This document shows positions 1-49,020 of a DNA stretch of 49,020 nt, in pieces. Each line of letters begins with the position of its first letter. Position 1 is the stretch's first letter. The position numbers and the translations under genes are program-made. Source of the stretch: Terriglobia bacterium (GTDB lineage Bacteria > Acidobacteriota > Terriglobia > UBA7540); assembly GCA_020073545.1 (NCBI GenBank), contig JAIQEZ010000031.1:1-49020 (forward strand), given 5' to 3'. Under the pieces are notes generated by a model. The model was given only the letters and a program-made list of their open reading frames with translations. It was not told the DNA's origin and did not search any database.

Positions 1-60
1 GAACTCGCGCCTCTTCTCATTGATGACTTCATTCATTGCAAACTCCGTCTGAACAGCGGA

Positions 61-1167
61 TCAGTCTAGCTTCTTCTCTGACAGGAACTTCGACAACTGA
101 TCCGCAATCTCGACGTTATTCAGGTCCGACATCGGGAAGTGCGTGTTGCCACGGATGCCGATCTCGGGCAGGTGCACCACGGTGACATCGCCGCCATGGC
201 CGTTCAAAACATCCCGCCACCGCTTGGCCATTTCGAAGAAAATGCGCCATTGCTCCTGGCCCGGATTCACGCTCGGCTTGTCGGGGATGTCATCGCCGTA
301 AAAGATGACGATCGGTATCTTCGTAAGCAGCATGAAATCCGCCTGGGACACAGTGATGGCACTCAGCGGTCTGCCACCAAGTGTCATAGATGGCGGGACC
401 TCTCCTTCGGGAAAAGGAAAGTCGAAGCCCGGCTCGAAGGAGACGATGGCGCGGACATTCCTGTTCTTGATGGCTGTGCGCCAGCCCGGCCCGCCGCTCT
501 GTGAGTGGGTGACCAGTATGCCCGGCCCAATCTTGTCGAATAACGCCGAAACAGCCTCGATATTCACCTGTGCGTCGTATGGGCCGGTGTTGGGGACCAT
601 TTGCCGGAAGAACTGGTTGAGCGCCTCCGGGTCGTGCGAGAACTGCACGCCCGGATAGAAGTCCGGCCAGGCGCCGAGCCGGAAGATGCCGAACCAGAGC
701 TGCTCATCTGGTGTAGCAGTGATGTTGATCGGCTGCGTGCCGCGTGCCGCGCGGCCACGCCGCGGCTGGTCGATCAAGTAGACCGGGAAGCGACGGCGCA
801 GGAAGATATTCTGGAACCCCTCGCGCCCGTCCGGGGTGGTCTCCCACGTCTTGGCGGACTGCCCGTGGCCGTGCCAGAAGACGAGCGGAAGTTTTCTGGA
901 ATTCACCGGGACCTGGTAGAAGACGTAAGCGTGGTCGCCGTATAACGTCTGGCCCGCGGGATCGCTACCGGCGGGGTTGTACGCGCCCTGCTTGATGGGG
1001 TCGAACGTGCCGGGAGCAGTGATGACGGACCCGCCGACAGCGAAGCTGCCTTGCTCCTGGATCATCAGCGGCTCAGGCTTGCTCTTCTTCGCTTCCTGTG
1101 CAGTCCCTGAGGTGAAAAAACAGGCTGCAATCAGCCAGAGCGCGATGAAAGACTTTCGATTTTGCAT
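61..1167 (-). CDS. Exported alpha/beta-hydrolase
   Basis: A 368-residue protein with a cleavable signal peptide (basic MQNRK start, hydrophobic core at about 6-20, Ala-rich cleavage region near 22), so periplasmic or secreted. The mature part has alpha/beta-hydrolase hallmarks: an oxyanion-type strand ending FWHGHGQ near 98-103 and a nucleophile elbow THSQSG with the presumed catalytic serine at 222, a variant of GxSxG with Thr and Ser in the usual Gly positions. A late Gly-Asp (YGDD, about 290) and a His (NTHF, about 343) could complete the triad. Esterase-like activity is likely; the substrate is unknown. It is the last gene of a minus-strand run, 25 bp behind another hydrolase whose first ~30 residues are almost identical. 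The start has GGAG six bases upstream. Confidence 0.8.
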   Translation of the reverse strand: MQNRKSFIALWLIAACFFTSGTAQEAKKSKPEPLMIQEQGSFAVGGSVITAPGTFDPIKQGAYNPAGSDPAGQTLYGDHAYVFYQVPVNSRKLPLVFWHGHGQSAKTWETTPDGREGFQNIFLRRRFPVYLIDQPRRGRAARGTQPINITATPDEQLWFGIFRLGAWPDFYPGVQFSHDPEALNQFFRQMVPNTGPYDAQVNIEAVSALFDKIGPGILVTHSQSGGPGWRTAIKNRNVRAIVSFEPGFDFPFPEGEVPPSMTLGGRPLSAITVSQADFMLLTKIPIVIFYGDDIPDKPSVNPGQEQWRIFFEMAKRWRDVLNGHGGDVTVVHLPEIGIRGNTHFPMSDLNNVEIADQLSKFLSEKKLD

Positions 1168-1185
1168 GATTTCTCCTGCGATATG
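1076..1185 (-). repeat. Leader repeat shared by two hydrolase genes, copy A
   Basis: The start region of the hydrolase at 61-1167 closely resembles that of the hydrolase upstream (copy B, 2040-2225). The shared part covers the ribosome-binding site and ATG (ATGATTTCTCC on the plus strand), the whole signal peptide (RKSFIALWLIAA) and the first mature residues (KSKPE). In copy B about 70 bp are inserted between the ATG block and the signal-peptide block. Downstream of it the two proteins are unrelated apart from fold. Confidence 0.75.
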
Positions 1186-1192
1186 CTACGGG

Positions 1193-2206
1193 TTACTTGA
1201 GCGGACGCGTCAGCCCTTGCGCTTCCAGCCAGTAGTAGAACTCGTCGATCCAGTGATCGCTTGACTTACCTTGTTTACGCATACCCCAGCCATGACCGCC
1301 GGAGCTAAAGATGTGAAACTCCGGTTTGTATCCGGCGGCTTTGAGTGCGTCGTAGAAGGCGACGATGTAGGTGCCGGCGAGGGTGTCGTCTTGCGCCATC
1401 GCCATGAAGAAGGGCGGTAGTCCTTGTGGTATCGCTGGCACGGCCGAGATAGGGGCGCCGTATATAGGAGCCGCGTAGTTCGGGCGCGCATCCGGCTGTA
1501 TGGCCGTGAAATCAGCGATCATCCCGCCGGCTGAGAATCCCATAAAGACGACGCGATCCGGAGAGATGCCCCATTCGGCGGCGTGCGCGCGCACGACTTT
1601 CACAGCCTGGATGCCGTCGGCAATGCCGTACTTACCGTCCTCGTCGACTAAGGCATGGTTGCTCATCTGAGCCATGAAGGCTGCGCGGGCGGACCGGCCT
1701 AGTTGCGCGGCATCCTGGCCTTCGATTTGAACCACTCGGTACTTCAAAACGATTGCCGCGATGCCCCGAGCCACGAGCCATTTCGCAACATCGTGACCTT
1801 CTGAGTTGATTGACAACGATATGAAGCCGCCGCCTGGGGCGATAATGACGGCGGTGCCTGTCGCAGTGGACGGGTCCGGCAGGTATGCGGTCAGCGTCGG
1901 CGTGCTCACGTTGACAATTGCCTTCATGCCGCCGGAGCCAAGGGCGGTCTCCGGCTGCTTCCATTGCTCGGACCCGGGCGCGACACCGGGCCAGAGATTG
2001 ATAACCGTCTTCGTCGTCGCGGGCGTGGGCGCCTGCTCTGGCTTGCTCTTGTTGGTCTCTTGTGCACTTGCTGAAGTCAAAAGAGAGGCCGCTATCAGCC
2101 AGAGCGCGATGAAAGACTTCCGATGCTTCCTGCTCATAGAATTTGCCCCGGTGACCCTGAGGGCCGGGAGTTCCAGGTTGCTCTTTCCAGATCCCTGCTT
2201 TCGCAT
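1193..2206 (-). CDS. Exported alpha/beta-hydrolase of the BD-FAE / acetyl-xylan-esterase type
   Basis: 337 residues, or 314 from the internal ATG at 2137. The mature domain shows an oxyanion loop IAPGGGF and a nucleophile motif GFSAGG, as in carboxylesterases of the feruloyl/acetyl-xylan esterase-like group; a C-terminal Asp (QDDT) and His (GGHGWG) complete a plausible Ser-Asp-His triad. The upstream ATG at 2206 is preceded by GGAG and its surroundings match the start of the neighbouring hydrolase (1167), while the ATG at 2137 gives a normal-length signal peptide (RKSFIALWLIAASLL). I kept the upstream start but the choice is open. Probably removes acyl groups from a carbohydrate or small ester outside the cytoplasm. 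Cotranscription with its neighbours is likely (25 and 29 bp gaps). Confidence 0.8.
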   Translation of the reverse strand: MRKQGSGKSNLELPALRVTGANSMSRKHRKSFIALWLIAASLLTSASAQETNKSKPEQAPTPATTKTVINLWPGVAPGSEQWKQPETALGSGGMKAIVNVSTPTLTAYLPDPSTATGTAVIIAPGGGFISLSINSEGHDVAKWLVARGIAAIVLKYRVVQIEGQDAAQLGRSARAAFMAQMSNHALVDEDGKYGIADGIQAVKVVRAHAAEWGISPDRVVFMGFSAGGMIADFTAIQPDARPNYAAPIYGAPISAVPAIPQGLPPFFMAMAQDDTLAGTYIVAFYDALKAAGYKPEFHIFSSGGHGWGMRKQGKSSDHWIDEFYYWLEAQGLTRPLK

Positions 2207-2225
2207 GATTTCTCCATCGATATGC
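2040..2225 (-). repeat. Leader repeat shared by two hydrolase genes, copy B
   Basis: Second copy of the leader described at 1076-1185. It carries the same GGAGAAATC-ATG context (start 2206) and the same signal-peptide coding block ending near 2137, but with roughly 70 extra bases between them, which add 23 codons if translation starts at 2206. Confidence 0.7.
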
Positions 2226-2235
2226 CCTTCGTGAC

Positions 2236-3063
2236 CTATTTCCTCTCAAAAACTTCCTTGGCGACGTTGATGGCGGTTACCGCGTTAGGCCAGCCAGCGT
2301 AAAACGCCAGGTGAGTGATGGTCTCGATCAACTCCTCCTGAGTCACGCCATTTTCGCGCGCTCTGACGAGATGAGACCGGAGCTGGTCTGGACGGTTCAA
2401 GGCAATCAGCGCAGCCACAGTCACCAGGCTTCGGTCACGCTTCGACAGCTCCGGACGCTCCCAGACGTCGCCGTACAGCACATCGTCAGTCAGTTCGGCC
2501 AACTTGGGGTCAAAGTCGCCGATCGCTCCTTGAGACGGCCGGGGCTTCGCGGCGGCGTCGGTGCTCGCTCTCTGAGCGCGAAGCGGCGCGCCGTACTGCG
2601 CATCGCTGACCTTCTCCATCCATTCCACGGACTTGCCATCGAGCTGTTCCACGATGGCGATGTGCGCCATCGAACTGTTCGGCGCGGCCCCGTGCCAGTG
2701 CTTCTGACCGGGCGGAATCCAGACCACGTCCCCCTGATGGATTTCCTCTAAGGGATCGCCCCAGCGCTGCACCCGGCCTGTGCCCGCCGTCACTATCAGG
2801 ATCTGGCCCAGCGGGTGGGTGTGCCACGCGGTGCGTGCGCCGGGCTCGAATGTAACGAGGGCACCGGACGCCCGTGCCGGAGCGTTCGACTGAAACAAAG
2901 GGTCAACGCGCACGGAGCCGGTGAAGTTCTCGGCCGGTCCCTGCCGGGAAGGTTGCGAGCCACTCCGCATGATCCTTATCGCTCCCGGATCCTTGGAAGT
3001 CTGGCTCTGCGCACCTGACGCCAGCATGCAGAGAGAGATCGCAATCGCTGCATGGATTCTCAT
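2236..3063 (-). CDS. Exported cupin - carboxymuconolactone-decarboxylase-like fusion
   Basis: 275 residues with a signal peptide (1-20). Residues about 45-145 form a cupin: metal-ligand motif H81-T-H83-P-L-G-Q87 and a second conserved His pair at 122-124 (KHWHG). Residues about 185-272 match the carboxymuconolactone decarboxylase/AhpD-like fold ([15 protein letters not shown], then [12 protein letters not shown]). No CxxC is present in that half, so it is not a peroxidase-type AhpD. Cupin-CMD fusions of this kind occur in proteobacteria and acidobacteria beside aldo/keto reductases; the reaction is not established. It sits 38 bp behind the aldo/keto reductase gene, so cotranscription is likely. 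Confidence 0.85.
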
Positions 3064-3101
3064 CGTTGTTCCTTCTGCTCGGCCGCCGTTGAGATTGCAC
3101 C

Positions 3102-4257
<1,156 letters not shown>

Positions 4258-5226
4258 GTGATTAACATGAAAAAGCTCAAGGAAAATGCCGCCCTGAAGC
4301 CAAACCTGGCCCGCGAGTTGCGCGCAGCGCTGGCGCGCAAGATTGCCTCATTCGTGGGCGAAGAAGAGAATCGGGTAACGGAGATTCCCGGCGTGAGCCT
4401 TCACCGGCGGACATCCCCTACCCCTCCGTGCCGGACAACCTACCATTCGGGCGTCATCGTCGTCGCCCAGGGCCGCAAGCAGGTGAACCTTGGCCGGACC
4501 AGCTTCATCTACGACGAGTCGCGCTTCCTCCTGACTGCGGTCGATTTGCCGATCGTCAGCTGGGTGGCCGAGGCAACCGAAGAGGTTCCCTGTCTCGTAC
4601 TGTCGCTCAAACTGGACATGTCCATGGTCCGGGAGGTGCTCGGCCGTGAGGAAATTCATGTCGCGGAGGCAGCGCCAGAAAGTCCCGCCATGTCCACCGG
4701 CGAAACCACGCCCGAATTCTTGGGCGCGTGCTGCCGCCTGGTGGATCTTCTGGACAGCCCGCTGGACATCCCCTTCCTAAGCGGACTGATTCAGCGCGAG
4801 ATCATCTACCGGATTCTGCGTGGACCGGAGGGAGCGCGCTTGCGCGCAGTTGCAACACTCGGAGATCAAAGCCACCGAACGGCAAAAGCGGTAGCGTGGA
4901 TAACCGCGAACTACGCTAAGCCGCTACACGTGGAGGAACTCGCCCAGGTTGCCAGCATGGGTGTATCGACGCTACACCATCATTTCCGGATGCTGACGGC
5001 GATGAGTCCGCTTCAGTATCAGAAACAGCTCCGGCTGCAGGCGGCTCGCAGCCTGATGCTCAATAGCGGCCTTGATGCTGCGAGCGCGGCTTTTGGGGTT
5101 GGGTACGAAAGCCCCACCCAATTCAATCGCGAATACAGCCGCTTCTTCGGCCAACCTCCTGTGCGGGACATTCGAGCGCTTCTTTCCCCAGGTGCCCCGA
5201 AACTCGAATTGGTCGGTACTCGCTGA
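4258..5226 (+). CDS. AraC-family transcriptional regulator
   Basis: 322 residues from GTG at 4258, or 319 from the ATG at 4267 (MKKLKENA), which may be the real start. Residues about 40-190 resemble the AraC N-terminal domain of the YqhC type (GVSLHRRTSPTPPC, then VVAQGRKQVNLG, a ligand-sensing beta-rich region). Residues about 215-310 carry the two helix-turn-helix motifs (VEELAQVASMGVSTLHHHF and AAFGVGYESPTQFNREY, each within the AraC signature). It probably controls the divergent aldo/keto reductase-cupin-hydrolase genes in response to an aldehyde or related small molecule, as YqhC does for yqhD. Confidence 0.9.
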   Translation: MINMKKLKENAALKPNLARELRAALARKIASFVGEEENRVTEIPGVSLHRRTSPTPPCRTTYHSGVIVVAQGRKQVNLGRTSFIYDESRFLLTAVDLPIVSWVAEATEEVPCLVLSLKLDMSMVREVLGREEIHVAEAAPESPAMSTGETTPEFLGACCRLVDLLDSPLDIPFLSGLIQREIIYRILRGPEGARLRAVATLGDQSHRTAKAVAWITANYAKPLHVEELAQVASMGVSTLHHHFRMLTAMSPLQYQKQLRLQAARSLMLNSGLDAASAAFGVGYESPTQFNREYSRFFGQPPVRDIRALLSPGAPKLELVGTR

Positions 5227-5227
5227 G

Positions 5228-5638
5228 TCAGTTGTTCATCGCCTTCATCCACAGCTTCAAGCCTGCGCTTCGAGGTCTAATCGAACTCGCGTAGACAGAG
5301 TGCGGTTTTCTGAGCGAGTGGTCGCCGACTCGGAAACTACCTGCCGTAGCCCCTTTAGCTCTTGCGAAAAGCCACATGGACGAAGCGTCGGTTCTCGCAC
5401 GCTGACCCACTACCGTGCCGAGCTTTTGCTTGGCCTGCACCACCTCGAACCGCTCCCCAGTCTCCTTCTCAAGCTCCGCGACCAGCGGCTCTAGGTCCAC
5501 GCACAGCCGCCACAGGATGCCGAACCACCCGTCGCCGCACTGGAACCCGAACGGCATCAGGGTGTGGCGGACATCGCCGTTCACGTTGAACCATTTCGGG
5601 AACCGCTTGGCCAGCTTTTCCTCAAGTTCCTTGCGCAT
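5228..5638 (-). CDS. Hypothetical protein, C-terminal part possibly altered
   Basis: 136 residues, no named domain. The first ~75 residues (ELEEKLAKRFPKWF, then GDGWFGILWRLCVDLEPL and FEVVQAKQKLG) have the look of a conserved hypothetical family found in phage-like and accessory regions, where a phrase like EKFGGLRFY usually follows and leads to a C-terminal Cys motif. Here the sequence after KQKLG is different, basic and low in hydrophobic pattern, suggesting a frameshift or recombination within about 5400-5440. The stop lies one base from the stop of the convergent AraC gene. It is the last gene of the recombinase block, 18 bp behind its neighbour. Confidence 0.5.
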   Translation of the reverse strand: MRKELEEKLAKRFPKWFNVNGDVRHTLMPFGFQCGDGWFGILWRLCVDLEPLVAELEKETGERFEVVQAKQKLGTVVGQRARTDASSMWLFARAKGATAGSFRVGDHSLRKPHSVYASSIRPRSAGLKLWMKAMNN

Positions 5639-5656
5639 CGGGCTTGCTCCGCATGG

Positions 5657-6142
5657 CTAGTCTTTGGGGGGTTCGTTATCGCCGAACTTTTCCCGCCACA
5701 GCTTCCCTTGTGGAGAGTTCCAAAACCGCTCCATGCGTTCCGCATAGCGCTCCGGGTAAATCGCCCTGTTCATCGCACAGCATACCCAGGCGCTGCCCCC
5801 GCCAGGCAGGTCAATCAGGCTCATTTTGGAGCTTGGATATTCCGTGTGGCAGGAGTCGCAGCAGCCTATATTGAGGTGCCTGAAGGCGCCACACGTCTTG
5901 ATTTTGCCGCCGGGCGGGAGCCTGCGCTGAAGCTCGGTGATGACGCCCGAGAGGAAATCGGCTTGGTCGCCGGATTTGGCGCACTGTCCCGAAGGCAAAA
6001 GCACGCCCATCTCCTTCAGGGTCTTCTCGATGATTTCGCCCCTGGTCATTTCAGCGTTGTCGTAGTAGTGGCTGTCTTGCACGGAAGGCGGATAGATGTT
6101 CTGTTCCCTCAGGAGCTTTTTTAAGACTTCGTCCTTGGACAT
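5657..6142 (-). CDS. Hypothetical cysteine-rich protein
   Basis: 161 residues, not recognised. The N-terminal half is charged and helical (DEVLKKLLREQ, TRGEIIEKTLKEMG). The C-terminal half has a cluster of possible metal ligands: C84, C94-C95, C98-H99 and C121-C122 (NIGCCDSCH, WVCCAMNRAIYP), so a small zinc-binding fold is plausible. No signal peptide or membrane segment. It lies 89 bp behind the metallophosphoesterase and 18 bp ahead of the next gene in the same minus-strand block. Confidence 0.55.
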   Translation of the reverse strand: MSKDEVLKKLLREQNIYPPSVQDSHYYDNAEMTRGEIIEKTLKEMGVLLPSGQCAKSGDQADFLSGVITELQRRLPPGGKIKTCGAFRHLNIGCCDSCHTEYPSSKMSLIDLPGGGSAWVCCAMNRAIYPERYAERMERFWNSPQGKLWREKFGDNEPPKD

Positions 6143-6231
6143 TCAGCGACCCCTCCCGAACTGCCAGCAAATTGACGGCAAGATTCTGCCTGCGCAAACC
6201 CCGTTTCGGCGTGGGCGAGGAACCGTTTGGC

Positions 6232-6858
6232 CTAGCGGGCCTGGAGGTCAATCACAACCGGTTTCCTATCCAGGCTGCCGCTGTCGCCGAACAGCGAAGC
6301 GTTGACGAAGATTGTTTCAGGCGTCCGCAACGTGCCATACCGAGCGTGGATGTGACCGAACACATGGAGCCGTGGCCTGGCTTGGAAGACCGCTTCCAAA
6401 AGCTGGGGACAGCCTTCCCTACGCTCCGAGCGTGGACCGTGGTCAAGGATGGCAAAGGGAGGAGTGTGCGTAATCAGGATGTCCGTATCTTTCGGAATCA
6501 GCGCCCAATGCTTCTTGCGGTCTGCCGACTTGGACATCCCGAACGCCCCTCCGTAAAGGGGCGTGACCGGCGACCCCCAAATCTTCAGGCCCTCGATTTC
6601 CACGCCCGAGTCCACCAGCAAAATTGCGTTGGTGATTGCGCCCTGGTTACGTGGCTCCTCTAGGGCAAACTCGTGGTTGCCGGGTACGACCACCTTGTGC
6701 CGGTGCGGCAGCGACCCGAGCCAGTCATTGAAGTCGGAGACGATGGAAGGCGGCTTTGAATAGAAGGTGAAGTCTCCCGCATGGACAAGCAAGTCGCCAG
6801 GAGGTACGACGAGTTCCCGGTGAAGCTCATGGGTGTCGCCGATGCAAACGATGCGCAT
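6232..6858 (-). CDS. Calcineurin-like metallophosphoesterase
   Basis: 208 residues. All signature blocks of the metallophosphoesterase superfamily are present in order: GDTHELH (residues 7-13), HAGDF (about 26-30), GNHEF (about 60-64), THTPP (about 130-134) and FGHIHARYG (about 167-175). The size and the THTPP/FGHIH pattern resemble the MPPED1/239AB (UPF0046-like) subgroup, whose members cleave phosphodiesters such as 2',3'-cAMP in vitro. The cellular substrate is unknown. An AAGGA lies upstream of the ATG. In this recombinase-led block it is the only recognisable enzyme besides the recombinase. Confidence 0.9.
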   Translation of the reverse strand: MRIVCIGDTHELHRELVVPPGDLLVHAGDFTFYSKPPSIVSDFNDWLGSLPHRHKVVVPGNHEFALEEPRNQGAITNAILLVDSGVEIEGLKIWGSPVTPLYGGAFGMSKSADRKKHWALIPKDTDILITHTPPFAILDHGPRSERREGCPQLLEAVFQARPRLHVFGHIHARYGTLRTPETIFVNASLFGDSGSLDRKPVVIDLQAR

Positions 6859-6960
6859 GCTGGATGTCCTTGATGGTCACCACGCCTTCGGCATTCAGTG
6901 CGGCTTCTGCCTGGGTTCTTCTTCATCGGCGTCGGGCAGGTTCGGGCCTTGCCCGTGCGG

Positions 6961-7251
6961 TCATTTCTCTGGGTCTGGGTCGTCGCTTTTTCCCGGCTCC
7001 GCTTGGGGCGGGGCGGTGCTGGCGTCATCCACCTTCTGGTGCCTGGCGGCATAGTCATCAGCAAGACGCCTGAACACGGGCACGAGGTCCTCGGGGAGGA
7101 GGGATATTCCCCGGACCTCCATCCTCCTGGCCATCGCCAGCCCCTCCACGGGGATGGCGGAGAACTTCCGCTCTGCGTCCCCAGGGTCGTCCGCCTCGAT
7201 GGCGATGTCGCCCTCGCCGTGCAGGACGAAGTCTAAAATATAGATTGGCAT
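6961..7251 (-). CDS. Hypothetical small protein
   Basis: 96 residues, not recognised. The N-terminal half (MPIYILDFVLHGEGDIAIEA, then DPGDAERKFSAIPVEGL) reads as a compact alpha/beta fold; the C-terminal third is proline- and acid-rich and probably disordered. Its start overlaps the end of the upstream 271-residue gene by 19 bp, which suggests translational coupling. Confidence 0.5.
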   Translation of the reverse strand: MPIYILDFVLHGEGDIAIEADDPGDAERKFSAIPVEGLAMARRMEVRGISLLPEDLVPVFRRLADDYAARHQKVDDASTAPPQAEPGKSDDPDPEK

Positions 7252-8048
7252 GCGTGCCTCCCATGCTCCTTCTTGGACTCATTGCATTCCCACCACTGAC
7301 CGCCGATATCGCAGAAATGCCGGCCCATCGGTCCCTCCTCAGCCCTCTTGTGCTTCTTCTTTATTGGCCTCGACCCTCGCCCTCGGAGGGCCTCGCTGAT
7401 GGCGGCGTCAACCCGCCGCCAGAACTCCTCTTCGAGCTCCCACGTGTTCTCAGGGAGGTTGATTTCCGATATGTCCTCTCCCACGGTCCTTGCCCAGTAA
7501 CAGCGTGCGAACTCCCAGTACCGCTTGGTGTCCTTCCTGGCCCTTGCCGCCATCCCGTCGAAAGCCGGGCGGCGGAAGTCCTCGTCAGCGTGCCTGAGCA
7601 GGCGACGAAGGACGACGAAAAGAGGGGTCTGGCGAACGTGTTCCGGCGTGGGGGCAGGAGGCTCCTCGTCAGGCAACGGGTCATTTGCCTTCCGGACTTC
7701 TTCCCGGATGAAGTCGGCTGCAAGTTCACGCAGGAACTTCTCGAACCCTCTCATGAAGTCGCAGTGGGCGGAGCGGGTCTCCTCGTGGCGACTACCTTTC
7801 TCCGGCTCGTGCTGCCAGCACCCCTGCTCCCTGTAGGTGAGCAGCCCTGCACGTGCGGACTCTGTGTTGGCGCAGGCCCCCCAGTCCGGCCATGTGCGGA
7901 ATAGCTCCACGAACCAGCGGCACGTGGCGCAGTCGGGGCGGGCTTCCGGCTTGCCCAGCCACTTTCGCTGCCCATGCGGCGCCCAGTCCGATGGCAGCTT
8001 CCGGCATGCCTCCCATAGCTCGTCGTCGCTCGGGTTCCTGGCTTGCAT
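7233..8048 (-). CDS. Hypothetical cysteine-containing protein with a C-terminal HFCD-WWEC motif
   Basis: 271 residues from the ATG at 8048; a longer open frame reaches 8195 but would overlap the upstream gene and adds an Arg/Gly-rich stretch. Cysteines at about 15, 40, 43 and 59 (CATCRWF, WGACANTESARAGLLTY) form a module seen in other bacterial hypotheticals, with a further C at about 77. A charged helical middle follows, and the last 31 residues contain HFCDIGGQWWEC, nearly the same as the start of the 122-residue protein upstream. Function unknown; metal binding is plausible. Confidence 0.55.
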   Translation of the reverse strand: MQARNPSDDELWEACRKLPSDWAPHGQRKWLGKPEARPDCATCRWFVELFRTWPDWGACANTESARAGLLTYREQGCWQHEPEKGSRHEETRSAHCDFMRGFEKFLRELAADFIREEVRKANDPLPDEEPPAPTPEHVRQTPLFVVLRRLLRHADEDFRRPAFDGMAARARKDTKRYWEFARCYWARTVGEDISEINLPENTWELEEEFWRRVDAAISEALRGRGSRPIKKKHKRAEEGPMGRHFCDIGGQWWECNESKKEHGRHACQSIF

Positions 8049-8086
8049 CCTGTGCCTCCGATTAGGCTCCGGGCCAAACTTCAGGC

Positions 8087-8455
8087 CTAGGCTCCCGCCT
8101 TCCGCTTGTCGCCGTCCCCGAACAGCCACTCCACGATTTCCTCGGCGAGGGCGTGCTTCTCCGGCCCGTCCGGCAGCGCCTTCATCCTCGCCCACTTCTC
8201 GTCAAAGCCGAACTCGGCGGCACGCCGGTCGTATTCCTGCTTGGCCTCTCCCGTCCTCCGGCACTCTTCTTCCCGATGCTCCGGGCAGGTGACAAGCTCG
8301 ACCCGATTCTTGCAGCGGGCATGGTCGCCATCCTCCAGCGGGAGACGGCATCCACGGCACAGGCAAACAGACGGCTCCGTGTCGCCACGGCGCAGCGCCG
8401 TTCCGTCGCACTCCCACCAGTGACCGGCAGAATCACAGAAATGGCGGTGGCTCAT
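8087..8455 (-). CDS. Hypothetical cysteine-rich protein
   Basis: 122 residues. The first 65 residues hold eight cysteines (C7, C16, C31, C33, C36, C48, C57, C65) in a pattern like small zinc ribbons (CLCRGCR, TCPEHREEEC). The start repeats the HFCD-WWEC motif found at the C-terminus of the next protein. The C-terminal half is a charged helix ending in basic residues. No named family recognised. It lies in the recombinase block between the DnaJ-like zinc-finger miniprotein and the 271-residue gene. Confidence 0.55.
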   Translation of the reverse strand: MSHRHFCDSAGHWWECDGTALRRGDTEPSVCLCRGCRLPLEDGDHARCKNRVELVTCPEHREEECRRTGEAKQEYDRRAAEFGFDEKWARMKALPDGPEKHALAEEIVEWLFGDGDKRKAGA

Positions 8456-8524
8456 CTTGCCTCCCTCTTGGCTGCTTCAATCCTCAGGGTGCCGCCCCGG
8501 AGCATCTGGGCCGCCTTGCTGCCG

Positions 8525-8695
8525 TCACCGCTGGCCGGTGCCCCGGCAAGCCCGGCAGACGCCTGACTTCTGGCACGCAGTGCAGGGGATGCGATACGTG
8601 TCCACCTGGCCGTAGCCGGGATAGCCGAGGCGGCCCGTGCCCTTGCACTGCGGGCACTTGCCCGTTCCATTGCAACTGCCGCATTCCTTCTTCAT
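8525..8695 (-). CDS. DnaJ-type zinc-finger miniprotein
   Basis: A 56-residue protein made almost entirely of four CxxCxGxG-like units: C5-C8 (CGSCNGTG), C14-C17 (CPQCKGTG), C38-C41 (CTACQKSG) and C47-C50 (CRACRGTG). This is the arrangement of the DnaJ cysteine-rich zinc domain without the J domain or substrate-binding domains. It fits exactly between its neighbours (29 and 18 bp gaps) in the same orientation, and the conserved-cysteine pattern appears in only this frame, so I regard it as a real gene. Such stand-alone zinc domains are known in phages and plant proteins; the role here is unknown. Confidence 0.7.
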   Translation of the reverse strand: MKKECGSCNGTGKCPQCKGTGRLGYPGYGQVDTYRIPCTACQKSGVCRACRGTGQR

Positions 8696-8713
8696 GCGAG
8701 CCTCCGTAAGAAT

Positions 8714-8998
8714 CTATGTCTCTTGCACGGTCTCCTGGTGGCCGCAGAAATCCAGGGGTAGCTGGACCGCTGGCTCCCGTTCCCACGCCACGGCCATCGC
8801 CTTAAGCCACTTGTGGTCCGCCTTGGTAAGGCGCTCTTTGGCTCGCACGTGGGTCATCTCGCAGAGGCGAATGAACTCCTCCGGGGGCGGCTCAGGGCAA
8901 GGGTCATCAATCACGCAGGGCTTTATCCCCATCTTCCTCAGGAACACGGAGTCTCTGCGGATGAGGTCCAGCAGCCAGGGTTCGTAGAAGTACTCCAT
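8714..8998 (-). CDS. Hypothetical small protein
   Basis: 94 residues, not recognised. It starts MEYFYEPWLLDLIRRDSVFL, continues with a proline- and acid-rich loop (DDPCPEPPPEEFIRL) and a basic helix (HVRAKERLTKADHKWLKAM). The phrase KERLTKADHKWLKAMAVAW reads like a short helical DNA-associated segment, but this is weak. AGGAAGGACC just upstream supports the ATG at 8998. Confidence 0.5.
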   Translation of the reverse strand: MEYFYEPWLLDLIRRDSVFLRKMGIKPCVIDDPCPEPPPEEFIRLCEMTHVRAKERLTKADHKWLKAMAVAWEREPAVQLPLDFCGHQETVQET

Positions 8999-9070
8999 TG
9001 GTCCTTCCTCAGGCTGACATACGGCCGTGAATGCCGTCCCGGCATCCCATTGGCCGCCGGACCATCCAAC

Positions 9071-9322
9071 TCAGTCGTGCGACGTCCGATGCCTGGGGGC
9101 GGCGGCAATGTGGATGAGCAGCGGGTGCCCGTCACGGGAATGAAAGACCTCCAACACGACATCCCGACGCTCGGCGTGGACCTCCGAGACGAAGGGCTGC
9201 ATCTCGTCAGATTTTGCCAGGCATCGCAGAGCTTGCGTCATGACCCGGCTTGGGTTCCGCCCTGCGGTGTTCTTTGAGCGGCGGAATCTGAACAGGATTC
9301 CCGGCTTGTAAACAGCCTCCAT
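9071..9322 (-). CDS. Hypothetical small basic protein
   Basis: 83 residues from the ATG at 9322, chosen because AAGGAGG sits six bases upstream; the alternative ATG at 9328 touches that site. Its ribosome-binding site overlaps the stop of the recombinase gene, so the two are translationally coupled. The sequence is basic (FRFRRSKNTAGRNPSRV) and contains VHAERRDVVLEVFHSRDGHPLLIHI, a beta-rich end. No family recognised. Confidence 0.45.
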   Translation of the reverse strand: MEAVYKPGILFRFRRSKNTAGRNPSRVMTQALRCLAKSDEMQPFVSEVHAERRDVVLEVFHSRDGHPLLIHIAAAPRHRTSHD

Positions 9323-9333
9323 TCGCATCCTCC

Positions 9334-9981
9334 TTAGACCATCGACTCGGCGGCAACGGTGACTGGCATGGGTTGAAACTGTTCGACCGGCGCAGACCTC
9401 TGTCGAGCCTCTCGCACCCATCGAACCACGCTGGCCCGGCTTACGCCGTGACGCTTAGAGACCTCAGTGAGGCTGTTGCCGGAGAGACGGTCACGGACGA
9501 TGGCATCACGGTCTACGTCCAGCGGAACCCGCCCGAGCCGATATCCCTCCAGCCGGCGCCGACGCATCCCAGCCTTGATCCTCTCCACGATCAGGGACCG
9601 CTCCAGCTCGGCGATGCAGCCGATGATGGTGACAAACATCCTCCCCATCGGACCCGATGTGTCGATGTTCTCGCGGGCCGAGACGAACTCGATCCCGAGG
9701 TCGTTCAGCTCGTCCATGACCGTCAGAAAATGCTTGACCGACCGGGCAACGCGGTCGAACGCCGCCACCAGGACGATGGAGAACCTGCCGCGGTGGGCAT
9801 CGGCCAGCATGGCGTCCAGCGCCGGCCGCCTTGCCCGGGAGCCGGAGACGCCGACATCCGTATACTCGCGGACGACCTCGAAGCCGCAACGTGCAGCCAG
9901 CTCGCGAAGCTGGTAGAGCTGGGTCTCGACGTGCTGGTCGGGCGTGCTGACCCTGGCGTAGATTGCGGCCTTTTGCGGCAC
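9334..9981 (-). CDS. Serine recombinase (resolvase/invertase family)
   Basis: 215 residues. The resolvase catalytic domain is complete: YARVSTPDQ with nucleophile S12, then YTDVGVSGSRARRPAL, a conserved LVAAFDRVARSV block, and the E-helix region GRMFVTIIGCIAELERSLIVERIKAGM. A C-terminal helix-turn-helix follows (LTEVSKRHGVSRASVVRWV, about 173-191). It is a short resolvase/invertase type, not a large serine integrase. Start is GTG at 9981 with AAGGAGG upstream. It leads a block of nine co-oriented genes and is the likely mover or a resolution enzyme of that block. Confidence 0.93.
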   Translation of the reverse strand: MPQKAAIYARVSTPDQHVETQLYQLRELAARCGFEVVREYTDVGVSGSRARRPALDAMLADAHRGRFSIVLVAAFDRVARSVKHFLTVMDELNDLGIEFVSARENIDTSGPMGRMFVTIIGCIAELERSLIVERIKAGMRRRRLEGYRLGRVPLDVDRDAIVRDRLSGNSLTEVSKRHGVSRASVVRWVREARQRSAPVEQFQPMPVTVAAESMV

Positions 9982-10084
9982 AATGCCTCCTTCAGACGCA
10001 AGAATGGGCTCGGGTCAATCGAGCGCAATCTTCCGGTTTTGGGCAGGTTCTAAAATCTCATGGGGGGTGGCTGGGGACCCAGCG

Positions 10085-10105
10085 ATGCCCTTTATAATAT
10101 ACCTA
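10085..10105. promoter_or_regulatory. AT-rich candidate -10 region between recombinase and flavin-reductase stub
   Basis: TTTATAATATACC contains TATAAT on the plus strand (10093-10098) and TATATTATA on the minus strand, inside an otherwise GC-rich 227-bp spacer. It could serve the leftward recombinase, the rightward flavin-reductase stub, or both. No matching -35 box is evident 16-18 bp away. Confidence 0.3.
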
Positions 10106-10208
10106 GCGGAATCGAGCCTCCTGAAGGATTGTGGGCCTTTCGGCCAGAACAATGGCCAAAAGTTGCCACGATGATCGAGGTGAAGCCGAGCGTGGCTGTG
10201 GGACTCTA

Positions 10209-10290
10209 ATGAAAAATCTACCTCTGTCGAAAGTCTATCAGTTGCTCGAACCGGGCCCCGTGGTCCTGCTGACGACCGCCCGCAGCAGGG
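10209..10290 (+). pseudogene. 5' stub of a flavin reductase gene
   Basis: The ATG at 10209 begins MKNLPLSKVYQLLEPGPVV and continues LLTTAR, the characteristic N-terminus of flavin reductase-like FMN-binding split-barrel proteins (about 190-210 residues when complete). After roughly codon 26 the similarity ends and the frame enters sequence antisense to the DUF499 gene tail. The rest of the gene is not present in the window. It marks a recombination junction at about 10280-10340. Confidence 0.6.
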
Positions 10291-10341
10291 CTGTTCCGCG
10301 GCGACGGACAACCCTCAACGCAAATGAAGCCTGGCGGACTT

Positions 10342-13272
10342 TCACGCGTTTCCTTTCTCGGGCTTGTCGAACGTGGCCTGGACGTCGATACTATCAGCAG
10401 TCTCTTTGGATAGCTTTTCGAGAATATCCTGCATGTCGTCGCGCCCTGAACCAAAGTCCAATTGCAGAGCTGTCTCAAAGGAGCAGCCATCCCCCACGGC
10501 ATTAAAGATCGTTTGCCCTACCGCAAGAGGTTTAAGCGGGTGGGTCGGTTTCAAGTCGTTGGCCAGGAAGTTGACGTTGCCACCGTCTTTTAGGTTTCCG
10601 CTGGCACTCACCGAAAGGGATAGGGCCTCCGCTCCGAGGGGTTGCGCGAGCGTCATCAACTGGGCAGCATCCGCCGGTTTGTGCGCGACAAGCCGTAGGT
10701 GTAGCAACGGCCGCTCGGCTGCATAGTTCAAAATCCGGTCCCAGGTAAACGCTTGGACCTAGGTCAAGGAGGGGGGCGGAGGAGGCGGAAAATCCGGACC
10801 AGGCCCTGCCGTCTCGCCGGGACCTGAAGGCTTCTTGACCGCGTCTATGGTCAGCCACTGCTTCGCGAAGGCAGAATCACTTCGAGTGATCTCAACGTCG
10901 GCGCTCAGCGAAAGCGATGTCAGCGTGTCGGGCATACGCCGCCGTTTGCCCTCCGGCCCGGTGACGCAACCTTTGGCATCATATGCGTTGCCATTAGGCA
11001 ATCGGACCACCAACTTGCCTTCCACAAGCGCTTGCAGAATGGTCTGACGCACCACGCCGCCATCGGGAACCAGGCGCAAGCCTGGTGCACTTAGAAACCT
11101 CTCGTGAACTGCTTTGGCCGTGAACACCTGCGGTCTGTCAGGAATCGGGGTCGTGCCGGGAAGCACATCTTTCAAAAAGAGATTCACATCCAAACAATCG
11201 CCCGGTTCGTAGATTTGTTTCTTCTGGGTCAGGAACTCATTCACGCATTTCTGGCCCTGAGCCTTCTGGAGAATATGCTCATCGGGTACTTGATACTTCT
11301 CTTCAATCGGGGCGACATTGCCACCTGGAAACACCACGCGATCAAAAGCCCGGCACGATTGCAACCGGCTCTGCTTTTGAAGTTCGGGCTTAACCCGTTG
11401 GAGTTGTTCGCGGACAAGCTTCGCGGATTCCCCAGTCTTATGGTCACGCTCGATGGCTTCAGCGGCCATCAATCTCTGGGCGCGGTCAATAGCGTTGTTT
11501 AAGGCGGTATCGGTGGCCGTTACCGCAAGAATTGCGTTGCGAAATCGTCGAGGGAGAGGGGCCTTAGGGTCGCTGTCATCTGAGTACGAACAGACAGACT
11601 TCGCTATCTTCTCGTTCTCGCAGAGCACCAACTGTAAATCGGTTGACTCTGGGACCTGACGGGCGTTCGCTGGCCAAGCGGTCAATTTGAAGATCGGTCC
11701 CGTGAAGTACCCCTGTGCTTCGGCAAGGACGCGGCTTTTTGCGTCCTCGATTGAAATGTCGGACTTCTTCTCATCGATCTGACGGATGATGTTAGGTTCG
11801 TAGCGGAACTGCCACCCTCGACCGCTGGCCATCGGATAGGTATGCCAGCACACTCCGACCAAGCGGTCCAAAGCTTCGGCAGGCTCGGCACCTGCCTCGT
11901 CCGGCCTCAATACCGCCAAGGCAGCTTCCGAGGGATCAAATCCAGCGGTCGGCTGCATGGGAAGACTCTCAAGCAACAACGCAGAAGCCACGCGTGTGTG
12001 GATCCCGCGAGGACTGTCGCCGTCGAGTTCCCTCGCATGTTTCTCAATGTCGGCTGAAATGGAGGCTTTGAAGTTGTCGCGGTTGAGACGACTGAGCAAA
12101 TCGGCCTGGATGCGGGGGCTCGACCAATCAACCTCACCTGCCGAAATCAGCTCGTGGTCTTGTTTGGAATCCCAAACATCTCGAATGATCCTCGCGAATA
12201 ACCGCAGGACACCGCGGCTCTTCTGGAAGTCTTGGAGAGCTCCGAGGCGGTCCTGAGCTGTGTCGAGCAGGCGCGGGTGGAACGGATAGGATTCCACGAT
12301 CCGCTTCGCGTAATCCGCGCCAGAAGCTGCCGCCGGCAACGAGCCAGGAGAATCTTGAGCGACTCGCTGGTACAAACTGTGGTAGGTGGCAGAGGCTGCC
12401 TGCGCATTTGCGGGAATTACACTCTCAAAGAGCCGCCGGACGATCACCTGAGCAGCTTCATTCCCTACAGGATCAAAGTCCGTCATCTTCTTGCCGAGCA
12501 CTTCATGCAAGCTTGTGGCTGCCGCCGCGAGGTCCGCAAGCTTCGCCGCTTCCTTTGCGTACGCGGCTTGACCAGCAGTGTCGGTGACGACAAGCACAGT
12601 CTGCGGCCGTTTACTGACCACCGCGTTCAAAGAATTGAGAAAGCCCAGGAGATTCCCCTGGCCGCGCTCAGAGAGCTTGGCCATGTAGATGACGAGTTCG
12701 TCAAGAAGAATCAGTACCGGCCCCTTGAGGAAAGCAGCTTCAATCTGCGCATCACTCGGAGAGGCTTCAGGATCGTCCGCCTTGCCCAGACTCTTTACCG
12801 CCTTTTCTCCTCCCAGCCGGAAGAAGACTTCTCCCCACAAGCTATGTACCTTTAGGGCGCCGTGAGATGCGAACTGTGGAACGCCGGCCTTGCCAGAATC
12901 AACAGCAACTGCCGTAACACTTTTCGGCCGGCCCGCGGCGGGAAGCAACTCCGTCCCTATGAAGGGATCAGCGATGTGTTTTGACAGGTGCCACAACGCC
13001 ATGAGTGTGTGGGTCTTGCCGCCGCCGAAGCCCGTGCTGAGCCGGATAGTCGCTCCGCCCTCTTTCGGATTATCCAAACGGGCAAAGACGGCCTCTACGA
13101 CCTTACGCAACTGCTGGGCAGGGTGGGTGTTGTGAAAGAATACCTTAGCGTCGGAATACACCTTCGGCGCATTGCCGGCGACGAGGTCACCGAAGTCAGC
13201 CGCGAAGATGGTGTCGTCGAGGTCGCCTTTGAGGACCTCTTTGCGAGGCTTACAGCCGGAAAAGACTCCCAT
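10342..13272 (-). pseudogene. DUF499-type ATPase gene interrupted by one in-frame amber codon
   Basis: Reading leftward from ATG 13272 (AGGGAGG upstream) gives 837 residues, a TAG at 10759-10761, then 138 more residues in the same frame to a TGA at 10342. The protein is a large P-loop ATPase: Walker A GFGGGKT (K86), Walker B VLILLDE (D191-E192), and the DUF499 phrases EVLKGDLDDTIFAADFGDLV and HPAQQLRKVVEAVF. The stretch after the TAG (FTWDRILNYAAERPLLHLRL) continues as the expected C-terminal domain. A proline run (PPPPPP) sits just before the stop. DUF499 ATPases usually stand beside DUF1156 methylases and helicases in putative phage-defence loci; here no partner remains, since a transposase fragment lies upstream and a gene stub downstream. 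Confidence 0.8.
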
Positions 13273-13399
13273 TCGTGGCCTCCCTTATCGGTACATTCGA
13301 GTCGAGGCGGTACAAACCTGTTCCCGAGCACGTTTATCGCGTCCGGAACAAGTAATCTGAAAGGAGAAGAGTATAGCGCAAACCACAGATGGCAGATTC

Positions 13400-14649
13400 G
13401 TAATCACTGCCTGGACCGTCTGCTGCCCCACAAGACGAAACTGGAGCGACATCTGAAGGAACGCTATGGCGAGCTGTTGGGGGCCGAATTCGACGTGCTG
13501 CTCTACGACCTGACGAGCACCTACGTGGAAGGCCAAGCCGCGCAGAATCCGATGCTGCAGCGCGGCTACTCGCGCGATCATCGACCCGACTGCAAGCAGG
13601 TCGTAATCGCGCTGATCGTCAACCCTGAAGGCTTTCCCTTGAGCTATGAAACCTTCGACGGCGACCGCCCGGATGTCACGACGCTGGAAGCGGTCATGCG
13701 CCTGGTGGAACGGAAGTATGGGCGAGCGCGGCGGGTCTGGGTGTTTGACCGCGGCATCGTGAGCGAAGCGAATCTGGCAGCGCTGCGGAAGCGGGGCGGC
13801 CAGTACTTGGTGGGCACGCCCCGGTCGAAGCTGAAGGGGGTGGAACGCCAACTTCTGGAAGGTCCCTGGACGCAAGCGCGCGAACAGGTCGAAGCCCAGC
13901 TGATCCCCATGCCCAGCGGCACCGAGACCTACGTGTTGTGCCGCTCGACGGCGCGGCGGGAAAAAGAACGGGCCATCCGCCGCCGCTTCTCGACGCGCAT
14001 GGAGCGAGCGCTAAAGCATCTGGCGCAGCGAGTGGAGAAGGGACAACTGAAAGACCGGCCGAAGATCGAGCGGCGGCTGGGAAGGATTCAGGCGCGTTAT
14101 CCCCAGGTGGCGGACCTTTACGAAATGAGCCTTAGCGAAACCGCGGGACACCTGGCCTTGAACTGGAAGGAGATCGCGGAGCGCCGGGTCTGGCGTGAGG
14201 CGCGCGAAGGCGCCTACTTGCTGCGTACCAACCTGGAGGGAGCAAGGGCCGAAGAGCTTTGGACCAAGTACATCCAGCTCACCGAAGCCGAGGCCGCCTT
14301 CCGCGCGCTGAAGAGCGAGTTGTCGATCCGACCGTTGTTTCATCAACGCGAGCCTCGCGCGAAGGCTCACATCCTGGTGACGTTTCTGGGCTATGCGCTG
14401 TGGGTGACGTTGAAACACCTGCTCCGGCGGAAACATGCCGCTTGCTCGCCCGCCCAAGCGTTGGCGCTGCTGGCCACGATTCAGAGCGCTGACATCGTTC
14501 TCCCGACCACCGACGGCCGGGAAATTCGCCTGCGGCGTGTCGCAGCCCTAAGCCCCGAACAGCAGCGCCTGCTCACCGACCTTAACATCTCGTTCCCCGA
14601 CCGCATCAATTTGAACTTCGAATGTAGTGTAGACTCGGCCATAGCCTGA
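13400..14649 (+). pseudogene. N-terminally truncated IS1634/IS4-type transposase
   Basis: From about codon 13400 the frame encodes the DDE transposase core of the IS1634 group: CLDRLLPHK, then LYDLTSTYVEG (first Asp), VWVFDRGIVS (second Asp) and YIQLTEAEAAFRALKSEL (Glu), ending DSAIA at 14649. Complete members have a further ~150 N-terminal residues, which are missing. The open frame upstream to 12988 runs antisense through the DUF499 gene and is not transposase. The fragment sits directly upstream of the DUF499 start, so insertion probably removed that gene's original upstream neighbour. Confidence 0.8.
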
Positions 14650-14867
14650 ACTGATTCCAAAACACTTAGCTCGACTCTGATCCCTTTCGTGACGAACTTC
14701 GGCTAGCGACAGCCGGGTACCGTCTGCCAGGAACTCTCGCGGTGGCGGCCAAGCCCACACCTTACTGATTGGCGTGACGGCACCCCGCACCCGGGACTTG
14801 AAGAGGTTTGCGAACACTCAGAGGCTTGAATCTTAAGGAGCCTTCACACCACACAAGACTTCCCGCC

Positions 14868-15896
14868 TCAGAAAAGTCCTCCCAAGTTCAGCACTAGCAC
14901 CGCAACCAGGATGACGACAACCGCTGCTATCAGGAGACTCCTTGTTCTGCGGGAGGTGGCCTTCCATTCACCGGCCAGGATGCCTAAGAGATTCGACGAG
15001 AGAATCATCGCGGTTATGAACAGCGCGTAGCCAAGGGAAGTCCCGTACGTTCCCACCAGCGTGGCGCCGATGCCATATCCCACCATCCCCGAAAGCCACA
15101 GCAAGGCCATGGCAATCGCCAGGAGGGCATCTCTTGTCCAGCCCGGCTTCAGGTACAGGGGCCACGTGGCGTTACGAAACAGCAGCAGGAAACAATAGAT
15201 CAGGTTCGGAATGAAGCCGGCGCCCAGCACGAGCGCCTAGGACGCATACGTCGAGATGACCGGGTTGGCTACCACCTCAACCGCTTTTTGCAGGATTGAG
15301 CCGCTGAAGGCGAATCCCAGGTTGATATTTGACCCGAAGACGCCGGTGAAGATGCAAATCGCAAGCCCGGCCATAAAACTCATCCCCGCTGCTCCCGCGG
15401 CGGCGGCAACAGGCGTCTGCTCCTTTTCTCTCCGACGTCCCGCCATCCCGTACAGGGTAAGGCCGGCAAAGAGGACGGGCATGCTGATGAGCAAGAGGAC
15501 TCCCCTGGCCCGGAACAGGTCAATCGGACTAAGGACTAACAGAGGTACCAGGGACCCCGAGAGACAGGACAGACCCGCTACTACAGCAAAAGCCAGCGCC
15601 ATACCCACAGCACTGATTCCCAAACCGAACGTCACCTGGGCGATGCCCCACAGAAAGCCGAAGATCAAGGGTGCGAGGAGGGCACGCCCCGGAACTCCTC
15701 GGTAAACATCCTGCAGATGTGGCACGAAACCCACCGCCAGCAGCCAAGGGATAACCAGCAACGCTGCGGCGGTAAAAGCCAGCCAGGTATTCTCCCATTT
15801 CCACTGACGCGTGTACTTCATGGGCAGCGGAAAGGCTCCATTTAATGCTCCACTTATAAAAATGACTGCCATACCAAGCCAGAAATGTTCATTCAT
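14868..15896 (-). pseudogene. RhaT-like sugar/proton symporter gene with one in-frame amber codon
   Basis: ATG 15896 opens a 219-residue segment, then TAG at 15237-15239, then 122 more codons in frame to 14868. Read through, the product is 342 residues, the normal RhaT length (344 in E. coli), with about ten hydrophobic helices. RhaT-like phrases are NGAFPLPMKYTRQWKWENTW at the start and ALVLGAGFIPNLIYC right after the stop. Relatives often have Trp at the stop position, so a TGG to TAG change is the simplest explanation. It heads no longer-intact transport step for the adjacent GH59/GH2 genes. Could be a real nonsense mutation or a sequence error. Confidence 0.75.
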
Positions 15897-16085
15897 CGCA
15901 GACTCTCTTTCGGCGCATACGAAGTCCAGGATTTGGAGATTACCGGCTCGTGCTTGCCGGGGCTCCGGATACACATTCTGCTCGTCATAGGCTCCCAGTG
16001 GCGGTCAGTGCCAAGAGCTGGTGGAATGCATGCCATCAACCCGAATGTATGCCGGGTTTTGTTGCTGGAAACCCAACGGGGCCGT

Positions 16086-18047
16086 TCACCTGATCGAGAT
16101 ATTGTCGAACTGTGCCGTGTTCCAGCCTGTGCCGATCCCCGCCATTCCTTTCTTGTGGTTTGTATCGGTGACGTTCGCGACCGAAGCGCCGTCTATGCTT
16201 GCCTGGATCGCAGCGCCCTTGAAGATCAGTGCGAGGTGGTGCCAGGTTTTGAGCGAAAAGGGAAGCTTGCCCGAGGCGAGCTTCACTGGCGCTGCTTTGA
16301 ATCTCGTGCTGTCCAGGCCCCAAGTTCCGTCATGCTGAACGGAAAGGATGTAGCCGCTGACCCAACGCGCCTTCTCATCCTGGAACCAGTCGGCGGAATC
16401 AATACGCCCGGCCAGCGTTACGCTCCCTGGCTCCTCGATCATCGCATCCATGCTGACTTCGTAGTCCGACCAATCGGCGCTGCCAAGAAAAGTAAACGGA
16501 TCCGGGCTGATGCGCATCCACGCAATCAAATGTTGATCGACGACTTGTCGGAGGCAGTTGCCGGGTCGGCCCGTGCAAGCTGCCACCTCAAAAGCCCCGT
16601 CCTGGTCGGCGAAGTATTTCGCAGACTGGCCGAGAGTCCCTTTCTCGAAGTCATCAGAATAGGGAAACGGAAACGGGGTCGGCGGGGGAGGTGTGGCGGT
16701 TCCTTTGCCCTGGCCCACAGTGGTCGTCAAAGAATAAATCGCATCGGGCTCCAGAGTGATGCGGAAAGAGCCACTCTGCGGGGTAATGTCGCTGAGTTTT
16801 TCAAAGGATTTGCCGGCGCTGGTCTCCCACACGTGGATCGTACCAGCCGAAAGGCCGCCGGAGATTTGAAATTCGGCTTCTTGAGGTTCCTTAGCATCGA
16901 TCGTTTCCACAATGACGCTGTAATCGTTGGTGGAGGGAGCTTTGAGCGTCACATAGCTGCCTTGGCCGCTCAGATACCCGCAGCCGTTGTCAAGGTACTG
17001 CCAGCCCGGCTGGGCGAACTGCGTAGTGTGGGCAGTGACCCAGATGGCGGACTGCACGTTGTAATACCCCGACCAAGGTGTGTTGGCGTACATCAAACCG
17101 GAATTGGGAGCCGCAAGGTTATCGTAGTAAGAGGTCACGGGGCTCCAGATTTCCGTCTTGGTCACCTTGCCGTCGATATAGTTTGTGTTGAGGAACTTGG
17201 CCCAGATCCGTGCCCCAGGTTTCCAATCGCGGTGCAGGATGATTCCGGTTCCGTCAAAGGGCTGGTCCTCGCTGGACCACAAGGGCTTCCCGGAGTCCAA
17301 CGCTCCTCCGGTGACGTAGAAATTACCCTTCACGCGCGCGTAGTGCACACTGATCGCATAGACGTCTTTCTTCAGTTCCGGGTCCAGCTTGAAATCATCC
17401 GTGATTTTCCATTGATTCTCATAAAGATCCGCGGCAACTACGTTGGTCGTGAGGCCGTTTGCCAAAAGAGTCTTTTTCAGCAACTTGATATATCCAACAT
17501 CGTAGTTTGTCTCATTCCATATGCCGACATACTCGATATCCAAACCGTGCTGCTTCTTGGCGCCCTGGATAAACTTGACGATATAGTTCGCCATGTCCGG
17601 AGAATAATATTTGCCTTTTCCAATCCAGCCCGGCGCGCCCCACGGCAGAGCGTCCAGCATGATCTCCGGGTTTCTCGCCTTGGCTTCCTTCATCAGCCAC
17701 CACTCATAGCCCCGGCCGTAATTCTCATCGGTACGGGTGCGCATATGGCTTGGTTCAGACCCATCCGTCGAATTGGTGTCACCTCCGACTTCAACCTTCA
17801 GGTGCTGAAGGGACGCTCCGTAATTCGGCTTGAACAGGTAATCCAAGATCTGGCTGCGCTGAGGTTCAGCGTAGTCGATGAGAAGCCGTGATGACGCTCC
17901 GGCGCTGACTCCGCCGATCCCTTCAAATATCCTCCCTTTTCCAGAACCATCGATCTTGATTTCAGTCTTCTGGGTTGGTTTTTGGCAAGATACAAAAGAA
18001 AGAAGCACAAGTGACGTTGCAAGTATCAGAGCAGAATTTCGCTTCAT
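16086..18047 (-). CDS. GH59 glycosidase (galactocerebrosidase family), lipoprotein
   Basis: 653 residues with a lipoprotein-type signal (LLSFVSC, Cys21). The similarity to animal galactocerebrosidase is evident along the whole chain: FEGIGGVSAGASSRLLIDY, EPQRSQILDYLFKPN, GYEWWLMKEAK, then the acid/base glutamate E179 (GIWNE) and the nucleophile E260 (PLWSSE), both conserved. The order is TIM barrel, beta-sandwich (HTTQFAQPGWQYL) and a C-terminal lectin-like domain after the Pro-rich linker (TPPPPTPFPF). Expected to remove beta-galactosyl groups from glycolipids or other galactosides outside the cytoplasm; the bacterial substrate is not known. GGGAGGG lies upstream of the ATG. A paralogue is 41 bp upstream. 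Confidence 0.93.
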   Translation of the reverse strand: MKRNSALILATSLVLLSFVSCQKPTQKTEIKIDGSGKGRIFEGIGGVSAGASSRLLIDYAEPQRSQILDYLFKPNYGASLQHLKVEVGGDTNSTDGSEPSHMRTRTDENYGRGYEWWLMKEAKARNPEIMLDALPWGAPGWIGKGKYYSPDMANYIVKFIQGAKKQHGLDIEYVGIWNETNYDVGYIKLLKKTLLANGLTTNVVAADLYENQWKITDDFKLDPELKKDVYAISVHYARVKGNFYVTGGALDSGKPLWSSEDQPFDGTGIILHRDWKPGARIWAKFLNTNYIDGKVTKTEIWSPVTSYYDNLAAPNSGLMYANTPWSGYYNVQSAIWVTAHTTQFAQPGWQYLDNGCGYLSGQGSYVTLKAPSTNDYSVIVETIDAKEPQEAEFQISGGLSAGTIHVWETSAGKSFEKLSDITPQSGSFRITLEPDAIYSLTTTVGQGKGTATPPPPTPFPFPYSDDFEKGTLGQSAKYFADQDGAFEVAACTGRPGNCLRQVVDQHLIAWMRISPDPFTFLGSADWSDYEVSMDAMIEEPGSVTLAGRIDSADWFQDEKARWVSGYILSVQHDGTWGLDSTRFKAAPVKLASGKLPFSLKTWHHLALIFKGAAIQASIDGASVANVTDTNHKKGMAGIGTGWNTAQFDNISIR

Positions 18048-18088
18048 GAGATTCCCTCCCCATTTTGTCTTGTGGACTGCTCTCCGCG

Positions 18089-20065
18089 TTACTCAGAATT
18101 GGCTCGCTCCAGCGTTTGCACGACGAAATTGTCAAACTCGGAATTTCCCCAGCCCGAGCCTATCGCCGCCATGCCGGTCAAGTGGCTACTGTCATTAGCT
18201 TGCCCAGCCATCTTCCGGTCGATGCGCGCCTCGATGCTCGAGCCCATGAATCTGAGTTCCAGGTTATGCCAGGATTTTGGCGGGATGGAAAGGTGGCCTG
18301 AGGTCAGAAGTTTCTTTGTGCCACCCACGTAGCTGTTCAAGCTCCATTCTCCGTTCTCGTTCAAATTCAGCTCGTAGGATTCAGGTCGGCTCGCGTTCTG
18401 GGGTATTAATCCGACACGTCCATACACCGAAGCATACCCCGCGTCCCCAAGGAAGGCATCCACACTCACCTGGTAGTCCGCCCAATCCATATCGCCCAAA
18501 ACTGTCTCCGGCTCAGGCGTTGGGTGATAATGCCAATCGATTCCCCTCTGAGGCATGACCTGTCGCAGACACTTACTGCTGCGCTGGCTGCATGCGGCCA
18601 CCGAGAAGATTCCCCCCTGGTCAGAGAAGTATCTTGGTGTTGACCCCAGGGTGTAACTCTCGAAGTCGTCTCGATAGGATATAGGGAATGCGGATGGGCC
18701 TGGCCCCCGCGTGGTTCCCTTCCCCTGTCCGGCGGTCGAGGTTAGGGAGTAAATGGAATCCGGGTCGACGGAGACTTCGAATCTGCCATCGACAGGAATC
18801 ACGTCTGCCAGCTTCACAAACTGACTCCTGCGGTTGGTCCGCCAGACGTGTACGATTCCATTTGACAGCCCTCCCGTCACCTGAATGCTCACGGTCTGGC
18901 TTGCTGAGGCATCAATAGTTTCAATGATGATGGTGTAGTCCTTTCCCGACTTCAGGGTGACATACCTTCCCTCTTTACTCAGATACCCGCAGGCGTTGTC
19001 GATGTATTGCCAACCGGGTTGGGCGAATTGCGTCGTGTGCGCCGTGGCCCACACGGAAGGTTGCACGTCATAGTGGCCGGACCAAGGCGTGTTGGCGGTC
19101 ATGAGGCCGGAATCCGGCAGCGGCAGGTTGTCGTAGTAGGAAGAGACGGGACTCCAGATCTCCGTCTTGGTCATCTTCCCGTCGATGTAGTGACGTTTGT
19201 ACATCTTGGCCACCTCTTCTGCGCCTCTCCAGTCACCGCGCCAAGGACCGGCTTCGCTTGCCCACAGGGGTTTGCCGGAGCTTTGCGCGGATGAGGGGCT
19301 CGAGTAGGTTGGCCTCCCCTTTCGGAATCCGCTCAGGAGGTAATCAACATACCCAGGGTAGTGGACACCTATTGCATAAACTGCTTCCTGTAAAGCGGGG
19401 TCGCTTTTCAATGCCTCCACAATTTCCCACGTATTCACGGAATCCGGCGCCACGATCTTGGTCGTCAGCCCATTGGCCACCAGGGTTTTGTTCAGGAGTT
19501 TGACCCAATCAATGTTGTATGGAGTTTCGTTCCAGATGCCCACATATTCGATTGTGAGGCCATGGTACTTCTTGGCGCCCTGGATAAACTTCACGATGTA
19601 GTCAGCATTATCCTGAGAGAAGAACACCCCGCCACCGATCCAACCTGGAGCACCCCATGCAAGGGCGTCAAGCATGATTTGTGGGTTTCTGCGCTTCGCC
19701 TGTTCCATCAGCCACCATTCATATCCCCGCTTATAGTTCTCGTCGTTCTGCGCGTGCATGTGACTTGGTTCGGCTCCGTCCGTGGAGTTCACATCACCCC
19801 CGATTTCGACCTTGAGGTGCTGGAGGGAGGCGCCGTAATTGGGCTTAAACAGGTAATCCAGAATCTGGCTTCGCTGAGGTTCAGGGTAGTCAATGAGAAG
19901 CCGCGAAGACGCCCCGGCGCTGACGGCTCCGATTCCCTCGAACAACCTTCCTGATCCATGCCCGTCGATCTCGATATTCTGTGCCCCGGCAGTGGTTGCG
20001 CCCGCGAGCATTAGCAGGGCAAGATCAAGGAGAGTCAGGATAGCCAGATTCATCGCGCGTTCCAT
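18089..20065 (-). CDS. GH59 glycosidase (galactocerebrosidase family), second copy
   Basis: 658 residues from ATG 20065 (GGGAGGG upstream); an extended frame to 20209 overlaps the neighbour and is ignored. A standard Sec signal peptide precedes QNIEIDGHGSGRLFEGIG. It has the same domain order as the downstream paralogue, with acid/base E180 (GIWNE) and nucleophile E271 (PLWASE). Differences lie in an insertion between the two glutamates (YSSPSSAQSSGK) and around the nucleophile (EAGPWRGDW versus EDQPFDGTG), so substrate choice may differ. It is secreted or periplasmic rather than lipid-anchored. The two genes are probably cotranscribed with the GH2-type gene 55 bp upstream. Confidence 0.93.
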   Translation of the reverse strand: MERAMNLAILTLLDLALLMLAGATTAGAQNIEIDGHGSGRLFEGIGAVSAGASSRLLIDYPEPQRSQILDYLFKPNYGASLQHLKVEIGGDVNSTDGAEPSHMHAQNDENYKRGYEWWLMEQAKRRNPQIMLDALAWGAPGWIGGGVFFSQDNADYIVKFIQGAKKYHGLTIEYVGIWNETPYNIDWVKLLNKTLVANGLTTKIVAPDSVNTWEIVEALKSDPALQEAVYAIGVHYPGYVDYLLSGFRKGRPTYSSPSSAQSSGKPLWASEAGPWRGDWRGAEEVAKMYKRHYIDGKMTKTEIWSPVSSYYDNLPLPDSGLMTANTPWSGHYDVQPSVWATAHTTQFAQPGWQYIDNACGYLSKEGRYVTLKSGKDYTIIIETIDASASQTVSIQVTGGLSNGIVHVWRTNRRSQFVKLADVIPVDGRFEVSVDPDSIYSLTSTAGQGKGTTRGPGPSAFPISYRDDFESYTLGSTPRYFSDQGGIFSVAACSQRSSKCLRQVMPQRGIDWHYHPTPEPETVLGDMDWADYQVSVDAFLGDAGYASVYGRVGLIPQNASRPESYELNLNENGEWSLNSYVGGTKKLLTSGHLSIPPKSWHNLELRFMGSSIEARIDRKMAGQANDSSHLTGMAAIGSGWGNSEFDNFVVQTLERANSE

Positions 20066-20120
20066 GCTCGCACCCTCCCCACGGCAACAATGCTTGCGTC
20101 CACGCCTGAACGCTAACCGC

Positions 20121-21983
20121 TTACTGGCCAGTTGAGGAAAATACCTTGTCAAGCCATGCAGTTTCCAGCTCTTCGGACGGGGCAAAGGATCCTGACCCCA
20201 CGTAGGCATACAGACTCCTTAGCAACTGCTTCGCAGCGGGCTGTTTGTCAGCTATTCGCGGCAGATCTATGGTGCAAACAAGAAGACTCCCTCCATCTAC
20301 GCGTGCCTCAAACAGATTGCCCAATTTGTTATTGCGGGCAAAGTTGTCAATTACCTCCACGATGGGTTGGAACGTGGCTGGCGTGCCGTCTAGGTTAACG
20401 CTGCGCGAATTCTGAAGCAGATCGTACCATTGCCAGTTGCTATAAAACTCCGTAGGGAACCGCGCAAGCGCCGGGTGCTTTGGGTCGCACAGGATGCCCA
20501 TGATGTTCGGCTGCTGCTTCGGGAACCAAATTGGGCTCCAGAAAACCGGCAAAAAGCTACCCGGCAGAGATTGGGAAGGGTTCACAAACTCCGGGAAGAG
20601 TATTACCTTCTTGCCGTTTGCGAGCGCGTCCTTGGTGGTGTGGTCCCATCTCCGGGCTATCACCGCGTCGGCTGGCGGCGTGGCTTCCCCGCCCGATGGA
20701 TAGACCCAGATATCCCAGTCATTCGCGAACGTGGTTCCTGTGAGGGAAACCGTCACCGTCAGCTTCGCGGGAGCTGGGGCTTTCGCAAGAGAGGCGCTGA
20801 ATGTACCCAGGGACGTTAACTTGCCGGTGGTTACGGTTAGTGCAGCCAAAGTGCCCGAGGCAACTTCCCGACCGCTTTCGTCCCTGATGATCCATGCTGG
20901 CTGCGCGTTCGCCAGGTCCTGAGGACCGAAGTGAGCAATCTGGGCCTCAGCGGCGAAAGTCTCGTCCGTAGTGAAGGTGCGTTTCGTTATGCGCAGCAGA
21001 GGCACGGTAGCACCGCAATACCGCCGGTGCGTTTCCGGGGTGACGAAACCCTTCGAATCCCAAAACGGATCGAGCGGACCTATGAGGGCGGTCCCTTGGC
21101 CGGGATAATCGTGCAGGTCGAGTAGCGAGAAGCCGGCGTGCCCCGGCGTACGCATCAGGATCTCGATCTCCTCCTTGTAGAGCAGCACGGCGTGGCGGCC
21201 GGTGGCCTGTACGAAGCGGGGCGCAAGGTCGAGCAAGTGCCTTGCCGCCAGATCGTCGTGGACCAAGTCAAAGTTCTTCGCTGCGAGAACGCCAGTATAT
21301 TTCTTGGTCTCATCAAAGTTTGGGTAGAAAGTCCACTGGCCGATCTCGTGGCCAATGAGAGGCCGGTCCTCCTTGGCAATAGCTTCACGGAAATCGACGT
21401 CGGTGGCCGGACCCTTGACGCCGCGCGGCTGACCGCTTTCGGTGAACTGGCGGTTCGCGGTGATTTGCCCCCATGATGCAGACGAGTTGAGACGGCGCGG
21501 ATCTTCCTTAATCAGCATGTCGACCCAATGTGAAAGCACCGCGTCCACCCCGCCATATTCGTTTCCGATCGTCATCAAGCAGAACGACGGATGATGTCCG
21601 TAAGTGCGAATCATCCGGAGTAACTCCTGTTCAACGAACGCATCACGCTGTTTATCCTCGCCGGCGGGAATATTAGCCTGTGGACCTTCGGCTTGAACCA
21701 TCACGCCCTCGATGTCAGCGGCGGCAAAAGCGGCCTCTGGAGGGCACCAGGAATGGAAGCGTATGAAGTTAAGGCCATATGACTTGATGATGCGATAGAT
21801 GCGCTGCCATGACGGCACGTCGGTCGGAGGATAGCCGGTCAGCGGAAAGATCCCGCATTCCAGCGTTCCCCGTAGGAAAACCGGCCGGTCGTTCATGGTG
21901 AATTGCGTGCCACGAGCTATATGAGTGCCCCAAGCTGTCCAAATTCTCTCCGAGTGTGGGGCTCCCGTCATGGCGCCGGGCAT
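20121..21983 (-). CDS. GH2-type glycoside hydrolase lacking N-terminal domains
   Basis: 620 residues starting almost directly at the TIM barrel (MNDRPVFLRGTLECG, then YGLNFIRFHSWCPPEAAF). Acid/base candidate N141-E142 (IGNEYGG) and nucleophile candidate E213 (IGHEIGQW) are in the expected places, and Ig-like or accessory beta domains follow to the C-terminus. Family members of this type are usually 900-1000 residues with a signal peptide, a sugar-binding jelly roll and an Ig-like domain ahead of the barrel. None of that is found upstream; a TGA precedes the ATG in frame. The gene is probably 5'-truncated, and without a signal peptide the product would stay in the cytoplasm. Likely former beta-galactosidase/glucuronidase-like activity. 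Confidence 0.75.
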   Translation of the reverse strand: MPGAMTGAPHSERIWTAWGTHIARGTQFTMNDRPVFLRGTLECGIFPLTGYPPTDVPSWQRIYRIIKSYGLNFIRFHSWCPPEAAFAAADIEGVMVQAEGPQANIPAGEDKQRDAFVEQELLRMIRTYGHHPSFCLMTIGNEYGGVDAVLSHWVDMLIKEDPRRLNSSASWGQITANRQFTESGQPRGVKGPATDVDFREAIAKEDRPLIGHEIGQWTFYPNFDETKKYTGVLAAKNFDLVHDDLAARHLLDLAPRFVQATGRHAVLLYKEEIEILMRTPGHAGFSLLDLHDYPGQGTALIGPLDPFWDSKGFVTPETHRRYCGATVPLLRITKRTFTTDETFAAEAQIAHFGPQDLANAQPAWIIRDESGREVASGTLAALTVTTGKLTSLGTFSASLAKAPAPAKLTVTVSLTGTTFANDWDIWVYPSGGEATPPADAVIARRWDHTTKDALANGKKVILFPEFVNPSQSLPGSFLPVFWSPIWFPKQQPNIMGILCDPKHPALARFPTEFYSNWQWYDLLQNSRSVNLDGTPATFQPIVEVIDNFARNNKLGNLFEARVDGGSLLVCTIDLPRIADKQPAAKQLLRSLYAYVGSGSFAPSEELETAWLDKVFSSTGQ

Positions 21984-22157
21984 TCATGAGGACTTCTCGC
22001 CTGTAGTGGACACGACATCCTATAGGCAGGGGTTGATTTCTGTTATGGACGTTGATGCATGCCTGCCCTTCCGTTCACCCTAGAAGGCACGATCACCATG
22101 TTGGAACATCCAATGCTGTTCAACACCTAGATACGACGTGCGGCCTTACCAGCATTC

Positions 22158-23909
22158 TTAGCCGGGGGAAAGTAGCTGCCTGTAACGTGCGCGAGCTTCA
22201 TCGATTTCCGCAGTGAGGGCTTCAATTTCTTCCTTACTATAGCTATCACTGGAAATAAACTTCTGGTCTTGCAACCGGCTGGCAATGAAGTCAAGCACCT
22301 TTAGTCGTTTCTCGACCAACTGCGGCACTTCTTTCTGGCTCCGAAAGCTCCGACCCTCCACCAAGACATATACGGGGGAAGTGTGGGCCAACGCACCGTT
22401 GTGCGCCCTGACCCGAGCAGCAATCCATTGGCTTGCCCCAGCTTTCAGGACGACGTCAATTTTCAACTCTTGTACGTCAGGGTTGTCGGATTCGGCCGAG
22501 CGAATCACCTCGCCTTCGGCGACGATCTCAAGCGTCTTCGGAGACCCAATACTCCTTGGGGCCCAGGCTTGGGCCTGGATCCGAAAGCTGGCGTTTCCGC
22601 CAAGCCTCAGTTCGTCGCCAGGGATGGCGTTGTCCACAGTCATCTCAATCATCGGCCCGTTGGTGACGAAAGTACGCCCCGCTTTCATCGCGGCAAACCA
22701 TGCGTCAGCAGAGAACGTCCCGCCCGTATATACATACATCCGTACCTCGCCAATGGTATTGCCCCATGGAAGGTCAGAGCCCGCAGAGGCTGTGAGTTTG
22801 TAACCAAGATTCAGGAAGTCGTAGAAATCGTCCAAGCCGAGCTGCCGGAACTGCAGGATCTCGAGAAAGTCGACCTTGTCCCGGACAACGTTAATGGTCG
22901 CATCCCAGGTGGCATACGTTTCTTCGCGTCGAGCTCGGTAGTATGCTGGCGCCCATGCAAAGTGGGCATAGCCTGCCAAGCCGCCCTGTGCGTGCACTTC
23001 ATCGAACACAACATCGTACAGATGGTAGCGAGCAGTGTCCCGGACGGGCCCTTTAATGTTTAGGGCGATGGCGTGCCCCTGCTCGTGAATTTCCATGCGA
23101 GGATCTTCCTGTCCCGAAACCAGCACATAATCCTCCTGCTGATATCGGAAGTCCTTCCCGTAACCCATTTGCTCGAAATAGACCTCGTGCAGGTCACCCA
23201 TGCGCAGGGTGTTAGATACATGCACATCCTCAGCGCGCGCCCAGGTCATGAGGAATTCGTTCTGTTCAGGTTTCAATCGCACCATGTGGATATGGTCATC
23301 ACCGGAATACCAGCCCAGCTTTGGCATGTCGACCCAGCGCCGCAGAAGGATTTTTCGAGACCGGGTTTTGTCGGGAGCGATTTCAAACTCCTCGAAAACA
23401 GGCCGGTATTCAATTCCATGGGCGACTGCGAGCCGCCATCTTCCCACTGGAAGGCGTATCGAAAAAGGCTTCGATACAAAGTAAGTGGCCGGCTCCTGCC
23501 AAAATGGATAGGCGGATTTCCCGGCGTAGACAAATGAGCGCGTGTCGTTGTCATTGTAGTCGCCTTTCGTAACCCTTACCGGACCGACGTCGCCAGGCTT
23601 CCAGGAGTAAAAACCTTCATAGAAGTCACGAGATGTCGTAAACGGGGGGACGGATCGACCGTCGGGTGGCGTGCGCCACTTGTGGTCGGCCAGGGAAGTT
23701 ACGCAGACCATTGCGGGCACAATTTCTTGGGTCACGCTATCGCGAATTTCCACCCGGAGTGTGCCCTCGGCGCTAGTAGCGGCGGTCGCATCCTGTTCGA
23801 CTAGTAGTCTGCCAGACAAGGCGACACTAGCCGCTTTCAGAAAATCACGTCGCGTCAAGTCTACTTTCGTTGCGGCGGGCTTTCGCGGTTTTCTGTTCTT
23901 GGCCCTCAT
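22158..23909 (-). CDS. Tat-exported CehA/McbA-like metallohydrolase
   Basis: 583 residues. A twin-arginine signal (LTRRDFLKAASVAL, about 18-31) directs export of a folded, probably metal-loaded protein. The core has the PHP-like motif WYSGDDHIH (near 205), then MEIHEQGHAIAL, YAHFAW and SAGSDLPWGN, as in the CehA/McbA family of metallo-dependent phosphoesterase-like hydrolases, whose founding members cleave carbaryl ester bonds. A carboxypeptidase-regulatory-like beta domain (LRVEIRDSVTQEIVPAMV) lies ahead of it. The natural substrate is unknown. GGGAG precedes the ATG. It lies between the GH2-type gene (174 bp) and a truncated MBL hydrolase. Confidence 0.85.
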   Translation of the reverse strand: MRAKNRKPRKPAATKVDLTRRDFLKAASVALSGRLLVEQDATAATSAEGTLRVEIRDSVTQEIVPAMVCVTSLADHKWRTPPDGRSVPPFTTSRDFYEGFYSWKPGDVGPVRVTKGDYNDNDTRSFVYAGKSAYPFWQEPATYFVSKPFSIRLPVGRWRLAVAHGIEYRPVFEEFEIAPDKTRSRKILLRRWVDMPKLGWYSGDDHIHMVRLKPEQNEFLMTWARAEDVHVSNTLRMGDLHEVYFEQMGYGKDFRYQQEDYVLVSGQEDPRMEIHEQGHAIALNIKGPVRDTARYHLYDVVFDEVHAQGGLAGYAHFAWAPAYYRARREETYATWDATINVVRDKVDFLEILQFRQLGLDDFYDFLNLGYKLTASAGSDLPWGNTIGEVRMYVYTGGTFSADAWFAAMKAGRTFVTNGPMIEMTVDNAIPGDELRLGGNASFRIQAQAWAPRSIGSPKTLEIVAEGEVIRSAESDNPDVQELKIDVVLKAGASQWIAARVRAHNGALAHTSPVYVLVEGRSFRSQKEVPQLVEKRLKVLDFIASRLQDQKFISSDSYSKEEIEALTAEIDEARARYRQLLSPG

Positions 23910-24450
23910 TTTTCGCTCCCTTTTCCCCGAAATAGGACGGGACTCAGCGGGGGTAGCACACCGGCAGACTTTTGATCCTTGTGCTCGCGCGGGCGGAGGC
24001 GGCCAAGCCCTCGGAACCAGATTTCCCCTCTAAGCCGGGCCGAAGAAGGATTGCCGCCTGCCCTGCTGCTGATGCCATTCTTCGCATCAATCCGATGACA
24101 ACAGGAGGGGGGACGCCTTCTGAGATGGAGACGTTGCCGACGGGACCCACTGCTGCGCCCTGAGGGGTATTGAGCTTATACAGCTGAACCGACAGGTATC
24201 TCCAATTCGGTCTCCTCAGCGACGCTACGTTCCCGGCGGCGCCTTCGAGCCACCGTATCATGATTCCGCGCTTACACAGCAAGGTCGGCGGCCTAACAGA
24301 TCGGGCCGCCGATTCTGAACCGCGACAGCGGAAGCATAAACCATCGCCCTCAGACCTCGTCAGGAAGCTACAGTCGCCTTCCAACTTCGGAGTGTGGGCT
24401 GATTACTTGAACCCAAAAGAAACCGATGGAATGACTTCCGGTTCGCCAAG
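23910..24450. other. Intergenic stretch without a recognised gene
   Basis: 541 bp between the Tat-exported hydrolase start and the MBL-hydrolase stop. Open frames exist on both strands (for example 23944-24384 minus) but their composition is Arg/Ser/Pro-rich with no recognisable motif or ribosome-binding site. It may be decayed coding sequence; I see no RNA gene or terminator-grade hairpin. Confidence 0.4.
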
Positions 24451-25554
24451 CTATTTCGGTCCACGATTGCCGAACTGCACGTCCACAACACTCTCAGCGA
24501 TCTCCCCCAGGTATTCACCGTCGGTCATTACATCTGCCGTCAGTGCTACTCGCGGCTGCGACGGTGCCCAGTCTGCCGGAATCCCAAGCGTGAAGACGCC
24601 CGTGCCATCGCCCCCGGCCGGCACATCGACACTCACCACCTGTGGCGTGGCTTTCCAGCCAGTCGGCAGAACCAGTGCCGCCTCTAGGTGCATCGGCTTC
24701 GAACGATAGTTCCTCACGCGCAGCTCAAGGGTAGAACTCGCGCCTGCTTGGGCCAGGAGTTGATACGGGTAGAGCCGCACCCAACTAGGATTAAGACCAA
24801 AATTGCAGTCCGGATCGGCAATGACAGAGAAGAAGTCTTGCTGCTCTTCCTCCAAACGCTGCCGCAGATTCTCCAGATCTTCCCTACTGCTCAGGAAGGG
24901 CTTCCCGTGGCCAGGTGCCACCATGGTGGGTTCATGTTCGAGAATAGTTCGGATGGACCTGACGTGACTATCATTCTCCACCCAGTTGCGGAAGATCAAG
25001 TTATGGCGGAGTTGGGAGGTAGGCTGCCCAGTGAAAACGTTAAAGGGGAAAAAGGCATCGCCGGTGAAAGCCACGGGCGCGCCGTCGATGTCAGCGAACA
25101 TAGCCATCTGGAACTCAGTGTGGCCCGGTGAATGGTACACGGTGAATTCAAACTCTTCCCACTTGAAGGTCTCCCCGTGACGGAAGGAACGATCGACCTT
25201 GATGGGCTCCGCCAGGATGCAGCCCAAGTTGTTCCCACGCGGGTTCTGAAGAATATCCACCATGTTCTCGTAGCACAAAATCTTAGCACCGTAGTGCTTA
25301 ACCAAATGCGGGAAGCCATTCAGGTGGTCATCGTGCATGTGGCTAGGCATTGCCACATCGACCGATTTCAACCCGTAGCGCGCCTTCAATCCCGCAATAG
25401 TATGTTCGACAAAGCGCATGCGATCTTGCACCGAAGTCGCCGTATTGAATGTTCCAAAGAAGCCGCTGCTTGCCGAACCGTAATCGAGAAACAGCGCTTT
25501 CCCAGATCCAGCCCTGGTACTGCCGGTAAGCCTGAAGAGACTGCCGAAGCGCAA
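24451..25554 (-). pseudogene. MBL-fold metallohydrolase truncated at the N-terminus by an IS110 relic
   Basis: The zinc motif H72-M-H74-D-D76-H77 (SHMHDDHLNG), a downstream HSPGHTEFQM block, an Asp in FTGDAFFP and a late APGHGKP make this a clear metallo-beta-lactamase-fold hydrolase. A C-terminal NEW3-like beta domain follows (LELRVRNYRSKPMHLEAALV). Genuine MBL sequence begins only near 25500 (KALFLDYGSAS); the first ~18 codons, including the ATG at 25554, lie in the IS110 transposase read in another frame. The first beta strands are therefore missing. Substrate unknown. Confidence 0.75.
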
Positions 25555-26232
25555 ACAGATGCTCGGGACTGTAATCGCCGATGAGCGCCTCTGCTACCTT
25601 TGCTTCACTGGCCACAATGCGTGGATCGCGCAGACGCGCCAACCGCTTCGGATCTCGTTCTCCTGCAAGAATAGCCTCCACAATCGCCAAGCCGGTGGTT
25701 CCCGTGATATCGCCGATGACATGATGCAGTTGGATGTTCATCTGATCGAGCGCTTTCTGCACGTGTTGAATATGGACTGCCGCCATTTGCACGAGACTCT
25801 CTCGATGTCGCCAAAGGGAGCGGAGAGCACAGATGACTTGAGGGGGACGGTGGGAGGCGCGGAGAAGCCCGGCGGAGTGGAGGTATTGCAACCACTGGCA
25901 ATCGGCGACGTCGGTCTTGCGGCCCGGCACGTTCTTGACATGACGGGCGTTGACCAGGCAAACGCGAAAGCCACGGTCTTCCAGAATTTGAAAGAGCGGA
26001 ATCCAGAAAAAACCCGTGGATTCCATAACTACGCTTTCGATGCCACACTGCTTGAGCCAGTCGGCTAGTTGCTCGAGCTCCCGGGTGAACGACGGACCGG
26101 CTGTGTGTCGCGATCCGCGGGAACCGCGACATAGATCTCCGTCGCCCCAATATCGACTCCGGCTGCGTTCGGCTCCAGCACCCGGGCTGAGGACGACCGC
26201 TGCGACATGCGAGAAGGTTTTCGTTTGGACAT
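25512..26232 (-). pseudogene. IS110-family transposase, N-terminal half, frameshifted
   Basis: Start ATG at 26232 (MSKRKPSRMSQRSSSARVL, then AAGVDIGATEIYVAVPADRD). A frame change near 26090 separates this from the continuation FTRELEQLADWLKQCGIESVVMESTGFFW, where one base appears lost. The DEDD/RuvC-like N-terminal domain continues with RKTDVADCQWLQYLHSAGLL and ends at LRQSLQAYRQYQ near 25512, where MBL sequence begins. The C-terminal Transposase_20 half with its catalytic serine is absent, so the element is dead. Confidence 0.8.
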
Positions 26233-26508
26233 GGTGTCTCCTTGCCGACAGCAGGTGGCCCGAGTTGGTTCGATGACATAATCTCCTAAACGGGATCGGC
26301 CTACCAACTGAGGCACGACGTCACCAATGGGGTGAACACCAGACTCGGAACCACGCTGATTTGCGGGCTCGATTGAACAAGCACCACTGACGATACCGGC
26401 TTTTTGCCGCCTACGTTTCGGCGTGGGTAGCGTACACCATGTCGAGCGGTGTTCCTTTCTGGCGTGAGCGTGCGCAGCAAGCTCAGCCGCTGATTTGGAC
26501 AACTCTGC
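26233..26508 (-). ncRNA. Possible remnant of IS110 left end with bridge-RNA region
   Basis: About 275 non-coding bases precede the IS110 transposase start and end near the 3' end of the AraC gene. IS110-group elements carry a structured bridge RNA in exactly this 5' non-coding region. Short complementary pieces are visible (for example GGTG-TT-CACC and GCCG-CGGC pairs), but I could not establish the guide loops or the element's outer end. The open frame that extends through it (to 26502) looks like chance. Confidence 0.25.
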
Positions 26509-26531
26509 CAGAGACTCCTGTTAAAGCGGAG

Positions 26532-27632
26532 TCAGAAGGAACCTGGTTCGCCCTGGTTAGCGAGCCCTCTTGGTACCGGACCGGACATCGCGGAAAGGGC
26601 GTCCTGCGCGGGTAGCTTACGGCCACGCGCGTCATCTAACGTTCGCGCCTCAGAGTGATAGCCTCTTAGCCTGGGAACATGTTCGACATCACCACGCTTC
26701 CCCAACCGGCGCCGATAAACCAGCGGGGTAGTGCCCACAAACCTCCGAAACACCATGCCGAAGTAGCTCTGGTTGCAGAAGCCTGTCTCCTGGCTGATGC
26801 TGTCCAGGGGTTTGTCGGTGGTGGTCAACAGGACCTGCGCCTTGGCAACGCGGAAATGGTTCAGATAGGAATGGAAGGATTGCCCGGTCGTCCGCTTGAA
26901 GAAACACATGAAGTGGGAGTTGCTCATGCTGCAAAGGCGTGCCGCATCCTCCACCTGGACCGGCAAGTGGCTGTGCTCCTCCAGGTAATCAAACAGGGGC
27001 CGCAACCTGTCCAGATCTGCGCCCTTCCGATTGAGGTCCTCGCGCGTGCCCAAGTAAGCAGAGTATTGTTTGACAAGCAGGACCAGGATCATCTGGAGAT
27101 AGGTTTTGACCGTGAGCCTCCCGCACCCCGTCGTGACGGGAAGTTCCGCGTGGATGCGGTGCATCAGGTCGAGAGCTTGGGCCGGAAGACCCGTGCCGGC
27201 TGGTATGACATGCGGAAAATCGGATTTCTGCACGAGGAAGGGCATCAAATACTCTATCTCCTCCCCGCTCCCGTGGGTCCCGCGGATCAGCTCCGGCTCG
27301 AAAAACAAGAAAGTCAGCCGGCAATGCGAGTCGGGCGAATCAATGGGGCGATGGTAAAGGTCGCTGCCGATCACCATCATGTCACCTTCCTGGACCGGGA
27401 GGATTCGATCCTGGATCTGCCAGGTGGTCGTGCCGTCGGAAACACAAAAGAGTTCGAAGTAGTGATGACGATTCATGCGAACGTATCTGGGGCCGCCCAG
27501 GGTGAAGAAGCGCACGTCAATGGGGAAGGAAGCCTCAAACGGGTAGACGTGTATACCCTCGGCATTAATCTGCGGATCGACGACCTGCGCCCCATCTTCC
27601 CACCGTACCGTGGTCCCAGACATGACTTTCAT
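26532..27632 (-). CDS. AraC-family transcriptional regulator with cupin sensor domain
   Basis: 366 residues. The N-terminal ~110 residues form a cupin-like sugar-sensing domain (MNRHHYFELFCVSDGTTTW, then VQEGDMMVIGSDLYHRP). Residues about 212-313 hold the AraC DNA-binding domain with two helix-turn-helix units (VEDAARLCSMSNSHFMCFFK and ISQETGFCNQSYFGMVFRRF). The last ~50 residues after RRRLGK are Arg/Ala-rich and look disordered. Likely an activator of carbohydrate genes; the nearest candidates are the minus-strand hydrolase genes downstream or the divergent region on the other side. AAAGGGGATGAAAGTC at the start provides a usable ribosome-binding site. Confidence 0.9.
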   Translation of the reverse strand: MKVMSGTTVRWEDGAQVVDPQINAEGIHVYPFEASFPIDVRFFTLGGPRYVRMNRHHYFELFCVSDGTTTWQIQDRILPVQEGDMMVIGSDLYHRPIDSPDSHCRLTFLFFEPELIRGTHGSGEEIEYLMPFLVQKSDFPHVIPAGTGLPAQALDLMHRIHAELPVTTGCGRLTVKTYLQMILVLLVKQYSAYLGTREDLNRKGADLDRLRPLFDYLEEHSHLPVQVEDAARLCSMSNSHFMCFFKRTTGQSFHSYLNHFRVAKAQVLLTTTDKPLDSISQETGFCNQSYFGMVFRRFVGTTPLVYRRRLGKRGDVEHVPRLRGYHSEARTLDDARGRKLPAQDALSAMSGPVPRGLANQGEPGSF

Positions 27633-27808
27633 CCCCTTTCAGGCGACATACGCTGGTAGGCTGCCGATACACGCGTAGCGGCGACTTCACTTCGCGATTC
27701 CAACAATGAAACGATTGCGGTTTTGGTGCTGCAACACCTCCGCCACATCCGTTGGCCTGTTTTTCCCGCAGCCTGCCGGAAACCGAATTTCGATTTTCCT
27801 ACCGTCGT

Positions 27809-27835
27809 TTATACTAGATTCTAATAAGAGTATAA
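27809..27835. promoter_or_regulatory. AT-rich palindrome carrying TATAAT
   Basis: TTATACT (27809-27815) and AGTATAA (27829-27835) are perfect inverted arms separated by 13 bases. The right arm with the next base gives TATAAT on the plus strand (27831-27836), and the left arm gives a similar box on the minus strand. It is a sharp AT island in GC-rich surroundings, 177 bp upstream of the AraC start. It could be an operator or a pair of divergent -10 boxes. Confidence 0.35.
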
Positions 27836-27856
27836 TGGCATCCGGCCTCGAGGTCA

Positions 27857-27886
27857 AGTTTCCCCCGTCCCAGTTTCCCCCGTCCC
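27857..27886. repeat. 15-bp tandem duplication
   Basis: AGTTTCCCCCGTCCC occurs twice in direct succession, followed by AGGG. The pyrimidine-rich unit resembles short repeats scattered between genes in some acidobacterial genomes; that comparison is from memory and not verified. Confidence 0.7.
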
Positions 27887-28029
27887 AGGGTGCGCGACAT
27901 CCATGATAAGTCTTTGTCAAGGGGCAGACGGAGGATCCCCGTCCACCCGTCCTGCCAGGGGGGCCGTTCTAGCAGCGCCCTTGACGTGGTCGGCGCTTAC
28001 CTGGGTGGCTTCGGGAACTAGCGCGAATC

Positions 28030-28401
28030 CTGCGCGCACTGCAAAGCCACAGAGCCTCCTCAGAAGCTTTGACTTCGTGAGAATGCCCCCGACAAAAGGG
28101 TGTTGGAGGGCGGGGTTCCCGCAGGCGCTCAGTGGCGGGCCGTTAGCGTGGCGGGAATGCAATGCGCCCAGTACATCCACCACGGAAACGGAGGACGCAT
28201 ACAAGTCTATGTTACGGCGCCAGAGACGCACAACGAAAGCCTTGTGCTGAGCTTGCCCGCGAGGACCTACAAGATCAATTCGGTTGAACCTACCGCGAGA
28301 GCATTGATTCGTTCCGAGCATCCGGCCACGAAGGTGGAACCCGCACCTCACCTACCCCGGCCGACACCCTGGACATCACATCGCGCATAACGCGCGGCTG
28401 A
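28030..28401 (+). pseudogene. Frameshifted C-terminal remnant of a glycoside-hydrolase-like gene
   Basis: Three reading frames joined in order give a continuous protein end: LLRSFDFVRMPPTKG (frame from about 28050), then AQYIHHGNGGRIQVYVTAP with SLVLSLPARTYKINSVEP (middle), then GHEGGTRTSPTPADTLDIT ending at the TGA of 28399-28401. The phrases match the C-terminal end of DUF4038-type putative glycoside hydrolases with a collagen-binding-like domain (LPAGTY, a GG-R-L turn, Y-DIALRI). At least two frameshifts are needed, near 28140 and 28318. The catalytic part is not found upstream, so only the 3' end survives. Confidence 0.55.
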
Positions 28402-28870
28402 AGAACTGCGAAACACAAAAGCTTCGTAGACGTCGACCACTGATCGTCTCCGGGGCGTGACCGCGCTCGTCAACCTCACCCCGCCCTTGGTGATAAGCAC
28501 TAATAGTTTCACAACAAAGAAAAGTGCGAATAGGGGTAGATTTCTTTCTCTCTTCTCCCTAGACTCCTTTGCAAGTGACGAAGCGCGGGAGCTGGCCATG
28601 TTCCGAGAACTGCGAGGGGTGCCCGAGTCGGCCGCGTTTTAGAGAGGGCGCGGGGAAGGGGATCTCGTTGTGAGATTCGAAATGCAGGACGGTTTTTTGG
28701 ACCATTTCCGAAAACGAGTGTTCATCCTTACTGTCCTGAGTTGTAAAAACACTGCATAAGTCACGCCGTTTTTCGCGAAGATCGGCGTTGGAAACAAAGG
28801 ACCTGCGGTCCATCATGGCTTGAATTCGGCACCAGACTTATGAAACGAACTTCTAACTGAGGACACTAGC
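28402..28870. other. Intergenic stretch ahead of the nucleoside locus
   Basis: 469 bp, AT-richer than the flanks, with no convincing gene. It should include the promoter for the plus-strand nucleoside locus, but I cannot point to a clear -35/-10 pair. GAGG at about eight bases before the GTG at 28871 is a plausible ribosome-binding site. Confidence 0.4.
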
Positions 28871-29875
28871 GTGAGGTCGAAGATGAACCCAAAACAATGG
28901 ACGAGGACTTTCGTTTTAACCCTACTTGTTATCCTTTGTCTGGTTTGGAGTGCGCCCGCCAAGGGGAAGATCCCTGTTATCCTCTCCACTGATGTGGGCA
29001 ATGAGATTGATGACCAGTGGGCGGTAGCTTACCTGCTGGTGAATCCCGAGTTTGAGGTCTTAGGGATCCTCTCGGCTCAAGCGCCCACGGTTTCTCCTCC
29101 TGCTGCCCACACCACGTACCTGGTGCTTTTAGACGAAGTTGAGAACCGGCTGAAGATGGTCACGCATCCTCCATTGTTCGAGGGCTCCAGCCTACCTTTA
29201 GCGGACATCAAAACCGCGCGGCTCAACGCGGGCGTGGAGTTCATCGTGCAGTCCTCGAAGAGCTTCTCGAAGGATAATCGGCTCACTGTGTTCACCATCG
29301 GCGCGGCGACGGACGTGGCCTCCGCCATCCTCAACGACCCCTCAATCGCCGATCGCATTCAAGTGGTGGCGATGGGGTTCAACAGTTGGCCCAAGGGCGG
29401 CGACGAATACAACGTGCTGAATGACATAAACGCTTGGCAGGTCATCCTGCAGTCAGACGTCCCCGTTGTGGTGGGCGCCGCCGATGTGTGCCATGCTCAC
29501 CTCGCTCTGACGCTCGACCAAGCAAGAGACCTAGTCAGCAAGCAAGGGCCAGTGGGCAAGTGGCTGTGGGAGGAGTTCTTGGCTCAATATTATCGGTATG
29601 TCAAGCCGATCCGGAAAGACGATTTCTCGAACCCCATGATCATCTGGGACATCATCACCATGGCGCATACCTTGGGGATGACGACCCAGGCAGTTTATCC
29701 TCGGCCCACGCTGCGTGATGACGCAAGCTTCGAACACCCACAGACCAATAAGACCATTACGTGGATCACCGCCGTTGATGAGAATCGGTTGTGGGCGGAT
29801 TTCGTGGCGAAGTTGGATGCCTACCAACGGACCCACGCTGTCGGTCAAAAAGAAGCCAACGCTTTTCTGCCCTGA
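28871..29875 (+). CDS. Exported nucleoside hydrolase
   Basis: 334 residues from GTG 28871 (330 from ATG 28883). A signal peptide (hydrophobic core FVLTLLVILCLVW) places it in the periplasm, unlike most cytoplasmic relatives. The calcium-binding active-site motif of inosine/uridine-type nucleoside hydrolases appears as STDVGNEIDDQWA (D41, D47, D48), a variant of DTDPGxDD. VFTIGAATDVASAIL corresponds to the conserved TG-TN loop region, and the C-terminal active-site Asp/His lies around DIITMAH. It is expected to cleave nucleosides into base and ribose. It opens the long plus-strand locus with receptor, sugar porter and kinases. Confidence 0.88.
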   Translation: MRSKMNPKQWTRTFVLTLLVILCLVWSAPAKGKIPVILSTDVGNEIDDQWAVAYLLVNPEFEVLGILSAQAPTVSPPAAHTTYLVLLDEVENRLKMVTHPPLFEGSSLPLADIKTARLNAGVEFIVQSSKSFSKDNRLTVFTIGAATDVASAILNDPSIADRIQVVAMGFNSWPKGGDEYNVLNDINAWQVILQSDVPVVVGAADVCHAHLALTLDQARDLVSKQGPVGKWLWEEFLAQYYRYVKPIRKDDFSNPMIIWDIITMAHTLGMTTQAVYPRPTLRDDASFEHPQTNKTITWITAVDENRLWADFVAKLDAYQRTHAVGQKEANAFLP

Positions 29876-29993
29876 TTATTGTCTGGTTTGCGTCGGGATT
29901 ATTTCGGGATGCGCTTTGCTGAGTCCACAGGGCCGGGACCTCTCGGCGCGGGGTGGGCGACCAGGAAGCGTCCTTACTCCTCCGCGGATCTCA

Positions 29994-31799
29994 ATGAACC
30001 ACCTTGCCCACAGACCCGGTTTGAGCAAATGGAAAGGCAGCCTGTGGGGAGTAGTGTTCTGCCTCGGCTTGTACGCGCTGCCCTGGGGCCAAGCGCAACA
30101 GCAAGCCCCCCCTCCGGGCTCGGTGGCGGACCAACTTCAACAAGCCCGTGACATACTGCAAAGTCACGATCTCCCGGAAGCAAGGCGCATCTTGGAAAAC
30201 GTCGTGCACCGCAGTCCAGGCTCGGCGGAAGCCTGGCTACTGCTCGCCGACACCTATTCGCAACTCGGCACGGAAGGCGAAGCCATCCGGGGTTATGAAA
30301 CGGTCCTGAAACTGCAGCCCAATTCTCCCAACGCACTTTACAATCTTGCGATCCTGCAATTGCGACGGAATCGCGTGGAGGAGGCAGCCCGGTATCTCGA
30401 AGCCCTCCACCGGCAGAGGCCCCGTGACCGAGACGTCCTCTTTCCCTTGGCGCATTGCCTTTTCCTGTTGGGACGCACTTCGGAAGGACAGCAGGCCGTC
30501 GAGGAGGTAATGAACACGGCCGGCGATTCTGCGTCGGTGTATTTAAAAGCTGGTCAATTCCTCCTAGCTCATGGGAAGGTGGAAGAGGCGCTCGAGCCCC
30601 TCGGCCGAGCCCTCAACCTGACACCGGGTTCGGATGAATCCAGGATCACACTCGCTCTGGCCGAGAGCCAGCTGGGTCATCCGGCGCGGGTAATTGAGCT
30701 TCTCCAAGGCCACCCGAAGATGGATTCGCCGCTTTACGCGAGCCTGCTGGGCTCCGCACTTTGCGATGAGAAAGATTTCGAACGGGCGGTACCCCTTCTG
30801 GAGACGGCGATCCGCCAGCACGGCGAAGAGAAGCTGCCGTACCTCCAACTGGCAGCGGGCTATGCTGGTCTTTCGAAGGGTCAGGAAGCTGTGCGAACCC
30901 TGCAGCAAGCGCACGCCCGTTGGCCGGAAGATGTGCGAATTCGGTCTGCGTTGGCGCGCCAGCTATTCCACGTGCACGATCCCGTGGGGGCTCTCGTGGT
31001 GCTTCGCGAGGCGCCCGAAACTACCCTAACGACGGAGGAGCTGGGTCTGCTGGTGGAGGGCTATGCAGGGCTCAACCGTCTGGACGAGGCACGCCGCTAT
31101 GGCGAGTTGGCCGCGCAAAGAAAGGACGTGTCGGAGTCGGTGCTGATCGCGCTGGCGAATGTTTACCAGCTCGAGGCCCGCGACCCGGAGGCTATCGCCT
31201 TGCTGGAGAAGCACCGCACCAAATTCGCCGACTCCCCGCGGTATCTGTTTACCCTCGCTTTCAGTTATTACAATCAAGGCAATTACTCCCTCTCGAATGA
31301 CTTGCTCGGTGACGTCATCACACGAGATCAGAACCTTGCACCGGCTTTCTATTTGCGAGGTAGCTGCCTGTCTAGTCTGGGTAAGCCGGAAGAGGCGCTG
31401 CCCCAATACGAGACCGCCGCACGGCTCGCCCCAGATGACTCTCTTTACCACTTCCAGCTCGGGATGGTGCTTTCCCTCTTGCGGCAGAAGGACCGGGCCG
31501 AGGCGGAACTGAAGAAATCACTTGAGCTGAATGACCGGCATGCTCCCGCGCACTATGAGCTGGCCAAGATCTATTTCGACAGTTCCCGCGATGAGCTGGC
31601 GCGCCAGCAGTTGGAGGAGGCCATCCGGGTCAATCCCGAATTCGAAAGTCCCTACTACCTGCTGAGCCGGGTTTACGCGCGTCTGGGGCGGCAGGAAGAC
31701 TCCGCGACCACCCTAAAGCACTTCAAAGAGCTGCAACAGAAGCAGCGCGAGGCAGAGAGGGCGCTGAAAGAAGCGAGTATGGGCGGGCAGAATCCATGA
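29994..31799 (+). CDS. Exported TPR-repeat protein
   Basis: 601 residues from ATG 29994; the open frame upstream to 29715 overlaps the nucleoside hydrolase and is not conserved-looking. A signal peptide (WGVVFCLGLYALPWGQAQ) is followed by about 14-16 tetratricopeptide repeats (for example AEAWLLLADTYSQLGTEGEA, APAFYLRGSCLSSLGKPEEA), covering nearly the whole chain. A protein-interaction scaffold in the periplasm or at the outer membrane. Its TGA overlaps the ATG of the next gene (ATGA at 31796-31799), so the two are translationally coupled and probably work together. Confidence 0.88.
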   Translation: MNHLAHRPGLSKWKGSLWGVVFCLGLYALPWGQAQQQAPPPGSVADQLQQARDILQSHDLPEARRILENVVHRSPGSAEAWLLLADTYSQLGTEGEAIRGYETVLKLQPNSPNALYNLAILQLRRNRVEEAARYLEALHRQRPRDRDVLFPLAHCLFLLGRTSEGQQAVEEVMNTAGDSASVYLKAGQFLLAHGKVEEALEPLGRALNLTPGSDESRITLALAESQLGHPARVIELLQGHPKMDSPLYASLLGSALCDEKDFERAVPLLETAIRQHGEEKLPYLQLAAGYAGLSKGQEAVRTLQQAHARWPEDVRIRSALARQLFHVHDPVGALVVLREAPETTLTTEELGLLVEGYAGLNRLDEARRYGELAAQRKDVSESVLIALANVYQLEARDPEAIALLEKHRTKFADSPRYLFTLAFSYYNQGNYSLSNDLLGDVITRDQNLAPAFYLRGSCLSSLGKPEEALPQYETAARLAPDDSLYHFQLGMVLSLLRQKDRAEAELKKSLELNDRHAPAHYELAKIYFDSSRDELARQQLEEAIRVNPEFESPYYLLSRVYARLGRQEDSATTLKHFKELQQKQREAERALKEASMGGQNP

Positions 31800-33553
31800 G
31801 GTACTTGTGGTTCGCGCTAATTCCGGGCTTATTGTGGATGATGGGCGGGAGCGATGCTGACCGTGCCGCGCCCCCCGAGAAGGTCCCTTCCCTTCGCTTT
31901 GTGGACCTCGCTCACTCGGCGGGCATCGACAAGTTCCATGACGTCTCTGGAGGACCGGCCAAGAATTACATTTTGGAGTCGAAAGGGGGCGGCGTTGCGG
32001 TTTTCGATTACAACGACGACGGCTGGCTGGACATTTTTCTTGTCAGCGGAGCCACTTTTGAGGAGATGGAAAATCCGCACGCCCCTCACCCGCACCGCAA
32101 CAAGCTGTTTCGCAACAATGGCGACGGTACGTTCACGGATGTGACCGAAGCGGCAGGGCTGGGTGCATGGGGATGGGGGATGGGAGCGGCTGCAGCCGAC
32201 TATGACAACGACGGCTGTACGGATCTTTACGTGACTTACTACGGGAAGAACGTTCTTTACCACAACAACTGTGACGGGACGTTCACAGACGTGACTCAGA
32301 AAGCCGGAGTAGCCGCCGGGAGTTGGAGCACTGGCGCGGCCTGGGGTGATTACGACCGGGACGGTTACCTCGACCTATACGTCGCACGGTACATCAACTT
32401 CCGGCGGGCGGAGGTCCCGGGCAAGGGTCAGTCAGTAGTGTGCCAATACAAAGGAGTGCCGGTACAGTGTGGTCCCCGGGGGCTGAAGACTCAGACAGCG
32501 ATTCTCTACCACAACAACGGTGACGGGACCTTTACCGATGTAACGAACAAGGCGCTGGGGCCTGATGTTGCCGCGTATTACGGTTTTACGCCGCTCTGGG
32601 TGGATGTGGACAACAATGGCTGGCCTGACCTGTATGTGGCGGATGACGGCACGCCCAACCTGCTTTACCGAAATCGTCGTGACGGTACGTTTGAGGAAGT
32701 TGGGGCAATAGCAGGCTGCGCATACGACAGGGATGGGCTAGAGCAGTCCACCATGGGCGCCGACTTTGGTGACTACAACCACGATGGATGGCTTGACATT
32801 TTCGTGACGAATTTTTCCGATGATCATAGCACCCTCTACCAGAACACGGGCGGGGGCAATTTCAACGATGTTACTGAGCAAGCGAAGTTGTTATCCGTCG
32901 GTTGGAACAATGTGAAATGGGGCACGAAGTTCTTCGACTACGACCTGGATGGCTGGCCGGACCTATTCCTAGCCAATGGACATGTCTATGTAGAAGCCGA
33001 TCGATGGGGCATGGACACTGGCTACAAGCAACATCCCCAGGTGCTCCGGAACCAGCAGGACGGGACATTCAAGGATGTGACCGCCGAGCTTGGTGAAGAC
33101 TTGCTGCAAAAACACCTAGGGCGAGGGATCGCTCTTGGGAGTCTGTTCAACGATGGGGGCGCCGACATTGTCGTCAACAATCTTGACGACACGCCGTCGC
33201 TGTACCACTGCCCGACCCCGACGAACGCACAGTGGATCGTTTTGCACCTGCAAGGAACAAGGAGCAATCGTGACGGACTTGGAGCAAGGATCAAACTTCG
33301 TGCTGGGGGTATGGAGCAAGTGCAGGAAGTACATCAGAGTGGAGGTTTCCTGGCCAGCAACGATGTCCGGGCACGCTTCGGACTGGGAAGCAGCACAGTC
33401 GTCGATGAACTGGAGATCGACTGGCCCTCCGGGTTGGTACAACACTTTCACGGCATCCGGAGCCAACAGATTTTGCGAATCAAGGAAGGAGAAAGCGAAG
33501 TGGCACCTGAAAGAATGCGTCGGGCTGGGTCTAACCATTTGACCAAAAGCTAA
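31796..33553 (+). CDS. Exported CRTAC1-like FG-GAP/ASPIC-UnbV protein
   Basis: 585 residues with an N-terminal signal segment (LWFALIPGLLWMM). Repeated calcium-loop FG-GAP/VCBS units follow (DYNDDGWLDIF, DYDNDGCTDLY, DYDRDGYLDLY, DVDNNGWPDLY, DYNHDGWLDIF, DYDLDGWPDLF), the signature of an integrin-like beta-propeller. The C-terminal ~90 residues form the ASPIC/UnbV domain (SNRDGLGARIKLRAGG, then FGLGSSTVVDELEIDWPSG). Extracellular adhesion or ligand binding is likely; no enzymatic role is known. Translationally coupled to the upstream TPR gene and 18 bp ahead of the TonB-dependent receptor. Confidence 0.9.
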   Translation: MRYLWFALIPGLLWMMGGSDADRAAPPEKVPSLRFVDLAHSAGIDKFHDVSGGPAKNYILESKGGGVAVFDYNDDGWLDIFLVSGATFEEMENPHAPHPHRNKLFRNNGDGTFTDVTEAAGLGAWGWGMGAAAADYDNDGCTDLYVTYYGKNVLYHNNCDGTFTDVTQKAGVAAGSWSTGAAWGDYDRDGYLDLYVARYINFRRAEVPGKGQSVVCQYKGVPVQCGPRGLKTQTAILYHNNGDGTFTDVTNKALGPDVAAYYGFTPLWVDVDNNGWPDLYVADDGTPNLLYRNRRDGTFEEVGAIAGCAYDRDGLEQSTMGADFGDYNHDGWLDIFVTNFSDDHSTLYQNTGGGNFNDVTEQAKLLSVGWNNVKWGTKFFDYDLDGWPDLFLANGHVYVEADRWGMDTGYKQHPQVLRNQQDGTFKDVTAELGEDLLQKHLGRGIALGSLFNDGGADIVVNNLDDTPSLYHCPTPTNAQWIVLHLQGTRSNRDGLGARIKLRAGGMEQVQEVHQSGGFLASNDVRARFGLGSSTVVDELEIDWPSGLVQHFHGIRSQQILRIKEGESEVAPERMRRAGSNHLTKS

Positions 33554-33571
33554 GCAAGGAGGAACTTGGCA

Positions 33572-36500
33572 ATGAAAACAATGCGATGCTTTCTTGGGAC
33601 ACTGATCTGCGCGCTCGCCTGGATAGCACTGATTGCTGGACCCGTGAACGCACAGGTTTTTACCGGAGATATTCTTGGTTCTGTCACCGACCCCACCGGG
33701 GCTGCTGTGCCAGACGCTACGATCACATTGCGGAATCAGCAAACCAACGCCACCTTAGAGACGAAGAGCGGGGTGGACGGAAGCTACATTTTCGCCCGGA
33801 TGGCCCCGACAACATATGAAATTACAGTCACAGCTCGCGGCTTCAAACGGTTTGTTTCTCCCGATAACATCTTGCGGGTCGGGACGAGACTCACAATCGA
33901 CATTAAGATGCAGTTGGGCGATGTCGCGACGTCCATCGAGGTCACGGCCGCAGCCGCGTTAGTCAAGCCGGATGATCCCGTGCTGGGCCAAATCATCACG
34001 GAGCGTAGCATTGTCGCCCTGCCGCTTAACGGTCGCAACTTCATTCAGCTGGCCCAGCTCTCGCCGGGTGTCACAGAGATCGGAACGGCGATCTCGCCAT
34101 CACAGGATTGGACGGGGCGCGCCAATATGGCTATCGTGGTCGAGGGGCTCCGCGAAACTGACACTAGCTATCTTCTCGACGGAATTGAGACCCGATCACC
34201 TCGCTGGGGGAACACGAGTTTCCGCCCCTCGGTTGACGCCATTCAGGAATTCAACATCCAGCGGAATGCCTTCACGGCGGACCAGGGCTGGGGCGCAACC
34301 GTCGTGAACACGGTCATCCGCTCGGGAACCAACGAATACCACGGCTCGGTTTTCGAATTCATCCGCAACGGCGCTCTGGACGCTCGCAACTTCTTCGACG
34401 GGGCGACGAAGCCACCCTACAAGCAAAACCAGTGGGGGGCCACAGCCGGCGGACCGATCAAGAAAGACAAGCTGTTCTTCTTTGCCGACTACGAGGGATT
34501 TGCTTCGCGGCTGACTTCGACATACTTGGGTCGAGTACCAACCCCTGATATGCTCCAGGGGCAGTTTACAACACCGATAACAGATCCACAGACGGGCCAG
34601 CCCTTTCCCATTGTCAACGGATTCTACACCATTCCCCCGGACCGGTTCGATACCGTAATGAAGAACGTGATTCCTTACTACCCCGCGCCCAACTCACCTG
34701 ATCCAAATCTCAATTACACCCGGACCGCAGCGCGGACGGAGGATTCTAAGCAGATCCATGCCAGGATTGATTGGAATCTCCCGAACAACGACCGCCTGTA
34801 CGCCCACTACTCCTGGCTGACGTCACCGTTGTTCCAGCCGGGTTTGATGACGGGGTTCGGGTGGAATCGGCCAATCGGGGATGAAAACATATCGCTCACA
34901 TATACCCATATCTTCACTCCCCGAATGGTAAATGAATTCCGTATTGGGTATAACCGCGATCGTACGTACAGCAATCCCGAAAGCGCTTTTGGGCCCGATC
35001 TGGCTAAGCAAATTGGCCTCAAGAACACCACTGGCAATCCGGCGGACTTTGGACTACCTGGCTTTGGGCCCTTATCTTATAGCAGTGTGGGAATCGGATT
35101 CAACCAAAACCAGCAGACCATTGATCAGATCTTCCAGTTCAACGAAAACCTGAGTTACCACGTGGGCAAACACGACCTCAAGGTTGGTGCCGACATTCGC
35201 CGCAACCGCTTTTTCATCGTGAACGATTTCCCTAGTAACCCGTCGTTTAGCTTCTATGGGACTTACTCAGGCAACAGCGTGGCGGACTTCCTCCTGGGTC
35301 TGTTTGACTTTACGAATGAGGGTGTAGGCGACACGTCGGCCAATTTCCGCAGGACTGGCTGGAGTTTTTATGCCCAGGACAGCTACAAGGTCACCCACAA
35401 ATTGAGTCTGACTTTTGGCCTGCGCTACGAGTATCCCGCCCCCTACACGGAGATCAACGACAAGATGGGCTGGCTTGACTTCTCGACGTTGGAGTTCGTT
35501 CAGGTTAAGGATAGCGGGCGCGATAGCATGTTTCTCCCCGACAGGAATAACTTCGCTCCGCGCTTTGGCTTTGCTTACAGTCCATTTGGGAAATGGGTCC
35601 TCCGCGGAGGCTTCGGCGTCTACCATGACCTGATATCTGGTAACGAGACTCAGTTCTACGGCGTCTCTCTGCCCCCCATTAGCCAAATCCAGTCCATATT
35701 CAACACGACGCCGGTACCGACATACAGAGTCCAAGACTTGTTCCCGGCTACGGCATATGGGTCGCAAACTTCTCCAAACACGGCGTATCCTTCGGACCGC
35801 ACCCCCTATATCTACATGTACAACCTTAACCTGGAACACGAGTTCAAGGGAGTGTTGTTCGAGCTGGGCTATACGGGCTCGACTGGGCACAAGTTGAATC
35901 GCCGGTACATGAACAATATGGCTCGACCCGGACCTGAACCCATGGCCGAGCGGCGCCTGTACCCGGGTTTTGGCGATATTCTTACCTCGCGGAATGATGG
36001 CTGGTCGAATTACAGTGGCATGAATCTAAAAGTGGAGAAGCCGTTTTCAAAAGGCCTTCTGCTGCTCGCCTCCTACACATACGGTAAACACCTGGACATC
36101 GGAGGACCTGACGAGTACGTCCATGCCACTTGGTTTGGTCTGAAGGATCTGCGGGGGCCGTCCTCAATCGACACGCGGCAGCGACTGGTGCTCAGCTACG
36201 TGTACGAACTTCCCGTGGGAAGAGGCAAGCGAGCTTTCAGCAACACAACGGGGGCGCTCGACAAACTCGTCGGCGGGTGGCAGGTCACTGGTGTTACTAG
36301 CTTCAGCAGTGGGCATCCCCAGACCCTTAACCTTGGGATCGACTGGGCAGGCATTGGTAACCGCAGGATGCAACCTGGGATCTGCGTAGGCCCGGTGAAC
36401 GACGCAAACCTAAGGAGCAATATCAGGAATCAGCCCACCCTGTACCCCTATTTCAATGTGAATAACGTCCTTGTTCCTGCGACAGGAACGATGGGCAACT

Positions 36501-36733
36501 GCGGTCGAGGTACAGTCACAGCGCCTGGCGTCAACAACTGGGACATGGGCTTGCTAAAGAACACACGCATTACAGAAAGAGTGAATGTCCAATTTCGGGC
36601 GGAGTTCTTCAACACCTGGAACCATGCCCAGTTTGGTGGACTAGATACCAGTCCCGTTGACGTGAACTTCGGCCGCATCACATGGGCTCGTGCGCCACGG
36701 GACATCCAGTTCGGGTTGAAGATTCTGTTCTGA
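33572..36733 (+). CDS. TonB-dependent receptor, Oar/CarboxypepD_reg type
   Basis: 1053 residues from ATG 33572, with AAGGAGG nine bases upstream. Signal peptide to about 29 (GPVNAQ), then a carboxypeptidase-regulatory-like domain (about 32-110; GSVTDPTGAAVPDATITLRN), a plug domain (about 130-230; IVALPLNGRNFIQLAQLSPG, then YLLDGIETR) and a long outer-membrane beta-barrel ending in aromatic F (QFGLKILF). This type is very common in acidobacteria. It should import a ligand with TonB-ExbBD energy. Its position among nucleoside and pentose genes makes nucleosides or ribosides the likeliest cargo; that is inference. Confidence 0.93.
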   Translation: MKTMRCFLGTLICALAWIALIAGPVNAQVFTGDILGSVTDPTGAAVPDATITLRNQQTNATLETKSGVDGSYIFARMAPTTYEITVTARGFKRFVSPDNILRVGTRLTIDIKMQLGDVATSIEVTAAAALVKPDDPVLGQIITERSIVALPLNGRNFIQLAQLSPGVTEIGTAISPSQDWTGRANMAIVVEGLRETDTSYLLDGIETRSPRWGNTSFRPSVDAIQEFNIQRNAFTADQGWGATVVNTVIRSGTNEYHGSVFEFIRNGALDARNFFDGATKPPYKQNQWGATAGGPIKKDKLFFFADYEGFASRLTSTYLGRVPTPDMLQGQFTTPITDPQTGQPFPIVNGFYTIPPDRFDTVMKNVIPYYPAPNSPDPNLNYTRTAARTEDSKQIHARIDWNLPNNDRLYAHYSWLTSPLFQPGLMTGFGWNRPIGDENISLTYTHIFTPRMVNEFRIGYNRDRTYSNPESAFGPDLAKQIGLKNTTGNPADFGLPGFGPLSYSSVGIGFNQNQQTIDQIFQFNENLSYHVGKHDLKVGADIRRNRFFIVNDFPSNPSFSFYGTYSGNSVADFLLGLFDFTNEGVGDTSANFRRTGWSFYAQDSYKVTHKLSLTFGLRYEYPAPYTEINDKMGWLDFSTLEFVQVKDSGRDSMFLPDRNNFAPRFGFAYSPFGKWVLRGGFGVYHDLISGNETQFYGVSLPPISQIQSIFNTTPVPTYRVQDLFPATAYGSQTSPNTAYPSDRTPYIYMYNLNLEHEFKGVLFELGYTGSTGHKLNRRYMNNMARPGPEPMAERRLYPGFGDILTSRNDGWSNYSGMNLKVEKPFSKGLLLLASYTYGKHLDIGGPDEYVHATWFGLKDLRGPSSIDTRQRLVLSYVYELPVGRGKRAFSNTTGALDKLVGGWQVTGVTSFSSGHPQTLNLGIDWAGIGNRRMQPGICVGPVNDANLRSNIRNQPTLYPYFNVNNVLVPATGTMGNCGRGTVTAPGVNNWDMGLLKNTRITERVNVQFRAEFFNTWNHAQFGGLDTSPVDVNFGRITWARAPRDIQFGLKILF

Positions 36734-36737
36734 CGAG

Positions 36738-37916
36738 GTGGGGCTGGGAAGGCAGAACGGACAGGAAGGAAAGCGTGATAACATCTTGTTTGTGAGTCGA
36801 GTATTGCCTTTTGTGGCGTGTTTTCTGCTTTTTCTGACCGGGGCTGCGGCACAGCAAGAACCGCAGCTCTCGGCTCTCTCCGAGCGTGCCCGAGTCGCCT
36901 TAAAGGACGAAAGGTTCGAGGAAGCTCGACAGGTTTACGAAGAGATCGTCAAGTTACGTCCGGAGTGGGGTGAAGCTCACTCAAACCTGGGATTGGCCCT
37001 TTACATGGAGGGCCGGTACACGGAGGCCATTCCAGCCTTCGTCAAGGCCCTCCAACTCAGCCCCAGTCTTTCCGGCGCGGAAGTCCTGCTGGCTCTCAGT
37101 TACTTCCGCACGAATCAATTTCGCCAAGCCATCCCGTTGCTGGAAAAAGCCTCCACGCAGAGACGCGGCGATCCGCTCGCAGTGCAGTATCTGGGCTTGG
37201 CCTATCTGAAAGTCGGTGAGGATGAGAAGGCGCTAGCGATGCTTAGCAAATGGGTCGAGCTTGAGCCAGCCAATCCCGACGCCCTCTATTACAAAGGCAA
37301 GGCGGCATCCTATGTCACTCTCGATGCGTTTGAGAAGTTGAAACAAGTAGCCCCGGATTCCTACCGGATGCACGAGCTGCAAGCTGAACTATTCGCGCAG
37401 CAGGGGCACACAGAAAGGTCCATCACGGAATACCAGAAGGCCATTGCCGCCAAGCCAAACCTGGGCGGACTGCATTATGCTCTCGGCACACTCTGCTTGG
37501 AGAACGGCCGACTGTCAGAGGCTCGGAGGGAGTTTCAGCAAGAACTGGTTCTCAGTCCCTACGATCCCGCGGCCCACTACCTGCTGGGGGACGTTTACTT
37601 GCGCCAGGATGATCTTCCTGAAGCGGAGAAGGAGCTCTCGCGAGCCTTGGAGCTACAGCCTGAGCTGATCGATGCCCGTCTGGACCTGGCCAAGCTATAC
37701 CAGCTCCAAGGGAAAACCGCGGAGGCCGTGGAAACCCTGCAGGCGGTGACGCGTGCGGCTCCTGAGCGCCTCGAGGCACATTACCAGCTCTACGAGCTGT
37801 ATCGGAAAGCCAACCTTCCCGACAAGGCACGCGTGGAACTGGAGACTTTCCAAAGGCTCAAACGCCAGGAGGCGGAAGAGGTAAGGAAATCCAAGGACCT
37901 GAATATGCTCCGCTGA
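36738..37916 (+). CDS. Exported TPR-repeat protein
   Basis: 392 residues if started at GTG 36738; GTG 36792 (SRVLPFVACFLLFLTGAAAQQ) would give a cleaner signal peptide and may be the true start. About nine TPR units follow (ARVALKDERFEEARQVYEEI, AEAHSNLGLALYMEGRYTEA style). It begins four bases after the receptor gene stops and ends two bases before the next TPR gene, so the three are certainly one transcriptional unit. The role is presumed scaffolding of receptor-associated proteins. Confidence 0.85.
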   Translation: MGLGRQNGQEGKRDNILFVSRVLPFVACFLLFLTGAAAQQEPQLSALSERARVALKDERFEEARQVYEEIVKLRPEWGEAHSNLGLALYMEGRYTEAIPAFVKALQLSPSLSGAEVLLALSYFRTNQFRQAIPLLEKASTQRRGDPLAVQYLGLAYLKVGEDEKALAMLSKWVELEPANPDALYYKGKAASYVTLDAFEKLKQVAPDSYRMHELQAELFAQQGHTERSITEYQKAIAAKPNLGGLHYALGTLCLENGRLSEARREFQQELVLSPYDPAAHYLLGDVYLRQDDLPEAEKELSRALELQPELIDARLDLAKLYQLQGKTAEAVETLQAVTRAAPERLEAHYQLYELYRKANLPDKARVELETFQRLKRQEAEEVRKSKDLNMLR

Positions 37917-37918
37917 AG

Positions 37919-38902
37919 ATGAACCGAGGTCTCCGCAAACTGGCGAACGCGGTGAGGGTCCTGGGTTGCTGGGCAGCGCTGGCATCACTCACCGGCGGCC
38001 CGACTCTTGCCCAGAACGCCGAAACGGGTTTCAACCAGGCCTTGCAGGCCTTCCGGGCAGGGGACAGGCAGAAGGCGGTGACGGTGCTGGAAGCCGTCCT
38101 GAAGGCGTATCCTGACCATGCTCCGAGCCACGAGCTGTTGGGCCTAAGCCTTTCTGCGCTCGGGGAGAATCCCGAAGCCCTGCGTCACCTGCGGGAGGCC
38201 GTGAAGTTGTGGCCGGATCAACCGGTGTACTGGATCAACCTGGCCATCCTCTACCTGCGCCAATCCCGGACAGACGAGGCGGAAAAGGCACTGAAGCAAT
38301 CGTTGGAGGTTGAGCCCAGCGCTCCTGCCTTCCGCTTGCTGGGCCTCATCCGCCTGGACCAGAACTGGGGCGAGGATGCGGTGCGGTTATTCCAGAAGGC
38401 TTTGGACTTGGCGCACGACGAACCAGAGTCCTGGTATTACCTTGGGCTTGCGCAACAGTCGCTGGCACATTCGGAGGAGGCGCTTCATTGTTACGAGGAA
38501 GCGCTCAAGCGCGCTCCGGGGGATTTTCACACGCAACTACAGATGGGAAGTCTCTTATTGAGTCGGGGCCAGCGACACCAGGCTCTGGAGCACCTGCGTG
38601 TGGCGCAAGCGATTCGTCCCCAAGACGCCGAGGTGTACCAGCGCCTAAGCGAGGCCTATCTGGGAAACGGGGATTTGCAGCAGGCGCTGGAGTCGGCGCG
38701 ACGCGGCGCGGACCTCAGGCCTGATAACTGCGAAGTCCATTACCAGTTAGGTCTGGTTTTGGCCCGCCTGGGGAAGAGCGAAGAAGCGAAGAAGGAGTTT
38801 GCTATCTCTGAGGGGCTTCCCAAGAAACCGGAAACGACGCCTCTGGAGCGCTGGCGCGCCCTTCTTGGTGAGGCACTCAGGAACAATGGACCGAAGCCTT
38901 AG
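37919..38902 (+). CDS. Exported TPR-repeat protein
   Basis: 327 residues. Signal peptide (VLGCWAALASLTGGPTLAQ) and then about eight TPR units (FNQALQAFRAGDRQKAVTVL, PESWYYLGLAQQSLAHSEEA). The final TPR runs into a short charged tail. Its last 17 bases overlap the start of the downstream CRTAC gene, another sign of translational coupling between TPR and CRTAC proteins, as seen at 31796. Confidence 0.85.
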   Translation: MNRGLRKLANAVRVLGCWAALASLTGGPTLAQNAETGFNQALQAFRAGDRQKAVTVLEAVLKAYPDHAPSHELLGLSLSALGENPEALRHLREAVKLWPDQPVYWINLAILYLRQSRTDEAEKALKQSLEVEPSAPAFRLLGLIRLDQNWGEDAVRLFQKALDLAHDEPESWYYLGLAQQSLAHSEEALHCYEEALKRAPGDFHTQLQMGSLLLSRGQRHQALEHLRVAQAIRPQDAEVYQRLSEAYLGNGDLQQALESARRGADLRPDNCEVHYQLGLVLARLGKSEEAKKEFAISEGLPKKPETTPLERWRALLGEALRNNGPKP

Positions 38903-40631
38903 CTCGCGCTTCTTGGTCGCACGCTTTTTGCTCCTGCCGATCGGGATGGTTTGTCTCTTTGGTTCGCAACTGACACGGCAGTCAACTGCCCCGGCTGGGC
39001 CTTTCACTGATGTACGCGCCAGCTCCGGCATCACCTATCGGCAGCGCAACGGGGCGATAGGCGGGAAGGAACTGATCGAAACTTTCACATCGGGTTGCGG
39101 CTTGGTGGATTACGACAACGACGGTTTGCTGGACATCTACATGGTGAACGGCGCAGCCACTCCTTCGCTCCGCAAGGAGGGGCCGGAATATTCGAACCGT
39201 CTCTACCGTAATCTGGGCAACTTCAAATTCGTGGACGTCACACAAGTGGCGCACGCCGAAGGGCGGGGTTACGGGATGGGGGTAGCAGTAGGCGACTACG
39301 ACAACGACGGCTTTCCTGATCTCTACATCACGAGCTTTGGCCAAAACCAGCTCCTGCATAATCGTGGAGATGGAACATTCGAAGACGTTACGGAGAAGGC
39401 AGGGGTCGGGGGCGGGGGCTGGAGCACCAGCGCGGCCTTCTTTGATTATGACCGGGACGGCTATCTGGATCTTTTCGTGGCGCGCTATGTGGTTTACGAA
39501 TTAGGGAAGCATCCGCGCTGCGGCGACCAAAAACGCAGTCTATTTAGTTACTGCCTTCCCGATCTCTTTCAGCCGATGACGGATTTGCTTTTCCACAACA
39601 ACCACGACGGAACTTTCACTGACGTCAGCCACACGGCGGGGATCGACCGCGCACGGGGACGGGGCTTGGGGGTCACGGTAGGCGATTACGATGGAGACGG
39701 CTGGCAGGACATCTTCGTCGCCAACGACCGGGGGCGGAATTTCCTGTTCCACAACAAAGGCGACGGGACTTTCGAAGAGGTCGGCCTGCCGGCCGGTATT
39801 GCCTACAGTATGGACGGTGTGGCGCGGGCTGGCATGGGCACCGACTTCGGCGACTATGACCAAGATGGCTGGTTGGATATTCTGGTGAACGACTTTGAGA
39901 CCGAGGGGACAGCGCTATTTCACAACCTGAAGGGGCAGTTCTTCACGGACGTGGGCGGCGAGGTCGGCCTACGCGACGCTTCCTATCCTTACGTGGTTTT
40001 TGGCGGGAAGTTCGTGGACTACGACAACGATGGGTTCCTCGACATCTTCGCTGTCAGTGGTCACACCCAGGACGATATCACCGCCTACAAGCCCGACATC
40101 ACCTACCCTGAGCCAAAGCTGCTGTTTCGGAACGTGGGTGGGCGTTTCCGGCGCGTGGAGGATGGGCCGGGCGGAGTCCTGGGGCGGCTCAAGGTGAGCC
40201 GCGGCGCGGCCTTTGGAGACTTGGACAACGACGGATCCGTCGACGTGGTGGTGAACGACACCAACGACTTCCCCGAGATTCTCCGCAACATGGCGGGAGG
40301 TAAGAACAAGTCACTGCTGATCAAGCTGGTGGGGACAAACAGCAATCGCGATGGGATCGGGACGCGACTGGAAGTTCATTACGGAAACCACGTACAGATA
40401 CTTGAAGCAAAAAGTGCGGCCAGCTACTTTGCGGCCAACGACCTTCGCGTCCACGTGGGGCTCGGAACGTCCCCGCAGGTGGACGTACTGGTTTTGCACT
40501 GGCCAAGCGGCCGGGCTCAGACGGTCCGTAACCTTGCCGCCGGTTATCTACATGTCATCTCTGAGGACCGGGGAGTCATTAGTTCGACGAAACTGACGGT
40601 CAAACCGACAGACGCTAGCAATGTTCCTTAG
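38886..40631 (+). CDS. Exported CRTAC1-like FG-GAP/ASPIC-UnbV protein, second copy
   Basis: 581 residues from ATG 38886 (AGGAACA just upstream). The N-terminal hydrophobic segment (FLLLPIGMVCLFG) may be a signal peptide or anchor. FG-GAP loops recur (DYDNDGLLDIY, DYDNDGFPDLY, DYDRDGYLDLF, DYDGDGWQDIF, DYDQDGWLDIL, DYDNDGFLDIF, DLDNDGSVDVV) and the ASPIC/UnbV domain closes the chain (SNRDGIGTRLEVHYG, then HVGLGTSPQVDVLVLHWPSG). Same architecture as the protein at 31796-33553 but clearly diverged. Overlaps the preceding TPR gene by 17 bp. Confidence 0.9.
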   Translation: MDRSLSSRFLVARFLLLPIGMVCLFGSQLTRQSTAPAGPFTDVRASSGITYRQRNGAIGGKELIETFTSGCGLVDYDNDGLLDIYMVNGAATPSLRKEGPEYSNRLYRNLGNFKFVDVTQVAHAEGRGYGMGVAVGDYDNDGFPDLYITSFGQNQLLHNRGDGTFEDVTEKAGVGGGGWSTSAAFFDYDRDGYLDLFVARYVVYELGKHPRCGDQKRSLFSYCLPDLFQPMTDLLFHNNHDGTFTDVSHTAGIDRARGRGLGVTVGDYDGDGWQDIFVANDRGRNFLFHNKGDGTFEEVGLPAGIAYSMDGVARAGMGTDFGDYDQDGWLDILVNDFETEGTALFHNLKGQFFTDVGGEVGLRDASYPYVVFGGKFVDYDNDGFLDIFAVSGHTQDDITAYKPDITYPEPKLLFRNVGGRFRRVEDGPGGVLGRLKVSRGAAFGDLDNDGSVDVVVNDTNDFPEILRNMAGGKNKSLLIKLVGTNSNRDGIGTRLEVHYGNHVQILEAKSAASYFAANDLRVHVGLGTSPQVDVLVLHWPSGRAQTVRNLAAGYLHVISEDRGVISSTKLTVKPTDASNVP

Positions 40632-40751
40632 TGGCGAATTGCCGTTGGGCTCTGGACGGTACGTGCAGGATTGGACGGACACCGGGGGTTTGGTTATCCT
40701 CGTTGGTGGCAAATTTGCGAGAGCAAACCATTTGAAAGGGTTGGTGAACCA

Positions 40752-41744
40752 ATGTTCATTCCCTCTGCTTATTCCGCGGCACTCTTCATGATGATTCTCA
40801 GTATGATTTGCTGGGGGAGTTGGGCGAATACTCAAAAACTGTGCAAGAACTGGCGCTTCGAACTTTTTTACTGGGACTACGTGTGGGGCATCCTAATCGT
40901 TGCGATTCTGATGGGATTCACCTTGGGGCGGACAGACGCCCTCAGCCCCGACAGTTTCCTCAATAATCTGCATGCCGCAGACGGTCACCATTTACTCCTG
41001 GCGTTCGTGGGCGGAGTGCTGTTCAACATCGGCAACCTGCTCTTGGTGGCGGCGATTGCGATTGCAGGGTTGGCGGTTGCCTTCCCCATCGGCATCGGAT
41101 TGGCGCTGGTGGTCGGCTCAGTGCTCAACTATCTGATCACGCCTAAGGGAAACCCCCTATTGCTGTTTGGGGGGATTGGCCTGGTGTGCGTGGCGATTGT
41201 GCTGGACGCGCTCGCGTATCGGAAAATCTCCCTGGACCTCAAGGTGAGTCGCAAAGGTATCATCCTGAGTTTGGTGTCCGGGGTGGTCATAGGATTGTTT
41301 TACCCGTTCGTCGCCAAGGCGCTGAGCGAGGAGAACCACCTCGGGCCCTACACGGTCGCTATGGTAGTGGCGATAGGTGTACTGGCCTGTACGATCCCGG
41401 TCAACTATATGTTCATGCGGCGCCCCGTCACGGGCCATCCTGTAACGATGCGCGAGTATGTTGGGGGGGCAGGTTCACTTCACCTCTTCGGGGTCCTGGG
41501 AGGAGTGATCTGGGGTGTGGGGACGATCTGCAATTTCGTCGCCTCCTATGCCCAGATGGTCGGTCCGGCTACCTCGTACGCGCTAGGCCAAGGGGCGACG
41601 ATGATTTCAGCTCTATGGGGAGTCTTCGTTTGGAAGGAATTCAAAGGTGCGGGACCGGACGTCAAACGCTTGCTTGCTCTGATGTTTGTTTTCTTCATCA
41701 TCGGGTTGGCGTGTGTCGCGCTGGCGCCCGTCGTCAGCTTCTAG
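40752..41744 (+). CDS. GRP-family sugar transporter (DMT superfamily)
   Basis: 330 residues from ATG 40752; an upstream in-frame ATG at 40671 adds a non-membrane stretch and is unlikely. About ten transmembrane helices, first with the phrase ICWGSWANTQKLCKNWRFELFYWDY, typical of glucose/ribose porter (GRP)-like DMT transporters. FIP..AVAFPIGIGLALVVGSVLNY and LIKEW-like VFVWKEFKG segments fit the fold. With ribokinase six bases downstream, ribose (or another pentose released from nucleosides) is the likely substrate, moved across the inner membrane. It is distinct in sequence from the RhaT-like pseudogene at 14868-15896. Confidence 0.85.
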   Translation: MFIPSAYSAALFMMILSMICWGSWANTQKLCKNWRFELFYWDYVWGILIVAILMGFTLGRTDALSPDSFLNNLHAADGHHLLLAFVGGVLFNIGNLLLVAAIAIAGLAVAFPIGIGLALVVGSVLNYLITPKGNPLLLFGGIGLVCVAIVLDALAYRKISLDLKVSRKGIILSLVSGVVIGLFYPFVAKALSEENHLGPYTVAMVVAIGVLACTIPVNYMFMRRPVTGHPVTMREYVGGAGSLHLFGVLGGVIWGVGTICNFVASYAQMVGPATSYALGQGATMISALWGVFVWKEFKGAGPDVKRLLALMFVFFIIGLACVALAPVVSF

Positions 41745-41750
41745 GGGACT

Positions 41751-42713
41751 ATGATGCGTCGCAAGCATATTGTCGTGGTGGGCAGTGTCAACTTGGACTT
41801 GGTAGGGGTGGCGGAGCGAATCCCCGCGCCTGGCGAAACCCTTACGGGTAAGAACTTCCAGGTGTTCCATGGGGGCAAGGGCGCCAACCAGGCCGTGGCC
41901 GTCGCAAAGCTGGGATACCCCGTGTGCATGGTGGCCAAGGTGGGAGACGATGAATTCGGTGAGCGCCTACGACGCGGCCTGCGCGACGGAGGCGTCAACG
42001 TCAGCGGCGTAACGACCGCCAAGCAGACTTCCTCAGGAGTGGCGCTGATTTCCATCGATATGGCTGGACAGAACAGCATCATCGTCGTGCCGGGCGCAAA
42101 CGGGAAATTGCTTCCCCGGGATGTGGACAACGCTAAACCCACGCTGCGTTCGGCAGGCATGATCCTCACTCAACTGGAAACTCCTCTTGAGACTGTAGAG
42201 TATCTGGCCAGTGTGGCCAACCGCTACCACATTCCCTTGATGCTGGACCCGGCGCCGGCACGGGAACTTCCCTCCACATTACTCCGACACCTCACCCTGC
42301 TGACACCCAACGAAACCGAGACCTGCGTGCTTTGCGGTATCGACGCCGGCAAACTCAATTGCTCCACTGCAGCCGAGTATGCCCAGGAACTGCGCGAGCG
42401 CGGACCTGCAAACGTCATCATCAAGATGGGAGGTCACGGGGCTTACTTGGCAGGTAAAGACGGCCGGAGTATATTCCTGCCGGCCTTCAAAGTTCGGGTG
42501 GTTGATTCGACTGCAGCCGGCGATGCGTTCAACGGCGGTTTGGCGGTGGCTTTAATGCAAGGCCAGGATTTAGAGAATGCGGCACGCTTCGCCTCCGCCG
42601 TGGCCGCGGTCTCGGTGACCCGCATGGGGGCTCAGCCCTCGATGCCCACTGCACGACAGGTGAGCAGGTTCCTTAAACAAGCAGCGGTCTCGCCAAGCGG
42701 GGGAACAGGGTAG
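41751..42713 (+). CDS. rbsK: Ribokinase (PfkB family)
   Basis: 320 residues. PfkB-family hallmarks are complete: GSVNLDLV near the N-terminus, the GGKGANQAVAVAKLG substrate-binding motif (about 40-54), NGKLLP, LLTPNETE and the C-terminal catalytic/anion-hole motif DSTAAGDAFNGG with the base Asp. It converts ribose and ATP to ribose-5-phosphate for the pentose phosphate pathway. It starts six bases after the transporter gene, so transport and phosphorylation are coupled. Deoxyribokinase activity cannot be excluded. Confidence 0.92.
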   Translation: MMRRKHIVVVGSVNLDLVGVAERIPAPGETLTGKNFQVFHGGKGANQAVAVAKLGYPVCMVAKVGDDEFGERLRRGLRDGGVNVSGVTTAKQTSSGVALISIDMAGQNSIIVVPGANGKLLPRDVDNAKPTLRSAGMILTQLETPLETVEYLASVANRYHIPLMLDPAPARELPSTLLRHLTLLTPNETETCVLCGIDAGKLNCSTAAEYAQELRERGPANVIIKMGGHGAYLAGKDGRSIFLPAFKVRVVDSTAAGDAFNGGLAVALMQGQDLENAARFASAVAAVSVTRMGAQPSMPTARQVSRFLKQAAVSPSGGTG

Positions 42714-42814
42714 TTCACCTCCTGGTGTTTCTGGTGATTGCGGCCTCTGGGCGTCTCTGCGAGGAGAATTCACACAACTTCTCGTGCTGAAACTTTAGCC
42801 CGAGCAATCCTTCG

Positions 42815-43921
42815 ATGAAGCTAAACAGAACCGCGCTACAGGCTCTGCCAAAGGTCTTATTGCATGAGCACCTGGATGGCTCACTACGACCTCAAACCAT
42901 AATTGAATTGGCCAGAGAAGCGAAGTACTCGAAGCTCCCAACTAATGATCCCTACACATTGGCGGAGTGGTTCCATCGAGGCGCCAACCAGGGGGACCTG
43001 GTCAGATACTTGGAAGGGTTCACGCACACCATTGCTTTAACTCAGACGAAAGAAGCCCTAGAGCGTGCGGCTTATGAACAGGTGGAAGACTTGAGCAAAG
43101 ATGGGGTAGTCTACTTCGAAGCCCGGTTTGCCCCGGTTTTTCACACCAAGAAAGGGTTGACTCACCAACACGTTGTTTCCGCCGTATTGAAGGGATTGGA
43201 GCGGGGACGAAGAGACTTTGGATTGCCTTCGGGACTGATTATATGTGCCATGCGAAATATGAATGTCTCACTAGAAATGGCCGAGTTGGCAGTCGATTTC
43301 CGTGATCACGGCGTCGTTGGCTTCGATCTTGCTGGCGAAGAAGGAGGCTACCCACCCAAGAAGCATATTGAGGCCTTTCATTATATTCAGCGGGAGAATT
43401 TTAATATCACGGTCCATGCCGGCGAGGGATACGGAAAGGAGTCGATATGGCAGGCCATTCAGTATTGCGGAGCCCACAGGATCGGACACGGTACGAGGCT
43501 GATCGACGACGTAGCGGTCGTCAATGGGAAGGCAGTAAAACTGGGTCACCTGGCTCAGTACGTTCTCGACAAACGGATTCCTCTAGAAATATGCCTCCTT
43601 AGCAACTTTCATACCGGTGCCACCCCAAACTTGGCCGAACACCCTTTTAGGATTTTGTTTCAAGAGAGATTCCGTGTCTTCCTCAATACCGACAATCGAC
43701 TAATGAGTAATACCTCGATGACCACAGAATTCCAGGTGGCAGCGGATACGTTCGGTCTTACGATGGATGACTTCGAGAAGATCACGATTAACGCCATGAA
43801 AAGCGCTTTCATCCCGTATTCGGAGCGATGTCGGATCATCTTCACTGTCATCAAGCCCGGATATGCCAGAATTCGCTACCCTGAAAGCACGGAGAAGAAC
43901 GAACAGAGTCCTCAGCGTTAG
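42815..43921 (+). CDS. add: Adenosine deaminase family protein
   Basis: 368 residues. Zinc and catalytic residues of the adenosine deaminase fold are present: H17-x-H19 (LLHEHLDGS), H201 with E204 (TVHAGEG), H225 (RIGHGTRL) and D293 (LNTDNR). The NTDNRLMSNTSMT ending is the version typical of one bacterial Add subgroup. It deaminates adenosine to inosine; in relatives near methylthioribose kinase, 5'-deoxyadenosine or methylthioadenosine are also possible. No signal peptide, so cytoplasmic. It lies 101 bp after ribokinase and 58 bp before the kinase gene. Confidence 0.92.
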   Translation: MKLNRTALQALPKVLLHEHLDGSLRPQTIIELAREAKYSKLPTNDPYTLAEWFHRGANQGDLVRYLEGFTHTIALTQTKEALERAAYEQVEDLSKDGVVYFEARFAPVFHTKKGLTHQHVVSAVLKGLERGRRDFGLPSGLIICAMRNMNVSLEMAELAVDFRDHGVVGFDLAGEEGGYPPKKHIEAFHYIQRENFNITVHAGEGYGKESIWQAIQYCGAHRIGHGTRLIDDVAVVNGKAVKLGHLAQYVLDKRIPLEICLLSNFHTGATPNLAEHPFRILFQERFRVFLNTDNRLMSNTSMTTEFQVAADTFGLTMDDFEKITINAMKSAFIPYSERCRIIFTVIKPGYARIRYPESTEKNEQSPQR

Positions 43922-43979
43922 GCAATCCATAAGATCATGGGCTGCGGCTCATTTTGGCAACCCGCTGCAAAGGAGGAAC

Positions 43980-45203
43980 ATGTATTACCCACTCGATGGA
44001 CAATCCGCTCTGGATTATGTGCGCAAATCCTCTCTCATGACGCAGATTTACGGAGAAAAGGACGATCTCAAGGCGGTTGACTTGGCGGAAGGCAACATCA
44101 ACCTCATCTTTCGGGTCTACAGCGAGAGTGATCCGATTGCTAAATCGGTTCTGATCAAGCAAGCCCTTCCTCATTCGCGCCGTTATCCGCAGATCAAGAT
44201 CCCCCTGGACCGAGCACGCATTGAATACGAGGCGCTTCAGCTGGAAGGAAGGTACTGTCCAGAGCAGGTCCCCCGCGTCTACCGGTACGATCCGGAGATG
44301 CATTTGAACGTCATGGAAGACATGAACCGGCATATCGTTATGCGTTATGGGCTCATGAAGCAAGTCCAGTATCCGTTCTTTGCCCCACACATCGGGACCT
44401 TCCTGGCGCGCACCCTCTTTTGCACTTCGGATTTTTACTTATCGTCGTTCGACAAGAAAGCAATGGTTCCAAGATTCATCAACCCGGTCTTATGCAAGGT
44501 GACCGAGGATCTCGTGTTCACGGAGCCCTATATCGATCACCCGAACAACCGATGGACTCGCCTTCTCGATCCCCAGGTGACGGAGATCCGGCGCAACGAG
44601 GAGCTTCGCAGCGAGGTGCTCTTGCTCAAGTTGGATTTCATGTGCAACGCCCAGGCCCTCATCCATGGCGATCTCCACACCGGGTCGATCATGGTGGACG
44701 GGGAGGAGACCAAGGTCATTGACCCTGAATTTGCTTACTTCGGCCCGATGGGCTTTGATATTGGCGCGGTTCTGGGGAACTTGGCCCTCAGCTACGCTTC
44801 GCAGGAGCATCACGCGAAAGACCCCCGACTTCGGGCTGAATATCGGGAATGGCTGCTCGACACCATTCGACAGGTATGGACGATTTTCGAGAGGGAGTTC
44901 CGCCGCTTGTGGGAAGCCGAAGGCAACGACCAATGGCCCTCCGTGTGCCTGCGCGACAGATACCTTAAGCGGCTCTTGCAGGACACGGCCGGATTCGGCG
45001 CCTGCAAGATGATGCGCCGCATCTTGGGCCTGGCTCATGTGCCGGACCTGGACAGTATTGACGACGAGCACTCGCGTGCCGTCGCGGAAAGCCTCGCCCT
45101 CAACATTGCGCAATCCTGGCTGATGGACAGAAACAGGTTTGCCTCGGTGGAAGACTTAATAATCGCGATCAGCGCATCGGAGCCTAGGTACCCCTTCGGC
45201 TAG
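43980..45203 (+). CDS. mtnK: 5-methylthioribose kinase
   Basis: 407 residues from ATG 43980, fixed by AAAGGAGG a few bases upstream; the longer frame from 43863 overlaps the deaminase gene. The APH-like kinase fold shows the MtnK signature: LAEGNINLIFRV near 35-46 (nucleotide loop), HGDLHTGSIMV with catalytic D231, and VIDPEFAYFGPMGFDIGA with the DPE metal motif (D248-E250). It phosphorylates 5-methylthioribose on C1; the same enzyme accepts 5-deoxyribose in organisms that use the DHAP shunt. It ties the locus to salvage of methylthioadenosine or 5'-deoxyadenosine. Confidence 0.9.
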   Translation: MYYPLDGQSALDYVRKSSLMTQIYGEKDDLKAVDLAEGNINLIFRVYSESDPIAKSVLIKQALPHSRRYPQIKIPLDRARIEYEALQLEGRYCPEQVPRVYRYDPEMHLNVMEDMNRHIVMRYGLMKQVQYPFFAPHIGTFLARTLFCTSDFYLSSFDKKAMVPRFINPVLCKVTEDLVFTEPYIDHPNNRWTRLLDPQVTEIRRNEELRSEVLLLKLDFMCNAQALIHGDLHTGSIMVDGEETKVIDPEFAYFGPMGFDIGAVLGNLALSYASQEHHAKDPRLRAEYREWLLDTIRQVWTIFEREFRRLWEAEGNDQWPSVCLRDRYLKRLLQDTAGFGACKMMRRILGLAHVPDLDSIDDEHSRAVAESLALNIAQSWLMDRNRFASVEDLIIAISASEPRYPFG

Positions 45204-45265
45204 GCAGATCGTATGGAGGCCCATCAGAAGATCTTGGTTGTCTCATGAACCGGAGGAGAGACTCG

Positions 45266-46369
45266 ATGGAAACAGCGAGAGACCGAATCCTGAAAGCCAT
45301 TAATCGTGTCCAGCCTGACGTCACCCCAGTCAACCTGGGGGGGGTATACGGGCTTGACCGGTGGCTCCAGCGTTTCGGAGTCCGGAACGAGCAGGAATTG
45401 CGAGCCAAGCTCGGGCTGGATATCGAATACGCTCGGCCAGTGTATACGGGACCAAACGCGCAAAGGGGACTGGGTATCTTCGGGACACCAACTGAGGGCG
45501 TTTTTGGAGCGGATGGGGCCGGCTACAGCGCGATTCGCGGGGGGTACCCTCTCGCAGAGGCCATAACTGTAGCCGACATCGAAGCGTTCCCTTGGCCTGA
45601 TCCCGAGGACTTCGATTACGCCGTGATGGCGACCATCTTGAAGAAGATTCCTGACGAAAAGGCTAAACGCATTGATCTCAAGTATGGCCTCGCGCACGAG
45701 GGGAAATCACATGAGGAATGTACCCGCAGCGGGCCTTGGATTCCTCTCCTTTGTGCGCTATTTGACTTGTTTGGATTTGAGAATACACTTGCAGATCTCT
45801 CCTTAGAACCAAAGCTGATTGAGGCCGCCGTGCAAAAGCTTGAGGAGTTTACGGTCGAATTCGCGCGGCGCTCACTGGAGGCAACCAAGGGGCTGGCCGA
45901 TATCCTGTATTACGGCGACGATTTTGCGACCCAGCAAGGACTAATGATCTCGCCCGCGCAATGGCGCAGATTTCTCAAGCCAACCTATCGCAAAGTCTTT
46001 GACGTGGCTAAGAGTCATGGCGTCAAAGTATGGTTTCACAGTTGTGGCACATTCCGCCCAGTCCTTCCGGACTTGATTGAATGCGGGATGGACGTTTGGG
46101 AAACGGTGCAGGTGCACCTGAAGGGTAACGAGCCGGAAGTGCTGAAGCGAGAGTACGGAAGGGACCTCGCTTTTTATGGGGCGGTCAGTACTCAGCAAAC
46201 TTTGCCCCATGGCACACCCGAGGATGTGCGAGCCGAGGTGCGCGAGCGAATTCGCGTCCTGGGCAAGGGGGGAGGATATATCTGTGGCAGCGACCACGGA
46301 ATTCTGCCGGATGTGCCGATCGATAACGTCTTGGCGATGCTCGATGAGGCCCGGCGCTTCACATTCTGA
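45266..46369 (+). CDS. Uroporphyrinogen-decarboxylase-like protein
   Basis: 367 residues from ATG 45266, preceded by GGAGGAG; a further ATG at 45245 lies ahead of that site. The URO-D/cobalamin-independent methyltransferase-like TIM barrel is recognisable: ARDRILKAINRVQPDVTPVN at the start, LYYGDDFATQQGLMISPAQWRRFLKP in the middle, and VWFHSCGTFRPVLPDLIECG with a zinc-ligand-like His/Cys pair near 260. True HemE residues for porphyrin binding are not evident, so this belongs to the large paralogous group often found near sugar-metabolism or methyltransferase genes. Reaction unknown. Confidence 0.85.
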   Translation: METARDRILKAINRVQPDVTPVNLGGVYGLDRWLQRFGVRNEQELRAKLGLDIEYARPVYTGPNAQRGLGIFGTPTEGVFGADGAGYSAIRGGYPLAEAITVADIEAFPWPDPEDFDYAVMATILKKIPDEKAKRIDLKYGLAHEGKSHEECTRSGPWIPLLCALFDLFGFENTLADLSLEPKLIEAAVQKLEEFTVEFARRSLEATKGLADILYYGDDFATQQGLMISPAQWRRFLKPTYRKVFDVAKSHGVKVWFHSCGTFRPVLPDLIECGMDVWETVQVHLKGNEPEVLKREYGRDLAFYGAVSTQQTLPHGTPEDVRAEVRERIRVLGKGGGYICGSDHGILPDVPIDNVLAMLDEARRFTF

Positions 46370-46703
46370 AGGCAGTGCCGCCGTCGGCAGGGTCGACCCC
46401 AGCGCCAACGAAGAAAAATCGGGCAAGACGATCAGGGAGGGGATGGAGACGTCCGAGAGGAGTGGTGTGGAACGGCAGTGGCTTCTGGTCTTACTTTTAT
46501 CAGAAAAGGTACGACCCAGCCGCTTGCGAGGTACCGTTGATATGCAGGGCGGCGCAGTAGGGCCGCCCCGGAGGCCGTGGGGCGTTTCGTGCCGAAGTTC
46601 CGGATTCCACCGAGCAGATTCTGGCAAGGAAGGAGTCGCTAATGACTGGGCCAGGATCAGTCGTTTATACCTCGCGCGTGCGGATTGAGTGACAAGAGGG
46701 ACC
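46370..46703. other. Intergenic stretch with one GC hairpin
   Basis: 334 bp after the URO-D-like gene without a recognisable gene. It contains GGGCGGC (46547-46553) and GCCGCCC (46562-46568), a perfect 7-bp stem with an 8-base loop. No T-run follows, so it is at most a weak terminator or mRNA-end hairpin. The two open frames across it lack known motifs. Confidence 0.4.
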
Positions 46704-47117
46704 GATGCGGCTGGCTTACTTGCCGGCGGAGGAAGAGCTGGTGACTTTTGGTTTGCAGCCTGAGGTGGCCGCGCACTGCGGGGTCTTACCAGACGCCTAG
46801 CCCATGCGCATGACGACGCCCGATTACGTCGTCGCCGCGGCGGGAGGTTGACTGACTGGGACCTTCAGCGAACGCGCTGGAAGCGCGTGGAGTGGAGGCA
46901 AGCGGCGGGAAGGTGGTGGCCGAGGTCACGGGAGAGATCGAAGTAGATGGCGAGGGTGCTGATCATCAGGTGCATTTTCAGCCACTACAAGTTGCGGGCT
47001 CCTCCCGAATCCCGCGAAATCGTGGAGCGGGTACACGGCTTGCGCGCGGAGAGATGTTCGGTAGCCCGGTCGCTGAAAGGCGCCATCGCGATTTCTACGT
47101 CGTTTGAATTGACATAG
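46704..47117 (+). pseudogene. Decayed OsmC-family gene
   Basis: Joined across frames, the sequence reads MRLAYLPAEEELVTFGLQPE, then TTPDYVVAAAGG, a TGA where relatives have Cys (GGCLTGTF), then ALEARGVEASGGKVVAEVTG, and finally VLIIRCIFSHYKLRAPPESR to FELT with TAG at 47115-47117. The final block includes the conserved Cys of OsmC proteins (ERCSVARSLKGAI). At least one nonsense change (46849-46851), an additional stop near 46797 and two frameshifts (around 46870 and 46955) are needed, so no functional product is expected. A peroxide/organic-hydroperoxide type role once; unrelated to nucleosides. Confidence 0.6.
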
Positions 47118-47314
47118 AGCCCTGCGCCTGACGCCTTTGTTGGATTGAGTGCAGGTCGCGCAGAGCGTACGATGGCCGCCGGATTCAGTCTCGCCAGTTC
47201 AACAGACTAGTTTGACTGGCCCGCGGTGGAGATATTCTCTATGGGAGGTCCGGAGCGTTCAAGAACTCGCGCTCCTCAGTGTGAGGATCCCACTTCAATT
47301 GCTGGAGAACAAAC

Positions 47315-48013
47315 ATGGACCCATCCGATGTTAGCACTCCGATGTTCGATCGGATCGGCGGTGAAATCATAGAAATGGCCACGACCCTATCCGACCATGA
47401 ATATCATGCCGCGAGGGCAGGAAACCTCAGCGTGCGAATATCGAGCGACCTCGTGGTCTGCACGCGGCATAGAGCAGACAAGGGGAAGCTAACCCTGAAT
47501 GACCTAATTATCTGCAACCTCCAGGGCGACGGCGTCGCGGGTGGCGGGAAACCCTCTTCCGAAATAGGCATGCATCTGGCCTGCTACCGTGTCCGGCCAG
47601 ACGTCAGCGCCGTCATCCACGCCCATCCCCCTACTGCTACTGGCTTTGCCGCAGCAAGCACGCGTCTGGATCAGGTGACCCTGCCGGAACTTGTGGTGTG
47701 GTTAGGGCCCATCGGTTTCGTGCCCTATGCGACACCGGGAAGCAGCGAACTGGCGGACCTGGTGGAGCAGTACATCGGCTCCCACGATGCTCTATTGCTT
47801 GAGAATCATGGTGCTCTGACGGTTGGCCAAGATCTCCGACAGGCAGCCGAGCGGATGGATTTGGTAGAGCATAGCGCCCGGGTTACGTTGGTCGTCCGCC
47901 AGCTCGGGAAGGTCTTCTCCTTGTCACCCGCGGAATCAGAAGAGTTACTTGAAATCCGGCGCCGAGTAGATCGAGCACCGCCAGTCTTTCCACTTTCTTC
48001 TGCGGGTCGGTAG
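47315..48013 (+). CDS. Class II (zinc) aldolase family protein
   Basis: 232 residues from ATG 47315 with GGAG upstream. The class II aldolase/adducin zinc site is complete and spaced exactly like L-fuculose-phosphate aldolase: E83 (SSEIGMH), H102 and H104 (IHAHPP), H165 (ENHG), each ten residues later than in FucA, and the N-terminal GNLS phosphate loop at 36-39. It should cleave a ketose-1-phosphate to dihydroxyacetone phosphate and an aldehyde. With methylthioribose kinase 2 kb upstream, 5-methylthioribulose-1-phosphate or 5-deoxyribulose-1-phosphate are attractive substrates, but fuculose/rhamnulose-type substrates are possible too. Confidence 0.88.
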   Translation: MDPSDVSTPMFDRIGGEIIEMATTLSDHEYHAARAGNLSVRISSDLVVCTRHRADKGKLTLNDLIICNLQGDGVAGGGKPSSEIGMHLACYRVRPDVSAVIHAHPPTATGFAAASTRLDQVTLPELVVWLGPIGFVPYATPGSSELADLVEQYIGSHDALLLENHGALTVGQDLRQAAERMDLVEHSARVTLVVRQLGKVFSLSPAESEELLEIRRRVDRAPPVFPLSSAGR

Positions 48014-48543
48014 GGTAGAGTACCGGACCCAACGATGGTACGGGATCGTGTTGCCCCGGCACGTGGGCCGATGGCGGCGTGGCTTGCCGGAGATCCTCGA
48101 AGAGGGAAGCAACGAGCTGACGGCTTTCAGCCGGCGGCTGTTTGTTTCTCTCTACGACGAACTTGTGGACCTGGAAGGCAAGAGCGAAGCCAGTGAAGAA
48201 CAGGTAAAGGCGGTCTACCAGACCAGCGAGCCATGGCAACGGGTCGCGGCCGTGGAACGGATCGGCCCGGTTTCCGCGACAACTCTGGTGGCTCCGATGA
48301 GCGATGGGAAAACCTTTAGGAGCGGCAGTCAGTTTGCTGCTTGCCTTGGCCTGGTGCCCAGGCAGCACTCCAACGGCGGCAAACCGCAACTGTTCGGCAT
48401 CACTAAGCGTGGCGATCCTTCTGCGCACTCGGTTCGTTCACGGAGCACACTCGGTCATTTATCGGGCCGGGGGTAAGACCGACCAGCGCAGCCGCTGAAT
48501 TGTGGACAAGCAGCGGCGACTGAGTACCACGAAGGCGTGGGCG
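48014..48543 (+). pseudogene. IS110-family transposase, C-terminal half, frameshifted
   Basis: The frame from 48048 reads GLPEILEEGSNELTAFSRRL, then IGPVSATTLVAPMSDGKTF and QFAACLGLVPRQHSNGGK, the Transposase_20 domain. Near 48415 it shifts by one to LLRTRFVHGAHSVIYRAGGK and TDQRSR, a TGA (48496-48498, Trp in relatives), then IVDKQRRLSTTKAWAL, which still looks IS110. The N-terminal DEDD half is missing, so it is a relic. By phrase it belongs to a different subgroup than the fragment at 25512-26232. Confidence 0.75.
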
Positions 48544-48544
48544 C

Positions 48545-48921
48545 TGGGAGGAGAGAAGCCGCGATTCGGCTACCGGCGGCTGTACATGCTGCTGAGGCAA
48601 AGCGGTGAGCGTGTGAATCATGAGCTCGTGTGGCATGTGTATTGGGAAGCGGGGTTGTGCGTGAAACGAAAAAAGCGCAAGCGGCTCGTGCGTGCGGACC
48701 GGCCCGCGATAGTGCTGAGCGCGACGGATCAGGAATGGGCTCTGGACTTCCTGCATGAGGTGCTGGCCACAGGGCAACGGGTGCGCGTACTGAGCGTGCT
48801 GGATGCATACACTCGGGAATGCCTGGCACTGGAAGTGGACACGAGCTTTGCCAACCAGCAGGTGACGCGGGTGCTGGAACAAGTGATGGAAGAACGCGGA
48901 TGGCTGGACCGACAGCTTCCG
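48545..48921 (+). pseudogene. IS3-family transposase OrfB fragment
   Basis: In the frame continuing from the IS110 relic: RFGYRRLYMLLRQSGERVNH, then WHVYWEAGLCVKRKKRKRL, WALDFLHEVLATGQRVRVLS and VLDAYTRECLALEVDTSF. These are the HTH-like and first catalytic blocks of the IS3 OrfB integrase core (Asp in LDFL, Asp in LDAYTRE). It stops matching after RGWLDRQLPH at about 48921; the glutamate block is absent. Cut at both ends. Confidence 0.75.
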
Positions 48922-49020
48922 CATGTCGGTCGGTGCGCCATTTTCAAAGGTAATGTAACCAGCGCGCCAGTTGAGAACCGAGTTCGGGAAAAAATGTTAA
49001 AAAAGGCATTCACGCTCCGG
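48922..49020. other. Window edge, possible end of another insertion sequence
   Basis: The last 99 bases do not match the IS3 core. A minus-strand phrase (TGAAAATGGCGCACCGACC) is the sort of sequence seen at ends of other transposons, and the stretch is AT-richer (AAAAAATGTTAAAAAAGGC). Too short to assign. Confidence 0.25.

Follow-up and report, generated by a model that had tools for sequence, protein, structure and literature searches.

The window, a stretch of 49,020 nucleotides from a soil-type Acidobacteriota bacterium, comprises a set of genes that we interpret, with moderate confidence, as a SusD-free, TonB-powered operon for the acquisition of nucleosides or ribose, of the CUT/PUL kind, in which two TPR–CRTAC pairs would be accessory to the receptor. 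The sequence-only reading had described these pairs as bracketing a TonB-dependent receptor (TBDR) and another TPR gene. This layout was confirmed with all coordinates and with the overlaps of 4 bp and 17 bp, the gene order being TPR1–CRTAC1–receptor–TPR2–TPR3–CRTAC2 with three TPR genes in total. The features, based on simple methods for gene and signal-peptide calls, are as follows:

26532-27632, minus strand: AraC-family regulator with cupin sensor (PF12833, 65 bits, and AraC_binding)
28871-29875, plus strand: exported nucleoside hydrolase, divergent member of the IU_nuc_hydro family (PF01156, 77 bits, above cut-off; Sec signal peptide)
29994-31799, plus strand: TPR1, exported TPR protein of 601 aa, partner of CRTAC1 (TPR_19, 148 bits; signal peptide)
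31796-33553, plus strand: CRTAC1, FG-GAP beta-propeller with ASPIC/UnbV (PF13517, PF07593)
33566-36733, plus strand: Oar-type TBDR with CarboxypepD_reg, plug and OMP_b-brl_4 (PF25183, 740 bits; PF13620, 63 bits)
36738-37916, plus strand: TPR2, exported TPR protein of 392 aa, GTG start, 4 bp after the receptor (TPR models)
37919-38902, plus strand: TPR3, exported TPR protein of 327 aa, partner of CRTAC2, 2 bp after TPR2 (TPR models)
38886-40631, plus strand: CRTAC2, FG-GAP beta-propeller with ASPIC/UnbV (PF13517, PF07593)
40671-41744, plus strand: permease of the inner membrane, ureide permease / RhaT-RbsU group, as a putative importer of ribose or nucleobase (above cut-off with 69 bits for PF07168 and 44 bits for PF06800)
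41751-42713, plus strand: ribokinase (TIGR02152, 343 bits, cut-off 299.7)
42815-43921, plus strand: adenosine deaminase (NF006847, 476 bits, cut-off 412)

From the nucleoside hydrolase (28871) to the adenosine deaminase (43921) all genes share one strand, and no gap between neighbors exceeds 118 bp. The operon extends past 29994-40631 in both directions, with the nucleoside hydrolase upstream and the permease, the ribokinase and the adenosine deaminase downstream; these metabolic genes, which point to the substrate, were missed in the sequence-only reading. The AraC-type gene is divergent, ends at 27632 about 1.2 kb upstream of the operon, and is a candidate for its regulator. The frame of TPR1 is open from a GTG at 29715, while the ATG at 29994 begins a clear signal peptide. 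The overlap of TPR1 with CRTAC1 consists of ATGA, and that of TPR3 with CRTAC2 reaches from the start codon ATG at 38886 to the stop codon TAG at 38900-38902.

Based on this gene content, the operon probably imports and degrades nucleosides. The Oar-type receptor would take nucleosides, or oligo- or poly-ribonucleotide debris, across the outer membrane, and the exported hydrolase would split nucleosides into ribose and base. The ureide/RhaT-type permease would then move ribose (or the base) through the inner membrane, where ribokinase would trap ribose as ribose-5-phosphate, and adenosine deaminase would handle adenosine. Each TPR solenoid would most likely dock its CRTAC partner, and at the receptor the two together may retain substrate or hand it on. 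In this scheme we infer the substrate, the periplasmic or surface position of the pairs, the contact between TPR and CRTAC, and the role in ligand binding.

A comparable set of genes is found in the rus ribose/nucleoside locus of Bacteroides thetaiotaomicron, which comprises a nucleoside hydrolase, a ribokinase, an inner-membrane transporter and a TonB receptor, and uses SusCD. The likeness in these four components can be taken as a lead, whereas the SusCD of rus stands against an Oar-type receptor with TPR–CRTAC pairs in the window. Among structures in the PDB, the relatives of the window's nucleoside hydrolase are RihA/IunH, and relatives with 63-64% identity occur in seven other genomes of the family. 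The permease is present in 29 of 297 Acidobacteriota genomes and close relatives of the hydrolase in 4 of 297. In 15 of the 18 permease loci read out (L117-L134) a ribokinase lies in the same stretch, and in eight of them (L118-L120, L122-L125 and L133) a TBDR adjoins the permease–ribokinase genes or lies one or two genes off. A PF01156 nucleoside hydrolase is located near the permease in L129 and L131, and L133 carries an ADP-ribosylglycohydrolase. L161, from a genome of the same family, combines a hydrolase relative of 63% with a TBDR fragment, a ribokinase and a permease in a stretch from which TPR–CRTAC is absent. A further gene of L161 resembles a LacI regulator by its first residues. Since TPR–CRTAC pairs are also absent from the other permease–ribokinase loci read out, they would not be needed for ribose use as such. 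L161 and the permease loci therefore indicate that TBDR-containing nucleoside/ribose loci also occur without TPR–CRTAC pairs, which the window has in addition. Conversely, nucleoside genes are absent from all other surveyed TPR–CRTAC loci, so that the assignment of a nucleoside substrate is drawn from a single operon.

As judged from its predicted genes, the locus corresponds to most of the published definition of CUT loci, the carbohydrate utilization loci containing TBDRs such as the sux locus of Xanthomonas (PMC1790865), and has the TPR–CRTAC pairs in addition. It holds a TBDR (PF25183, 740 bits), a degradative enzyme alongside (the exported PF01156 nucleoside hydrolase, a nucleosidase and not a CAZyme) and an inner-membrane transporter (PF07168 and PF06800), and has no SusD, as in CUT loci. 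The divergent AraC-type gene about 1.2 kb away is a candidate for the sugar-related regulator of such loci. The differences are that the substrate here looks like nucleosides or ribose, that two TPR–CRTAC pairs lie outside the CUT definition, and that the host belongs to another phylum. With the SusCD PULs of Bacteroidota and the levan utilisome (PMC11658791) the locus shares a TonB receptor with exported accessory proteins, whereas it comprises no SusC or SusD member and its accessory proteins mostly show no clear lipobox.

The sequence-only reading had taken the repeated overlap, as translational coupling, to imply that TPR and CRTAC proteins act as pairs. The pairing itself was supported, while the overlap proved insufficient as an argument. 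An overlap of 4 bp was found in 16 of 41 TPR–CRTAC pairs compared to 26 of 129 (20%) close same-strand control pairs (Fisher p = 0.02); since a fifth of the control pairs overlap likewise, this is weak evidence for pairing, and translational overlap was rejected as proof. The main evidence is the recurrence of the pair, which goes far beyond chance. In stretches around CRTAC1-like genes of other Acidobacteriota (L057-L116; one to a few per genome, selected by similarity to CRTAC1, several genomes being fragmented), 49 of 92 CRTAC genes had an adjacent TPR gene on the same strand and 11 were fused to TPR, while at least 32 showed neither. Including the window's own genome, an adjacent or fused TPR was observed in 25 of 36 genera and in 14 of 19 families. 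In 33 of the 41 acidobacterial pairs CRTAC stands after TPR. A TBDR lies no more than 8 kb away from 49 of the 92 genes (p ~1e-19), and 22 of 36 genera have one nearby. A lack of co-occurrence of receptor, TPR and CRTAC in other genomes, which would have spoken against the original proposal, is thereby excluded, since the pairs recur across genera and families with TBDRs nearby. The genome of the window itself contains 11 ASPIC genes, 8 of them with a TBDR within 8 kb, one fusion of 1279 aa, and another TPR–CRTAC pair with a 4-bp overlap (L006).

Fusions of both domains also occur in both orders. CRTAC-first proteins, which have the TPR block at the C-terminus and frequently carry a Tat-like motif, are found in the window's own genome and in several relatives of its class, and TPR-first proteins in L043, L045, L048 (Planctomycetales), L099, L104 and L107. 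Two orders require two or more separate fusions, and this is good evidence for a functional link between TPR and CRTAC. In the model of the natural fusion L045 (pTM 0.69) the TPR part and the propeller fold well, while the linker was placed with low confidence (pLDDT below 50), and for this reason no interface between TPR and CRTAC could be read from it.

It could be assumed that TPR and CRTAC serve generally in periplasmic assembly or anchoring, without a specific function as a pair, and that their presence in TBDR loci reflects the abundance of both families and recombination of loci. This explanation is quite improbable. The 11 ASPIC genes and about 30 receptors of the window's genome would agree with it, as would the loose association with variable gene order, and a Mantel mirror-tree comparison across all TPR–CRTAC pairs gave no significant signal (rho 0.096, p 0.15). 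On the other hand, adjacency of TPR and CRTAC exceeds even the raised local TPR background of the survey loci (40 of 433 non-adjacent genes; p ~1e-13), only 2 TPR, 3 TBDR and no CRTAC were counted among the 298 genes of 20 control stretches, each 20 kb long and taken from this phylum, and the fusions in both orders argue against mere co-location. Furthermore, the nearest CRTAC was accompanied by the nearest TPR in 8 of 41 pairs compared to about 1.1 expected. The closest relative of CRTAC1 (69-70%) was found in G211 (L057), which belongs to another family, and the TPR gene overlapping it by 4 bp is the closest relative of TPR1 (40%); this locus lies on a contig of 4.2 kb, too short to show a receptor. 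Within the window's own family the best matches reached 51% for CRTAC1 and 40% for the receptor, and no orthologous operons were found in congeners. A close relative outside the family and weaker ones within it hint at a possible horizontal movement.

Both CRTAC proteins comprise FG-GAP_3 repeats and a C-terminal UnbV_ASPIC domain above the Pfam cut-offs and are 38% identical to each other. Loops of the calcium-type motif Dx[DN]xDG, with putative metal binding, occur six times in CRTAC1, where one loop has N in place of the final D, and seven times in CRTAC2. The AF2 model of CRTAC1 (pLDDT 83, pTM 0.86) was matched best by Foldseek to murine CRTAC1 (PDB 9etn; TM 0.68-0.72), with GlcNAc-binding fungal lectins of the PVL type as the next matches. 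The likeness to both lies in the overall fold, with an identity of 17% to 9etn as the difference. Ligand binding by CRTAC1, as a modelled propeller with a fold of the sugar-binding type, is therefore plausible. Matches of CRTAC1 to TAL effectors in a search of PDB sequences were disregarded, as they seem to reflect short repeats.

All three TPR and both CRTAC proteins appear to be exported, judging by eye and by a crude scan for signal peptides. For TPR3 the scan gave a wrong reading; by eye, its N-terminus MNRGLRKLANAVRVLGCWAALASLTGGPTLAQN is a Sec signal. No clear lipobox was seen in TPR1, CRTAC1 and CRTAC2 (crude scan) or in TPR3 (by eye), and TPR2 shows an ambiguous VAC within its hydrophobic stretch (crude scan). 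The same holds true for the acidobacterial proteins in general, which carry Sec or Tat signals, mostly plain export signals, with lipoboxes in 9 of 94 TPR and 6 of 97 CRTAC proteins by the crude scan. Due to these low numbers, a route to the surface is not evident.

These observations bear on the proposal of the sequence-only reading that TPR and CRTAC form a capture complex analogous to SusD. In its strict form, which we regard as unlikely, TPR and CRTAC would be displayed on the outer surface and close over the receptor in the way of SusD with a surface glycan-binding protein. It draws on the absence of a SusD_RagB (PF07980) match in the window's genome, on the fold that CRTAC shares with lectins, and on gene order in one Bacteroidota genome, that of Agaribacillus aureus, where SusD lies at most 2.5 kb upstream on the same strand for 26 of 46 ASPIC domains compared to 0.6 expected; in L054 of this organism a TonB receptor with a CarbopepD_reg_2 domain is followed by SusD and then by CRTAC, in the position that CRTAC takes after TPR in Acidobacteriota. 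Against it stand the scarce lipoboxes and the nature of the TPR parts. The TPR block of fusion L045 was recognized in a structure search of its model as a canonical protein-binding TPR superhelix (CTPR, MamA, OGT) without SusD among the top 50 PDB matches, and no SusD family was present among the 25 best of 31-34 Pfam matches listed for TPR1-3. The gene order in A. aureus, with CRTAC directly after SusD, fits the proposal, while the TPR proteins are not SusD members and mostly show no clear lipobox. That TPR occupies the place of SusD is by this analogy a fair hypothesis, and a capture complex of TPR and CRTAC is likewise hypothetical. A broader version is put forward tentatively and is rather unlikely. 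In it, the acidobacterial TPR would be the functional counterpart of SusD and a separate solution, forming a substrate-handling complex of TPR scaffold and CRTAC propeller on Oar-type receptors, and CRTAC would be the element that SusCD systems in Bacteroidota have in common with SusD-free ones in Acidobacteriota.

The Oar-type receptor could also work outward and secrete CRTAC (and TPR) to the surface or into the medium, as Oar of Myxococcus secretes PopC in a TonB-dependent manner (PMC11658791). The Oar-like N-terminal extension of the window receptor and the Sec or Tat signals, mostly without lipobox, are consistent with this. Since most Oar-type TBDRs of the window's genome have no ASPIC gene nearby and the operon is rich in genes for import and catabolism, we give this explanation very little probability and retain the acquisition operon with accessory pairs. 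For the receptor, no SusC/RagA-type model matched in NCBIfam. In a receptor tree from a quick alignment, 9 label changes were counted compared to 13.6 in shuffles, with a minimum of 9. The window receptor grouped neither with permease-linked nor strictly with CRTAC-linked receptors in this tree, and its nearest relatives are not all CRTAC-linked.

CRTAC/ASPIC proteins are abundant in several phyla, a single Bacteroidota genome having 46 ASPIC matches. No role was assigned to the bacterial proteins in the open literature that was searched. Nor did the search turn up an open-access paper connecting CRTAC/UnbV to SusD, or to TPR and TonB loci. Placing this large orphan family in TonB-dependent nutrient loci, beside TPR in Acidobacteriota and beside SusD in Bacteroidota, would provide a testable function for it and suggests a way in which Acidobacteriota may manage uptake across the outer membrane without SusD.

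The TPR–CRTAC(–TBDR) loci share saccharide use as a theme, the enzyme being particular to each locus, and the window represents the nucleoside/ribose case. Among loci hand-picked for Pfam runs, which serve as examples and not as a count, glycoside hydrolases near such sets comprised GH16 (L040, L041), GH3 (L078), GH36 and GH2 (L077) and GH20 (L064), while L103 carries a GH32-like protein together with a PfkB kinase.

While several CRTAC proteins and CRTAC-TPR fusions from other genomic stretches (L002, L003, L009 and the fusions of L068-L095) showed Tat-like twin-arginine signals, Sec signals were found for the TPR-CRTAC pair of the window. Since CRTAC1-family genes are also reported to adjoin hydrazine-synthase homologues (PMC12758564), the family has further contexts.

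The catabolic operon could be extended by three genes located after the adenosine deaminase gene:

43863-48013, +, APH-type kinase, URO-D family protein and class II aldolase

In several of the acidobacterial ribose loci, a protein of 729-741 aa recurs together with permease and ribokinase (L118, L119, L120, L122, L124 and L161). Its gene precedes the permease-ribokinase genes in L161, from a genome of the same family, and follows them in the other loci listed. A C-terminal FGE-sulfatase domain was determined for this protein in both loci tested (L118 and L122).

Upstream in the window, two tandem genes of the GH59 (galactocerebrosidase) family matched PF02057 with 370 and 391 bits, and the ORF called antisense to one of them is probably a by-product of the high GC content:

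16086-18047, -, GH59 gene
18089-20209, -, GH59 gene
15885-17891, +, 668-aa antisense ORF

The region is bracketed by two ORFs of putative identity, both read from their first residues:

9334-9981, -, serine recombinase-like ORF
48502-49020, +, transposase-like ORF
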